Source of the DNA: Congeria kusceri
Lineage: Eukaryota; Mollusca; Bivalvia; Myida; Dreissenidae
Assembly (NCBI GenBank): GCA_027627225.1
Contig: CM051034.1
Span: 14,933,480 to 14,997,479 of the forward strand
DNA: 64,000 nucleotides
Direction: 5' to 3'
Shown: one piece after another, positions 1-64,000 of the stretch
How positions within the stretch are numbered: position 1 is the first letter of the stretch
How the letters are laid out: every line of letters starts with the position of its first letter
The notes under the pieces: model-generated
Database searches by the model: none
What the model was told of the DNA's origin: nothing
The model's input: the letters and a program-made list of their open reading frames with translations, nothing else
Position numbers and translations under genes: made by a program

Positions 1-861
1 TCCAGTGTCTGTTGCTATAAATGCCACACTAAAATTAATCTATATTTTCACACAATCTGCTCTACCAGAAGCTTAAGTGGTATACTTACTAATACAAAAG
101 ATCTTGTACTATTTACTTACATTTTTCAAGTACAATCAGTAATACACTATACTCGGGTACTGAATGGGAGCAAAAATTAAAGAACTGGTTCTCTTTAAAG
201 TTTGGTTCAAGAACTAAATGTGTAGCCCTTGCAGTGCAATGTTACACACTAAACACCCATTATATCCTATCTGCGTCACACTGACATGGCCGGTGTCTGC
301 AGCATTTATAGCTAGGTGACACAAATGCCTGATTCGCTTTGGGTTGACATTTATGATATTGGTTAAACTGCGGGACCACTGTGATGTGACATACTAATCC
401 CCTATTTGCCTCGGCTTGACATCTACGGAAACTGATTGCTTGCTGTTTAGTGTGATGTGAAACACATCACACTAAAGGGCAGTAATCGATGCGCGTCCTT
501 AAGTAGAAAAGTTTCGCCGTATGACAACTTAAGATCTATTTGTCACATTTTCAAGCAACCACAATGGCAATATTGCAGTTTATAGTGCAATGATCATAGA
601 ACAATGGGATAAAACTTCATACTTTGTGCTGTTAAACATTTACGTATTTGTCTAGTTTTCCAGATAATTCATAAGAAACACAATTAATTGACAGATTACA
701 GTATGCTAATGTTAGAATTCGCGCAGATCAATTACTACCCTTGTAATCTCCCATCAACCCCATTTTTTTAGGTAATAACAGTATCTGCCTAAACTGTGTT
801 CACTGTGATGTGAAACATTGATACAAAATTAATACCCCATGTGCCCCGTGTCGCCACCTAC
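1..861. other. Intron or 3' portion of the minus-strand gene; no exon recognised
   Basis: No open stretch with convincing splice sites was found here on either strand. The segment holds loosely repeated blocks about 90 bp long in which a GTGATGTGA core recurs (near 378, 450 and 800), plus the perfect palindrome listed separately. The next exon of the minus-strand gene, which must start in phase 1, should lie here or left of the window. Confidence 0.4.
448..474. repeat. Perfect 12-bp inverted repeat with 3-nt loop
   Basis: TAGTGTGATGTG is followed by AAA and its exact reverse complement. It lies inside the degenerate GTGATGTGA-containing repeats of this region, and is probably a repeat-derived hairpin rather than a regulatory element. 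Confidence 0.7.
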
Positions 862-3800
862 CGGCCTGGACGGTGTTCACCCTATCCCATTCTTCCTGTG
901 CAGCCTCAAGGTTGCGATCACGCTGCTGGGACACTGTATCCATGGCAACTGACACTGTTTGTTGGACCACTGTAAATTGTTGTTTCTACAACATATATAT
1001 ATAACATTGTATTAATGATTTCTGAATGAAATGATGGAATTTCACATTTGTTAAAGACCTAACATTCTAGTGTGGGCACGTTTAGAGACCTCAGTCAGAC
1101 AAAACTGTAAATGATGTATTATTAAAGGCATTGCATTTCAATAAATAGCAAAATTACAATAAATAACAATACATTTTACTACTAGCTACAGTGGTAACTT
1201 GTGTGCACTCGTGTAACTGTTCAAACGGGATCTTATTGCCTGGGGTTACTAAAGATCATACACGCAAACAGTCACTTACAGGTGGCGTTTGTGTTGTAGG
1301 CTTAATAACAGCAACTGGCTTACTGGCTGAGCTTTGTAGAACAGGGGAGACAACTGGCCCAAGAGTTGCCTCCCTGCAACAGAAAATATAATCAGCTATC
1401 AAATGTTTCTTAGTGAAAGTACTGTATGTTCATCTGAGAGCCTATAATGATTACATGGGAGACAACTGTTGTTTTGACAGATCAGTTAGTTCTGCCCATT
1501 CAAAAATAATGAAAATGTTTCCACAAAAGCATTATTAACCTCTTAAAGACAATCAACTTATGAGAACTATCAAAAAACCATTTTAGACTTTTATTACTAT
1601 TTACTTATATTGTATAATCAACAGAGGCAGTAGCTTATTTCAATACATGGTACTTGATAAATCACATAGTGTCTCAAGATTAACATGAGGTTTCAAATTG
1701 TCAGTTACCTGTGACTGTCTTCCATATGCATGCTATGTGTGGCAGCTGGTTTTTGAGCCTCAACGCTTGAGATGGCAATGGTTAGTTCTGCATGTTGTGA
1801 TGGCACATTGGACGATGCCACTGTGGCAGGAGGCAGCTCAAAGTCGAACTCCGAGTCCGAGTCCTCCCCCTGTTTCTCTGAGACTATAATGCTGTCTAGA
1901 CTGACCAATCCGGTGACTAACGAGGTCTGAATAAGAGCAGTGTTGGTTCGTTAAATACACTTAAAACTTAACGGATAACAGTGTGGGTACATCATAACAT
2001 GTAAGCATTGAAGTCATAATTAGACAGATATTACTTTGACTTGTATCCCACTGACAAACTGAATAAGCCTGGGTTTACATGTCAATGCAGTTAATGCACA
2101 TGGTTCAAGATTTCTGTAGTCACTCTAAACATTTAAACGCATCTCTATTCAATACTAACCTTGCATTTGTGCAACTAATAACAGTTGTATGTTCACACTG
2201 TGTCGCAGTAAATTAAACCTGTATGTTCATAGCAACATACTACTTTTCCCTGTTAATATATACATTAGTAAGATACAATAATCATTACAGCTGCAACGAT
2301 TTAGCCATGGGACGATATGATTTGGATTTCAAACATCATTTAGTTGAATATTTCGATTCGATTCATGTTACCTTTGACAGACTCGTTTTTACGTATTTAT
2401 GTGTCATGATTTGCATTAAAGTAAAGATTTTTATTTGTAATTAAAAGTGTCATTGCAATGGTAAATGTTAATATAAATAAGAACAATGGAGGAATTCTGT
2501 GACAAATGTTTCACAACTAGTTCCATGCTATGATCAACTGACGTGATTAATCTACACAAACACCATGATTTTAATTAACAGTTTTATGACAAACCATCTA
2601 TTAATATATAAAAGAGAAATTTAATCAAAATTTGCTGATTTTAATATCGACAATCAAATTGGGGCCATTTACAATTGATTTATTGATGAATCGAAAAAAT
2701 CGTTACGGCTCTAATAATCGGATCAATTTTCTATGGAATACTTGGCATCAATATTTTCTTAAAAACAGGACTTGAATAATTGTTAAACATACCTTGCTGG
2801 ATTTCTCAAAACTATGAGTAAAAGTAGAATGTGTTGTAAAACTTGTGCTGTGGCTGACCATTTCTGAAACTGACTTCTCTCGGGTATCTGTGGTATTAGA
2901 CTCCACATTTTGCAAATTTGTGAACTCTTTTGATTGTCTAACATAAACATCATGAGCTGTAATTGCACTTTCATTATCAGTTGTATTAAAATCAGGTGGT
3001 GGTGGTATTATGGCTTCATATTTAACTCCTTCCAAACTATGACTGTCTTCTATGCCTACTGCCGTTGTATTTACATTAATATCTAAATTAGTCAGAACAA
3101 TTTCATCAGGATTGCTGATACATACAGTATCTGAGTATTTTTCTGTTCTTTTAACACTGGCATCTATTGTATCACCAATATTTACAGCATCTTTATCAGC
3201 CTCATTTAATGAGTCTGCTATTTCATCCGAAGGCATTGGTGTTGGATTTACAGAAGCTGAAAACAGATTAACACAGTACACAATCCCTATCGTAGAATAG
3301 GTATAGGCAATAAAAAACATTCAGTAAAATCAAATGAATAAAAGTGCCATTCAAACACTTATATCTGTGTTGAGATATGGCGAATAACGTTCAACATATA
3401 CAATCATGTATCTTCAAAAGGGATAAATGCCTATGTTCCTTTATTTTATTTCATGCATAAGTTATTTAGCAAATTAAAATACTTTAAATACAGACTAGTG
3501 TAAATATTATTTAAGGCTTGATATCAGACAATGCCAAACCAGTCAGGCAGGTCTGAAAAAAAATGTGGGTGTCTGATAAAATCTATAACACACTTCATAC
3601 ATAATTGAAGCTAGTCTGACTTTACCATATTTTAATAAAAATAAATGATTAACTGAATAATGCATAATGTTTCAACAAAATATCTGCATCTTTATCTTTT
3701 ATTTAACATTTCTGGCATGTTTTAAACACAGTTACTAATCATGTTGTCTAACAGCAGTCACTTAGAAGTTTTCGCATTATCTGTAATACCTGCCATATGT

Positions 3801-3960
3801 CCAAGGAATCTGGGTATAAATGAGCAACGATACCTTTCTGCAGTAGATTCAGTAAATCCATTGGTCCGCCTCTAGGTGATTCAATGTCAAAGTTGATTTC
3901 TTCATGATCCATTTCATCGTTGATGTCATCCATTCCCAGATACATTCCTTCAGCACTCAT
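862..3960 (-). CDS. Unrecognised acidic, Ser/Thr-rich protein, 5' five exons (partial)
   Basis: Five exons on the minus strand link with matching phases: 3960-3834 (ATG start, donor AAAG/GTATCG), 3256-2793, 1926-1709, 1373-1280 (donor CCT/GTAAGT) and 985-862 (acceptor TTGTAG). They give 342 residues plus one base before the gene leaves my ability to follow it. The start is the ATG at 3958-3960. A likely 5'-UTR acceptor (TTTTCAG) ends at 4009. The N-terminus is acidic (Met/Asp/Glu-rich, about residues 1-30) and ends in a leucine-rich stretch (LLNLLQK). The middle is rich in Ser, Thr, Asn and Asp with a PPPP run. Exon 3 carries an acidic GEDSDSEFDFE patch, and the last exon found looks helical and charged (RDRNLEAAQEEWDRV). 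No known domain is recognised. A second possible donor for exon 1, 44 nt downstream at 3789/3788 (CAG/GTATT), would break the phase with exon 2. It is probably a nuclear or cytosolic protein, but that is only a guess from composition. Confidence 0.6.
2289..2710. mobile_element. MITE-like element in an intron of the minus-strand gene
   Basis: Ends are inverted: AGCTGCAACGATTT at the left and AAATCGTTACGGCT at the right, about 420 bp apart. The interior is AT-rich with further GATTCGATT-type inverted words. There is no transposase frame. It lies wholly in intron 2 (1927-2792). Confidence 0.5.
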
Positions 3961-4830
3961 TGTGCAGGCTATTTCATGGGCTTAAGCTTGAATGTAAACT
4001 CAATGCCACTGAAAAGTAAATAACTGATATATTTATGCTCTGTTCTTTAGATACTGTTCCTCTTAATGACACTATGAAATCATACTTAAAATACGTTTGA
4101 CAATACTCGTTTTCAAAACATATTAAATATGAACAAAATATATCTATCTTTAGTTTCAAAATACAAAATCTGTAAAATTTCACTTTTATAAACAATTGAC
4201 AGTACTCAGAACAGGTCAACCATAACGCCCTCCCATAAAAAAACAAGCGTCTTTCGATACCGTTTTTGTCTTTGTTTGGGTTAAGACGTCATCCAAGGTT
4301 GGTGCACGCGATAGTTATTTAAAAAATAAAATAATTCCATCTGTTTTAATCACAATTTTAGTGAAATACTTTTCAGTTTAAGTTTGAAAACTTTAGTGAA
4401 TATCAATGGAAGAGGAGTACTAGCACGGCTGTTAAACACAAGACCATAATATGAAAGTAGCGCATCAATAGAGTTATTATTTTGCCAATTTAACATGATT
4501 TTGTGGCTTGTATTTACTGAAAGATGATGTCTGCATAAAAGCATATATTTCCGGATTGTCAGGATACTGAACACGCTGTTCTTCTAGAGTATCTTGTGAA
4601 GAAACAGTATCTAAGATAGAACAGTGTCTGAAGAATAAGGGATATATCTTATTAAAACGTAATTGTGAAGATTAGATTCTACACATCGGCATAATTAAAG
4701 GTGAAAGGAATATCATTCATGGGTGAACATCCATTCAAGTTTATAACACCCATAATGTCTTGATGTGAAAATGTACAGTATTGATTAATTGTGATTTCAA
4801 AACAGAAACATAAGTCAGTACAATAGGTAA
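3961..4830. other. 5' flank of the minus-strand gene, no coding signal
   Basis: Contains the probable 5'-UTR segment 3961-4008 with an acceptor-like TTACTTTTCAG just upstream on the minus strand. The rest is AT-rich with no supported exon, and the small open frames look random. Confidence 0.4.
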
Positions 4831-6060
4831 TGTAACGACTCGCCCCATGTTTAATAAAGACTCGCCCCATATGTATAACGATTTGCAACATCAAATGTAG
4901 TTGTAGGAATCTGTTATATTTTGATGTTTTGTTGCTTAATTTGAGTGTATATTAACATGTAAACGAATAAATATGGTATAATAAGACGATGTTGTATAAT
5001 TGTGTAATAACATTAAATGTGTTTACTGCCGATGTAATGTAATAAAATATGGAACTGAAAGTTGATTTGTGACTGTATTGAATTGTGACCTATAATAATC
5101 GCCGATCTTATTGCTGGAATATTTTAATCAGTATAAATAATGCTTTTCACATACAAAAAGTGTGGTGTAATAAGATGATGTGATATAACTTTGTCAGTTC
5201 TAACTTTGTTTGTGTGTCTTTCGGGTAATATAAACAGAAAAATAGGCACAAAATAATGTGTTGATACTAGTAAAATTTAACATATGTTTATGTAACATTT
5301 AAAATGTTTAAATGTTTGCATGGTTATGCCAAATTTTGAATGTCATCTTGGTCACTTGCAATTTAAATGTAGTTTAAAAAACACGCAAAGAAGTAAAATG
5401 TTGTTATTCTGTTGAAGAATAAGCGGTTAATGGCAAAGGAATAGCCATACTTTTAAATTCCATAAAATGATATCAAAACAGGAGTAAAACAGACAAAATG
5501 AATACAAATATATTACAAAATGTTTCTTCTTATATTTGTTCCCGACTATTTTACTTGTTTAAATTAAGAATGTATTTCGAATGTTTCACTATGTATTTTT
5601 TCCTTTCCGGTGATTAAGGTTATACTGTACACTATTTGTTTTTCAAAACTGGCAAGGATTGCTTCCCTTGTTACCGATTACTGCGACTCTGTCGTTCAAG
5701 TGGTCAATTTTAACCTATAGACTGTGTTGTGTGGTTTGGTGTTTTGCAGGTATTCCAAATTAAATAATTTTTTGATTGCCATGTGTGTTTAAGGCATTTT
5801 TACACCTTATAATCATTTATTAAAAGTTGTAAGTGTTATCTTTCCATTTTGGTTATTCAAAAAATCGTTAGTACCGCGACTCCATCGGAACACAGTATAT
5901 ATTCTGTAATTTTTCTACACACTTAAACCTAATAAACATTAAACTGTACAACAAACATATTATGATGGGCGAATCATTATACATATGGGATGAATGGTTA
6001 TACATATGGGGCGAGTCGTTATTAAACATGGGGCGAGTTGTTATGAGGCGAGTCGTTACA
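4831..6060. mobile_element. 1.23 kb non-autonomous element with about 50-bp inverted ends
   Basis: The left end reads TGTAACGACTCGCCCCATG and continues through a second ACTCGCCCCATATG block. The right end (5960-6060) is its reverse complement, with one extra 15-bp CATAACAACTCGCC-type block inserted. Thus each end is built of repeated CTCGCCCCAT words. The interior is AT-rich without a credible frame. The target duplication is unclear: the flanks read TAA and TAT. Confidence 0.65.
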
Positions 6061-6692
6061 TATTGATTTTCGTACACTAGATAGTGGCATTTGATTTTTA
6101 CTATTTTGGCATTTAAGTTAAATAATTTGACTAGAAATAAAAACTTTATATGCAACTGATAAATAAATACCTGACATATATTTAACTAGTCAACATAATT
6201 ATTTAAGCTGTTGAGTTAAAACTCTTTCTTAAACCTGTAAATGTTACAAGTACCTGATCTGACAAATCAAACGGCATTATTTACCTATGCACCGGTAGCA
6301 ACTATTTGGCGTTCCTGCTTGACATGATCACAGAATGGCATACCGGATTCACGATAGACTAAAATAAAGTAATAATACAACTTTTACTGAGCCGTTGACT
6401 TACTTTGCGATTGATTTTGGTTTTATTTCTTTATTTATGTTTTAAATACATCAGTATTTTTTTCTATGTACAGTAGATTTACTGGTTTCTATTAATCGAT
6501 TTATAATTTTCAGCTGTCAAATTTGGCGGGAAATAAAATGCACAAACTGATGGTTAGAATGTGAATACGAGAGTGCGTTTGGTTTGTGTGTTTTAATCAC
6601 TGTACATTTTGGTGTTTAGAATCTACTCTTATTTCTTATAAAACACATGCGGAGCTCAATACGATATCCTTTTTATGCCTTGTTCTAGCGGC

Positions 6693-6714
6693 GGGGGGGG
6701 GGGGGGGGGGGGGG
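6693..6714. repeat. G homopolymer, 22 nt
   Basis: Uninterrupted run of 22 G on the plus strand. Length is likely polymorphic or imprecise in the assembly. Confidence 0.9.
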
Positions 6715-7277
6715 AATCATATCCCATATGCTATGTTTTAATTTCTAAAACTTGTAATTTTAAACAAAGCTCCAGGTGGTGCCCCCAAACTGATCGTTAT
6801 CGCTAATCTCAGACAACAGCCACATGGGCAACTTGTATGCATGAATTTACGGCGGAAAGTGGGGCATGTGACACAGTGTTCGCAGCTGACCCCAAAGAGA
6901 TCCTTATCGTGAATTATGACAGTGTTTTTTTTTCAGTCCTTTGTGAATGGGGCTAGGGTTCTTTGAATTTTTAAATACCAAATTTGGTGAAAATAACGTT
7001 TCGACCTATTATGTATCAAATTATTCTATCAAGGTTTAATTAAACAATTTTAAATTAATTTGAACATATAATATGCCTTTTGATATAAACATCTATATCA
7101 GTCTAGAAGAAAACCTTTGTTTGGAAAAAAAATAAAGCAGACAAAGTCAAATGTAACCTTTCTAGCAATTGTGATTTTTGGAATAAAATTTGTGAAACTG
7201 TACTTTTTTGTTTTGTGAATCATCAATCATCGGCCTTATTTCAGCCCAAAATTGGCTTGAAAAAAATCACTGAATTT

Positions 7278-7367
7278 ATAACACCGCTTTAGTAATATCG
7301 TAGCACTGGTGCTTAAGTGATACATCATTTAAGCACTGGTGCTACAATGTTACCAAAATGGTGTAAG
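7278..7367. repeat. Hairpin-forming palindromic element, about 90 bp
   Basis: A perfect 17-bp core arm (GTAGCACTGGTGCTTAA) occurs at 7300-7316 and in reverse complement at 7329-7345. Outside it the arms continue imperfectly to the TAACACC and GGTGTAA ends. It is probably a tiny MITE. Confidence 0.65.
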
Positions 7368-7945
7368 AAACTTGTTTCGTCTAGACGATTCCAACAGTTT
7401 AAATTAACTATTGCTGTAGACTTATTCTGGGTCAAAGTAATGGTCACTTTCATTTAACTGTAAGTGTTAAGAATAAGTTTAACTGAAAGTAATTAATTTG
7501 ATATTGAGAAGTCATTTATTTCTAAATTTGTATCTTTGAAACTAGCTCCTTAACTGCTTAATAAGATATTCGCTTAAACAAAGCATTCTGAAGATTCATG
7601 AAAGTGGTCCGAATTGTAGCAAGCTTTTGATGCAATTATCCCATATGTGTCTATTTTGTAGTTTACGAGAGTTGTCCATGAAAAAAATTCGTCACAATGA
7701 TCTGCGGATCTGTCCTATTTCAATTTATGAGACACATCGACATGAAGTTGAGGCAAATTTTAATCATAACTGCATTTTCCAGCTTTTAAGAGTTACTTTT
7801 AACGATCTTTGAATGTGTGCGTGGTCTGGTGATGGGGGTGGGGGTGGCAGAAGTGCACAATGGAGGGAATCAAACCAGGGTTGCACTTGGTGAAAAGCTA
7901 GAATGATAGCCAGGCAGATGACAACTAGTCCTTATGAGTAGCCCA

Positions 7946-8041
7946 TTTTATCAGTCCTATGTTTTATCAGTCCTATGTTTTATCAGTCCTATGTTTTGTC
8001 AGTCATATGTTTTATCAGTCATATGTTTTATCAGTCATATG
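7946..8041. repeat. 16-bp tandem repeat, 6 copies
   Basis: The unit TTTTATCAGTCCTATG is repeated six times. The last three copies share a C-to-A change (CATATG). Confidence 0.9.
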
Positions 8042-8178
8042 TTTCTAAGCTAGAGACAAGAGCCAAAATAAATTGTAAAGAGCATTTAAATTCATCTGGT
8101 ATAAACTGAAGAACTACACTGTATTGACTTACTTTATATAGGCGTGGTTTCGGTCGGGATATTTCCTCGTTCATTTAG

Positions 8179-8585
8179 GGAAAGATCTAGAGTGAAATAG
8201 CAGGGTGCTGCTCCCTGCTCCTTTTTGGTTCCCCCCTGCTGTCAGTCAACACATAAATGTTGTTTGTCTTGTTGAATTCAATATATTGTTGTTATGGCAA
8301 ATTGATAGGTGCCAAATGTTTAAAAGCCTTTGATTTAACAGATCATTAGAAATTGTCAGTGAAATGGTCTGGCTCACCCCCCTGCTTTTTTGAGCAGCGT
8401 CTGGCTCCCCCCCTGCTCCTTTTGAGCAGCGTCTGGCTCCCCCACTGCTCCTTTTGAGCAGCGTCTGGCTCCCCCCCTGCTCCTTTTGAGCAGCGTCTGG
8501 CTCCCCCACTGCTCCTATTGAGCAGCGTCTGGCCCCGCCCCCTGCTCCTTTTGAGCAGCACCCTGTACCTATTTTGATCCTTTGG
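8179..8585. mobile_element. MITE with an internal 32-bp minisatellite (6 copies)
   Basis: The left end (AGGGAAAGATCTAGAG, then a CTGCTCC-rich block) and the right end (TTTTGAGCAGCACCCTGTACC, then TTTTGATCCTTT) match the element at 14202-14482. Here the right subterminal block has expanded to about six 32-bp units (8367-8560) with the core CTGCTCCTTTTGAGCAGC. Apparent minus-strand peptides rich in Gly, Ala and Ser come from this repeat and are not genes. Confidence 0.6.
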
Positions 8586-8703
8586 GTTGATTCTGAATGA
8601 ATAAGTGGATTGATTCATGAGAGGGTGAATGAATGAAGGAGTGAGTAAATGAATGAATGGATGAACGAGTGTTTTGTTATGGATGGAAAGCCTCTATGGG
8701 TTG

Positions 8704-9074
8704 CAGTGTTTTTTTTCGCCTTTGGGGGAAATGTGGCGGGGCCCTTCAGACGGGGAATTTTACGGAAAAAGGGGCATTGTTTTTGTAGAAAAACATTATT
8801 ACATTTTTCTATTCTTCTTTGTTATAAAACGTTAATCAATTGTTTTTGCTACAAATGATAACTTAGATTATGCACAAACTTTATTTGATAAAATAATTGC
8901 TAGGATTGTTTATGAAAATTTCTCTATCTTAGTCAATTTTGGTCCAGTTTTTAAAAAAAAAAAAGCTTACATTCTGAGGGGAATTTTAAGGTAATCATAG
9001 GGGGAAAATATATACTATTTAAGCAGGGGAATGTGGCCGAAGTTCGGTCCCAAAATGGCCCTAAAAAAACACTG
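8704..9074. mobile_element. hAT-like MITE, copy 1
   Basis: Terminal CAGTGTTTTTTTT and AAAAAAACACTG are inverted, as in hAT-type ends. The interior matches, in reverse orientation, the element at 14790-15175 (shared blocks around CCCCTCAGAATGTAAGC and GGGGCCCTTC). No transposase is present and no clear 8-bp target duplication is visible. Confidence 0.6.
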
Positions 9075-10016
9075 GGTTTTTGCAACAATAACATTTTTTT
9101 CACTCTTTTCGAAATAAGTCTGATACAATTAGGAATTTTTTGTTGTGAAATCTTGCAATTTGGGAAAAATTTAAGAAGGTTACTTAATTTAAACATTACT
9201 GAAACTAGAAGCTAGTGTTACATTTAGTCGAATAAATCAGACGTGCAACGAATTTAGTGCTACTTTTTATATGGGGCTAAATCTCTGCAAACATTGCCCA
9301 TATAATAAAAAGTATCTCAATGTTTGCGTAGGGCTTACACGTATTGCTAGTATTATATTGATTGAATTTAGTATTTTATGTTCTTTTAGCTTAAACCATA
9401 CATGTAATTTCGTAATTTACAACTTTTCTAATTGCTATATATTTCTAATGCAATAAGGATTTTGTCACTTTTTTTCATTCCTATTGGGGATAAGTTCTGC
9501 TCTATCCTTGAAATGCTTTAAAAAATGCCTGTATCAATTAAGACAGTAATCTGGAACACCAATCAGGGTCCTCTGTCTGCCATTTTTACGACCGAAGTCC
9601 CACTGCTTTTCAGCCGAACAGGATATCATATGTTTGCCCAGAAAATAGCGCATTAAAATAATGCTTTATTTGTTGTATAACATTATTTTGTGATCTTGTC
9701 TACTAAAATATGATGCCTAATTTAAATTGCATATATGTTCAGATAGTCAGTCTGGTTTCTGTATGCACAATTATTCTAAGGTATCTCGTTCCTTTTCTGA
9801 AAGCATCTGAACATGTATTGACCTGAAAAATACTGGTAAATTACATGTAATTGGTTTGGCTGATTTTATGAAGACGAGGAGTGCCCGGCCAAAAACATTT
9901 GATTGAATAAGGCACAAATCATGCTTAAATCTGATGGAATTTTTGTGAACTCTTAGGAAGTATAAATGTGGTCTTCTTCCTTGATTTGAGTCTCTATGTG
10001 CTAAATGTACTAAACT
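9075..10016. other. Intergenic, upstream of the PC-esterase gene
   Basis: No coding signal. Contains an imperfect inverted repeat at about 9261-9330 (TACTTTTTATATGGG against CCCATATAATAAAAAGTA, with nested GCAAACATTG arms). The promoter of the downstream gene may lie here, but no convincing TATA or initiator could be assigned. Confidence 0.4.
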
Positions 10017-10322
10017 TTTTCTAGGTTCTAGCAGTACTCGGTACGGAAGTTGTTATTTAAAGTTTAAGGCTATAAACCTTTTCTAGGTTCTAGTAGTACT
10101 CGGTACGGAAGTTGTTATTTAAAGTTTAAGGCTATAAACCTTTTCTAGGTTCTAGTAGTACTCGGTACGGAAGTTGTTATTTAAAGTTTAAGGCTATAAA
10201 CCTTTTCTAGGTTCTAGTAGTACTCGGTACGGAAGTTGTTATTTAAAGTTTAAGGCTATAAACCTTTTCTAGGTTCTAGTAGTACTCGGTACGGAAGTTG
10301 TTATTTAAAGTTTAAGGCTATT
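10017..10322. repeat. 62-bp tandem repeat, 5 copies, just 5' of the PC-esterase start codon
   Basis: Units begin with CTAGGTTCTAG at 10021, 10083, 10145, 10207 and 10269, exactly 62 bp apart and nearly identical; the first differs by one base. The last copy stops at GGCTAT, 42 nt before the ATG at 10365. Near-identity implies recent expansion. An acceptor-like CTGTTTCAG sits between the array and the ATG, so the array probably lies in a 5'-UTR intron or the promoter. Confidence 0.9.
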
Positions 10323-10364
10323 AACACCTGTTTCAGCATTCAGGCCAGATATCGATGAAGCACA

Positions 10365-13300
10365 ATGTCGGATATATTCCTTCAAGAGGATATTACTTCA
10401 CTCCTTGACAACCGCTTCATAGTGATCATTGGGGATTCAAGTAAGAGACATTATATAAATACATGTATCATAGGCATGTTGAGGGGTATAGTAAATATTG
10501 CATCCCGAGTAGAGTTACGTCAACCGAGGCCGAGTTTGACATTACTCTTCGACGGGGGCAATATTTACTATACCCCTCAATATGCCAATGATATTTATTT
10601 TATTATATCGAAAACATAGCGTAATTCAAAGAACAGACTAGTTGTACATATTAAACAAAGGTTTATTATTGCACTCATCAACTTTGATTTTTTAAATACA
10701 TTTAAATAAGCTCCTACCGATCATTAGCTTGTGCGGATTTCTCGTAAAACACGAGTTGTTATTTTTAGGCACAATTGCGCAGGGTATATTTTGATTAACG
10801 CGCAGGGTAGATTGACAATTAAACCCCGCTTGGGGTACATTAATTTCCAACGCCATGGCATATTTCAATTATGCACGTACGGGTATATGGGATTTTAAAA
10901 ACTTCGCTCAAATGTTTAGGTCATTGAGACGATGTGCAGAAGGCATGAGTCAGTCACGCCGGCTCAAGGTCAAGGTCACACTTGAAGGTCAAATATTCGA
11001 GCCTCCATTTCGTGTCCGCTCCATATCTCCTATGGCTTTTGAAGGATTTTCTTGAAACTTGGCTCAAATGTTTAGGTCTTTGAGACGATGTGCAGAAGGC
11101 ATGAGTTAGTCATGCCGGCTCAAGGTCAAGGTCACACTTGAAGGTCAAATATTTGAGCCTCCATTTCGTGTCCACTCCATATTTCCTATGCCTTTTGAAG
11201 GATTTTCATGAAACTTGGCTCAAATGTTTAGGTCATTGAGACAATGTGCAGAAGGCATGGGCCTTTCATGCCAGCTCAAGGTCAAGGTCACACTTGAAGG
11301 TGAAATGTTTGAGCCTCCATTTTCGTATCCGTTTTTCGTGTCCGCTCCATATTCCCTATACCCTTTGAAGGATTTTCATGAAACTTGGCTCAAATGTTTT
11401 GCTTATTGAGACCATGTGCAGAAGGCATAAGCCAGTCATGCCAACTCAAGGTCAAGGTCGCACTTGAAGGTTGAATGTTTGAGCCTGTAGTTTCCGTTCC
11501 TATATCTCCTTTGCCCTTTAAAGGATTTTCATGAAACTTGCCTCAAATGTTTATCACATTGAGGCAGTGTGCAGAGGGCATGAGGCAGTCACGCCACCTC
11601 AGGGTCAAGGTCACACTTGAAGGTCAGATGTTTGAGCCTCCATTTTTGTGTCTGCTCCATATCTCCTATGCCCTTTGAAGAATTTTCATAAAACTTGGCT
11701 CAAATAATTATCACATTGAGGCGATGTGCAGTAGGCATGGAGCAGTTTTGCCACCTCAAGGTCAAGGTCACACTTAAAGGTAAAATGTTTGAGCCTCCAT
11801 TTTATCGCGTCAGCTCCATATCTACATTTCTGAAACTGTACTTTCATATCTGGTCCAACTGTGCCAGATTAAGGTCAGTGTGATACTTCAAGTTACCTTT
11901 AAAATCTAATGAAGGATCATGGCGGGGGATATACCTGTCCTTTCGACTGCCTTGTCACACAGGCGATGTATCTGTGCCGATTGTTACAGTCCAGAGAGCC
12001 ATCTACAAAGACCTGGTGTTGCTTCTGCAGAAGAATCGATACCTGACTGACTCTCAACTTCGGTCCAAGGTACATCATGTTTTAGAATTTGATTTGGATT
12101 AACTAAGCTTCTTGTGTATGACCTTCGAAAAAATGTACAAAGCCTAGTCTGCTTGGTAATTAAGACCATCAATTTTAAACCTGGTTTGGTGTTGCAGGGG
12201 GAGTTAACCTTCTCAGGTGACAAGTTGATTGAAGGTGGTCAGTATGGAGAAATGACCAATGGTGTCCGGTGAGTTGCTACTTATTAATGCATGTATTCAA
12301 CATTGAATCAATAAAACCCAGTTTTCTTTTCATTACTGGTATAAAACAGAGGCATTTTATAGGCTTCGTACACGAGCAAAACTTATTGTGTGATGAAATG
12401 ATGATTTCATCTTCTGGAACTTTCTGTTTGTCTTTAAAACAATTGTTCTATTATTTTCCCATTATCACATTCCTGGGCCCCTTTACGCTGAAAGAAAGCC
12501 TTGTTAAAACATACCAATTGAGGTTTGTTACTTGTGCAATAAGTAAGTTTATCATCAACCACTCACCTGTATGTCACTTTTATACAACTTCACTTTTATA
12601 CAATTCCTGCTGTGGCCTAGTGGTTCGGGCGTTCGCCTACGGACCGAGCGGTTGCTGGCTCAAGCCCCATCTGCAACATACTAAAGTCGTTAAAAATTTT
12701 ACTGGTAGCGCTCCCTCCCATGCGCTCTGCATTTGAGGGTAATTCCAGGACTGTCGGCCCTGTGTCAGGATAGTGTCAGTTGGTGTGGTATCATATCAAA
12801 AGTGTCCACGGTATAATATCATAATGGAGGCAGCACTATAAAATGCTTCAAGTGGACGCCATGAGACAGAAAAATTGTTGGTGGGACATAAAACAATCAA
12901 ACAAACGAACAAAGTAAACAAACAAAATACAATTCCTGCTTCTATAAAGCAGAATACTTAAGCGGAATTTCCAATAAATTATTATTTATAGCCAAATTGT
13001 TTGTTTTACATGTAAGATCTAGAACCTAATCCAAACAATTTTTCACAGATCAAGTACCTGTGAAGCAACCGCCTTTATAAGAAACTGACAATTTTGATAA
13101 ACCAGTAATATTTGCCATACTTCTGAATCTCAGCTACCGAGAAGTTCGGCAGTATCAGACAGATTTCCATCTTGTGAGGTTCTATTTCGTGACGAGATGC
13201 TACAATGCGTACATGGAGTCCATTTTGATGGACCTTTCAAAGGACCCTCGACCTGATGTCATCCTCATGAACTCCTGCCTCTGGGACATCAGTCGGTATG

Positions 13301-16300
13301 TCAATGGCATTTTTGAATAAAACACATAAATGTCCATCAAATTATGCAGCTTTTTCCAAGAGTTTACAATACACCTGGATGTTTTGCTCATCTGAAAAAA
13401 CAGCCCTGACTGGTCTCCACATGATTGTTCATGTATTATTTCTTTGGCATTTAAGATTTATTTCCCTTAGTTCATCCATAATTTCTGTGACATTTATCTC
13501 CCTTTGTTTATTATTTCCGTGAATACTGTGATATTTACCTCTCTTTGTCCTCAGCTATGGCCCCAGATCTGTGGACCAGTACAAGGAAAATCTGGAGACG
13601 CTGTTCAAACGGTTTAAGGAAGTCCTGCCTGAATCGTGCCTCGTTGTATGGAACATGACCCTTCCTATCTCAAAGAAGGCACGAGGCGGGTTTCTCATCC
13701 CACAGGTGACCAAAGATATTTATCACATACATGTATTCTCGTTAATGGTACTTTAAAAGGTTTGTTGTTTAATTTGGCTTTATTTGCGATAATATGGAAA
13801 TTGATCAATTAGCATGTTGGGGATCTTTCCTTGACAGCAGTGAGACCAATGGCTAGCCAAAGGATTTAAATAGTTTGAGACTGAAAAAGCCAATAAAAAA
13901 CATCTGCAAACTGCTTGGTGTAATGGAACTTTGTACATGAGAAACTAGGATATTCATTTATTATCGATACTCTTTTAACTTGAGAAGTCATACTTTGCCC
14001 TGCTTGTTCTTGAAAAATATCCTTACTTTCTCCCTACTTTTTGATCAAGTGGCAAGCCTGTATGGTCATTAAGGGATCAAGTGGCAAGCCTGTATGGTCA
14101 TTAAGGGATCAAGTGGCAAGCCTGTATGGTCATTAAGGGATCAAGTGGCAAGCCTGTATGTTCATTAAGGGATCAAGTGGCAAGCCTGTATGGTCATTAA
14201 GGGAAAGATCCAGAGCAAAAAAGCATGTTGCTGCACCCTGCTCCATTTTAGCTGCACCCTCTGGGCTGGATAGAAATGTTGAATATCTTTTGAATTTCAA
14301 TACAGTTTTGCAGATATTCCATCGGAAATGAATAGGCTATGTTTAAAAACCCAAATTAGAGGCCTTTAAGTTATAAAATCCCTGGATTTACAAATTTATT
14401 AGAAACGTCAACAAAGTGGCCAGCTTTCCCCCCTGCTCCTTTTGATCAGCACCGTGTACCTTTCTTGGTCCTGGATCTTTCCATACATTTATATGTAAAG
14501 CCATTCCTGAAGTAGGACCAGTGTAGGCATGCCATGTTGGAGATTGGAACAAGTAATGAACAGCTCTTCATACAAGGCCATTCAACATTAAAATCAGTTC
14601 TCAAGATTTCTCTCAGCTTTAAATTTATAGGTACATACAACTTCAGTTATGTTTTATCCAGCAACTTTTTTAATAACGTGACCAAAGTTTAATTAAGAGA
14701 AAAAGAGCCAAAAAAAATGTAAGTAATCTGACATGAACTTAAGAGCTTATGACTTTGATTCTGTATCACCAACTTCCAAGTGACTAGCAAGTGTTTTTTT
14801 AGGGCCAATTTGGGGCCGAAATTCAGCCCTATTCCCCTACTTAAAAAGTATATATTTTTCCCCTATATTTACCTTAACATTCCCCTCAGAATGTAAGCTT
14901 TAGTTTTGAAAAAAATTGACCAAAATCGGACAAAAATTGACTAAGATTAAGGAATTTTAGTAAACAATCCCAGCAAATTTTCATCAAACCAAGTTAGTGC
15001 TTAATCTATGTTATAATTTGTAGCAAAACAATTCAATAATTTATGTTTTATAACAAAGTAGAATATAAACATGTAATAAAGCTTTTTGAAAAAAATCCCT
15101 TTTGCCGTCAAATTCCCCATCTCGTTCTGAAGGGCCCTGCCACATTTCCCCCCAAAGGTGAAAAAAAAACAATGCTAACTTGACAAGGTTCTTTATAAAT
15201 ATTGCTCATGTGCATGCCAACTATTGTGCAATTGTTTTGTTTGCATTTTCAGGTGGAGTACATGAACAGTTCATTGCGACTTGATATCCTTGAGGCAAAT
15301 TTCTATGTACACAAGGTACTGTAAAATCGTTTAATTTCGTGGTGGTCTAATTTTCGCGTATTTCATGGTCCAAACAAAGCGCAAATTTAAGACACTGCGT
15401 AAAAGTTACTTTTGCTAAATTATTAAAAATTTATACATGAAAATGAAAAATGCGCAAATTTAAGACTGCGCGAATAAGCCGTTTTTCGAGAATGCACGAA
15501 ATTTAGACATCGCGAAATAAAACGATTTTACATTAATATGTGAAGTGTACCTGATGCCTATTTGCATAAGTTTTAGTGTGGTTTAATTTATTTTAGTGTG
15601 ATCATGTTGATTATTGTAAGACATTTTTATTTACATTATTAATGAGCATGGGTTTACAGTTTTAAATGGCACATTTTGGGATTTGACCTGGTTTTTAAAA
15701 TTGGAAAAATCACTGAAACTTGTAATAAATTTTCCTCGGTTAAAGTTTTAAACAAATTTCTCGAATGATTAATTCCTGGATCTTGGGAGTCCTGGTTTTC
15801 AGTTTATTTAATTGCCAATAATGAATATAGTATTTTAACGCTCAATAAATAAATGTGCTTTGAATCGTTTGACACCAGTGAAATTGTTGCTCAAAGTACT
15901 ACGTATGTTTGTTGACTTACAGCTAGCTCTGATGAGCGGTGTCAACACCCTGGATCTTCACTACTTCCTGCGCCATCAGCTACAGAGGAGAGCAGGTGAC
16001 CTGTCATTCCTGTTGTAGCTGCATTTAATGCGATATTTGCGCATAAAATTGAGAAAATTCGCGAAGAAATGTTCACCTATGCGATTTTACGTTGCACCGA
16101 AATTGTTCAGTACGAATTTAAAAGTGCTGCCATACAATACTAAATGCTCAGTCTTGTTTGCAGTTTTGTAAAAAATATGCGGTGAGATTTTATCTTTAAA
16201 ATTAATTCCGCAGTCTAAACAAAAAAATCAACAGACGCTCAATACACCTTAAATGGGAAGCGCAAGTGCTGCATGGTGTATTTTTCTCGATTTAAACAGA

Positions 16301-19300
16301 CGTTCACAAAATGTAATTGCTGTAAATCCCATAAAAACCAGAGGAAATCACATAGATCTTTGAAAAAGCCCATAGATTTTTGTGGAGATGAGAAATTATC
16401 ACATTTGGAAAAATCCGTCACTGTAGCTGTAGATTTTTTGATCACATTGTCATACATGCATTGACAAAATAAAACCTTGTTGAATAAAAATTGCTTTCTT
16501 TTAACACTTAGGGAAGAAACATGTTCAATCTTATGCCATCAGTTTGTTAATTTTCCTGACAACATTTTATGGTTTTTCTTGTTAGTTTTCTTTTGTTTAT
16601 TTCCAAAATTAAGACATAAATGATAAAATACTAGGTAAGTGTTTAGTAATGAAAAGTGTATGAGTGTAGTTGAGTGTCAGTACTTCAATCCCCTGGTTCA
16701 ATACCTGTAGATACATGTGTGTATCAACTATGAAAATATTTAAAAAGTTTTACGTGTTTACTTTAAATGTTTATTTCATAAGTAAAATACACTTCAATAA
16801 GGATAGATAGTCTCTGCATGCCAATAAAAAATTTGTATAAAATTAAAAGCATGATTATACAGTATTATAACGCAGTATGTGACCACATTCAGGAGATGGA
16901 GTCCATTGGGATATGACTGCACACAGGCGGATAACCAACCTGATCCTCACCCACATAGGCCAGGCCTGGGATGTGAAACCACCAAATCACGCCCACAGTG
17001 TTCTCTCCCTGGTAAGTGACTGTACCAAACCACGCCCACAGTGTTCTCTCCCTGGTAAGTGAATGTACCAAACCACGCCCACAGTGTTCTCTCCCTGGAA
17101 AGTGACTGTACTGAACCATGCCCACAGTGTTCTCTCCCTGGTAAGTGACTGTACCAAACCACGCCCACAGTGTTCTCTTCCTGGTAAGTGACTGTACCAA
17201 ACCGCGCCCACAGTGCTCTCTCCATGGTAAGTGACTGTACGGAATCACACCCACAGTGCTCTCTTCATGGTAAGTGACTGTACCGAACCACGCCCACAGT
17301 GTTCTCTCCCTGGAAAGTGACTGTACTGAACCACGCCCACAGTGTTCTCTCCCTGGTAAGGGACTGTACTGAACCACGCCCACAGTGTTCTCTCCCTGGT
17401 AAGTGACTGTACCAAACCACGCCCACAGTGTTCTCTTCCTGGTAAGTGACTGTACCAAACCACGCCCACAGTGCTGTCTCCATGGTAAGTGACTGTACGG
17501 AATCACGCCCACAGTGCTCTCTCCATGGTAAGTGACTGTACAGAATCACGCCCACAGTGTTCTCTCCCTGGTAAGTGACTGTACTGAACCACGCCCACAG
17601 TGTTCTCTCCATGGTAAGTGACTGTACTGAACCACGCCCACAGTGTTCTCTTCCTGGTAAGTGACTGTACCAAACCATGCCCACAGTGCTGTCTCCATGG
17701 TAAGTGACTGTACCAAACCACGCCCACAGTGCTGTCTCCATGGTAAGTGACTGTACCAAACCACGCCCACAGTGTTCTCTCCCTGGTAAGTGACTGTACC
17801 AAACCACGCCCACAGTGCTGTATCCATGGTAAGTGACTGTACGGAATCACGCCCACAGTGCTCTCTCCATGGTAAGTGACTGTACAGAATCACGCCCAGT
17901 GTTCTCTCCCTGGTAAGTGACTGTACTGAACCACGCCCACAGTGTTCTCTCCATGGTAAGTGACTGTACTGAACCATGCCCACAGTGTTCTCTCCCTGGT
18001 AAGTGACTGTACTGAACCACGCCCACAGTGTTCTCTCCCTGGTAAGTGACTGTACCGAACCTAGTGTTTAATCTAGAAGGGCAGATGGGCATGGCGCTTG
18101 ACTTGGAAAAAGGGCATTTTGTGCGCGGTAACACTGTTAATAAGGGCATATCAGGTTGTTGTTTTGTTTTGTTTTCCTGAAGTAATAGTTCAAACCAGTT
18201 ATGAAATTGTATATTACTGACTGATTTATTTTATCTGCTTAGTGATTTTTTTCAAGTCAAACAAGTACATGTATTAACAAATTTTAGTTTTCCAATAGTA
18301 TTGCTTTTTATTCTTTTTAAGTTATATTGTTGTTGCAATATTTATTTCAGAAAATTTACCTATTCATTGTTCAGAAGTATTTCCAATGTGCAAATTGGGC
18401 AATCATACATGAAAAACTTATTAACAACTGTCAAACTAAAACTGTTTATGGGCATGTCAAAATCATGCTTATTAAATTAAATGATAACATACTTATAAGT
18501 TCTAACCGTGCTATTATTTATATATTTTTTTTATTTTTATATTGAAGGATATATTTGCATTTTCACCTTCATTTGTTATAAATTGTTGCTGTTGATGATG
18601 ACATTGCTACGAATATTTTGATAAATAATGAAAACTTAAATCAAGATAGAAAATTTTGCAACAAACTTTGCAATTTGGATTGAAATGATGTATCCGAATA
18701 TATTTGTCCGAATTCATAGGTCTGCAATTCGTTTTTTTCAGGGACTTTTGCTTATGATTGGAAAAAATATTGTATAAACATGTTTTCTTTTTCATAATTA
18801 ATTATTCAAAACCAAATTGAGTCTGCATTTATATGCATTCTGTCATTTATTATTTCGTTTATCATAAAATTTGACTAAACAAAAACATAGAAATTGCATA
18901 TGAAAATGAAGCTGCTAAAAGCAGGCAATTTACGCTCATTTTCAAATCAAATTCAGTATGTTTTATTGTATCTGGACACAAACTCGTAAGCTGATTGCAC
19001 CTACAGCTGATCTTATCAGTTGGTGACAGATTAATATACCATAACATGCCATCACAAAAGGCCCTCGTAAAGGGCAATACAGTCATTAGATAAGAGGGCA
19101 CCCAGCGCTAATTGCCTTTGAAATGGGCAGGGTGGCAGATCAATGAAAGGGCGTGGCACGGCGCCACACTGATTAGGTCTGGATAAAACACTAGAACCAC
19201 GCCCACAGTGCTCTCTCCCTGGTAAGTGACTTCCAAACCACGCCCACAGTGTTCTCTGCCTGGTAAGTGACTGTACCGAACCACGCCCACAGTGTTCTCT

Positions 19301-22300
19301 CCATGGTAAGTGACTGTACCAAACCACAGTGTTCTCTCCCTGGTAAGTGACTATACGGAACCACGCCCACAGTGTTCTCTCCCTGGTAAGTGACTGTACC
19401 GAACCATGCCCACAGTGTTCTCTCCCTAGTAAGTGATTGTACGGAACCACGCCCACAGTGTTCTCTCCATGGTAAGTGACTGTACCGAACCACGTCCACA
19501 GTGTTCTCTCCCTGGTAAGTGACTATACCAAACCTCAGTGTTCTCTCCCTGGTAAGTGACTATACCAAACCACAGTGTTCTCTCCCTGGTAAGTGACTGT
19601 ACCGAACCACGCCCACAGTGTTCTCTCCTTAATAAGTGACTATACGGAACCACGCCCTCAGTGTTCTCTCCCTGGTAAGTGACTATACCGAACCACGCCC
19701 ACAGTGTTCTCTCCCTGGTAAGTGACTATACGAAACCATGCCCACAGTGTTCTCTCCCTGGTAAGTGACTGTACCTAACCACGCCAACAGTGCTCTCTCC
19801 ATGGTAAGTGACTGTACCGAACCACAGTGTTCTCTCCCTGGTAAGTGACTATACGGAACCACGCCCACAGTGTTCTGTCCCTTGTAAGTGACTATATGGA
19901 ACCACGCCCACAATGTTCTCTCCCTAATAAGCGACTATACGGAACCAGGCCCACAGTGTTCTCTTTCTGGTAAGTGACTATTAGGAACCACGCCTACAGT
20001 GTTCTATCCCTGGTAAGTGACTATACGAACCACGCCCACAGTGTTCTGTCCATGGTAAGTGACTATACGGAACCACGCCCACAGTGTTCTCTCCCTGGTA
20101 AGTGACTATACTGAACCACACCCACAGTGCTCTCTCCATGGTAAGTGACTATATGAAACCACGCCCACAGTGTTCTCGCCCTGGTAAGTGACTATACGAA
20201 ACCACGCCCACAGTGTTCTCTTCCTTATAAGTGACTATACGGAACCATGCCCACAGTGTTCTCTCCCTGATAAGTGACTATACGGAACCACGCCCAAAGT
20301 GTTCTCTTCCTTGTAAGTGACTATACGGAACCACGCCCACAGTGTTCTCTCCCTGATAAGTGACTATACGGAACCACACCCACAGTGTTCTCTCCTTGGT
20401 AAGTGACTATACGGAACCACGCCCACAGTGCTCTCTCCATGGTAAGTGACTGTACCGAACCGTGTCCACAGTGTTCTCTCCCTGGTAAGTGACTGTATGG
20501 AACCATGCCCACAGTGTTCTTTCCCAGGTAAGTGACTATACGGAACAACGCCTAAGTGTTCTCTCCCTGGTAAGTGACTATACCGAACCACGCCCACAGT
20601 GCTGTCTCCATGGTAAGTGACTGTACGGAACCACGCCCACAGTGTTCTCTCCCTGGTAAGTGACTATATCGAACCACACCCACAGTGCTCTCTCCATGAT
20701 AAGTTACTATACGGAACCACGCCCACGGTGTTCTCTCCATGGTAAGTGACTATACGAAACCAAGCCCACAGTGCTTTCTCCATGGTAAGTGACTGTACCG
20801 AACCACGACAACAGTGCTCTCTCCATGGTAAGTGACTGTACAGAACCACGCCCACAGCGTTCTGCCCGGGTAAGTGACTGTACGGAACCAAGCCAACAGT
20901 GTTCTCTCCCTGGTAAGTGACTACCGAACCACGCCCACAGTGCTCTCTGCATGGTAAGTGACTATATGGAACCACACCCACAGTGTTCTCTCAAAGGTAA
21001 GTGACCGAGTCGAGGAAAATATCTAGGATAAAAAAACCTATAGAGCGCTGCTGAAAAAGAACAGGGATGGAAGAAGCTGGACCAGTTCTTTACCGTTTTC
21101 CTATACTTTGGTGGTTTTTCCTGGGGTTTTATTAGTCCAATGCTTTAATTTCGGTTTTGAGGTGCTTACGCATATTTCAGTTATACATGTCATTAAATAT
21201 TTGCACAAATATAGTGAATTTCAACGTATATTCAACTTCTCTTTGTTGACCAGCCCAGAAGGGCAGCAAGGAGAACCAAAAAGAAGCAGGCTGCAGCAGC
21301 CTACTATTTTGCCCTTGGTCTTTCTCTTACTTAGTCAAATTATACATTTTATTAGTCTAATGCTTCTCATTAAGGTTTTTGTACACACTTTGTTCATTTG
21401 TCATTATGTATGTGCAAAAATATATTGAAATCAAAAGATATCCAACTTTTCTGTGTTGACAAGCACAGAGGAGCAACAGGGGGAGGGAGGGGGGGGGGGG
21501 GCCAAAATAGATCAGAGTACAGCATGCTGCCATTTGGCTCTACAATGTAGATCTTTCCCCAACTCAGCCAAACCCAAGAATCAGGCTATATTTTGATTAA
21601 AATGAATGCACAGTTTAAGTGATTGTGGTTGAGTGATCTCAGAACTGAGCAGTTACATTATTTTATTTTGTATTTATTTTGTTAATAAATGATCAAATGA
21701 CCATGTATCATTCTTGTCTCAGTTTTAACCAATTTGGCTTTGATATGCATCAAGTACTTGTAATCATCTACAAAGTTTAAGTTTATTAAAATGTATAGTT
21801 AATTTAACTATACATTTTTATAAACTTAAACTTTGTAAAGTTAATTAAGTGTAACTTTATTAATAAAATTTTGTGTGCATACATGTTTCTGTTCGTTTGG
21901 AAAACTAAAGGTCATTGTAAAAGAAAAATGTGTTAATTTTTGCAGAAACAACCTTCCATTGACAATGAAAAACCAAATGTCCAACATGCTGATGAGAATT
22001 TCAACTTTAGACGTGGTACACAAGCCTTATCGAACGTGAATATCAACAATATGAACAATCAGAACATGAACATGAGACCAGTACCCGTGTCCAGCCAAAT
22101 CAAAATCAACATCGCCAACAACTTTGGGAACCGGACCGGGTCACAGGGGCAGCTGTTACCAACCAATCAGCTGTGGAACGAAAATAATGCCCAAAGGCTC
22201 AATCAACAAACAGGCTTGCAATTTGGACCAGGAGGAAACAATTTTGATTTTCATCCACAAGAGTTTGGCAGAAACTTGAACCTTGATATTAATCTTAACA

Positions 22301-22551
22301 AGTACGGAGAGCCAATGGATGAAGATCAAGCAGGGAACATATCACGATACGGTGGCCCGATAAGGAATTTCAACTTTCAAGGCACGGCGATGCCTGGGTT
22401 GCTAGGACAGAACCCTTTCCGGGGCGATCAGTTGGACTGGACGCCCTACAGGAACGAGGATTTCAGGGGTCAGTGGTTGGGTCAGAATGCAGGGAACCAA
22501 GGACCGGAACGTGCGAGGAACCAACCGTATGGCAGACGTCTCCGACATTAG
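10365..22551 (+). CDS. PCED1A: PC-esterase domain-containing protein (PCED1A/B family), 9 exons
   Basis: Coding exons are 10365-10440, 11990-12069, 12198-12268, 13134-13295, 13555-13705, 15253-15315, 15923-15995, 16893-17011 and 21946-22551. All phases agree, and 1401 nt give 466 residues, close to the roughly 450 of vertebrate PCED1A. The family is an SGNH/GDSL-type hydrolase fold related to acyltransferases; its substrate is poorly known. Visible landmarks are the nucleophile motif GDS ([16 protein letters not shown], about residues 20-35), the family block [11 protein letters not shown] in exons 4/5, VWNMTLPI in exon 5, and the Asp/His pair in DGVHWD at the exon 7/8 junction. These are the expected catalytic elements, so activity is plausible. 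The C-terminal exon is a low-complexity Asn/Gln/Gly-rich tail ending GRRLRH. The start ATG is chosen because [18 protein letters not shown] aligns with the family N-terminus. There is no signal peptide. Oddities are the minisatellite made of the exon 8 donor (intron 8) and a MITE abutting the exon 6 donor. Confidence 0.93.
10479..10580. repeat. Hairpin element 39 nt after the exon 1 donor
   Basis: TTGAGGGGTATAGTAAATATTG at the left is matched by its reverse complement at the right (CAATATTTACTATACCCCTCAA), continuing through a CCCGAGTAGAG/CTCTTCGACGGG pair. The right arm recurs at about 27090-27140, so this is a dispersed family. Confidence 0.7.
10880..11880. repeat. About 156-bp tandem repeat, 6 copies, with AGGTCA words
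   Basis: The CTCAAGGTCAAGGTCACACTT block recurs at 10963, 11119, 11275, 11445, 11598 and 11755. Each unit also carries GAAACTTGGCTCAAATGTTT and GATGTGCAGAAGGCATG. Copies have diverged moderately. TCAAGGTCA matches the extended half-site bound by ERR/NR5A-type nuclear receptors, but such words are common in this repeat class. The array lies in intron 1 of the PC-esterase gene. Confidence 0.85.
12611..12926 (+). mobile_element. tRNA-derived SINE with 13-bp target duplication
   Basis: The tRNA-like head has an A-box-like TGGCCTAGTGG and a degenerate B box (GGCTCAAGCCC). The tail ends in AAAC/AAACG repeats. ATACAATTCCTGC flanks it on both sides (12598-12610 and 12927-12939). It lies in intron 3 of the PC-esterase gene. 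Confidence 0.85.
14043..14202. repeat. 32-bp tandem repeat, 5 copies
   Basis: The unit starts GATCAAGTGGCAAGCCTG at 14043, 14075, 14107, 14139 and 14171 with almost no divergence. The last unit runs straight into the MITE at 14202. Confidence 0.9.
14202..14482. mobile_element. MITE with GGAAAGATCCAG inverted ends
   Basis: GGAAAGATCCAG at the left and CTGGATCTTTCC at the right are perfect inverted repeats. Subterminal CTGCTCC/GATCAGCACC blocks match the element at 8179-8585, which carries the minisatellite-expanded form. It lies in intron 5 of the PC-esterase gene. Confidence 0.75.
14790..15175. mobile_element. hAT-like MITE, copy 2 (inverted relative to 8704-9074)
   Basis: Begins AAGTGTTTTTTTAGGGCC and ends AAAAAAAACAATG. 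Internal blocks are the reverse complement of copy 1. No coding capacity. It lies in intron 5. Confidence 0.6.
15320..15532. mobile_element. MITE abutting the exon 6 splice donor
   Basis: TGTAAAATCGTTTAATTTCG at the left and CGAAATAAAACGATTTTACA at the right are inverted ends. It starts at intron position +5 of the exon 6 donor (AAG/GTAC, then element), so the element supplies the donor from +5 on. The interior contains further CGCGAA and GCGCAAATTTAAGAC words in inverted and direct copies. Confidence 0.75.
15996..16892 (+). other. Intron 7 of the PC-esterase gene
   Basis: AT-rich intron without recognised elements. Several GCGAA/TTCGC words near 16040-16090 resemble the MITE at 15320 but no ends could be set. 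Confidence 0.5.
16988..18060 (+). repeat. 43-bp minisatellite built from the exon 8 end and its 5' splice site, part 1 (25 units)
   Basis: The unit CACGCCCACAGTGTTCTCTC + CCTG/GTAAGTGACTGTACCAAAC recurs every 43 bp. The first unit is the real 3' end of exon 8 (through 17011) and the start of intron 8. I count 25 units, of which about 22 keep GTAAGTGA intact (exceptions include GAAAGTGA at 17096 and 17311 and GTAAGGGA at 17354). Units fall into sub-variants (CTCTCCCTGG, CTCTTCCTGG, CTGTCTCCATGG). The minus strand has no stop in any frame of the unit, which makes long artefactual reading frames. Confidence 0.95.
18061..19194 (-). mobile_element. 1.13 kb inverted-repeat element, copy A, inserted in the minisatellite
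   Basis: Ends CTAGTGTTTAATCTAGA and TCTGGATAAAACACTAG are inverted. The flanking AAC is duplicated (18058-18060 and 19195-19197), a 3-bp target duplication that restores the 43-bp unit when the element is removed. It is homologous to copy B at 23512-24566 in the opposite orientation. A frame-like stretch is shared by both copies on the strand read right to left here (about 18880-19190) but shows no known domain. Superfamily not assigned. Confidence 0.85.
19195..21007 (+). repeat. 43-bp splice-donor minisatellite, part 2 (about 42 units)
   Basis: Continuation of the array across the transposon insertion. Units here more often read GTAAGTGACTATACGGAAC and are more varied, including shortened units lacking CACGCCC (near 19325, 19535, 19570 and 19825). 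The last unit reads CTCTCAAAGGTAAGTGACCGAG. GTAAGTGA is again kept in most units. Confidence 0.93.
21105..21480. repeat. Diverged direct duplication, about 210 bp period
   Basis: The block from about 21105 to 21290 (TTTTATTAGTCCAATGCTT ... TTGACCAGCCCAGAAGGGCAGCAAGG) recurs with divergence at about 21330-21480 (TTTTATTAGTCTAATGCTT ... TTGACAAGCACAGAGGAGCAACAGG). A G-rich run follows at 21480-21501. It lies in intron 8. Confidence 0.6.
21770..21836. repeat. 32-bp-arm palindrome in intron 8
   Basis: Left arm ACAAAGTTTAAGTTTATTAA... is mirrored by ...TTATAAACTTAAACTTTGT with about one mismatch and a 3-nt centre. It ends 110 nt before the last exon of the PC-esterase gene. Confidence 0.85.
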
Positions 22552-22567
22552 TGATGGCTCAGAGGTC

Positions 22568-23184
22568 TGGAGCCATATTCCAGAAACATCTTAAGTTTAC
22601 CTTAAACTATTTTCACTTTAAGTTCTGACTTTTGTAAGGTAATATTTTTTAAACTGCATATAAGGCGTACAAAAAAAATGTTTGTTTCAGGTAACCCCAC
22701 CTACCCTAAAAAAATGCCCCGACCCTAGAACATTTTATTGGGGTTGTCAGATTGATTTTTGTTTTATTTACCTTTTTCAATAATTAAATGTGTTTTGGAT
22801 AAATAAGTGTTTTGTTTTGATAGGATCCACTTATAAACAATATTTAAGGATATTACTGATATGTTTTGAATATTTATTCAGTTTTCGAATCTTCAAGTTG
22901 ACCATTTAAAAAATAAAATAAAAAAAATAAAAAATCCCAACCTACCTACCCTAATTTTTTGGGGCATGTTACCTGAAACAAACATATTTTTTTTATGCCT
23001 AAATTAGTGCATCTAATTACAAATATGTAAGTACTAAATAGACGTTAATGATAAGTTGATACGATAATCAGTAAACACAAAAAAGAATCTCTTGTATACA
23101 TAGACTAAATGCTAAAGAAAGTATGCAATTGTATGGCTAAAGATAAGATTTTACTAAAGATGTTTCTGGAATACGGTACGACCC
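22568..23184. mobile_element. MITE in the PC-esterase 3' flank, hosting a nested MITE
   Basis: Ends GGAGCCATATTCCAGAAAC-ATCTTAAG and GATGTTTCTGGAATACGGTAC are inverted. The left end starts 17 nt after the TAG stop at 22549-22551, so the 3' UTR is probably MITE-derived. Confidence 0.65.
22661..23001. mobile_element. Nested MITE
   Basis: TAAGGCGTACAAAAAAAATG then TTTGTTTCAGGTAAC at the left is inverted at the right as GTTACCTGAAACAAACAT then TTTTTTTTATGCCTA. Subterminal CCTACCCTAA words are present. It sits inside the element at 22568-23184. Confidence 0.65.
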
Positions 23185-24900
23185 CAGTTTATAATGTGCT
23201 GCTCTATGTGTGTATATAGTTGAAAGTTTGCGCTGTTCCGGTGGAATAGTTCAAGCATTAGTATAGTGTCAGAACAGTGTTCTGAGTTTATGAAACATTG
23301 CTCAATGTGTGTAAAGTTTGTGTCTCATCGGTGGAATCATTCAAGCATTAGTATATAGACAGGTCAGAGTTCTGGGTTTATGAAACATTGTTCAATGTGT
23401 GTGAAATTTAAAGTATGCGCCATACAATCATTCAAAGATTAATTAATATAGTGTCAAATCAGAGCTCTGAGTTTCTTTGCGTGTTGTGTGTATTGTTGAT
23501 AAAAGCTGTACCTAGTGTTTTATCCAGACCACGTCCTTTTATTGATCCGCCACCCTGCCCTTTTCAAAGGCAATTAACGCCCAGTACCTCTTATCTAACA
23601 ACGACTGTATTGCCCTTAACGAGGGCCCTTTGTGATGGCATGTTACGGTATATTAATCTGTCACCAACTTATAAGATCAGCTTCAGGGGCTGTCAGCTTA
23701 CGAGTTTGTGTAGGGATACTATAAAACATGCCGATTTTGTTTTAAAAATGAGCGTACATTGTCTGCTTTTAGCAGCCTCGTTCCCACATGCAATTTCTAT
23801 CATGTTTTGTTTCGTCAATTTTTTATGATGAACATGATAACAAATGGCATAATGCATATAAATGTAGACTAAATGAGGTCTTTAACCATTAATTATGAAA
23901 AAAAACAACATGATATATATGTGTATTATTTCGGACAAACATATTCAGATACATCATTTTAATCCAAATTGCAATGTTTGTTTTTAACATTTTCAACTTG
24001 ATTTTAGTTTTCATCATTAATCAAAGTATTAGTAGCAATGTCATCATAAACAGCAACAACATATAAACCATAAAGGTAAAAAAAACCCAAATATTTCCTA
24101 CAATAAAAAAGGTAAAAAATATATATAATACCAGGTTAGAACTTACAAGTATTTTACCATTAATAAGCATGATTTTGACTTGCCAATAAAAAGTTTTAGT
24201 TTGACAGTTGTTAATACGTTTTTCATGTATGATTGCCCAATTTGCATCTTGGAACTACTTCTGAACAATGAATAAATAAGTTTTCTGAAATAAATAATGC
24301 AACTGTAATATAATAACTAAACAATAATAAAAAGCAATAATATTGGAAAATTAAAATTTGTAAATCCTTGTTTGACTTGAAAAATCTTTAAGCAGATAAA
24401 ATGTATTAGTCAGTAATATACAATTTCCTAATTGGTTTTAACTATTGCTTCAGGAAAACAACCACTAAAACCTGATATGCCCTTATTAACAGTGTCACCG
24501 CGCACAAAATGCCCTTTTTTCCAAGTCAAGCGCCATGCCCGTCTGCCCTTCTAGATTAAACATTAGTACCGTTAGAATCATTCTAGCATTAGTTTAGTGA
24601 CATCAAAGTTCCGAGTTTATGGTACACTGCTTAATGTGTGTATAGTACTGTACATCTTTCAAGCATTTAATTTTGGACTGGTCAGTTTCTTACACATTGC
24701 TGAATTTGTGTACTTTAAAGTATGCGCCATAGTCAAACATGTATATAATGACAGATCAGAGTTTTGAGTTTATGAAACACTGCTCAATATGTGTATAGTT
24801 TAAAGTGTGCGCCATACAATCATTTACATCATACAAATATTTATATGGTTCAGATCAGAGTTCTGAGTTTATGAAACACTGTGTGTATTGTTGGTATAAG
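23185..24900. repeat. Diverged 85-100-bp tandem repeat, interrupted by a transposon
   Basis: The motif GTTTATGAAACATTGCTCAATGTGTGT followed by GCGCCATACAATCATTCAAGCATTAGTATAGTG and TCAGAGTTCTGA recurs before (23190-23510) and after (24570-24900) the element at 23512-24566. Copies start near 23190, 23287, 23375, 24617, 24770 and 24853. Confidence 0.75.
23512..24566 (+). mobile_element. 1.06 kb inverted-repeat element, copy B (inverted sister of 18061-19194)
   Basis: Starts CTAGTGTTTTATCCAGACC and ends CTAGATTAAACATTAG, with a 3-bp target duplication TAC (23509-23511, 24567-24569). The sequence is homologous throughout to copy A, reversed. As with copy A it landed in a tandem repeat; both insertion contexts contain TGTACC. 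Confidence 0.85.
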
Positions 24901-24990
24901 CCATACCGGTGAAGTCATTACAGCATAGAAAATAGCTAAGTTAAGCGGACATGGTGACCTTTTATAGTTTCTAGTTCCATTGTAGATTTT

Positions 24991-25686
24991 TGTGTCGCCT
25001 GACTAGGCGACATATAGGGGTTACTTATATCGGCAGCGGTGGCGGCGGTGTCCCCTTTCGCTTGTCCGGAGCATAACTTAGACTATTAAAGCTATCAGCA
25101 TGAAACTTCATAGGTAGATAGATCTCATTGAGGGGAAGTGCATTGCACAAGAACCGTTACTCTGCACCTCATACTTTTGGAGCTATTGCCCTTTGTTTAT
25201 TTTCATACTTAATTTTTGTCCGGAGCATAACTCTAAGACTATGAAAGCTATCAACTTGAAACTTCATAGGTAGAAAGATCTCGTTGAGGAGAAGTGCAGT
25301 GCACAAGAACCGTTACTCTGCATCACATACTTTGGAGTTATTGCCCTTTGTTTATTTTCATACTTAAAATTTTTGTCTGGAGCATAACTCTAAGACTATG
25401 AAACTATCAACTTGAAACTTCAGTGGCAAATAGATCTCATTGAGGAGAAGTGCATTGCACAAGAACCATTACTCTGCACCTCATACTTTTGGAGTTATTG
25501 CCCTTTGTAAATTTTCATACTTATTTTTGTGTCGCATTTTTGGTTTTAATAAGTCTTTTATTTGCAATTAGCTAGAGTGCAGTGCTTTTGAAGATTTCAA
25601 TTAATCTGTTAAAAAAAAAATTGAGCATTAACCTTAAGTGCTTCTTCATTTGGATTCAAGTAAGCTATCCGGCGTCAGGCGACACA
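24991..25686. mobile_element. Composite MITE with three internal 160-bp repeats
   Basis: TGTGTCGCCTGACTAGGCGACA at the left and GGCGTCAGGCGACACA at the right form the ends. Inside, a block beginning GTCCGGAGCATAACT is repeated at about 25057, 25218 and 25375, with GAAACTTCATAGGTAGA and GCACAAGAACCGTTACTCTG in each copy. Confidence 0.75.
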
Positions 25687-25989
25687 TCCGACACGCAGAG
25701 TTCTAGTTTGTCATATTTGTCACTTTCCAAAATTCTCTGACCGATGCAGAAATCTTGAGCATCTGTGTAAAAATCTTTTTGTTTTAGAATCCACTGTTTT
25801 AAGATTCAAAAATAAATTTAGCAGGAACTTCCTCTAATAGATTTCACAAAATTTTCTTTTTTTAAATATCTGAACATAAAGGGCATTGTTATGTAGTTTA
25901 CATGTGCATATAAATGTAGGTCATAAATATAGTTGACTCTGTGTATGAGTAATACGGACTTTGAGTGATGTATGGTCACTTTTATGCCC

Positions 25990-26390
25990 CCACTTTCAGG
26001 GTGAGGACATGTAGATCTGCCCTTGTCATTCTGTCTGTCCTGTCCTTCCGTCGGATTTTTATGTCACATTTAACTTTAAAAGTGTAACTGCTAGAGTGAA
26101 GAAACTTTATAAACATATTCAATAGCATGTGAACTTGAGCACCTTGGTATTTTGGTGCAGTTTTTTTCCGACATTAGCAGAGTTAAGGCCCTTTTTTTAT
26201 AAAAAGATATTTTTGGACTTGTGTCGCGTCTAACTAAAAAATTAGAACTGCTAGAGTGATTAAACTTTATAAATATATTCATCAGCATGTAAACTTGTGC
26301 ACCTGGTATAGTAATTGCATAGGGTTTGGTGACAAACAGCGGAATGTTTGGGCACCTGTGTCCTTTGGACACATGTCTAGTTTATTATTA
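25990..26390. mobile_element. Repeat element beginning ATGCCCCCACTTTC, with internal duplication
   Basis: Starts TTTATGCCCCCACTTTCAGG and ends GGACACATGTCTAG. The core GAACTGCTAGAGTGATTAAACTTTATAAATATATTC occurs twice, diverged. The start/end style is shared with 26400-26835. Confidence 0.5.
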
Positions 26391-26399
26391 TAGCGCATT

Positions 26400-26835
26400 T
26401 TTTATGCCCCCGGCATGTTGATGCTGGAGGCTTATAGTGATTTTCCTGTCTGTCCTTCCTTCCGTCTGTGACGAGGTTAAGTAGATTTTACAGTTTTGTC
26501 TAGCACCAACACTGCTTACTACAACACTTGGATACTTACACATTTGTTGCTAATGACCATTCCCTTTCCACCCATATCACCCAACCTCACTTTGACCTTT
26601 ACCTAATTTGGACTTCTAATAATTCAAAAGTGCCATTTCTTGGTTAACTAGATTTTACCGTTTTGTCTAGCACCAACATCGCTTACTATAACACTTGGAT
26701 ATTAACACATTTGTTACTTATGACCGTTCCCAATCCACCCATATAACCCAATCTCACTTTGACCTTGACCTAATTTGGACTAAGAAATGGGCTATCCAGC
26801 AACAACGGGGGACATGTGTGTTTATCAAACACAGA
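26400..26835. mobile_element. Repeat element beginning ATGCCCCCGGCATG, with internal duplication
   Basis: Begins TTTTATGCCCCCGGCATG and ends GACATGTGTGTTTATCAAAC-ACAGAATCTAG. The interior holds two copies of a GTTAAGTAGATTTTACAGTTTTGTCTAGCACC block, 26475-26600 and 26640-26790. Confidence 0.55.
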
Positions 26836-27515
26836 ATCTAGTTTTCCGTTGTAAAATCCCATATACCTGTCCCTGTATAATTTTTAATATGCCATTGCGT
26901 TGGAATGTGCGTGGGCCTAAACAATGCATCTGGTGTTTTCTGAGAATTCCCTATTAGATAATGATCGTTAGGCGCTTACTAAAACGTCAGTGACGATGAG
27001 CGCATGATTTATGTGTGTGACGTCAGATATTGATACAAAATAGCTACTGGTGTATTCTGGGAATACTGGGGACCTGTTTATTTCGGCCTTGGTTGACATC
27101 ACTCTTCTCGGGTTGCAATATTTACTATAGCCCTCAACTGCCTATGATATTTATATTATAATTATGTACTCTGTTTAAGTGTTTGTTGTATTCAACAAAA
27201 ATTGATCTGTACAGTTTAAAAACATTTCCACTGAATGTTTCTCTGTTTAGTGCTTGACAAGGAATGTACAAGTATGGGTGTGCAAATTGCTTAAATCCAG
27301 TTTAAAGTTTTATTTGACTGTCTTTCACAAAAGGTTGTGACGTTTTACCTGATTATAGTTGCAATGTTATCGCAGGTTGTTTGTAAATAATTTTGTTCAG
27401 AATGTTTTGTTTTTATATTTGTAACTTAGGAGTATATCATGATACTTATACCAAATTGAGATTGTTTCATGCTGAAACCAAATATATTTTTATAGATGTG
27501 TATTTTAGATCGCCA
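26836..27515. other. Intergenic, no gene; contains one arm of the 10479 hairpin family
   Basis: At about 27090-27140 the words CTCTTCTCGGG, TTGCAATATTTACTATAG and CCCTCAA match the right arm of the hairpin at 10479-10580. Otherwise nothing was recognised. Confidence 0.5.
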
Positions 27516-27665
27516 GGCCAGGCTAGCTCAGTTGGTAGAGCACTGGACTCACAATCCAGGGTTCTTGAGTTCGAGCCCCAGCCCGGCCACATAACTTGTG
27601 TGGGGATTGGTTATGAAATAATTTCTATGGCCATTCTCCCCTACCGCAAAAAAACAAAACTGTTT
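27516..27665 (+). mobile_element. tRNA-derived SINE, short copy
   Basis: The tRNA-like head GGCCAGGCTAGCTCAGTTGG has a foldable cloverleaf (anticodon stem CTGGA/TCCAG, loop CTCACAA, which would read Val-CAC) and a B box GAGTTCGAGCC. It continues into the same body as 39648 (ACATAACTTGTGTGGGGATT) and ends in an A-rich tail. TTTTAGATC flanks both sides as the target duplication. Not a working tRNA gene. Confidence 0.8.
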
Positions 27666-27989
27666 TTTTAGATCTTGGATGAACAGTACAATCTTGTCAG
27701 ATAACTTACCTCTAAAACTGCAAAGCTATCTAGCTACTACGTGTAGTGTGCCATTGACAGCCAGCAGAAATAACCCAATACCAACTCTAAAGGAAGACAC
27801 ATTAAATAAATATTTATTGGTGGTAAATCTATGGGCACAGTGCCGAATGCTGTGGTTATTAAACAGGTATTTGTAGGGGCCATTACTCCTGTATAGGGCA
27901 GTGTGAAATGCTACGTTTATGCTGGATTGTTTGCAGTTTATGAAAATGTGTTCAGTATGTCCTTGTGTTTACACCTAGTCCATATGAAA

Positions 27990-28235
27990 CTTGTCGTGTG
28001 AAAACCGGGCTTAATGCATGTGCATACAGTGTTGTCCCGGAATAGCCTGTGAAGTCTGCACAGGCTAATCCAGGACAGCACTTTCTGCTTTTATGGTATT
28101 TTCTGTTTCAATGTAGTTTCTTCTAAACATAAATCCACTGTAGGCAGAAAGTGCCGCCATGGATTTGCCCGTGCAGCCTGCACATGCTAATCCAGGACGA
28201 CACTTTAGGCGCATGCACTAAGATCGGATCTCCCA
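27990..28235. mobile_element. Hairpin-rich MITE (GGGCTTAATGCATG family)
   Basis: The left half carries GGGCTTAATGCATGTGC, GTGTTGTCCCGG and GTCTGCACAGGCTAATCC. The right half mirrors it with GCCTGCACATGCTAATCC, GGACGACACTTTAGGCGCATGCACTAAG. I recall this family as abundant in some bivalve genomes, from memory and unverified. Confidence 0.7.
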
Positions 28236-29034
28236 TGACACGCCTCATATATGTTGTGGTTTGTTTATTCGTTTTAAATAACATTTACTTTTGTTTTGGT
28301 TGCTCGGTATTTCTTCCTTATAGTCAGGGTGACTGAAATCCATGTGTGCTTTCTATTGTTCCAAGTGTGCTGTACTAGTTTTCAAAGCGTTTACATTTCT
28401 AACCCCAACTTTTAACATTTTTTGAAGATTCTTGTCTAATTGTTGTTACTTTTGGATTTCGTGTTCTTAAATTCTCCCTAGAATCTAATGGAAGAAGGAG
28501 CGACACGATATACATAACACAATGTTCATTTCAAGAATTTTTAAGCAGTATTAAGTATTTTAATTATCACGTGGATTCCAGGGGTGGCTTAATCTTATAT
28601 TGTTTTGCTTTTCCATTTTGGACAAGTGTTGTTTGCCACTTTTTGCAAAATCTCGCTTGGCCGTTCATGCTAAAGGGACAAGCTCGGTAATGTGGACAAG
28701 TGATTTGCCACCTCTTTTGTATATGTGTCAGCATTGTTTATTCGTTTTATGTATCTTTTGTTTGATAAACTGTTCACAATAGTTAAAAATTAAAAAAAAA
28801 TCGTTGAGATTACGGTTATGTTTAGTTATGAGCTGAAAGACTTCACAACAATCTAATGAAGATGTAATGTATACCAGTCAGCAAAGTTGCTGGAGAGTTG
28901 AAATTCTGAGCTGAACAAGCAGTTATATATGTTTCCGATGTACATGTTTGTCAGCCATAAAATGTGGGCAGTCAGCCAATATCAACTGAGATGTAATTAT
29001 GTACTCATTCACAGAATCGCATAAGGGCAACAGT
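28236..29034. other. Intergenic; distal part duplicated near 42080
   Basis: No genes. From about 28770 on, blocks such as CAATCTAATGAAGATGTAAT then TATACCAG resemble 42080-42200 (CAATCTAGTGGAGATGTAT, GCATACCAGG). This may be the outer limit of the segmental duplication that carries the macrodomain genes. Confidence 0.45.
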
Positions 29035-29282
29035 GGTATTCACAAAGCATCTTAAATAATTTCTTAAATATTTTCACTTAAGTGCAAAATTTGAATGCAT
29101 TATATTTCCTTACTTAAACAGATGCATATGTTGTTGTTATTCCTAAAATAACACTTTCATAATGATGCTATTTTAAAGTGTTGCTAAGTGCTACACTGTT
29201 TCTTTACGGCATTAAACAGTTATGAAAATTTACAAATTTAAGGATAAGGATAAACATTAACTTAAGATGCTTCGTGAATACC
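29035..29282. mobile_element. MITE with GGTATTCACAAAGCATCTTAA ends and 8-bp target duplication
   Basis: Left GGTATTCACAAAGCATCTTA and right TAAGATGCTTCGTGAATACC are inverted. Flanks GCAACAGT and GCCCCAGT are a probable diverged 8-bp duplication, as expected for hAT-type elements. Confidence 0.75.
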
Positions 29283-30894
29283 GCCCCAGTCCTCTTATGT
29301 GTCAACAATACTCTTCACAAGCTCTACCATGTACTCTTGCTTCACAGAATCGCACAAGTGCATCAATCCTCTTTTGTTTATACATTACACTTGATCAACT
29401 TTACCATGTGCTCTTGTGTCAGCTACATGCAGTACAGAAGTTAAATACGTTGTATCCAAGTGTATTTTACCGTAATTAAATTAATTTTTGGTTAACCGTT
29501 GCGCATTGGGAATTTGATTATTGTGCGCGAATTGTACCGAATATACATGTTCTTTTAATTATTTGGCTTTATAATGCGAATGCATAACCACATGTATTGT
29601 CAAATGCAATACGTTTATAAGGGCAGTAAATTACGTAAACATAACGACATGCCGCAAATTAATACTCTTACTATATACAAGAACATTACTACCGCATTTT
29701 CCTAGATGTGAAACTACGAAAACCTCAATACTACGAACAAAGCCGTGTCTCCCGTGCCTATTCATAGTATCGCGTTTCGACTTGATCACTTATTTTCATC
29801 TAGGAAGTATAGAACAAGATTCAAGTTCTACTTACCACCAATACTTACCAACAAAAAAAGGCACCTTTAACTAATTTAGGAAAAGAACAGCATGCAAGAT
29901 TTCGAGTCGCTTGAAAGACTCTTAATATGTGACAATTCCACAAATGATCGGCTTTGCATTGCTTATATAATTAAATTAATACTTGATATGACACTCAAGG
30001 AGAAAGTACATATTGTAACACATTGATAGCATTACTTGATATTTATAAAAATAATACGTAAACGACGTCTGGAAATATGTAACATAGTTTAAACGGGCAG
30101 GTGTCTGGAACTGTTTGAGCATATGCAGAGATACACATGTGCGGAAAGAGAATTCGGTATGAAGAAAGCGTTTGCCTGAAGTTTCATACGTTGTCATTAT
30201 TTTCAAAAATATACGTTTGTGCTCCTTAAGCAATTGTGAATGTCATAGTATGTAAGGCCGCTTTTCCATAGTAAATCGAACAATTTGAAAACTGTCGAAC
30301 CCTTTCCATATGTTTGCAGTCCGTATAGCGCATCCACAAAAACCGTCCTCAAACAATCGCGCAGTGAGCGACTTCATGCGGATGCAGACGACGTGGTACC
30401 TCTATAAAAGAAAGGCTTTACAGAATAAAACATTGGACAAGTAGCAGAAATTGTCCAGGAGCACCCGAATAACAAACCCTTAGACAGGCAGTTACTCTGT
30501 TATAACGGGTAACATTTGCAGAATCATGAATAATGCCATGGATACAAATGGTGGATGATTAATATTGTTCCCAATCCACCTCCTGCGAATGAATTTCCCA
30601 TACTCGCAATATACAATATTTGGAACCGAACTTATTAAACTGTTTAAATTCTTCAAACTCTTGTATATTTACTCACTAAATATAACAAAGTTAAAATATT
30701 GACGGTGAATACTGATTCATGGAAAAGCGCGTCCGTATTTAAAATCATGCGAATACGTTTACATATACGGATGCGGACATACGGATGGTATCATTCCGTC
30801 TTCATAAGAATATAGTGTACCTACAAATATATCTTCGCCATTATGAGTGGCTGTACAATCCAATTCTTGAATGGCAGTCTCTGTTGCAGTAAAT
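29283..30894. other. Intergenic upstream sequence, partly duplicated near 42.8 kb
   Basis: No gene. The block at about 29790-29960 (CATCTAGGAAGTATAGAACA ... CGAGTCGCTTGAAAGACTC) is similar to 42840-42990 (CGTCTAGGAGTACAGAACA ... AAATCGCTTGAGACAATA), i.e. the same relative place upstream of the second macrodomain gene. Confidence 0.5.
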
Positions 30895-31520
30895 TAAGGT
30901 GTATGCTATGAGGTGCTAATGCAGCTTTGGCTGTCCTTTCCTTTTGGCTCTCTTCTCTTCCGCTTTGATCTTTCTGTCCTCGGCTTTCTGTACATCGTAT
31001 ATGACAGCAATGCCATTGTCGTTGGTTGTCATCGTCATGTTTTTATCGCAGATATCCTTAAATCGGTAGCGAAGGCGTTCTGTATCTCGCCAGCTCTCCG
31101 CACATGACATCCTTGAGAATGCGTCCTTGGTCCATTTGCCTGATGTATCCAAGCCAGCGTAGGCGTCTCTCACTGAAGACGGCATGCATGCAATTCTTTT
31201 AAGCACGTTTTAGGATTTCCGTATTGGGAATCTTGATCAATGCTCTATAGTTTAGTCTGGCCGTATACCGCCATCTGCTTATGGCGTTCACTTCTGTATC
31301 AATGAAGTTTGTACTGCTTTAGGCCTTCTGCAGTGTGGACTACTGGGCCGCATCATCGACAAAAAGCAACAAATGAGTACCTCATTGACTTTGGTATTGG
31401 CGCGGTGTTGGGCGATGTTAAAGAACTTGCCATCAGACCTGGGGTATGAATGTATGTAATGACTTGAAAGGCCTTCTAAGATACTTCGTTTAAACAGACA
31501 GTGATAAGAATCTTGGCACG
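30895..31520 (-). pseudogene. Decayed LINE reverse-transcriptase 3' fragment
   Basis: Minus-strand translation, with frame changes, shows the typical end of invertebrate LINE reverse transcriptases. An RSDGKFFNIAQHRANTKVN / LLFVDDAAQ block (the FADD-type catalytic motif region, about 31340-31450) is followed by ERRLRWLGYIRQMDQGRIL then RFKDICDKNM (about 30990-31180). There are several frameshifts and stops. It lies upstream of the first macrodomain gene and has no counterpart upstream of the second. Confidence 0.75.
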
Positions 31521-31863
31521 AACCGAGGTGATAACAGCATGAGTCTGAAAGGTCCACTACGACTAATTAGAATATAATCAATGATAATTATACTTCGTTT
31601 TATTGTGATGACTATATACGTTGCGTTATTACGTACACGAAGTTATTTACATCATTACATGTATGTGAATTAAATGTTAAAATTGTAAACTGTGCTTTTA
31701 TTCTAAATATATGTGTATGTTTAAGTAATTTCGAAATGTTTGATAAGTAAGTTGCTTGTAATACTATTTTTATTTACATCTAAAGATAACAGGCCGTTAG
31801 CTTAATTGGCCGATACAATTTTGAACTTGGCCCAGTCGACGGCGCGGTTTCTTTTTTGGAGAG

Positions 31864-31882
31864 TATAAAAAGGTATAAATAT
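31864..31882 (+). promoter_or_regulatory. TATA box(es) of macrodomain gene 1
   Basis: TATAAAA (31864-31870) and TATAAATA (31875-31882) lie 70-85 nt before the ATG at 31951. Just upstream is GGTTTCTTTTTTGGA, which loosely resembles an interferon-response (IRF) element on the reverse strand; this is weak evidence. Confidence 0.6.
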
Positions 31883-31950
31883 CGCTTTCAAACTACCGAT
31901 CACTGATATATTGCTTTTTCAGATTCGTTATCAGACGAAACTATTTCACA

Positions 31951-34900
31951 ATGGCTGAAGGTAAGCAGTTTACTTGTCATCTTTGTTTAGTCATTTATTT
32001 AATATATGATCTTTGCGTGTGTAATCGCTATTTGTTGTTTTTACGAGGGGTGTCCCAGTAAATCGTGGACGTACATCTATCCATAAGATCGTTATTTCTT
32101 ACAAATCACTATTGTTTATCAATATTGTCATCATTTTTTTGAAGAGGTTAATATTGTTAATACATACAAATCATAACAAAGATAGATAAGATAATTGGTC
32201 GAGATTTCATGGGTTTGTATAAGATGTTCTTGTTAGTTATACCTGAGCACAAAGTGGTCGAGGGTGAGCTAATATGGCCAGTCTTTGTCCGTCGTCCGTC
32301 GTCAACATTTTTACTTCAAACAACTCTTGGGGTCGCGGTGGTGTAATGGATATGGTGTCCGCCTAGCGATCGGGAGATCCCAGGTTCGATCCCCTCTCTT
32401 GGAGCGTACTCAAGAATCCTTCCCAAAGACACCAAGTACTGGTTCTACCCTGGAAACGGACTCTAGAGTGTCTCAATAAGCTTTCGATGCAATCGAGCTG
32501 AAATAAATAGGTAACTAAAACTAAACAACTTCTTTAAAACCGCTTGGCGGATTTTAACGAAACTTGACAGGAATGTTTCTGGGATGGTCCTTTAACAAAT
32601 TCCTTCAGTTCATTTGAATATATTGAAAACTTTCAAAATCTTATTGTCTGACACCACTGGCTGGATTTCAAAATAATTTCATATAAATGTTCCTTGTGCG
32701 ACCCACTTCAAATCATTTTGATTCGTGAAAAAAACATGGCCGCCAGGGGGCGGGGTAGCTTTCCTTATAGTGATATATTGAAAACTTAGAAAATCTTCTT
32801 GTTTGGTTCCACTGGTTGGATTTCAAAATAATTTCACATAAACGTCCCTTGGATGACCCTTTGCCAGATTCCTTCAGATAATGTTGTTTCGTTAAAAACA
32901 TGGCCGCCAGGGGCAGGGCAGTTCTCCTTATATGGCTATATTGAAAACTTTGACAATCTTCTTGTGAGAAACCACTGGTTGGATTTCAAAATAATTTCAA
33001 AGCAATGATCCTTGGGAGGTTTTCTACCAAAGTTGCTGTAATTGTTCCGTTTTGTTGAAAAACATGGCCGTCTGGAAGTGGGGCCATTTTTCCTAGATGG
33101 GTATATTTAAAACGTTGAAAATCTTCATTTCAGAAACCAGGGTTTGGATTTCGAAATAATTTCAAAGAAATGTTCCTTAGGTGGTTCTCTACCAAAATAC
33201 TTTGAACTATTTTGATTTGTTAAAAAATCATGGCCACCAAATAGCGGGGCACTCGTTTGCCTCTTGTTTAAGTGTCTGTCAACCAAGGAATATGTTGGGA
33301 AGGGTTTATAAGTTAGCGCGTTTCCCACTTGACCATATTCGCACGTCTTTATAGGTCTACATGTAGTTAAGATGGTCGCAAGTTGGGATGCGCATAGGAG
33401 TGTGCGTGGCTAATGTGCGGAAGAAAACTTAATAGTCTTAAGTGTCTATAAGATGTTTAACTTAGAAAGTTTCTGTCAGTGTTTTATGAACGCACGCAAT
33501 TTGTATATGATCAATATGAAATATCCAGCGCACTAATGTCGAATTGAAAACATATATTATTGAAATGTTAGTAAACACGGCAATAAGTTAACTGTACAAT
33601 AACATAAAAAGGGATTTAGACTATTGACTTCGAATTTAATGAAATATTACGACGATGTGATGTCGCTTATGTTATGGCATTTTGATATTTATTAATGGTT
33701 TGCACTAATTTGCGCCTAGTTTAAACGGTATGTGATAGAATAAGCCAAAGTTAAAGCAATACAAGGGCCCGTATTCGCTTTCCAATTCTTAGCAATACAA
33801 AAATTAAAGCAATACAAGGGCCCGTATTCGCTATCCAATTCTTAGCAAGCCAAAGCAATACAAGGGCCCGTATTCGCTATCCAATTTTTAGCAAGCCAAA
33901 GCAATACAAGGGCCAGTATTCGCTATCCAATTCTTAGCAAGCCAAAGTTAAAGCAATACAAGGGCCCGTATTCGCTATTCAATAAGCCAAAGTTAAAGCA
34001 ATACAAGGGCCCGTATTCGCTATCCAATAAGCCAAAGTTAAAGCAATACAAGGGCCCGTATTCGCTATCCAATAAGCCAAAGTTAAAGCAATACAAGGGC
34101 CCGTATTCGCTATCCAATAAGCCTAAGTTAAAGCAATACAAGGGCCCGTATTCGCTATCCAATAAGCCAAAGTTAAAGCAATACAAGTGCCCGTATTCGC
34201 TATCCAATAAGCCAAAGTTAAAGCAATACAAGGGCCCGTATTCGCTATCCAATAAGCCAAAGTTAAAGCAATACAAGGGCCCGTATTCGCTATCCTATAA
34301 GCCAAAGTTAAAGCAATACAAGGGCCCGTATTCGCTATCCCATTCTTAGCAAGCTAAAGTTAAAGCAATACAAGGGCCCGTATTCGCTATGCTATAAGCC
34401 AAAGTTAAAGCAATACAAGGGCCCGTATTCGCTATCCAATTCTTAGACTTGGGACGTAAGAATAAAGAATATTCTTAAAACTGTCCTGCTCTTAGAATGC
34501 TGTTAATTTCAATTTTACTTTGTATTCAGTAATTTTAATATATTTATTTAGAAAGATTTATTAATGACATAAGTAACATTGGTGCCCTGCATATTTGAGA
34601 ACACGCATTGTTCTTGAGTCTAAGTGTATTCTTTATTCTTAGGTCAAATACATGTAATGGTTTGGTGAAAACGGGCCCTGAATTTGTTCTAATTTACTCA
34701 TTTGTTCGTAAAAATGAATGGTTTGGTGAAAACGGGCCCTGAATTTGTTCTAATTTACTCATTTGTTCGTAAAAATGATGTCATATAAACATGCATAATA
34801 TGCATACATTCCACAATTATACTTTAAGGTTATTCTATATGTGAAAAACTGTCTGCGGCACATGTGGAGGAGCGCGATGTAAAATATTTTGAATTTCTGG

Positions 34901-37819
34901 CCGAAGGCAAAAGGTTGCCAAACTGGACATATAATGCATCGACAAAGATTATCACAGCCTCCCCAAAAGACAGTTTCGAGCTTGAAGTGTTTAAGGAGGT
35001 CATAGCTATTTTCGAACGCCGTGTGAGTGCAGAAGTTACAACTAAACGCCTGGTTTCAGCTGTACGGTCATTTTTTAATGACCAAAAACGAAGATCACAA
35101 TTTGATTGTGCACATCCGGTGTTTCCGCAGAATGAATGCGACAAGGCGATCTGTACCTTATTTGCATCGAATTGGAATGACTTGGATACGTTACAAGAAA
35201 TGATAAAACGCCTTTCTAAAGACATATGGTCTCCAGAGATTATATCACCAAGGTTTCGGTTAACAGCTCATCGTGAGGTCTTCGTCTGTACTGGTGACAT
35301 CGTAGATTATGATGAAAAAGACGCCGGTATTGTGAACCCAGTTGTTACTCGAAGTTCTGGTCAAATAGAAGGAAGGGGGAAAATTTTCGAGAGGCTAAAA
35401 GAAGCAGGCGGGGACGAATACATGGCAGAATTAAATGCTTTTGACCCTCGAGATGGTTCTGATTGCGTGACTACAAAAGGCGGTTATTTGGATTCCTTAA
35501 TTATACATCCAACACGTAAAGTTATGAATGACCAGACAAAGAAGGATTCTTTTGTTAACAACTTAAAGGACTGTCTTCATGAGGCCCAAAAAGCTAACTT
35601 ACAGAGGTTGATTTTACCTCTTGTTTACTCTGGTAAGCTGTACGGAAGTACTGATAAACATACAGTTAAATAGACAGACAATTATAATAACAGGAATATA
35701 ATATTATAATGAAAAATATTTGAGTTTAAAATGAAATTTATTGTAAAGGTTTCTTAAACATTTTTTTGTTGTTTTATATAAATGTAAATACGTTTTTTTG
35801 CTTATTGGTTTGAGTTTATCTACTAGACACTTGTATGTTTTTGTATTTGTGTTTCATAGATACGAAATATGTATAAAACGTATACTGTGATATTAAAAAT
35901 TAAGATTCATTTTCTAAAACAGGAAACGCTCTCTTGTTGTTTTATCATTTTTATTTACAATTTCTGAATGTGTTGTTTCATGGAAACTCCATCTGTTTCA
36001 ACACATGCTTGGATGTTACTAAAGAAGACGAATTTTCATTACCTATTTATATGCGAAGGATAAAATAATAGAATCTACTTTTAAAGTGTTTGTATTTATT
36101 TTATGTTTTTCTTTCTACAGGATCTGGCGGAGTAAGCTTAAAAGAATGTTCATTATTTTATGCTTGTGCCATCTATGAATTCTGCAGAGAAAACTGGCAC
36201 ACTTATCTAGGGCCATACGAAATTTACTTTGTCGAGCATGACAAAGAGAAAGCAGTATCCCTCGTGAAGTTGTTCAACGCTTTGTTTCCAACATCATTCA
36301 CACAGCTAATGGTCATTCCAAAAGATTATGATAGCGTGATGGCTGCACATGTGTACGTAAATCAGCCACATCCAACTCGAGTCAGTGTGGACGATGCTTA
36401 TGAGACAATTGAACTACGTGAAAAAGAAGAAACTGCAAACAAACAAGTCGACAATTTCGATGCTGTTCCAGGACGACGATCGACACAGTTTTACACCAAG
36501 GACAACAAACAAAGTGTCCGAATTTCTGCGCAACCAGTGAATGAAGATATTGATTCAGACAGTGTCTGCGCTATCGACATAGGACCAGCGCAGACTGATA
36601 ATACATTGGATAACGATGTCCTTCCAAAAACCGCAAATGAAAATGATAAGCACACGGATAGATCCATAGAAGAACAAAATAATAAATCTCTCAATACCAG
36701 TGAAGCCGGCGACCACACGTATGTGAATGTACAATCAAAACAATATAAAAGTGCAAGTGAAGGACATAGTAGCACTACTGTCGTGGAATCAAAAGCTTCT
36801 GGTACAAGACTTGACAACGAGCTTTCAAATATTAAACTGTTGAAAGATGAATGTTTGTTTGAAAAAAGTAAAACTAAGCTTGTAATTAAAACAGCTGATA
36901 TTCGAGAAGAAGACGTAGACATGATCGTGTGCCCAGAATATCAAGATGTTGAATTTAAAGGTTTCGTGCCAAATGCGATTAGATGTGCATTTGGCATAGA
37001 CTTCGAGACGATAGAAGAAAAGGTCTTCAAAAAGGGAAGGGTAGCAACATCGCATTTTCCTGTAGGTCCGAAAAAAGCTCGGTATGTTTACCATGTCAAG
37101 GCATCTTTGTTTGAATGTGGACGGTACCCTATTTCGAAACATTCCGAAGAGCGTCTTCGACAGACTGTGGAGAAAGTGTTTGATAAACTACATCGTGTGA
37201 ACCGCAATATCAATACCATAGCCTTCCCGCTAATCGGTGCTAGTAAGTTGTCTACATTATTCATCATTTGTTATTTTGTTTACGATGTAAATATTTTATA
37301 AATTATATACGAGTTCATGTAAATACTTAAAATTGTCATGACGCTATTTTCGTACTTTTGGTCCTATCTTTGACCTATTCATGCTCCTGACACGTTGCTT
37401 ACAAGCCATGTAACCCGTGAACTGCTTAGTCATCCGCTATTAGAAACTTGTATTACAGCTGAGAATAGCCGTACCTTTCCACGATAACGACTGACAGATC
37501 GCTAAAATGAAAAACTAATAACTACCATAGAAAACTATCAAACATTTCCTTCTTGTCAAACGATTTGTGTACAATTGAATTATTTATACTGGTCATTCGT
37601 TGCATCTTATGTTTAATACTTCTTATCATTTCAGTTGATGCTAATGAGAAAACATTAGTGAAATTACTGTGCAGTCATTTTATAAATGTGCTTTTCAACT
37701 GTTGCGACAAAAGATGTGACCCTGGTTCGTTGAAAGTAGTGATAGTCAATCATTGTAAGACTATCACAGACTGGCTTCAGGAATCCCTATACAAGAAATG
37801 GAATGATGGTTGTAACTAA
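31951..37819 (+). CDS. Tandem divergent macrodomain protein, gene 1
   Basis: Exons 31951-31960, 34829-35632, 36121-37242 and 37635-37819 join in phase to 2121 nt, 706 residues. The first exon codes only Met-Ala-Glu plus one base. After an N-terminal region of unknown fold (about 16-140), macrodomain 1 (about 152-325) shows the landmarks CTGDI (157-161), IVNPVV (171-176, where canonical domains have a VNAAN loop), SGQIEGRG (180-187), TTKGG, IIHP and YSGSGGV (270-276, the second phosphate-binding loop, split by intron 2). A polar linker (about 335-515) holds tyrosine motifs YETI (365) and YVNV (472). Macrodomain 2 (about 525-690) has LVIKTADI, IVCPEYQ and IAFPLIGA and is more degenerate. Macrodomains bind or remove ADP-ribose; here the altered loops make catalysis doubtful. 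No transmembrane segment or PARP domain. The exon 2 acceptor is a weak AAG where gene 2 has CAG. Confidence 0.85.
32200..33270. repeat. 160-185-bp tandem repeat in intron 1 of macrodomain gene 1, 5 diverged copies
   Basis: Blocks containing CTGGTTGGATTTCAAAATAATTTCA and ACATGGCCGCCAGGGG recur at about 32640-32740, 32815-32905, 32970-33070 and 33140-33235, with a first partial copy at 32520. Related sequence occurs at 63450-64000. Open-frame peptides here are repeat artefacts. Confidence 0.75.
32326..32522 (+). mobile_element. tRNA-derived SINE inserted in the tandem repeat
   Basis: Head GGTCGCGGTGGTGTAATGG (A-box-like) and CCAGGTTCGATCCCC (B box), body ending CGAGCTGAAATAAATA. AAACAACT flanks both sides (32318-32325 and 32523-32530). 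Confidence 0.8.
33741..34446. repeat. 45-bp tandem repeat (about 14 copies) derived from a MITE end
   Basis: The unit reads GCCAAAGTTAAAGCAATACA then AGGGCCCGTATTCGCTATCCAAT, mostly 45 bp. Because 45 is a multiple of three, the minus strand shows a long 15-residue repeat frame, which is an artefact. The last unit passes directly into the element at 34407-34680, whose left end has the same GGGCCCGTATTCGC sequence. Confidence 0.9.
34407..34680. mobile_element. MITE with AGGGCCCGT ends, both ends tandemly amplified
   Basis: The left end AGGGCCCGTATTCGCTATCC and the right end CACCAAACC (inverted: GGTTTGGTGAAAACGGGCCCTG) are similar inverted repeats. Subterminal TAAGAATAAAGAATA/TATTCTTTATTCTTA arms support it. 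The right end plus 36 nt of flank is duplicated once, with a 61-bp period (34656-34777). It lies in intron 1 of macrodomain gene 1. Confidence 0.7.
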
Positions 37820-39647
37820 AATGAAAAGCAACTGCTAATTGTTTGATGGTTTTCAAAATGGAATGGTGAATAATTATAAAAGTAATATCTTCTGTCGTTA
37901 TCACGCGATGTTGGTCAAAATGTAACGGCAAATACACCTAAACTTAACAACAGCTGCCGTTATTGTGTATTCAAAATACCTACAATTAAAAAAAGTTGTC
38001 GTTATAGTAAAATGTTTAACATGGAATGGTGAAATTGTAAATACACGTAAAACTGGTGCTGTGATGTTTCAACATTGTTTTTCATACTGGAATGGCGAAT
38101 ATACGTTAAATAATAATCAGTGCCAATATGATGTTAATGATGAAGTTGTTCAAATTCGAATGGTTAATATACTAGTACACATGGTTTATAATACGTGAAT
38201 GCACGCCGATTTTCATATGGAATTGAACGGTCAAATGCATATAAAGAGCTAGAATTTCCCTTGGACTACTGTTTGACATCATACTAGGATTTCCGAACAT
38301 TCGCCTCGAGATAACACATTTCAAGCGTTGACATTCAGTTTATTAGGTAGTCTAACACATGTTTATACCTGAGAGATTGACTTCAATAAAAATCTATATT
38401 ATTATCCGATATCTTTTATTATTTTATTCTTCTCGAAGTAATCCGGGGTGCATGTAGCCGCCTTCTTGTCCGTCCGTCCATACAAAATTCTTATCAGAGC
38501 TATTTCGCATACCATTTGTCAGAATTCAATGCAAGTGTATGGAAATCTTCAGTACCAGACCATTGGGTATCGCTGCAAAAAGTATAAAATGATTTTGAAC
38601 AAGAAAATCACTATGATAAATATGTGTTTTTATGTATTGATTAGTTCAATTAACGATGCATTGGGTAAAACTCATAGATATTAGATACATAGCAGAATGG
38701 GACAATAGAAGGCACAATGAATTGGCATTTTATTATGACTTCTATCACAAAGAAGTATTATTTGATGTGTAAAATGGATTACTATTAAATTTGAACACGT
38801 TGGAAAAACACCGACAAAACACTACAACTGTGACAGCATTACTTTAAAGGAAAGTCAAAATAATCATACTTAATAATGTTTTATCATTTTAAGCATTATG
38901 TATAGCTTTTTACAGCATTTTTACATAACGGTTATGGGACTATTGGTCAATGAAAAACTTTCCATTTTGATGCATGGAGCAAAACACTTCCTTGCCCAGA
39001 AAAAGAATGTCAAGAGTCAGCAATTAACATGCCTTACATTCATTTTTCTAAGCTTTATTTGAAGTCTTAGCCAGGAAAGAAACAGCTCCCTTCAAAGAAA
39101 CGGAAATTATGCTCGACATTTACAATTCCGGTCATATCGTCAACTACAATAGCAATATACGAAAACATACTTAAATTTAAGGAAGTATATGTACCATGAT
39201 ATAGTGAAATAGACTTAAGTAAGACGCGAAACTTCAAATACCAGCATGTTTTATACATGAGTGATTGACATGACGATGTTTGCTTATTTATGCGTACCAC
39301 GGCTACTTACCAATTCTTGATTGAAATGATACATTTGTATAATCAAAAGGCTAATAGCAAAGAACCAAACAATTGGGAAATATGAATGCAAACTATTTTA
39401 ATAGAAATGAGGCGTTCGTTTGAATATTAATAAAAATAATTCGAACTTACTATAATTGTCTGTGGTGTCGTTATCTTATTGGTATGTGCTGGTATTTGGC
39501 CTCAACAAACCGCGCTTGTGAGGTCAAGTGGCTATTAAATTTGGCGCACGGGCATTATGCGCTGCTTCTATTTAAATAATACATATGCATATGATAACCA
39601 CATAATTATTAAAATGTTGCATGTAAATGCTGCATCAATTGCATAAA
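37820..39647. other. Intergenic after macrodomain gene 1
   Basis: AT-rich, with no exon or element identified. An AATAAA occurs at about 38385 but is too far away to assign as the poly(A) signal with confidence. The small frames here look random. Confidence 0.4.
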
Positions 39648-39944
39648 GGCCGGGTCGGCTAGCTCAGTTGGTAGAGGGCTGGACTACAAATCCGAGGATC
39701 GCGGGTTCGATTCCCAGCCCGGCCACATAACTTGTGTGGGAATTGGTCATGAAATTATTTATACGGCCATTCTCCCTTAACCTCTGATTCAAGTAGGGCA
39801 GTTGTCAGTTACTGGCGTAAGTGTGCACTTATTACTGGTCAACCAGCTTACCCAGGAAAAGTGTAGTAGGTTAACTGACCGCCGTTATATGGCTGAAATA
39901 CTGTTGAATACGGCGAAAAATCCAAACAAACAAACAAAACAAAC
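39648..39944 (+). mobile_element. tRNA-derived SINE, near full length
   Basis: Head GGCCGGGTCGGCTAGCTCAG with B box GGGTTCGATTCCC and a closing CCCGGCC acceptor stem. The body ACATAACTTGTGTGGGAATT is shared with 27516, and it ends in CAAA repeats. The cloverleaf-like loop CTACAAA is not a credible functional anticodon arm. Confidence 0.8.
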
Positions 39945-42900
39945 ATTAATAAACACACGGTCGCATCGTAGTTAAAATGTTCCATGTATAAATTAAGAAC
40001 ATAATGATTGGTTTTAATGCAAACAGATACTGCGAAGAGAATAAATATGCAATGTCAACATGTTCCATGGTTAGGAGACTCACCAGACCATCTCTTTTAG
40101 GGGTGTTTAGAAATTGTCCGGTGTCGACTTCCGGTGGAATTAAAATATTGCAAACGGTAGGCACGACTTTTAATTTTGTATTATTTTCTTCGCGTAACGG
40201 TACTTTTTTTCAGAAATCGTGGAATGTCATTACCAATAGGAATGGTAAAAGAAAACTCGGTTGAAGTTTCGTTTAATGATTAACAAAAATAAAGGCTGTA
40301 GGATTTTTATAAGTTTATATCATTGTAAAAATGTATACGCACTGACATGTTTTAGCGATCTGAATTTTTACTATCGTGTAGGTACCTATTCTAGAACCTC
40401 ACCTATTTTCGATCCTTTCGTTTGTGCGCTATTTACATGTAAGCAAAACGTGTAAGACGTCATCCGATTATGTGTATCGGTGCTACGGTAAACAATCTGT
40501 ACAATCGTCGCTAAATTATCGGAAATATGCATAAAAAGCATGTATTTACTATCATAATTTTGTTTTGTTAAACAATTTTATTAAGAACTCGATGACTTTT
40601 TATGCATTTCAAATAAATGTACATATTTCTTAAATTAAAAGTATTTTTCTGAAAGAAAAACTCCCCTTTGAGTTCCCCTATCGGCTGCTTCGGAAAAACA
40701 AGTGATGATCATGTGATACACAATCTGTTCGTTATTGAAAGCTGTGGGTTCGATAATAGGTCAGTTATTTTTAGGCCGCCATGACAGTTGAAATAGCAGG
40801 GTGGCGACATAATACGGTGTCCATTTTCTAAAACATACAGAATCTGTGTCACTATTAATGCATAAAAATGTGCGCCAGAGATTGAAATAGTGATCTATAA
40901 TGTTGTTTTCAAGAATGCTTTTGCAACAAAGTCTACAGGCCAGGGTACATCCTTAAAGGTTCGAGAACTGGTACTTCCATGATACTTTGAAGTGTGCAGC
41001 GACTGTCAATGATCACAAATAATACTGTCTTCATACGCGCATTATTTTTTTGTAATAATTTGTAATTTTGGATAGTTTTCTGGGAATTTGGTGACATAAG
41101 GTGGTCCCATAGTGTTCAGGTGGTCCGGTGGTGCCGATGATGTATTCAATGTTCATGACTCTACCAGTTATGTAGTATTCCATTTAATATATACCTCCTG
41201 AAGATCCAAACACCGCTACGAAACAAATAATAATTAAATCTAAACAAAATAATAACAAAATAGTGTTGCTAAATAACGCGCATGAACACATGTCATGTGC
41301 ACCAATGACCTCATTCAATTCAAATCAACATGTTGTAACGGCGTCATCGTGTCTAAAAAATAGAACGGAGTGTTTCCCAATGTCGCTCGGAACGTTGTGG
41401 AAATATACGTTACTCAAGGAAAGTAAAAGTTGTCCGGTTATTCCAGCCGTTGAATTCGGATTTTTATTTCATTTCACAGTGTGAAATACTATCTGGCCTA
41501 TTGTATTTTATACCGAAAATACACCAGTATTTGCGTCAGATTATCTTTATAGGTATATAGACCTAATACAAATTTATAGTAAATTAATTCACAGGATTTG
41601 TAGGCTTTATTTTTTCCATTGGTTGACATTGTTGCTATCTTTTTTTTGCATTTGATAACTATTTTACAAATCGACCATACAGAAATGTGTTGTCCTGGTA
41701 CCTGACATGAGAACAGTCAAAATGAAGGAATCCACGATAAGTGTTTTTTATTTTTACTGATTTAAGTTACAGTAACTGTTCTATAAATAATCAGAGATGT
41801 ACATTTGTATTCATGAGACATCCATGCACATCTAGTATCTATATCAATGTTTTCAATGAAAACAATATTGACATACTTAAGTTGCATGCTATTGCAAAAA
41901 TTATGTTTATCTTAAACACATGTTTACTTCCTGTTTGCGGATAAAATTGACACCGATTTTATCAGGGGTGGGGGTTCAAATTTACAATGCAAAATTTGCA
42001 GATAAAATGTGATTGTTTCAGTACATGAAGCGTAAAACATTGGTGAGCGCGAATTCCACTTCAGCCCTTTTAATTTAATAAACTGTTCACATTTTCTTCG
42101 TAAGCTAAAAATATCTTGTCAGGTCGACACTATCGTTATATTCAGTTATAAAATTTAAAAAAATTCATATCAATCTAGTGGAGATGTATCGCATACCAGG
42201 AAATCCAAGCTGTTTGGTAGCTAAACAAATGCTTATCAAATTGTGGTTAGTCATGTAATATAAATTCATAAATATGCAGGAAATTCAGGGGTATTATTTC
42301 TCCTCCTTTCAGCTGATTTCCTCCTTTGGAATGCCAAGATTGTTGTAAAAATAGTTCTGAACTTTATTGGATCTATTTAAAAGAAAAGAGTTTTCGTGAA
42401 CCCAGTAAGAGGGTAGGGTATTTTCCTCCCATGAGGTGTTTCCAAATTCACACCCCTGCTGAAATGCTGCAAGTGTGTTTACTTTGCAGAACCATGCAAC
42501 GATATCACTTCCCTTGTTTACATACAGTTCTCTTATCACGTATTGTAGACCTTTCAGTCGTAGCCTCTAACATTTTATAATTTCCAAGCAAGGAGTTTCT
42601 CAAGTACTTCAAAATCTGTATCATTAATCACGTAATGTGTAAACTACATGTAGTCAGCGGGAGCACAACTGTAATAAGTGTCCCCAAAACTTCATTAGTT
42701 TGTAATTGATTGACATTTGTGGGAATGTGAATTGCAAACATTGTTAAATACACTGTGTCTGTATGAATTAAAACTCGCTTTAAAGTAATGAACAATTATA
42801 TCTTTTACATTTTTCAGAACAAAAACTAAAGCAAAACTTCTTTTCGTCTAGGAGTACAGAACAGGACTTATTATTACGTATCAATACTTCTCAACAAAGA

Positions 42901-43609
42901 AAAGCCAACACAAATTAGTCAAGTAGCATTAAGAACACAATGCAAATCGCTTGAGACAATAATAATGTGTTGCTGTGAAATTACCATACATAATTATTTT
43001 GTGATTTATAATGACAATGATGTTAATATTTGTGCCATTTTTAAATATATTCATGGTTTAAAAGAATACGCGACTGGAATCTAGCGTTGGCAGAGCTATA
43101 TATATGTAGAAAGCATAGTTTTTGTTTGAAAACGAATTGTTTAGAAGAATGCAAAACGTTGGTCCCTAGTTTCTTTATGTTTTATAGACGGTCGATGTCT
43201 ACAAATATATACGCAAGGATTTCAATTGAAGCAGATTCCTGCTTGTTGATGCTAGCGATTTGCAATTTAAGCATGTTTAACTCGAGCAAATAATTTGCCG
43301 TGCATCATTTTGGTGATGCAGTTTTTTTCCATATGCCAACTTCAAAAGCACTAAAAAGTATTAGATTTATAAATTACAATTTGCAGAGCATTTTAAATAT
43401 ATTCAGAAACAAACTAAATGTGTCTCACTGCAAGATTTTGACCTTTGGACATTTTTTTTTGACTCGTCGAAATTTGAGAGGTCATTTCAGTCTTCGTTTT
43501 CTAATTCTACTGAAATCCCTGTTTACGTATCCACCTAATGCAAACTGTGACATTATGTGTGTACATAACATACATTTATCAACAAAAGTTATGTATATGT
43601 TTAATTAGA
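39945..43609. other. Intergenic; right portion is the duplicated 5' flank of gene 2
   Basis: No gene supported. From about 42080 blocks match the 28770-31650 region upstream of gene 1 (42080-42200, 42840-42990), without the LINE fragment present there. Open frames up to 102 codons lack any supporting feature. Confidence 0.4.
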
Positions 43610-45010
43610 ATATAATTATAATGTTTAATATTTATACTATGCTTTGTTGTGTTCACTACACATACAGTGTTATTGCGCACATGAGCAGTCATAAACAAGT
43701 CTTTGTTTAATATGTTGTTGCAAAGCAAAGGCGATGTTTCTGTTTTTTGGTCAGTCGGACGATTTATTTAAACTGAAAGTTTGTGGTAGCCTACGTTCTG
43801 CGTGAATAAGCTTTCTGGAATATTATAATACATTTGTCAATTAGGTAAGCGATCTTTCCTGTTAATTTAGGACAGCAGCACCTACTACAATGAGTGTCAC
43901 GTGACCACGGGGTCTTTATAATGTGAGACATTCCTTTATTAAGTCAGTCTGTTGTCGGTCGGCACAGCGTTCACATCTTCCAAAAGGTACTTGTGAGTTA
44001 TTGTCGGCTTACTACTGTACCATGCACTTCGGTGATCGGATTGTAGATAGTCGGAGAAAATACTACAGGTCTGAATTACTTGGCATTAGGTACATCTACT
44101 GAAGGTAGATACCCTAGGTGGGCTACCGTTTGTACGACGCACTTCGGTGATCGGGAGGTGGTGTATTTAGCTTGGTCAGATATACTCTAGTGACTTTGGT
44201 GTACCTAAATAGTCTTTTATAAGCAGCGGTAGATGTATTGGTACCTGGTACGTCCGCTAGATAGGAGAATTGTATACTTGTTACAGCTCTTGCAGCTAGG
44301 TTATTCAGCCAGTTAGGTCACGTATGCTGGGCTAGAAAGTTTACCCGAGGAAGCGCAGCTCAGGTAAGGTGATAGCTGCGATAGAGAAAGCCAATAGCCC
44401 GGGCAGGCCAACAGATAGGTCGGTTAGAAGCAGTAGGGCCTGTTGAGTAGCTACGATATCATAATTTACAGTGAATGATAATTGTTGTTTCCCAAATCAT
44501 ACGTATAAGCCAAATATGCTGTAAGAAAAATCATCATTGTCATCAAAATAAGATAGACTGTGTGGGAGATTCACTACATATGTAGTTTATGGTGTGTTAG
44601 CACGCTACCATATCCCCCTAACACTGAAACATTATAGGCTGTTGTTTTCCGCTTACCCCCCCCCCCCCCCCCTATTTTTTTCACCGACCCTATAAAAGTT
44701 TATTTTGCCTATCAGTCATTAACCTTTCCTGATTTTTTGTCAAGAGAGCAGTTTTCGCTTATATTATACGTTTTTTAGCCAGAAATATCTTTTTTATGAT
44801 TGTATTTATAGTTACGGTACAGTTTATTTGTTGGAAGGCGTTTAAACGTTTCACGTGTAGTCCGATATACTTGAACTGGGTGGCGAGCATGCGGCGAAGA
44901 AAAAAAAAGCTAAAGAAAAAAAAGTTATATTTTACCTCCCCTCCTAGATTGTTTTGCAGATGTAAGCAGAAACCAACCATTTATTTTGGGGGGCTTAGGA
45001 AGTAGTACAA
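43610..45010. other. Insertion of about 1.1 kb in the proximal flank of gene 2, unclassified
   Basis: The AATTAGAATATAAT block 390 nt before the ATG of gene 1 (31565) recurs at 43605, 1.5 kb before the ATG of gene 2, so gene 2 has gained about 1.1 kb. The new part includes a more GC-rich stretch, 43870-44470, with a 17-bp direct repeat (GCACTTCGGTGATCGG at 44026 and 44140), a TATAA-like start (TTTATAATGTGAGACATTCC) and a C homopolymer. It could be a solo LTR or UTR of a retroelement, but no ends were proven. Confidence 0.4.
44656..44672. repeat. C homopolymer, 17 nt
   Basis: Uninterrupted run of C in the flank of gene 2. Confidence 0.9.
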
Positions 45011-45019
45011 GGCAGTTGG

Positions 45020-45026
45020 TATATAA
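45020..45026 (+). promoter_or_regulatory. Possible TATA box of macrodomain gene 2
   Basis: TATATAA lies 86 nt before the ATG at 45112, about the same distance as the TATA elements of gene 1, although the surrounding sequence is not alike until about 25 nt before the ATG. Confidence 0.45.
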
Positions 45027-45111
45027 TTGTATATACAGCGCTGTTAAACCTGCCATTCGGTGAATAAAGTCTCTTTGAAGTTCGTGATTTACCAAACGAA
45101 ACTATTTCACA

Positions 45112-48100
45112 ATGGCTGAAGGTAAACAGTTTACTTTTCATATTTGTTTAGTCGTGTATTTATTCTATTTCTGAAATGCATGTGTAATCACAATCTTGTT
45201 TTAACAATTAGAATGTCGATGTTACATACAAATCACTGCTTTGTTATGAATATTATCATACTTTTTTTCTAGGTTTAAGATTATTTTTAACAAATCGTAA
45301 AAAGAGGTAGATAACAGGTCACTATGTCATGGGTTTTCGCTAGGTGTTCTTTTATAAATAGTGGTGGATTTGTTATAGTTAACAATCGTAACTGTAAAGA
45401 GAAACGTAAATCCATTGTGGTTCGTCCAACTTTATGGGACAAGTTTGCATACGGGTCTATATATATTGCTTTTCAAATTCTTTCTCTGTTTTAATAAACG
45501 ACGGTTGACGCTTTGCGTCAGCCCTTTTCAATCCAGTTTGATTGTTGTATAGTTTATTGTCCCACAAATGAACTCGGAATGTGGAGAGCGCAAATATAAA
45601 TCCATACATGTTAAAAATGTATACTAGTATACATTTATTACACAGCAATATATACAAATAACTATTTATAGGTCTATAACCTGACGTATGCTTTATTATT
45701 ATAACTGCAGAAACGTCTTATTTTAAATGCGAAACTACGATCCTTCCCTATGTATAACTTTATTTTGATTTTCTTTTTTAATGCCAATTATCCTGGCATA
45801 TAACCTTAGGCTTTTGAAAACAAATAACAAAAAGCGGTAAAACTGCGTTTTGGCGTCGGCGTCAATATAAGCAAAACCGTTGTAGCAGGCCTTTATATAT
45901 ATCTAGATATTAATCCAGTTCCTAGTTATTCGATGAGTATTTTAACACGTACATGCAATTATATGGAAAATATATTAAAAGATAACATACTGTGGGGATG
46001 GGTATTGTGGTTAATACGCGGAATAAGCTTAATAATCCTAAGGGTTTGTAAGGTTACTTTCATTATGTGTTATCAATGTTTTATTAATACACACCAATGC
46101 TTACACAATGTGTACATGATGAAAAATGATATGTCTAGCACCTTGATGTCGTATTCAAAACAAACAGTTGCTATGATATTTAAAGCGGCAATAGAGTACC
46201 TTTACAACAAAAGAATGTTATTCAGACTTTATTACTTCGAACAAATCTTAACCTTAACCACCAACGTAGTGCTGCTAAAGTTATAGTCATGTGGCCCTTT
46301 CGATTGGACAAAATACAATATTTATACTTTATGGTTTGAACTGCGCCTAGTTAAAACAACACCCTGAAAGAAACGCCGAAGTTGAAGCTAAGCTTAACCT
46401 GTTCTTTAATTTACATTCATGATATAAATATACAGGAATGCACACATTTCACAATTATACTTTCAGATAGTTCTATGTGCGAAGAACAATTTGTTGAAAA
46501 TGTGGAGGAGCGCGATGTAAAATATTTTGAATTTCTGGCCCAAGGCAAAGGGTTGCAAAACTGGACATACAATGCAACTACAAAGATTATAACAGCGTCC
46601 CCAAAGGACAGCTTCAAGGCGGAAGTATTTAAGGAGGTCATAGCTATTTTCGAACGCCGTGTGAGTGCAGAAGTTACAACTAAACGCCTGGTTTCAGCTG
46701 TACGGTCATTTTTGGATGATCCAGCACGAAGAGCACAGTTCGAGTTTGCATATCCGGTATTTCCGAAGAGTGATTTCGACAAACCTATGTGCACTTTGTT
46801 TGCATCGAATCGCGATGACTTAAATATGTTACAGGCAAAGTTAAAGCGCTTTTCTAAAAACATACGGTCTCCAGATGTTATATCACCAAAGTTTCGGTTA
46901 GCGACTCGTCGGGAGGTTTTCGTGTGTACTGGTGACATCGTAGATTATGATGGACAAGATACCGGTATTGTGAACCCAGTTGTTATTCGAAATGCTGGTC
47001 AAATAGAAGGAAGAGGGAACATTTTCGAGAGGCTAAAAGGAGCAGGCGGGGACGAATATATGGCAGAATTAAATGCTTTCGACCCTCGAGATGGTTCTCA
47101 TTGCGTTACTACAAAAGGCGGTCATTTGGATTCCTTAATTATACACCCTACACGCAAAGTAATTAATGACCATACGAAGAAAGATCCCTTTATTGACAAT
47201 TTGAAAGACTGTATACGAGCAGCTCAAAAAGAAAAATTACAACGGTTGATTTTTCCACTTGTCTACTCAGGTATGCCGTTCAATCATTTACGTTTTAGGA
47301 AGACATTTGAATCTTATTGGAATGTATTTATGTCAATATATGAACATTTTCGCAACAGACATACACAGACAAACGAACGGACGGACGAACAGACAGCAGA
47401 CAGACCATAATTATATTCATATTTGGTATACCTAGTGGTTAGAACACTACAGTATATTGGTATAATTTATGCGTAATATGCCTCGAAGACAGACCGTTCA
47501 TGGAAAGGAAACATTTATTTTTGTACAAATGACGCGTTGTGCTAGCATTTTAATAAATAATTCTAATAAAATTTGTATTTGATGAGCAACGCATTGTCTT
47601 TAAACACTAACTTCGTTAACATGTAAGGTGTAATGTTGAAAAGTTCTCGAGTACACACAACAGCAAACAACTGGAATTATTCGAGCGATTTGATTTCTCT
47701 CATGCTACTGAGAAAACAAATAATAACGTATTTCATATACGATGAATACATGTTACGTTTTCAGATGCCTATATTTTTTGTGTTTATCTTTACTAGGATC
47801 TGGTGGAGTACACCTAAAGGAATGTGCATTATTTTATGCTTGTGCCATCTATGAATTCTGCAGAGAAAACCGCAATAATTATCTAGGACCATACGAAATT
47901 TACTTTGTCGAGCATGACAAAGAGAAAGCAGAACGTCTAGTGCGCATTTTCAAGATGTTGTTTCCAACATTATTCACACAGCTAATGGTCATTCCAAAAG
48001 ATTATGATCGCGTGATGGCTGCGCATGTACACGTGAATCAGCCACATCCACATCGAGGAAGTGTGAACGATGGTTATGAGACAGTTGACTTACGCGAAAA

Positions 48101-49795
48101 AGAAGAAACTGCACAGAAAAAAGTCGACAATTTTAATGCGGTTCCAGGAAGACGATCGACACGGTTTAACACAGAGGACAACGAACAAAGTGTCCGAATT
48201 TCTTCTCAACCAGGACCAGTGGAAACGCTCAAATCTAAGGAAGAAGATTCACAGCAAGGAGTTGAAATTCCAAACCAGGAATTAAAGACGGATAATACCT
48301 CGGATTACGACGTCATTCCAAACACAGCAAATGAAAAAGAAGCGTTCGCGGACAGATCCCTTCCTGTTGACGCATCCGATTATGAAGAAATTCAAAACAG
48401 TGGGTTGCAGTTGAAAGGTATTTTAGTAGAAGAACACAAGAGTATATCCCTCAATAACGGTGGCACCTATGACTACGCTTATGACAATATACGTCCAAAC
48501 CAGTATCAAAGTCAAGGACATGGTAGCGAGACGTTAGTGCTACCTCAAGCTTCTGTTACAAGAATTGACAACGAACTGTCCGATACTAAACAGTTCAAAG
48601 CACGGCTATGTGAATGTTCGTTTAAAGAAAGTAGAACAACGCTTGTAATAAAAGAGGCTGATATTCGAGAAGAAGAAGTAGACGTGATCGTGTGCCCAGA
48701 ATATCAAGATGAAGAATTCAAGGGTTTCGTGCCAAATGGTATTAGATGTGCATTTGGTATACACTACGAAACAATAAAAAAAAAGGTCTTCAAAAGGGGA
48801 AGGGTAGCAACATCGCGTTTTCCTGTAGGCTTGAACAAGGAGATGTATGTATACCATGTCAAGGCATCTTTGTTTGAATGTGGAGCTTATCCTATATCGA
48901 GAAATTCCGAAGAGCATCTTCGACAGACGGTCGAGAAAGTGTTTGACAAACTGCATCGTCTAAATCGCGGTATCAAGACCATAGCCTTCCCCCTTATTGG
49001 TGCCGGTAAGTGGAATACATTACTTTGTCGAATCGTTTTTGATGAATATGTTGATGTAAAATTTCTATTGAATTTTCGTTGCACAATGTTTGTCCCAGAC
49101 CGTTATAGTTTTATCTTTATTTTTAAATGTCATTAGAAAAAGACCAAACTGGAAATTAACTATATGTATTGTGCTATCTTTAAAGCCGCAGTCCATAGAA
49201 TATAATTCAATACTACATCGTAAACTGGCATTAGTTCTAATGAACGTTAACGAAGTTTACTCAACTGAAAACCGTTTCTTATTTACGAAAGGCATTTAAT
49301 AATGTCTTTGTTCGGAAACGCTTGGTACGAACAGAATACACACTAATGTACATGCTGATTTACTCTAGGCATCAGCAGCTATTGCATACGGAAACTATAC
49401 GATAAAAAGTGACGAAAACGTTAGTACTATATCGAGTTCAATGCGTTTTTTTTATTTATTTTTATCGGTAAGATATCCATTAGAAACGATTTCTGCAAAG
49501 TTTTATTTTTATTACATATTTCTGGAATGCTGATTTAAATTTTTGCAATATGAATGTTACTTCTTATGTATTGTATCTTACTTTAATACTTCTTTCGACT
49601 TCAGTTGATGTTGAAGAAAAAGAACAATTGAAATTACTGTGTAAACATTTTATTAATGAGATTTTCAACTGTTGCCACAAAAGGTGCGGTCCAGATGCAC
49701 TGGAGGTAGAGATTGTGAATCACTGTGCAACACTCACAGAATGGCTACAAGAATCCCTGTACATTAAATATAATGGTGATTATATCTACAGTTAA
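45112..49795 (+). CDS. Tandem divergent macrodomain protein, gene 2
   Basis: Exons 45112-45121, 46467-47270, 47797-49005 and 49605-49795 join in phase to 2214 nt, 737 residues. Exon 1 (10 nt) and exon 2 (804 nt) have exactly the lengths of gene 1. The exon 2 acceptor is a good TTTCAG. Macrodomain 1 (about 152-325) keeps CTGDI, IVNPVV, AGQIEGRG, TTKGG, IIHP and YSGSGGV. The linker is 29 residues longer than in gene 1 and carries YETV (365), YDVI (442), YEEI (467) and YDNI (500). YEEI is the textbook Src-family SH2 ligand and YxN sites suit Grb2-type SH2 domains; phosphorylation is not shown. Macrodomain 2 (about 554-720) has LVIKEADI, VIVCPEYQ and IAFPLIGAV and ends in a Cys-rich helix (FNCCHKRCGPD). 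A poly(A) signal AATAAA is at 49905. ADP-ribose binding by either domain is uncertain. Confidence 0.88.
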
Positions 49796-49920
49796 TAACA
49801 ACTGATGCAATTGATAGATGTTGTTTAAAATAGAATTGCAACAAAACGTTAAATAAATATAAATAACAACTGCCATAATAATAATATAAATGTTCTGTTC
49901 AAGAAATAAAGTGTAGAAAT

Positions 49921-50080
49921 ACGACAAACTTTAAGAAAGTGAAGTGTCGGCTTATGTAATTAACACTCTATTAATTAAACGACGTGAGTGTTCAAGAAAG
50001 TGAAGTGTCGGTTTTGTAATTTACACTGTATAAATTAAACGACGTGAGTGTTCAAGAAATTGAAGTGTTATGTATTATAC
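49921..50080. repeat. 60-bp tandem repeat, left part (2.5 units)
   Basis: The unit carries GACGTGAGTGTTCAAGAAAGTGAAGTGTCGG, with starts at 49981 and 50041. It continues beyond the LINE at 54340-54560, so the LINE split one array. Confidence 0.85.
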
Positions 50081-50298
50081 AGTTTTACAGTTTTATTGAG
50101 TAATACAGTGGGCAATATGCCCATGAGTATACAAGTGAAAGTATAATAATATGCTTAAACAAAGTCAAAGGTCACCAATAACATCCATACTGAATGTTAA
50201 TGTTTACATATATAAACATTTATCAAGCAAATATCGAAATTATTCAGCAATAGATAATAAGCGAGAGGTGGAATATATTGTATAATCAACATCATACA

Positions 50299-53200
50299 TT
50301 AGCCATAATACGTATAGAAAGAATTTCTAATTTGCAAAGCTTTATAAATAAACAGTGCCAATTTTTTATTAACACTGCTATTTTGAGAGGTAAGTAATTC
50401 TATAAATTTGATTATATTTGGTCTAAGATAATAAAATCGGCTTATGTAAATCTTTCTAACATCATGATACAATGTACATTCAAGAATAAAATGGTATTCA
50501 TCTTCAAGAACATTACATAAGTAACATTTTCTTTCTTCATAAGGTATAGCTGTTGGTTTATGCCATCTACCAGTTTCAACTTTAAGTCTATGTGCAGATA
50601 CCCTTAATCGGGAGAGGGCCATTCTATACTTGGAAATATTTACATCATTTAAATAGGGTTGAAATTTAAAATCTGATATCAATATGTACGTTTTAGCTCT
50701 GCTTGATTCACGTAATTCAGAGTTCCATCTTTGTAAAAAAATATCTTTTACTCTGACTTTAAACATAGTTAAAAAGACATCTACATCCCCAACACCTTGA
50801 TTTAACCACACATCATTAAAACCACAATTTCCTAATAAATTTTTAACCATATATACCCATGATTTTCTATTGGGATAGATAACAAATTCTCTGTACATGA
50901 TATAATAAACAATTTTAACATATTTAATAGATTGCATATGTACTATTTTCAGCCAATATTTAATTACATTAAGTGCATGTCTAACCGATAAAGGTGTTCT
51001 TCCCAATTCACCATATATAAAGTTATTCTGTGTTTGTCTTCGGACTCCTAGTAATTCTTTACAAAAATTTAAATGTATTCGCTCTATTTGGATACTGTTA
51101 TGAAGCCCCCATATCTCTGAACCATAGCTTAAAACAGGATAAATTAGTTTATCGAACATTTCTAACCTGTGGTGTATTGTAATATTATTAAATCTTGACA
51201 AACATTGTCTTAATTTAAAGATAGCTTTCAAAGATTGTCCAGACACACTGTCCAAAGTTTTTGAAAATGAACCTCCAGAAGAGAAAACAAAACCCAAGTA
51301 AGTAAATTGATCAACAATCTCTAAATGATTATCATCATAGAAAAACTGTAAATTCCTCCGCAGTCTTCCTCCTTTTTTAAAAACCATCATTTTAGTATTT
51401 TGTGAGTTTACCATTAGTTTCCATCTATCGCAATATTGTTTTAATAAATTTAACCCTTCTTGCAAACCAGTCTCAGTCTCTGAAAACAACACAATATCAT
51501 CTGCATACAACAAAATAAGTAACTTAAAAACGTCTAAAGTTATTCCTTCATAATTATTAGTCAGCAAAAATTCCTCAACATCATTCAAATACATCGAAAA
51601 TAAAAAAGGAGACAATGATTCACCCTGGCGTACCCCTAACATACATGTAAAGCTATCACTAATCTCGTTATCATATTTAACTCTTGATTTAACAGTTCTA
51701 TACATTGAGCGGATGATGTTCAGCATTTTACCCCTAACACCAAGCTTAATAAGTTTATACCAAGTAATATCTCTAACAACATAATCGAACACTTCAGTAA
51801 AGTCTATAAATGCTACGTACAACTTTTTATTCTTATTCAATAAGTAACTTATTACATTATGTAACACAAAAATATTATCTATAGTACCCATCTTTTGTCT
51901 GAATCCTGCCTGAGCCTCTATGTAAACATTATACCTTTCTGCCCAATCTGTTAGTCTGTCATTTAAAATTTTTGTGAATAGTTTCCCTAATGTACTTAAC
52001 AAAGTAATACCCCTGTAATTATTTGTACTATTCATATCCCCTTTCTTATGCAATGGTACCACATAACCTTCTGACCATGATTCTGGAAAGTAACCCAAAT
52101 CAAAAAATCTTATTAAACAATTTACAAAGAACTGTCGAAAACATATCTATTTCACATCCGTATTTAAAAAATTCATTTAAAAAACAATCTGGCCCGCCCG
52201 CTTTACCATTGTTTAATTTCTTACAGCTTCTTTTAATTTCATTTGTTGTTATAGTACTATTCAGTTCCTCGAACATAATGTTCAATTCTCCATCTAAATA
52301 CCGTTCATTAAAATATAATATGTCATCATCTGTTTACCACTGATCCCTTTAACATTTTCCAATATAACTTGGCATTATTTTTTCTAGCTAATTCTAATTT
52401 ATGTGTTTGTAATTTATCAAAATCACATTTTTTATTTCTAACACAATTTTTGTAGTTTGATCTAGCTTCTACCAGATCTCTCCTGGTAACATCACAAGGG
52501 TTGTTTCTATAATAATTTAGACACTTATAATAAAAACTCTTCAATTGTTTACAATCATGATCAAAATACACAGCATCCTTACCAGTGTTTATATAACCAT
52601 TATTACCATTTAAATCTCTTTTAAATAGAGGCTTGCAAACGCCATCTAATATATCTGTAAAGACTTGAATATTCTCATCTAAATCTGCATTTGACGTTGA
52701 TACATGTATATGTTCACATAAAGATTCAAAACGTGTAGCACTATCATGTGAACCTAATACATTCATATACAAATCCTTTTTACTATCATCCCATTTGTAC
52801 TTGTATAATAATTTTAAATTATCCTCCTTAGTGTTTGAATTATCACCACAATTAAGTTTACATACATTTAAATTAAAAGTAATTACACAGTGATCAGAAA
52901 CAAGATTAGGATCCTGAATGTTAAATGTTTTAAACAATTTAAACAATTGACTTTTGCACAAAACATAATCAACAACACTACAACCTTGTGAGTTTACAAC
53001 CGTAAATTTACCTATGTCTTTATCTAAACCACACCTTCCGTTTACAATCCTTAAACCTGTCGCAATACAAAATTCTAGCAATATTTTACCATATTCATTT
53101 ACCGTTTTATCTTGACTATTTCGTCAAATAACATCATCCATAGTATAGTCATCAGGCAATAAATTCAATACATATTTATTTTCGTTTTCAGCATAATCTG

Positions 53201-53726
53201 GCTTAATCCCCACGCGTGCGTTTAAATCTCCACACAGTACAAAATTACAATCATTGCCATATTGATTTTCAAAATAAATCATGTCATTTGTCAATAAATC
53301 AAAAATATTGGTGTCATTATATGTTTCTCTGCTACTACCTTGAGGAACATTGTATATCAAACAGAGAAATACATCATTATGTAAATTAAATAAGTTTCCA
53401 TTTAATTTTAACCACATAATACCATCATCAGTGCATTTCACACATTCAACATAATTAAATAAACGTTCATGTATATAGGCAATTACACCACCGCTGTCCC
53501 TCCTAGCACCTAATGTTTTGTTTTTTCTATTATGAGCAAAATAATTAAATCCTTCTACATCGTATAACATACTATCATTTAACCACGTTTCAGTAAATAA
53601 TAAAATATCATGTTCACTAAATAGCTGTTTGATTTCTGCGGTTTCTAGTTTATTATAGGATTTTCCCTTCAGTCCTTGAATGTTCAAAACACACAATTTG
53701 ACCTCTCGTGACCCCTCATCGCCGTC
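50299..53726 (-). pseudogene. LINE ORF2: endonuclease plus reverse transcriptase, three frameshifts
   Basis: Endonuclease landmarks (53696-52900): LNIQGL, LFTETWLND, DSGGVIAYI, CGDLNARVG and VSDHCVITF. The reverse transcriptase (52290-50900) shows YRGITLLS, EAQAGFRQ, GVRQGESLSP and the catalytic LLYADDIVLFS. Near the C-terminus CYLCNVLEDEYHFILEC is a CCHC-type knuckle. The frame is broken at about 53120, 52326 and 52098 by one-base changes; the last is in a T run, so decay is recent or partly an assembly error. The segment from 53726 to the first endonuclease residue is in frame with the preceding ORF1 stop, with no Met between. Confidence 0.85.
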
Positions 53727-54309
53727 CTACTTCTTGTCCATTCCATGCGTTTCATTGGCGTTCGATTTGCTGTTCCTTCGTGCCTCCATACTGCTGTTCT
53801 GCCTCGTCGCTTTTCTATTGTCCGTAATTTGGGATCCCACACTACTGTTCTGCCTCGTCGCTTTCCCATTGTCCATCATTTGGGATCCCATGTTTGACTT
53901 CTCTGTTGTTCTATTTTTAGAATTTGGCGTACATGTGTTTTTAACTGTGGGATTTCCAGTTCGTTTTGAGTTTACATTTGTGGAATTCTGCTTTTTTTGT
54001 ACGGTTTTATCTTCATTTGCATTATAAACAGTATCAGCATACGTTTGTTCCTGTTGGCAATTCTGTGCGTAACTGTGTCCGAGGTAGGTTTTCACTTGCA
54101 TTTTTTTTAAGCTGTCCTTTATCACGTGGTAATGTTTTGTTTACTTGATCGTCGCGTTTTAACTCTAATTGATTTTTTCGGGCAGTTGACTCTTCAAAGA
54201 CTTCACTCTGACTTTCACCTTCGCTTTCACTAATAGCATTGATCATCTGCTCATCTAGCACCGTTTCAGCAGAGTAACCTCTTTCATTGTTTCCTGTGTT
54301 CGGAGTCAA
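53727..54309 (-). pseudogene. LINE ORF1-like region, one frameshift
   Basis: Two overlapping frames join at an A homopolymer near 54110. The product is hydrophilic (Asn, Gln, Lys, Ser, Thr-rich) and contains two copies of a 17-residue repeat with core DNGKATRQNSS / GSQ. No zinc knuckle or RRM is visible. It ends in a single TAG (53729-53727) immediately followed in frame by ORF2. Confidence 0.65.
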
Positions 54310-54339
54310 TATAGCTGCACTTGTACCTTGTATACTTGT

Positions 54340-54560
54340 ATAATGACGTGAGTGTTCAAGAAAGTGAAGTGTCGGTTATGTATTATACACTGTATTATGT
54401 ATAACGACGTGAGTGTTTAAGAAAGTGAAGTGTCGGTTATGTACTATACACTGTATTATGTATAACGACGTGAGGGTTTAAGAAAGTGAAGTGTCGGTTA
54501 TGTACTATACACTGTATTATATATAACGACGTGACTGTTTAAGAAAGTGAATACAGTCAC
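54340..54560. repeat. 60/61-bp tandem repeat, right part (4 units)
   Basis: Units start with GACGTGAG/CTG at 54345, 54406, 54467 and 54528. It is the same repeat as 49921-50080, here with a 61-bp period. Confidence 0.85.
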
Positions 54561-55945
54561 ATATGTTTTTCAATTTAAGAACATAAATAATGTTTAGGTA
54601 ATAAATCAGAACTTACTTTCTTTTAGTTAATTACCTATAATTTAAATAAGCAGCTGCTCTTGTTTTAATATGTGTTTTAGAATGGCAATAATGGTTTACC
54701 GGTTACTGGTGTGCTATTATTTATTGATTGCACACTTGTTCCAGAAATGTACGTCAACAAGAACATGTGTTTACAAAAATACAACATATCATCTAACCAG
54801 ACATTTATTTAGCATTTCATTCATATTTTTGAATTATTGTATTGTAAAAATTATGCACGATTCCACAAAATAAGCACGTTTCTTAGACGTTATCCGAGTG
54901 TTGTTCGTGAAACCCTTGCATATTTAGACTATACGTTCACTTGAACTGTATGTCAATAATGTTGTTAAGTTAACAATGTAATTTATTTTCATAAATTAAT
55001 ATAAAATTCTAACAATTATATTTTTTAAATTTAAATTTCGAAATAAAACTATTCAAGTATAAGTGTATATTTCAACTACTTGTACAAAACCGCCTTCTTT
55101 TTGAATGAACCGTTCTGGCTGATTTTTTCGAACCTTTGTGATAAGATATATCACATAAAATGTGGTGTCATGTAGTTATACTCGCCTTTCTCATGTATTT
55201 CTGCCAGTATAATCAAACCAATAAATTATATTTCTGCTTTATATATTTGTGTCGATGTATGATGAATGTATTTATATTTTGACTGTTTGACATATTTGTG
55301 TCCTTTTTCACTTAGAGTTTCAAGAGTTAGTCTCGATTCGAAAGTCAAATTACTTGAGAACTACAAAAGGCATTGAATACAATATTTTCATGAAATTGAA
55401 CATTACATTCAGCAAGTCCCCTAACTCGGATTTATAATCTTACTTACTAGTATTAACACTGAATAAAGCTACCAATCGTCTTTATATACATTTGTTTACT
55501 TTACTTTTGGAAGAAATTTTACTAGGGCTCATCGTTGTATTTCTATACCCTTCTCACCTTTATTAATAAAAAAGTGTGTGAATAATGCATTTCATTTGAA
55601 TTGAAATTATTTGTTTCTCCTACAATGTACCAACTGGAATTCTTCGAAAAGTCGAGCGCGCTGTCCACTATCAGCTCTGGTTGCACAAGTTATTGTATTT
55701 ATTAATTAAAATTCTATGAGTAATATGACAATACGAATAAGGTATTCAACGTTTAATTTTAAAATTAATTTTTGAAAAAAAAATTAATTAACGCATTTAT
55801 ATTCCATGTTTGCATCGAGTGTTACAATGATAAGTCTAGTGAAAAACATTGCATTGCATTCCGGACTTAAATTTACAAACACAATTGTAAATACGAATTA
55901 ACAAATGTAATTATTCAAAATAAGTGTACATATATATAGAGACAA
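54561..55945. other. Intergenic, very AT-rich
   Basis: No gene or element recognised. By position it would correspond to the degenerate 5' part of the macrodomain pseudogene, but no similarity to exon 1 or to the start of exon 2 was found. Confidence 0.4.
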
Positions 55946-56044
55946 CATGGTTGGTGCCGGGATTAAGAGTTTATCCGGTGAGGCTTAGAGCCCAATTTCC
56001 TTCGGGCCAAATCGAATAAACTCTCCATCCCGGCACCTACCATG
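55946..56044. mobile_element. Palindromic MITE, 99 bp
   Basis: CATGGTTGGTGCCGGGATTA at the left and its near-exact reverse complement ending CCCGGCACCTACCATG at the right, arms about 28 bp. Confidence 0.75.
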
Positions 56045-56089
56045 TGTATTATTTATCCTGTTTCTGTTATGTTATGCAGTAACAATCCA

Positions 56090-58250
56090 TCGTCTATCAT
56101 GATAGTCAAGACACCGGTATTGTGACAGAATTAAATAAAATCAGCCCTTATGACGGTTCTTGTTGTGTAGCAACTAAGGGCGGTCATTTCAAGTCAAGTA
56201 TTATACACCCAACACGCACAATAACGATATGACCATACAAAGAAGGATGCGTTTGTTAACAACTTTAAGACTGTCTTCATGAGCCCCAAAACGCCAACTT
56301 ACAGCGGCTGATTTTTCCTCTTGCATACTCAGTTGAGTTGCATGAATATTAGGAGCTTAGAAAGCATTTACAATGGGTCATTATTTCAACACATAACATA
56401 TGTATTATGAAATGTTTATGGAAAGATAAGCCAACGAACGGACATAAATATGCTTAGACTTAACAATAAGTTGTTACGTTGTATAAATATGGTACGGTCA
56501 TGCACTCAAATTACGATATATTAACTGAAGAAAACAATTTATGGCCGAGAATTGGTTGACTCGTGTGTTTATTAGATAATACATTAACAATTTCTGATCA
56601 TTTATAATCATAACTAGGGTCTGGAGGAGTTAGATTTAAAGTATGTGCATTTCTCTATTTGAGTTCGAGAGAGAAAATGATCACCACCATCATACTTTGT
56701 GGAACGCGACAAAGGAAAAGCAGAAGCTCTCTTGAAACTTTTCAAAACTCTGTTACCAAAAATGTTTACACAGCTTATGAAAATTCCAATGAAGGCATGC
56801 TCTAAATGACAACAATGCATCACACGAAGGGATATTCCAAGCTATCGAAACTCAGATAAAGTATTCACCCCAAGAAGTTGACACTACCTACCAACGAAAA
56901 GCTGTTCCAGAGCTGACATCACAGCAGACGAACACAGCTGCCTCTGGTAACATAGAATTGAGGCGAACGCCACTAGTGGTGACAGAAAAAAAAGAACCTG
57001 ACGTCGAAGCAAAGATTCTGTTGATGCATACGGTTATAATGTTATTAGTTCGCCTAACATTAAAGATACGCAGACTGTTGTTGGATCTATTTCTGATGTA
57101 AATGTTGGTTAAGTAGAAAGCGAACTTTCAAATGTAAACATACTGAAGTGTTAACCTCTAAAAGATTCAGAACACTGCTAAGTAAAAACGTGTTTGAAAA
57201 CACCGCTTGTAATAAAACAGATTTTATTCGAGAAGTTGAGGTCGATGTGATTGTCCCGAATATCACAATGTTGAATTTAAAGGTATAATCGTACCAGCTG
57301 GAATAAGATGAGCAGTTGGTATTTTGAATACGATATAATATAATAAAAAGTATATAGAAGGGACGAAAGGCAACACCTCAAGTTGTCCTGTAAATCCCCA
57401 ACCTCCGCGCAGAGATTTGATTGGTTCCGAGCATAGCTCTAATCAGATCCCTGCCGTCGTAACAAAACACGTGATGATGATCGATTACATTGTTTTTAGA
57501 TATTATTTATGGTTTTAATTAGTTATTTTCTTTTTCTGTTTGCATTATTGACTGCAAACGATATATAAAAAGTCCAATTATGTAGAAAATTGCACTGAGT
57601 TGCATTAAATAAGTAAAAGTTACAAACACGTAATCCTTCCATATCTGGAGGGATTTTACTTGTGCTGGCAGTAGTTACCGTTAACCGACAGGGGAGGTAA
57701 CCGCTGCGAGGAGTTTGGTAAATCCCCAAACGGAAATGTATTTATACTACGTTAAGGTATCGCTGTTTGAATGCGGATCGAAATCCGAAGAGCATCTTCG
57801 ATTGACTGTGGAGGAAGTGTTTGATACGCTACATAGTTTAAAGAGCAATAGACCTTAGCCTTTCCTGCAAATTGGCGCCAGTATGTTGTCTGTTTTTCTT
57901 TACTCTTCAATGTTTGCTGATTATTGGTTAATGTATTTTAATTTTCTTATGGGTGTCTAAGTCTTGTTTCTGTTTTTATCATGCTCTAGTGTTGCTAGGA
58001 AGATCATGCATTGAATTGAATGTCGATGATATATATAAATATATAATTGGAAGCATGTTCAATTATATTGCGATTTCAGTTGGTGTTTGTGAGACAGAAC
58101 AAGTGAAATCACTGTGCAGTGCATTTTATAAATGCAATGTGTAAGTGCTGCCAAAAGATTCGGTCCTGATGAATTGGAGGTAGAGTTTGTGACGAGCTTT
58201 AAGAATCCTAAGAATCCCTGTACAAGGAATGGAATAATAAATATTTGTAG
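56090..58250 (+). pseudogene. Macrodomain gene pseudogene (third paralogue)
   Basis: Remnants of exon 2 (56090-56335), exon 3 (56617-57885) and exon 4 (58080-58245) lie in the same order as in genes 1 and 2. The exon 2 remnant lacks the N-terminal half and has an internal deletion from GGTATTGTGA to CAGAATTAAAT that removes the NPVV and GQIEG loops. Its donor has become CTCAGTTG. Exon 3 has many indels, stops (for example in AAGATGAGCAG near 57309) and a 316-bp insertion with target duplication. The exon 4 remnant begins after TTTCAG with GTTGGTGTTTGTGAG and is frameshifted. It shows that the array once had at least four units. Confidence 0.88.
57402..57717. mobile_element. 316-bp insertion in the pseudogene with 12-bp target duplication
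   Basis: GTAAATCCCCAA occurs at 57390-57401 and again at 57718-57729. Removing the insert and one copy restores homology to exon 3 of genes 1 and 2 around the FPVG / YVYHV coding region. A 12-bp duplication fits LINE-mediated (SINE-like) insertion. No tRNA head was recognised. Confidence 0.75.
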
Positions 58251-58880
58251 AATGATCACGGCTGTCATAATGAGAATTTCAATAATGATAAAGTTACATC
58301 TGTAACAGGCGTCAATATGCCAGTATAAAATCGATATAAGGAAATGAATTCCCAAAACGCAAAATTGCGCCGTGAAATTCCATACGACTATTCTTCTGTA
58401 CGGCACATAAACATTCAAATATTTAATGTAATAAACTTGAAACTTGTAAACTTGAAACGTGTTTATTTGCTTAAAGGCCTATTTCTACATATAAATACAT
58501 ATTCAACGGCGTTGTACAACAATAAATAAATGTAACAATAAAACAAAGTCTACACTTAGTACATCCATACAGAGACAATCATGAAATAATCAGTCATCAT
58601 AGTGAGAAAACTCCTCAGAATACAAATACATTATTTACAGAAAGATATAGAAGTGATATTTACACAGTAAATATTCACTTAAAGCACCTAACATTCACGA
58701 AATCTAAGATTTCGTGCTAATATTATTGCTATTATGTGACTACACATTTCAAAACAATGACAAGAAACGTGTAAATTCCACGAAAACCAAATATTTCGAA
58801 CGACATGCATAAAAGTCAGCACATTTAATGAAAGAAAGTTCTGGGTGCTATATGCATTCCTAAGCGAGGCCTCGTTATAA
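58251..58880. other. Intergenic, nothing recognised
   Basis: No coding or repeat structure was recognised between the pseudogene and the tandem repeat. Confidence 0.4.
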
Positions 58881-59530
58881 GGTATCAGTGTATGTGTTTT
58901 CATTAATATATCGCAATGAGTTCTCACATTATTGAGCAAAAACCGTTGTTGTATTTTTAGTTACATTGACCTTGACCTTGACCTTGATCTCACCCACCCC
59001 ATATGCAATCCCTACGAGGTCTAGATACAAGGTATCTATCTATGAAGTTTCATTAAAATACCTTGATACATTCTAAAGTTATTGAGCGGAAACCATTTTC
59101 CTATTTTTAGAAATGGAGACCTTGACCCCACCCACTCTATATGCAATCCCAAGAGAGGTCTCGATATAAGGTATCTATGTTTGAAGTTCATTAAAATATC
59201 TCGATACATTGTCAATTTATTGGGCGAAAACCGTTTGTCTGTTTGTAGTGACGGTGACCTTGACCCCACCCACCACAAATGCAATCCCAAGAGAGGTCTC
59301 AATATAAGGTATCTATGTATGTATTGAGTTTCATTAAAATATCTCGATGCGTTCTCAAGTTATTGAGCGGAAACCGTTTTTCTATTTTTAGCAACGACGA
59401 CCTTGACCTTGATCCCATCCACTCCATATGCAATCCCAAGCGAGGTCTTGATACAAGGTATATATGTATGAAGTTTTATTAAAATGACTCAATCCGTGCT
59501 TGAGTTAGAGAGCGGAAACGAAAAGTTGAC
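58880..59530. repeat. 120-bp tandem repeat with TGACCTTGA words, about 5 copies
   Basis: Each unit contains GACCTTGACC, then CACCCACTCCATATGCAATCCC, GAGGTCTCGATA-AAGGTATCTATG and ATTGAGCGGAAACCGTTTT. The first unit has GACCTTGACCTTGACCTTGA, the reverse complement of the AGGTCA-type words at 10880-11880. A C-rich CCGCCCG run (59531-59582) closes the array. Confidence 0.85.
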
Positions 59531-59599
59531 GCCGCCACCCCGCCCGCCCGTTCCACCGTCCGCCCGCCCGACCGCCCGCCCAAGAAAATATACCCCATA

Positions 59600-60345
59600 T
59601 ATCTAATAACGATTTTTTTCTTCGAAAATTTTTTTTAACAAGTAACCTCTAAAGAAATCAGTTTTCAAATGTTTCACGAAAGCGTTCACTGACTCGCTTT
59701 GTCTTAAGTGTAAAGGCAGTTCATTCCAAAGCTTTGGTCCAACAGTACTCTCACAGAAAGTCTTCCTCTTATTGTAGGGAACACCATTACAACCAACTGA
59801 TGATTCCGAGGATCGAAGGGTGCGTTTTGAAACTTTAATAGACAAAAGTTCCGTTAGCTATTGTGGGGCGTTCCCAAAAGAACAGTTTACATGTAGGTAA
59901 GAATTTTAAAATTATCCTTGCCTTAATGGATAACCAGTGCAGATCATACAGTGTCTGTTTGGAACTGTCACATATTTCTGTTCAGATCAAGTTTAGCACA
60001 CATAGCAAACATACTAAGCATTTTGAATACGTTGCAATTGACCAATTTCTGCCTGAGTACTACTGTAGAGAATCACATCGCAATAATCTAAGTGAGAAAT
60101 CACTCATGACAGAACAAAGATCAAAGTCGATTCTTTGGTTATGAATGTACGGGTACTATTGATTTTAAAATAGTTCAACATTGCAGTTTTACACGTTTGT
60201 TTAACAGGCTCTTTGACATTTAGGGTGTCGTCGAGAAAAACGCCCAGATATTTGGATATTTGATACAGTTTTGTTATTTAATGTTTAATGTTATTGATGG
60301 CGACTGACAAACATTACAAACTCCGTCTTAGAGGCATTCATTTAT
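59600..60345 (-). pseudogene. 3' fragment of a CR1/jockey-like LINE reverse transcriptase
   Basis: Minus-strand frames contain MNASKTEFVMFVSRHQ (about 60300-60345), SKYLGVFLDDTLNVKEPV (about 60210-60260) and, at the end, STVGPKLWNELPLHLRQSES and HLKTDFFRGYL (59640-59760). All are hallmarks of the end of such reverse transcriptases. Interrupted by frameshifts, and 5'-truncated as is usual for LINE copies. Confidence 0.8.
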
Positions 60346-61773
60346 TGTAATATCTGGTTCACGTTTTGTTGAATTAAACGTATTCTTTAGTTTTCTGTCT
60401 GCAGCAGTAATACTGCTTATTTTCATTTAGTATTAAACTATTACGTTATTTTAATTTCAAAGGTTTATCATATACAACCAAGCAATGAAGTCTGACCGTT
60501 TACATCGCATATCACGGCTTCTTCCCGAATGCATGATGATGATCTGGAATATTTATTATATAGGATGGTAGGTCTTGAAATTGTGTGAACAAGAAGGGAT
60601 GTAGCTGGCTGATACTTAATTTTACTCAGTTTCATCGTTCCTCAGAAAGCTGCAGTTCTGTAGCTCTGGAGAACGATAAACCTAATTAAATTGTAATTGA
60701 ATTGAATTAATATTCTCTTTAAGTACAATTTAATTTGAAATGAAATGCTATGATGTAAAATTATATTTACAATTACGTGTATTGTAATTAATTCTGGGCC
60801 AAAGTGAGGTTCGGCATGCCTTGAAGCAATTGGTCTTAAATATAGGACTCGAGGATGTTAATAAGGGTTTCTCACCTGCTCAAGTTTCTGGGGTTTCATT
60901 TATATTGTACTGAAATTTATGTAGTCTTAGCACACTTTCGATTCGCTCTAGAATAACGTCGTTTACATTATCTTTTTGTGACACATGCCAATGTTTAATA
61001 ATAATTGCAAGACATATATTGTAAGAAAACATCCGAAGTCATTATTCTGTAAACAAGGCTAACCGAAGAGCTAGCAATGAATGTTTTTATGATAACAGAA
61101 CATACCGTGTGTTTGAATATTTTTATTTAGCGTACAGTTATGACCATGTACTGTTGAAATTGTCACATACATTCATTATTACAATACAAGACTAAATGTA
61201 AATGCAGTTGGATTAATATTACCACATGCGTATTACTGTTGGGCAGTGTCAGATTTTTCTTTCAGATTGTTACATGTTCAATTGTACATAATGATCGGTT
61301 ATTATTTTCATTTATGTTAAGTGTAACTTATCACAGTAATATCCCTGCTATTCAGTGTTTGACGGTGCAGCTGGAGGACAGGGGATCACTTCGTTCAGTC
61401 TGAAATTTCTGAAGAACAATGCTCTACTACATCTGGTGAGTAGTACAGAAATCACATTATGGATTAAAAGCGTCTACATATGGATAAGAACGCAATATAC
61501 CGAAAATCTGAAATCAAATATGTTGTATATTAACCAATTCTAACAAATGTCAATGTGTGAATTTGATACCTTAGTTTATCTTAAGTTCATAAATTTGTCT
61601 GTTAGATACTTGAACATGGCTCCTTTGTGCATCATAATATCAAGTGGTAAGATTATTGAGTGTGCGTGTTTATTTACTCAGTTATCTTATCAGCATTTTT
61701 ACATCGTATTTATAACTTGTTATGAACACGTAACCGGTGAACTTTGTACATTGCGTATCGATGAGTTAGCGCC
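60346..61773. other. Intergenic, 5' flank of the last macrodomain gene
   Basis: No gene proven. A segment at 61356-61436 lies between an acceptor-like CTATTCAG and a donor-like CTG/GTGAGT and is open (contains FDGAAGGQGITSF). It could be an untranslated or unrelated exon, or chance. No TATA box near the ATG at 61774 was found. Confidence 0.35.
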
Positions 61774-64000
61774 ATGGCTGAAGGTATGGATATTTCTCAA
61801 TATTATTTTAGGTTTAGCAGTTGCATTTTCATAATTCCAGTAGCATAATGACGTTCAACATTTTCGCTGTATTAAAATGTCTAAAATGTGCAGATTTCAT
61901 ACTTCAATAATTGAACTTCAATTATTTAGATTGACGAACAGCGATTGTTTTCAATGTACGACTACTGTGTGAAGTATTCGTTTCTTTTTTTTTAAGTTCT
62001 GTATTTAATTAGACTTATCTTGTAAGGCGGTATGCCTTCCTCCGACAAGTATTAATCTACATCTTTGGGATATTTTAGACAATTACCGATCATTAGGCAA
62101 ATAGCAAACGTACTACTTTATAATTTATTTGTATTTATGTGTATTTTTTAATTGTCAAATTCAAATTAAACGACTGTTGAACCATTTTCCTTTTCTTCTC
62201 TGACACTCTACACTCTGTTTAACACAAGTACTTGTAAGTGAATTTGTTTCACGTATCGCATAAAAAGTATATCCGGATTCAAAACTTAATTAATAATACA
62301 TTACTTCTGACCATTATAAATCGAAACAGCACAGTGTAAAATAGTTTTGATTAAGTGGGGAAAAAGTTTACTTAGGGGTTATTATCATCATATAATTATT
62401 TGCATTCATTTCTAGTTAAATTCAATTGCAGGGGGATGGAAACAACATGACGCCCGCGAAAAAAATGTTGAGGCAGTCGACGTAAAGTACTTTGAGTTTT
62501 TGATGAATGGAAGATGTCCATGGGATTACGATGACAAATACAAGACAATTCAAGCATACTCTTCGGGAGATGGTGGCTGGAAAATTCTTGACGAGGTTTT
62601 CGATCACTTCAGGAACCGTTGCAGTACTGAGATACCTGTGGATTGCGACCTTACAACTGTGGAATCATTTTTTGATCGAACAGATATCAAAGAAAGATAT
62701 CCATTTGCATTTCCGATTATAAAAGCTGATAGAAACGTGTGTTGCCTAACTTTGTTTTCATCGGTTGAAGACGATCTACAAAAGATACGTGGACAATTGG
62801 AAGGCTTTCTATTGACAAGGCAACGTCCGTGGAGACGCCGACAACACTCAGTCTATTCTGATGACTACGATGGATATTTCAGAACGCCTGGAGAGAAACT
62901 GGGGACATTTTATTTGACTGCCCAGCATCGTATGTGCGTCTTGGCTGGTGACATTTTTGACTATGATGGAACTGATGTTGGAATTGTAAATCCTGTTGTC
63001 ATCCGAAAATCTGGACAAATCGAAGGCAAAGGAATTTTGTTCGAGAGTATAAAGGAGACAGGTGGCTATACATATAGGGATTCCTTATCTCGATACAGTT
63101 CCGTGGAACCAACATCTCGATCCTGTATAGTGACATCCTGTGGTCGTTTGCGAGCTAAAATTATACATCCGACAAGACCATTGACCAATGACAAATCTAC
63201 GAGACAAAACAATATTTTCATGAATATGTTTGATTGTCTAACAGCTGCAAGATCAAATAAACTGAAGCGACTCATATTTCCTTTCGTCTACTCAGGTACG
63301 ATATATTTCTCAAATGTTATTGGAAACTTTACTCAAATATTTACAATTGATCTTCCACCCAAGCTCGTCAATGTGGTCGCAAGAGATCAAATTAGAAAAA
63401 AGCTAAATACTATATGCTTATAAACATTTGGCTAAATTTTCAAATATTTATACGAAACTGTTCCTTCGTCTGCCAAAAGTATTCAGATGGTTCCAGTACG
63501 CTGCATAAAAAGCCACTCGAGCCCAAAAGAAAGTTGCAAAAGAGTTTTGTAATCTTGTAATATTTTCAAAAGTTCTTGTTCAATCTTGATGAAATTGTAA
63601 TCAAAAGTTCCCTTGATACTCCTCTGCCAAACCTGCATTTATTGTTCCGCTTTACTGCACATAATGGCCACAGAGCGAAAAAAATGACAAAAATCTAAAC
63701 ATTATTTTTTTGTAAACCTATGGGTAGATTTTCAGATAATTCTACACAAATGCCGTATTCGGTAGTGGCTTATTACCAAAAGTATTTACATGGTTCTGGT
63801 CCACTGCATAAAATTGCAACTAGAGATGAAATGATAATTTGCATAACAGGTTTGCATTCCTGTCATATTTTCAAACGTTCTTTGTCAATCGTGCTTAAAA
63901 CACATATTTAAACGCATGTTTCTGGTTAGTTCTCTACCAAGCCTGCACAGGTGGTTTCTGTGTACTGCAAATGATTGCCTCTAAATCTTTAAATTCCAAT
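61774..64000 (+). CDS. Divergent macrodomain protein, gene 4 (5' part, runs off the window)
   Basis: Exon 1 is 61774-61783 (the same Met-Ala-Glu plus one base as genes 1 and 2). Exon 2 is 62432-63295 (864 nt, 60 longer than the paralogues), with acceptor TTGCAG and donor CTCAG/GTACG in phase 1. Together they code 291 residues plus one base. The N-terminal region shares VDVKYFEFL and CLTLFSS with the paralogues but is otherwise strongly changed. A basic, Arg-rich insert (RQRPWRRRQH, about residue 130) precedes macrodomain 1. That domain retains LAGDIFDYDG, GIVNPVVIR, SGQIEGKG, GG, KIIHPTRP and FPFVYSG. Strict conservation of the NPVV and GQIEG loops in so diverged a copy suggests they matter. 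Intron 2 fills the rest of the window; exons 3 and 4 should follow to the right. Confidence 0.82.
63450..64000. repeat. Diverged tandem repeat in intron 2 of gene 4
   Basis: Blocks with CTGCCAAACCTGCATTTATTG, TTCCGCTTTACTGCACATAATGGCC and TTTCAGATAATTCTACACAAATG resemble the repeat at 32200-33270 and recur at roughly 160-180-bp spacing to the window edge. Confidence 0.6.

Follow-up and report, generated by a model that had tools for sequence, protein, structure and literature searches.

The end of exon 8 of a PCED1A-like gene from the bivalve Congeria kusceri is repeated in tandem, together with its own 5′ splice site, at the start of intron 8, forming an array of 68 units of 43 bp. The array is probably a tandemly duplicated exon end which is tolerated within the intron as the upstream donor tends to win under exon definition. 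It is a further case of the donor-bearing exon-edge repeats already described in ABCA7, CBS and IFI6; what is new, within the literature searched, is its occurrence in a bivalve and its length. The window, i.e. the whole stretch of DNA analysed, comprises 64,000 bp of contig CM051034.1 (assembly GCA_027627225.1).

Anatomy of the gene and the array

In the gene model, which lies entirely on the + strand, coding exons 1 to 7 occupy positions 10365–10440, 11990–12069, 12198–12268, 13134–13295, 13555–13705, 15253–15315 and 15923–15995, respectively. Exon 8 (16893–17011, 119 nt) ends in ...HAHSVLSL, followed across the junction by GTAAGTGAC, and is supported by its AG/GT flanks, an open frame and protein alignment; its acceptor is the poorest among the eight in the gene (Y 0.50, T 0.25), and the introns on either side of it are 897 nt and 4,934 nt long. 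Exon 9 (21946–22551), the last coding exon found, codes for an N/Q-rich low-complexity tail and is joined to exon 8 in phase 0 (17011 | 21946), the joined coding exons giving a protein of 466 aa. This protein is homologous to named PC-esterase domain proteins, with 79% identity to the PCED1A-like isoform X2 from Dreissena polymorpha; matches at E ≤ 0.001 number 502, of which the best 120 were considered. No Pfam family was matched by the protein at 1e-3, therefore the name of the gene depends on the named homologues. Searches with its first 265 residues against solved structures (E ≤ 1) and with positions 10000–26000 of the window against Rfam (gathering threshold) gave no matches either.

The repeat unit consists of the final 31 bp of exon 8 and the initial 12 bp of intron 8 with the donor within it, unit 1 being located at 16981–17023 (+ strand) with donor 1 at 17012. 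The unit thus holds the 5′ splice site of the adjoining exon, as the original prediction had stated. A fuzzy anchor scan produced 69 matches, one of which, at 16860 in intron 7, was discarded, and the remaining ones form two blocks on the + strand: block 1 with 25 units (16981–18061; TRF: 25.2 copies, 91% match) and block 2 with 43 units (19194–21005; TRF: 42.9 copies, 85% match). The second block is more diverged than the first, with a mean pairwise unit distance of 0.123 vs 0.089. Between them lies a 1,132-bp inserted element (18062–19193, + strand) with the ends TAGTGTTT...AAACACTA and the 5-bp direct repeat GAACC at both sides. Hence, the array is not continuous but is composed of two blocks of unequal homogeneity. 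The predicted number of about 65–67 copies, most of them keeping GTAAGTGA, comes close to the actual count, with this motif and GTAAGT being present in 59 of the units, while the inserted element had been overlooked. No higher-order repeat was detected at lags 1–59, as no three or more successive units differed at one position at most each.

This arrangement probably arose by tandem duplication of a 43-bp piece spanning the end of exon 8 and the start of intron 8. The copies would have grown within the intron to the number seen in this assembly, with the insertion of the element dividing the array.

Origin of the exon end and locus specificity

The exon end is shared with D. polymorpha. The protein model P0001 from this species can be aligned without gaps and has HAHTVLSL followed by KKPC at the place where exon 8 ends, and the partial record P0002, also a gene model, ends exactly at HAHTVLSL. 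The alignment included seven of the 17 fetched proteins, the five others being bivalve proteins (among them P0003, whose source is unnamed) that align gaplessly up to the end of exon 8. Judged by these protein models, the first copy in the array provides the exon's own donor, and the end of P0002 suggests that the exon 8 boundary is older than the C. kusceri genome. The exon end was not recognisable by eye in the ten unaligned homologues (from scallops, oysters, abalone, unionids and others), therefore its conservation is confined to nearer bivalves.

It was checked whether the unit belongs to a dispersed satellite present at many unrelated loci. In the genome search with a two-unit query all 46 scored matches fell inside the array (these counts are lower bounds, very common words having been skipped), so that the unit was found only at the PCED1A-like gene. 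An array 15-mer had 20 matches at the array and one elsewhere in the genome, and its reversed control had seven in the genome. The alternative in which a dispersed satellite landed at exon 8 and the exon end was later built from it has nothing in its favor except that the exon end looks like the array; given the location of all the scored matches and the fact that the exon end is coding sequence which is common with D. polymorpha and can also be aligned in the five other bivalve proteins, this origin is extremely improbable.

Strength and upkeep of the repeated donors

GT is found at the donor position in 60 of the 68 units. Among the eight donors of the gene, donor 1 is predicted to pair most strongly with the 5′ end of U1 (−9.9 kcal/mol, the next one having −9.4), and 56 of the 60 GT units, donor 1 counted, match or beat it (53 equal, three stronger), so that the predictions support the claim of equal-strength U1 sites for most of the donors. 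By comparison, regions 10441–16892 and 22552–32000 have 999 GT sites on the + strand, and just one of them reaches this strength. Out of 21 other tandem repeats reported by TRF, 15 were taken for comparison, excluding six short or overlapping rows, and 14 of these have no such strong site on either strand, with one site in the remaining repeat. Since both the background sites and the other repeats are nearly devoid of such donors, the excess in the array is far beyond chance. RNA structure hiding the donors was considered and rejected: RNA comprising units 1 to 6 is less stably folded than its shuffles (z +1.80), therefore there is no sign of hidden donors.

The three best-kept 8-base windows of the 43 in the unit, namely TAAGTGAC (0.897), AAGTGACT (0.882) and GTAAGTGA (0.868), are all located in the donor region, which could be a hint of constraint. 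The one-sided column test for selection on the donors gave p = 0.107, and the +1 G is present in 62 units, i.e. lost in six, which is lower than the median column. Selection on the array donors is thus not convincingly shown, and the special function originally proposed for the array has not been borne out.

The number of strong predicted U1 sites within a single intron and the good preservation of the donor region would both fit a role as a U1 platform. U1 protects introns against premature polyadenylation, which is known as telescripting, and the downstream donors might have been kept by selection to shield the 4.9-kb intron in this way. However, intron 8 contains only two AATAAA and four ATTAAA signals, its per-base signal count is below that of six of the seven other introns (intron 2, of 128 bp, has none), and neither the column test nor the loss of GT in eight units points to such selection, leaving this role with a slim chance.

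It may also be supposed that the units act as 13-nt micro-exons, with an AG ahead of TGTTCTCTCCCTG and the donor behind it, resulting in stepwise splicing or variable peptides. Although 64 of the 68 units start with CAG at the right place, the AG sites in the array are not preceded by a T-rich tract, the mean T content at positions −20 to −5 being 0.10 vs 0.25–0.69 in the eight model acceptors, which makes micro-exons a very remote prospect.

Donor choice and comparable repeats

Among the 60 GT donors only donor 1 yields the full protein, and all 59 alternatives lose it, in agreement with the earlier expectation that later donors shift the frame and add stops. If donor 2 is used, a stop follows 14 nt beyond the junction; the products of the 58 remaining donors include the TGA inside donor 2, and their stop is situated after nt 843, more than 50 nt ahead of the junction. 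A protein search with the read-through peptide returned no candidates, missing even P0002, which covers partly the same region, and for the antisense array product there were no matches at E ≤ 1 among 6,222 candidates in protein collections.

Exon 8 is expected to be recognised by exon definition because it is short (119 nt) and the introns around it are much longer (897 and 4,934 nt). Among equal donors, exon definition would favor the one nearest to the acceptor of the exon, therefore most mRNA should use donor 1, which would still end exon 8, with the array leaving as intron. In a published study of exon definition, five out of five minigenes carrying two identical CAG/guaagu donors at a distance of 52 nt exclusively used the upstream one, so that success of the first donor, as originally suggested, is the likeliest outcome. 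Genome-wide, however, the same study found the upstream donor to be favored in no more than 60% of the competitions between near-equal donors, and the preference reverses under intron definition. The minigenes also had a strong acceptor, unlike exon 8. Rare use of donor 2 or later ones would bring in extra sequence and a stop, and such mRNAs would be either translated into a protein truncated after the esterase region or degraded. The array itself is probably nearly neutral. In human ABCA7, whose donor-bearing VNTR ranges from 12 to about 427 units, PMC5954066 reports 2 ± 1% for the form in which a single unit is kept.

Copy number could instead serve as a heritable expression dial, with additional copies causing wrong donors to be used more often, exon 9 to be skipped or splicing to slow down, and hence less full-length PCED1A-like protein to be made. 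This reading, which we regard as unlikely though worth weighing, is in line with the loss of the full protein from every alternative donor and with PMC5954066, which associates ABCA7 VNTR length with lower expression and increased skipping of the following exon (4.1-fold in one long allele); the title of a cited work likewise associates the CBS 31-bp VNTR with reduced CBS activity. Against it stand the behavior of the five minigenes and the proportion of the ABCA7 unit-retention form, described in the same source as constant whatever the VNTR length. It is more doubtful still that the row of 56 strong, near-equal donors acts in this mollusc as a regulatory device that is under selection or at any rate has consequences. 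Array length would then set the share of exon 8 transcripts spliced from donor 2 or a later one, which would yield the esterase without its N/Q-rich tail or degraded mRNA. If this were true, exon-edge donor arrays would have originated separately in distantly related animals as tuners of expression.

The array amounts to a natural experiment on donor choice, in which the spliceosome of a non-vertebrate animal faces dozens of nearly identical donors at intervals of 43 nt. Use of donor 1 alone would support the exon-definition rule that the donor closest across the exon prevails, and use of other donors would tie protein output to the length of a repeat in a setting other than human disease genes.

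The claim that no VNTR of this kind had been described does not hold. The human ABCA7 intron 18 VNTR (PMC5954066) resembles the array in that its first copy bears the canonical donor of the exon, long rows of repeated donors are found where the intron begins, and splicing at the donor of the next unit leaves one unit in the mRNA with a change of frame. It differs in its 25-bp unit, the first two bases of which are the donor GT, so that the unit begins at the intron, and in being a vertebrate repeat of polymorphic length tied to expression and Alzheimer risk. The human CBS 31-bp VNTR (PMC2630376, PMC1395315) shares the anatomy of the array: by its name, c.1444_1467+7, it comprises the exon end and the first intron bases, and it is entered as exon 13–intron 13. 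It differs in its 31-bp unit and its 16–21 copies. In the human IFI6 (6-16, G1P3) minisatellite (Turri, Cuin and Porter 1995), as summarized in PMC4526556, two downstream units are in use, giving three mRNA forms, which sets it apart from the outcome expected here. The intronic 7-bp repeat of dog LHX3 was rejected as a member of this kind, its deleted unit being no donor according to PMC3223203. As the array indicates, exon-edge donor repeats also occur outside human genes. Intron gain by tandem genomic duplication, as outlined in PMC4974935, also involves in-gene tandem duplication of splice-site sequence, but there it results in a new intron, whereas here the copies lie within an existing one.

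Anatomy of the array at the edge of exon 8

The PCED1A-like gene in the window (C11:14933480-14997479) was modelled on the plus strand with nine coding exons, which are flanked by AG or GT at every internal boundary and code, when joined, for a protein of 466 aa. The closest named protein is that of Dreissena polymorpha (79% identity), the named homologues being annotated as PC-esterase domain-containing protein 1A-like, and no Pfam model matched the product at 1e-3. Exon 8 (16893-17011, 119 nt) is located between intron 7 of 897 nt and intron 8 of 4,934 nt.

The 43-bp array consists of 68 units (the scan gave 69 matches, and the one at 16860 was dropped as it lies inside intron 7), with 25 units in the first TRF block (16981-18061) and 43 in the second (19194-21005). 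Unit 1 straddles the exon 8/intron 8 junction, with 31 bp on the exon side and 12 bp on the intron side. GT is present in 60 of the 68 units, and GTAAGT and GTAAGTGA in 59. The original prediction of a minisatellite built of an exon end with its own donor is thus borne out, apart from the element inserted at 18062-19193, which splits the array into two blocks and had been missed.

The exon 8 end itself, predicted at unit 1, fits the D. polymorpha protein models: P0001 contains QPNHAHTVLSL followed by KKPC and aligns without gaps to the exon 8-exon 9 (21946-22551) join modelled here, and the partial record P0002 (DPMN_098327) stops exactly at HAHTVLSL. Proteins from Mercenaria, Ruditapes, Mactra and Mya and the homologue P0003 also align gaplessly up to this point; the alignment took in seven of the 17 fetched proteins, whose records are gene models, and in the ten others the exon 8 end was not recognisable by eye. 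The protein tail beyond it is poorly conserved. Judging from these protein sequences, donor 1 (17012) is the real end of exon 8. P0002 differs from P0001 by an additional segment in which YREVRQYQ is partially repeated, and this looks like a gene-model error.

Donor strength, donor choice and the fate of the products

Donor strength was expressed as the predicted energy of the duplex that a donor would form with the 5' end of U1, a proxy used in place of a trained splice-site scorer. By this measure donor 1 (-9.9 kcal/mol) ranks first among the eight donors in the gene, a level reached by one of 999 control GT sites but by 56 of the 60 units with GT (counting donor 1 itself). The proposed row of equal-strength U1 sites is upheld by this predicted energy, with 53 units, donor 1 among them, at the same value and three stronger, the latter having, by elimination, CAG, AAG (the last unit) and CGG before the GT.

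Use of donor n adds its distance from 17012 to the mRNA. According to our computation for the 60 GT donors, the full 466-aa protein is produced from donor 1 only; with donor 2 a stop occurs 14 nt beyond the junction, and with the other 58 it comes after coding nt 843, more than 50 nt ahead of the junction, at a common TGA within the GTAAGTGA of donor 2 (17060-17062). All 59 non-first donors thus lose the full protein. Length alone keeps the frame for 21 of the 60 donors including donor 1, and the other 20 gain nothing from it because of the same TGA. Under the vertebrate-type rule, a stop located more than 50 nt before a junction leads to nonsense-mediated decay, and the mRNAs from those 58 donors would be its targets if this rule applies in bivalves.

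As to which donor is chosen, Carranza and colleagues (PMC9225289) report that five exon-definition minigenes with two identical donors 52 nt apart used the upstream one exclusively, that near-equal donors genome-wide showed upstream preference in 60% of events, and that this preference was reversed under intron definition. The minigene acceptor there was strong, whereas that of exon 8 is the lowest in pyrimidines among the gene's eight acceptors. Taken together, these data suggest that donor 1 should dominate in exon 8 splicing, although its exclusive use is not certain. For human ABCA7, the retention form with one VNTR unit is given as 2 ± 1% and constant across array lengths, and skipping of the next exon as increasing with VNTR length (PMC5954066); such skipping would give even an array whose first donor wins a concrete way to have an effect.

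Conservation, history and known relatives of the array

Column conservation across the units is higher for GTAAGT (0.975) than for the exon side (0.926) and other columns (0.907), and, of the 43 windows of 8 bases, those ranking first to third in conservation overlap the donor. However, the one-sided column test gave p 0.107, the +1 G with its retention in 62 of 68 units falls under the column median, and the best-kept 8-mer sits one base off the donor, so the evidence for selection on the donors is not convincing, although weak constraint is possible.

A dispersed satellite unrelated to the exon would recur elsewhere in the genome (1.549 Gb, 1,071 contigs), but all 46 matches to a two-unit query, a lower bound, were within the array. 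The 15-mer GTAAGTGACTGTACC matches 20 sites within the array and a single site on a different contig; the latter match is expected by chance, as the reversed control of the 15-mer occurs seven times in the genome.

The inserted element (1,132 bp) has terminal inverted repeats, its ends being TAGTGTTT and AAACACTA, and is flanked on both sides by the direct repeat GAACC (5 bp). Its flanks, when joined, restore one uninterrupted unit, suggesting that it entered after the array had formed. A second copy is located at 23529-24565 on the opposite strand (80.6% identity across 1,110 aligned columns). Divergence is greater in block 2 (0.123) than in block 1 (0.089), and the further a unit lies down the array, the more it tends to differ from unit 1 (Spearman 0.48, p 4e-5, an optimistic value because neighbouring units are not independent). 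Units 4, 10 and 19 do not differ from unit 1 at any base, suggesting that the array recently grew, or its units exchanged sequence, at the exon end.

Despite the original statement that its author knew of no such described VNTR, a donor-bearing exon-edge VNTR is an already known kind. The ABCA7 unit is 25 bp long, occurs 12 to about 427 times and has the donor of exon 18 as its first two nucleotides (PMC5954066), and the 31-bp CBS VNTR (16-21 copies, PMC2630376), placed at exon 13-intron 13 (PMC1395315), includes a donor in each unit according to its name, c.1444_1467+7. A further described case is the minisatellite of human IFI6 (6-16, G1P3), of which two downstream units are reportedly used, with three mRNA forms as the outcome (PMC4526556). 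No bivalve case was met among open-licence titles and abstract starts on molluscs and repeated donors, which is weak evidence of absence; within these limited searches the bivalve case has not been seen before. The array is a real, clean and long minisatellite of this kind, most likely tolerated rather than functional.

Other features in the window

Read antisense, the first part of the array gives a frame of 218 aa that stays open from stop to stop (16889-17545, minus strand), for which a protein search returned no homologue at E<=1. By eye, intron 1 contains a putative small hairpin element at 10480-10581, an inverted repeat whose arms are about 22 bp long (tgaggggtatagtaaatattgc ... gcaatatttactatacccctca), and intron 3 a stretch at 12610-12680 (gtggcctagtggttcgggcgttcgcc ... 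ggttgctggctcaagcc), which we take to resemble a tRNA-derived SINE head. Further tandem arrays detected with TRF have periods of 32 bp (8367-8559 and 14043-14204), 45/135 bp (33739-34440), 138 bp (58980-59485), 62 bp (10011-10325, ending about 40 bp ahead of the start codon) and 156 bp (10899-11823), the last taking up much of intron 1.
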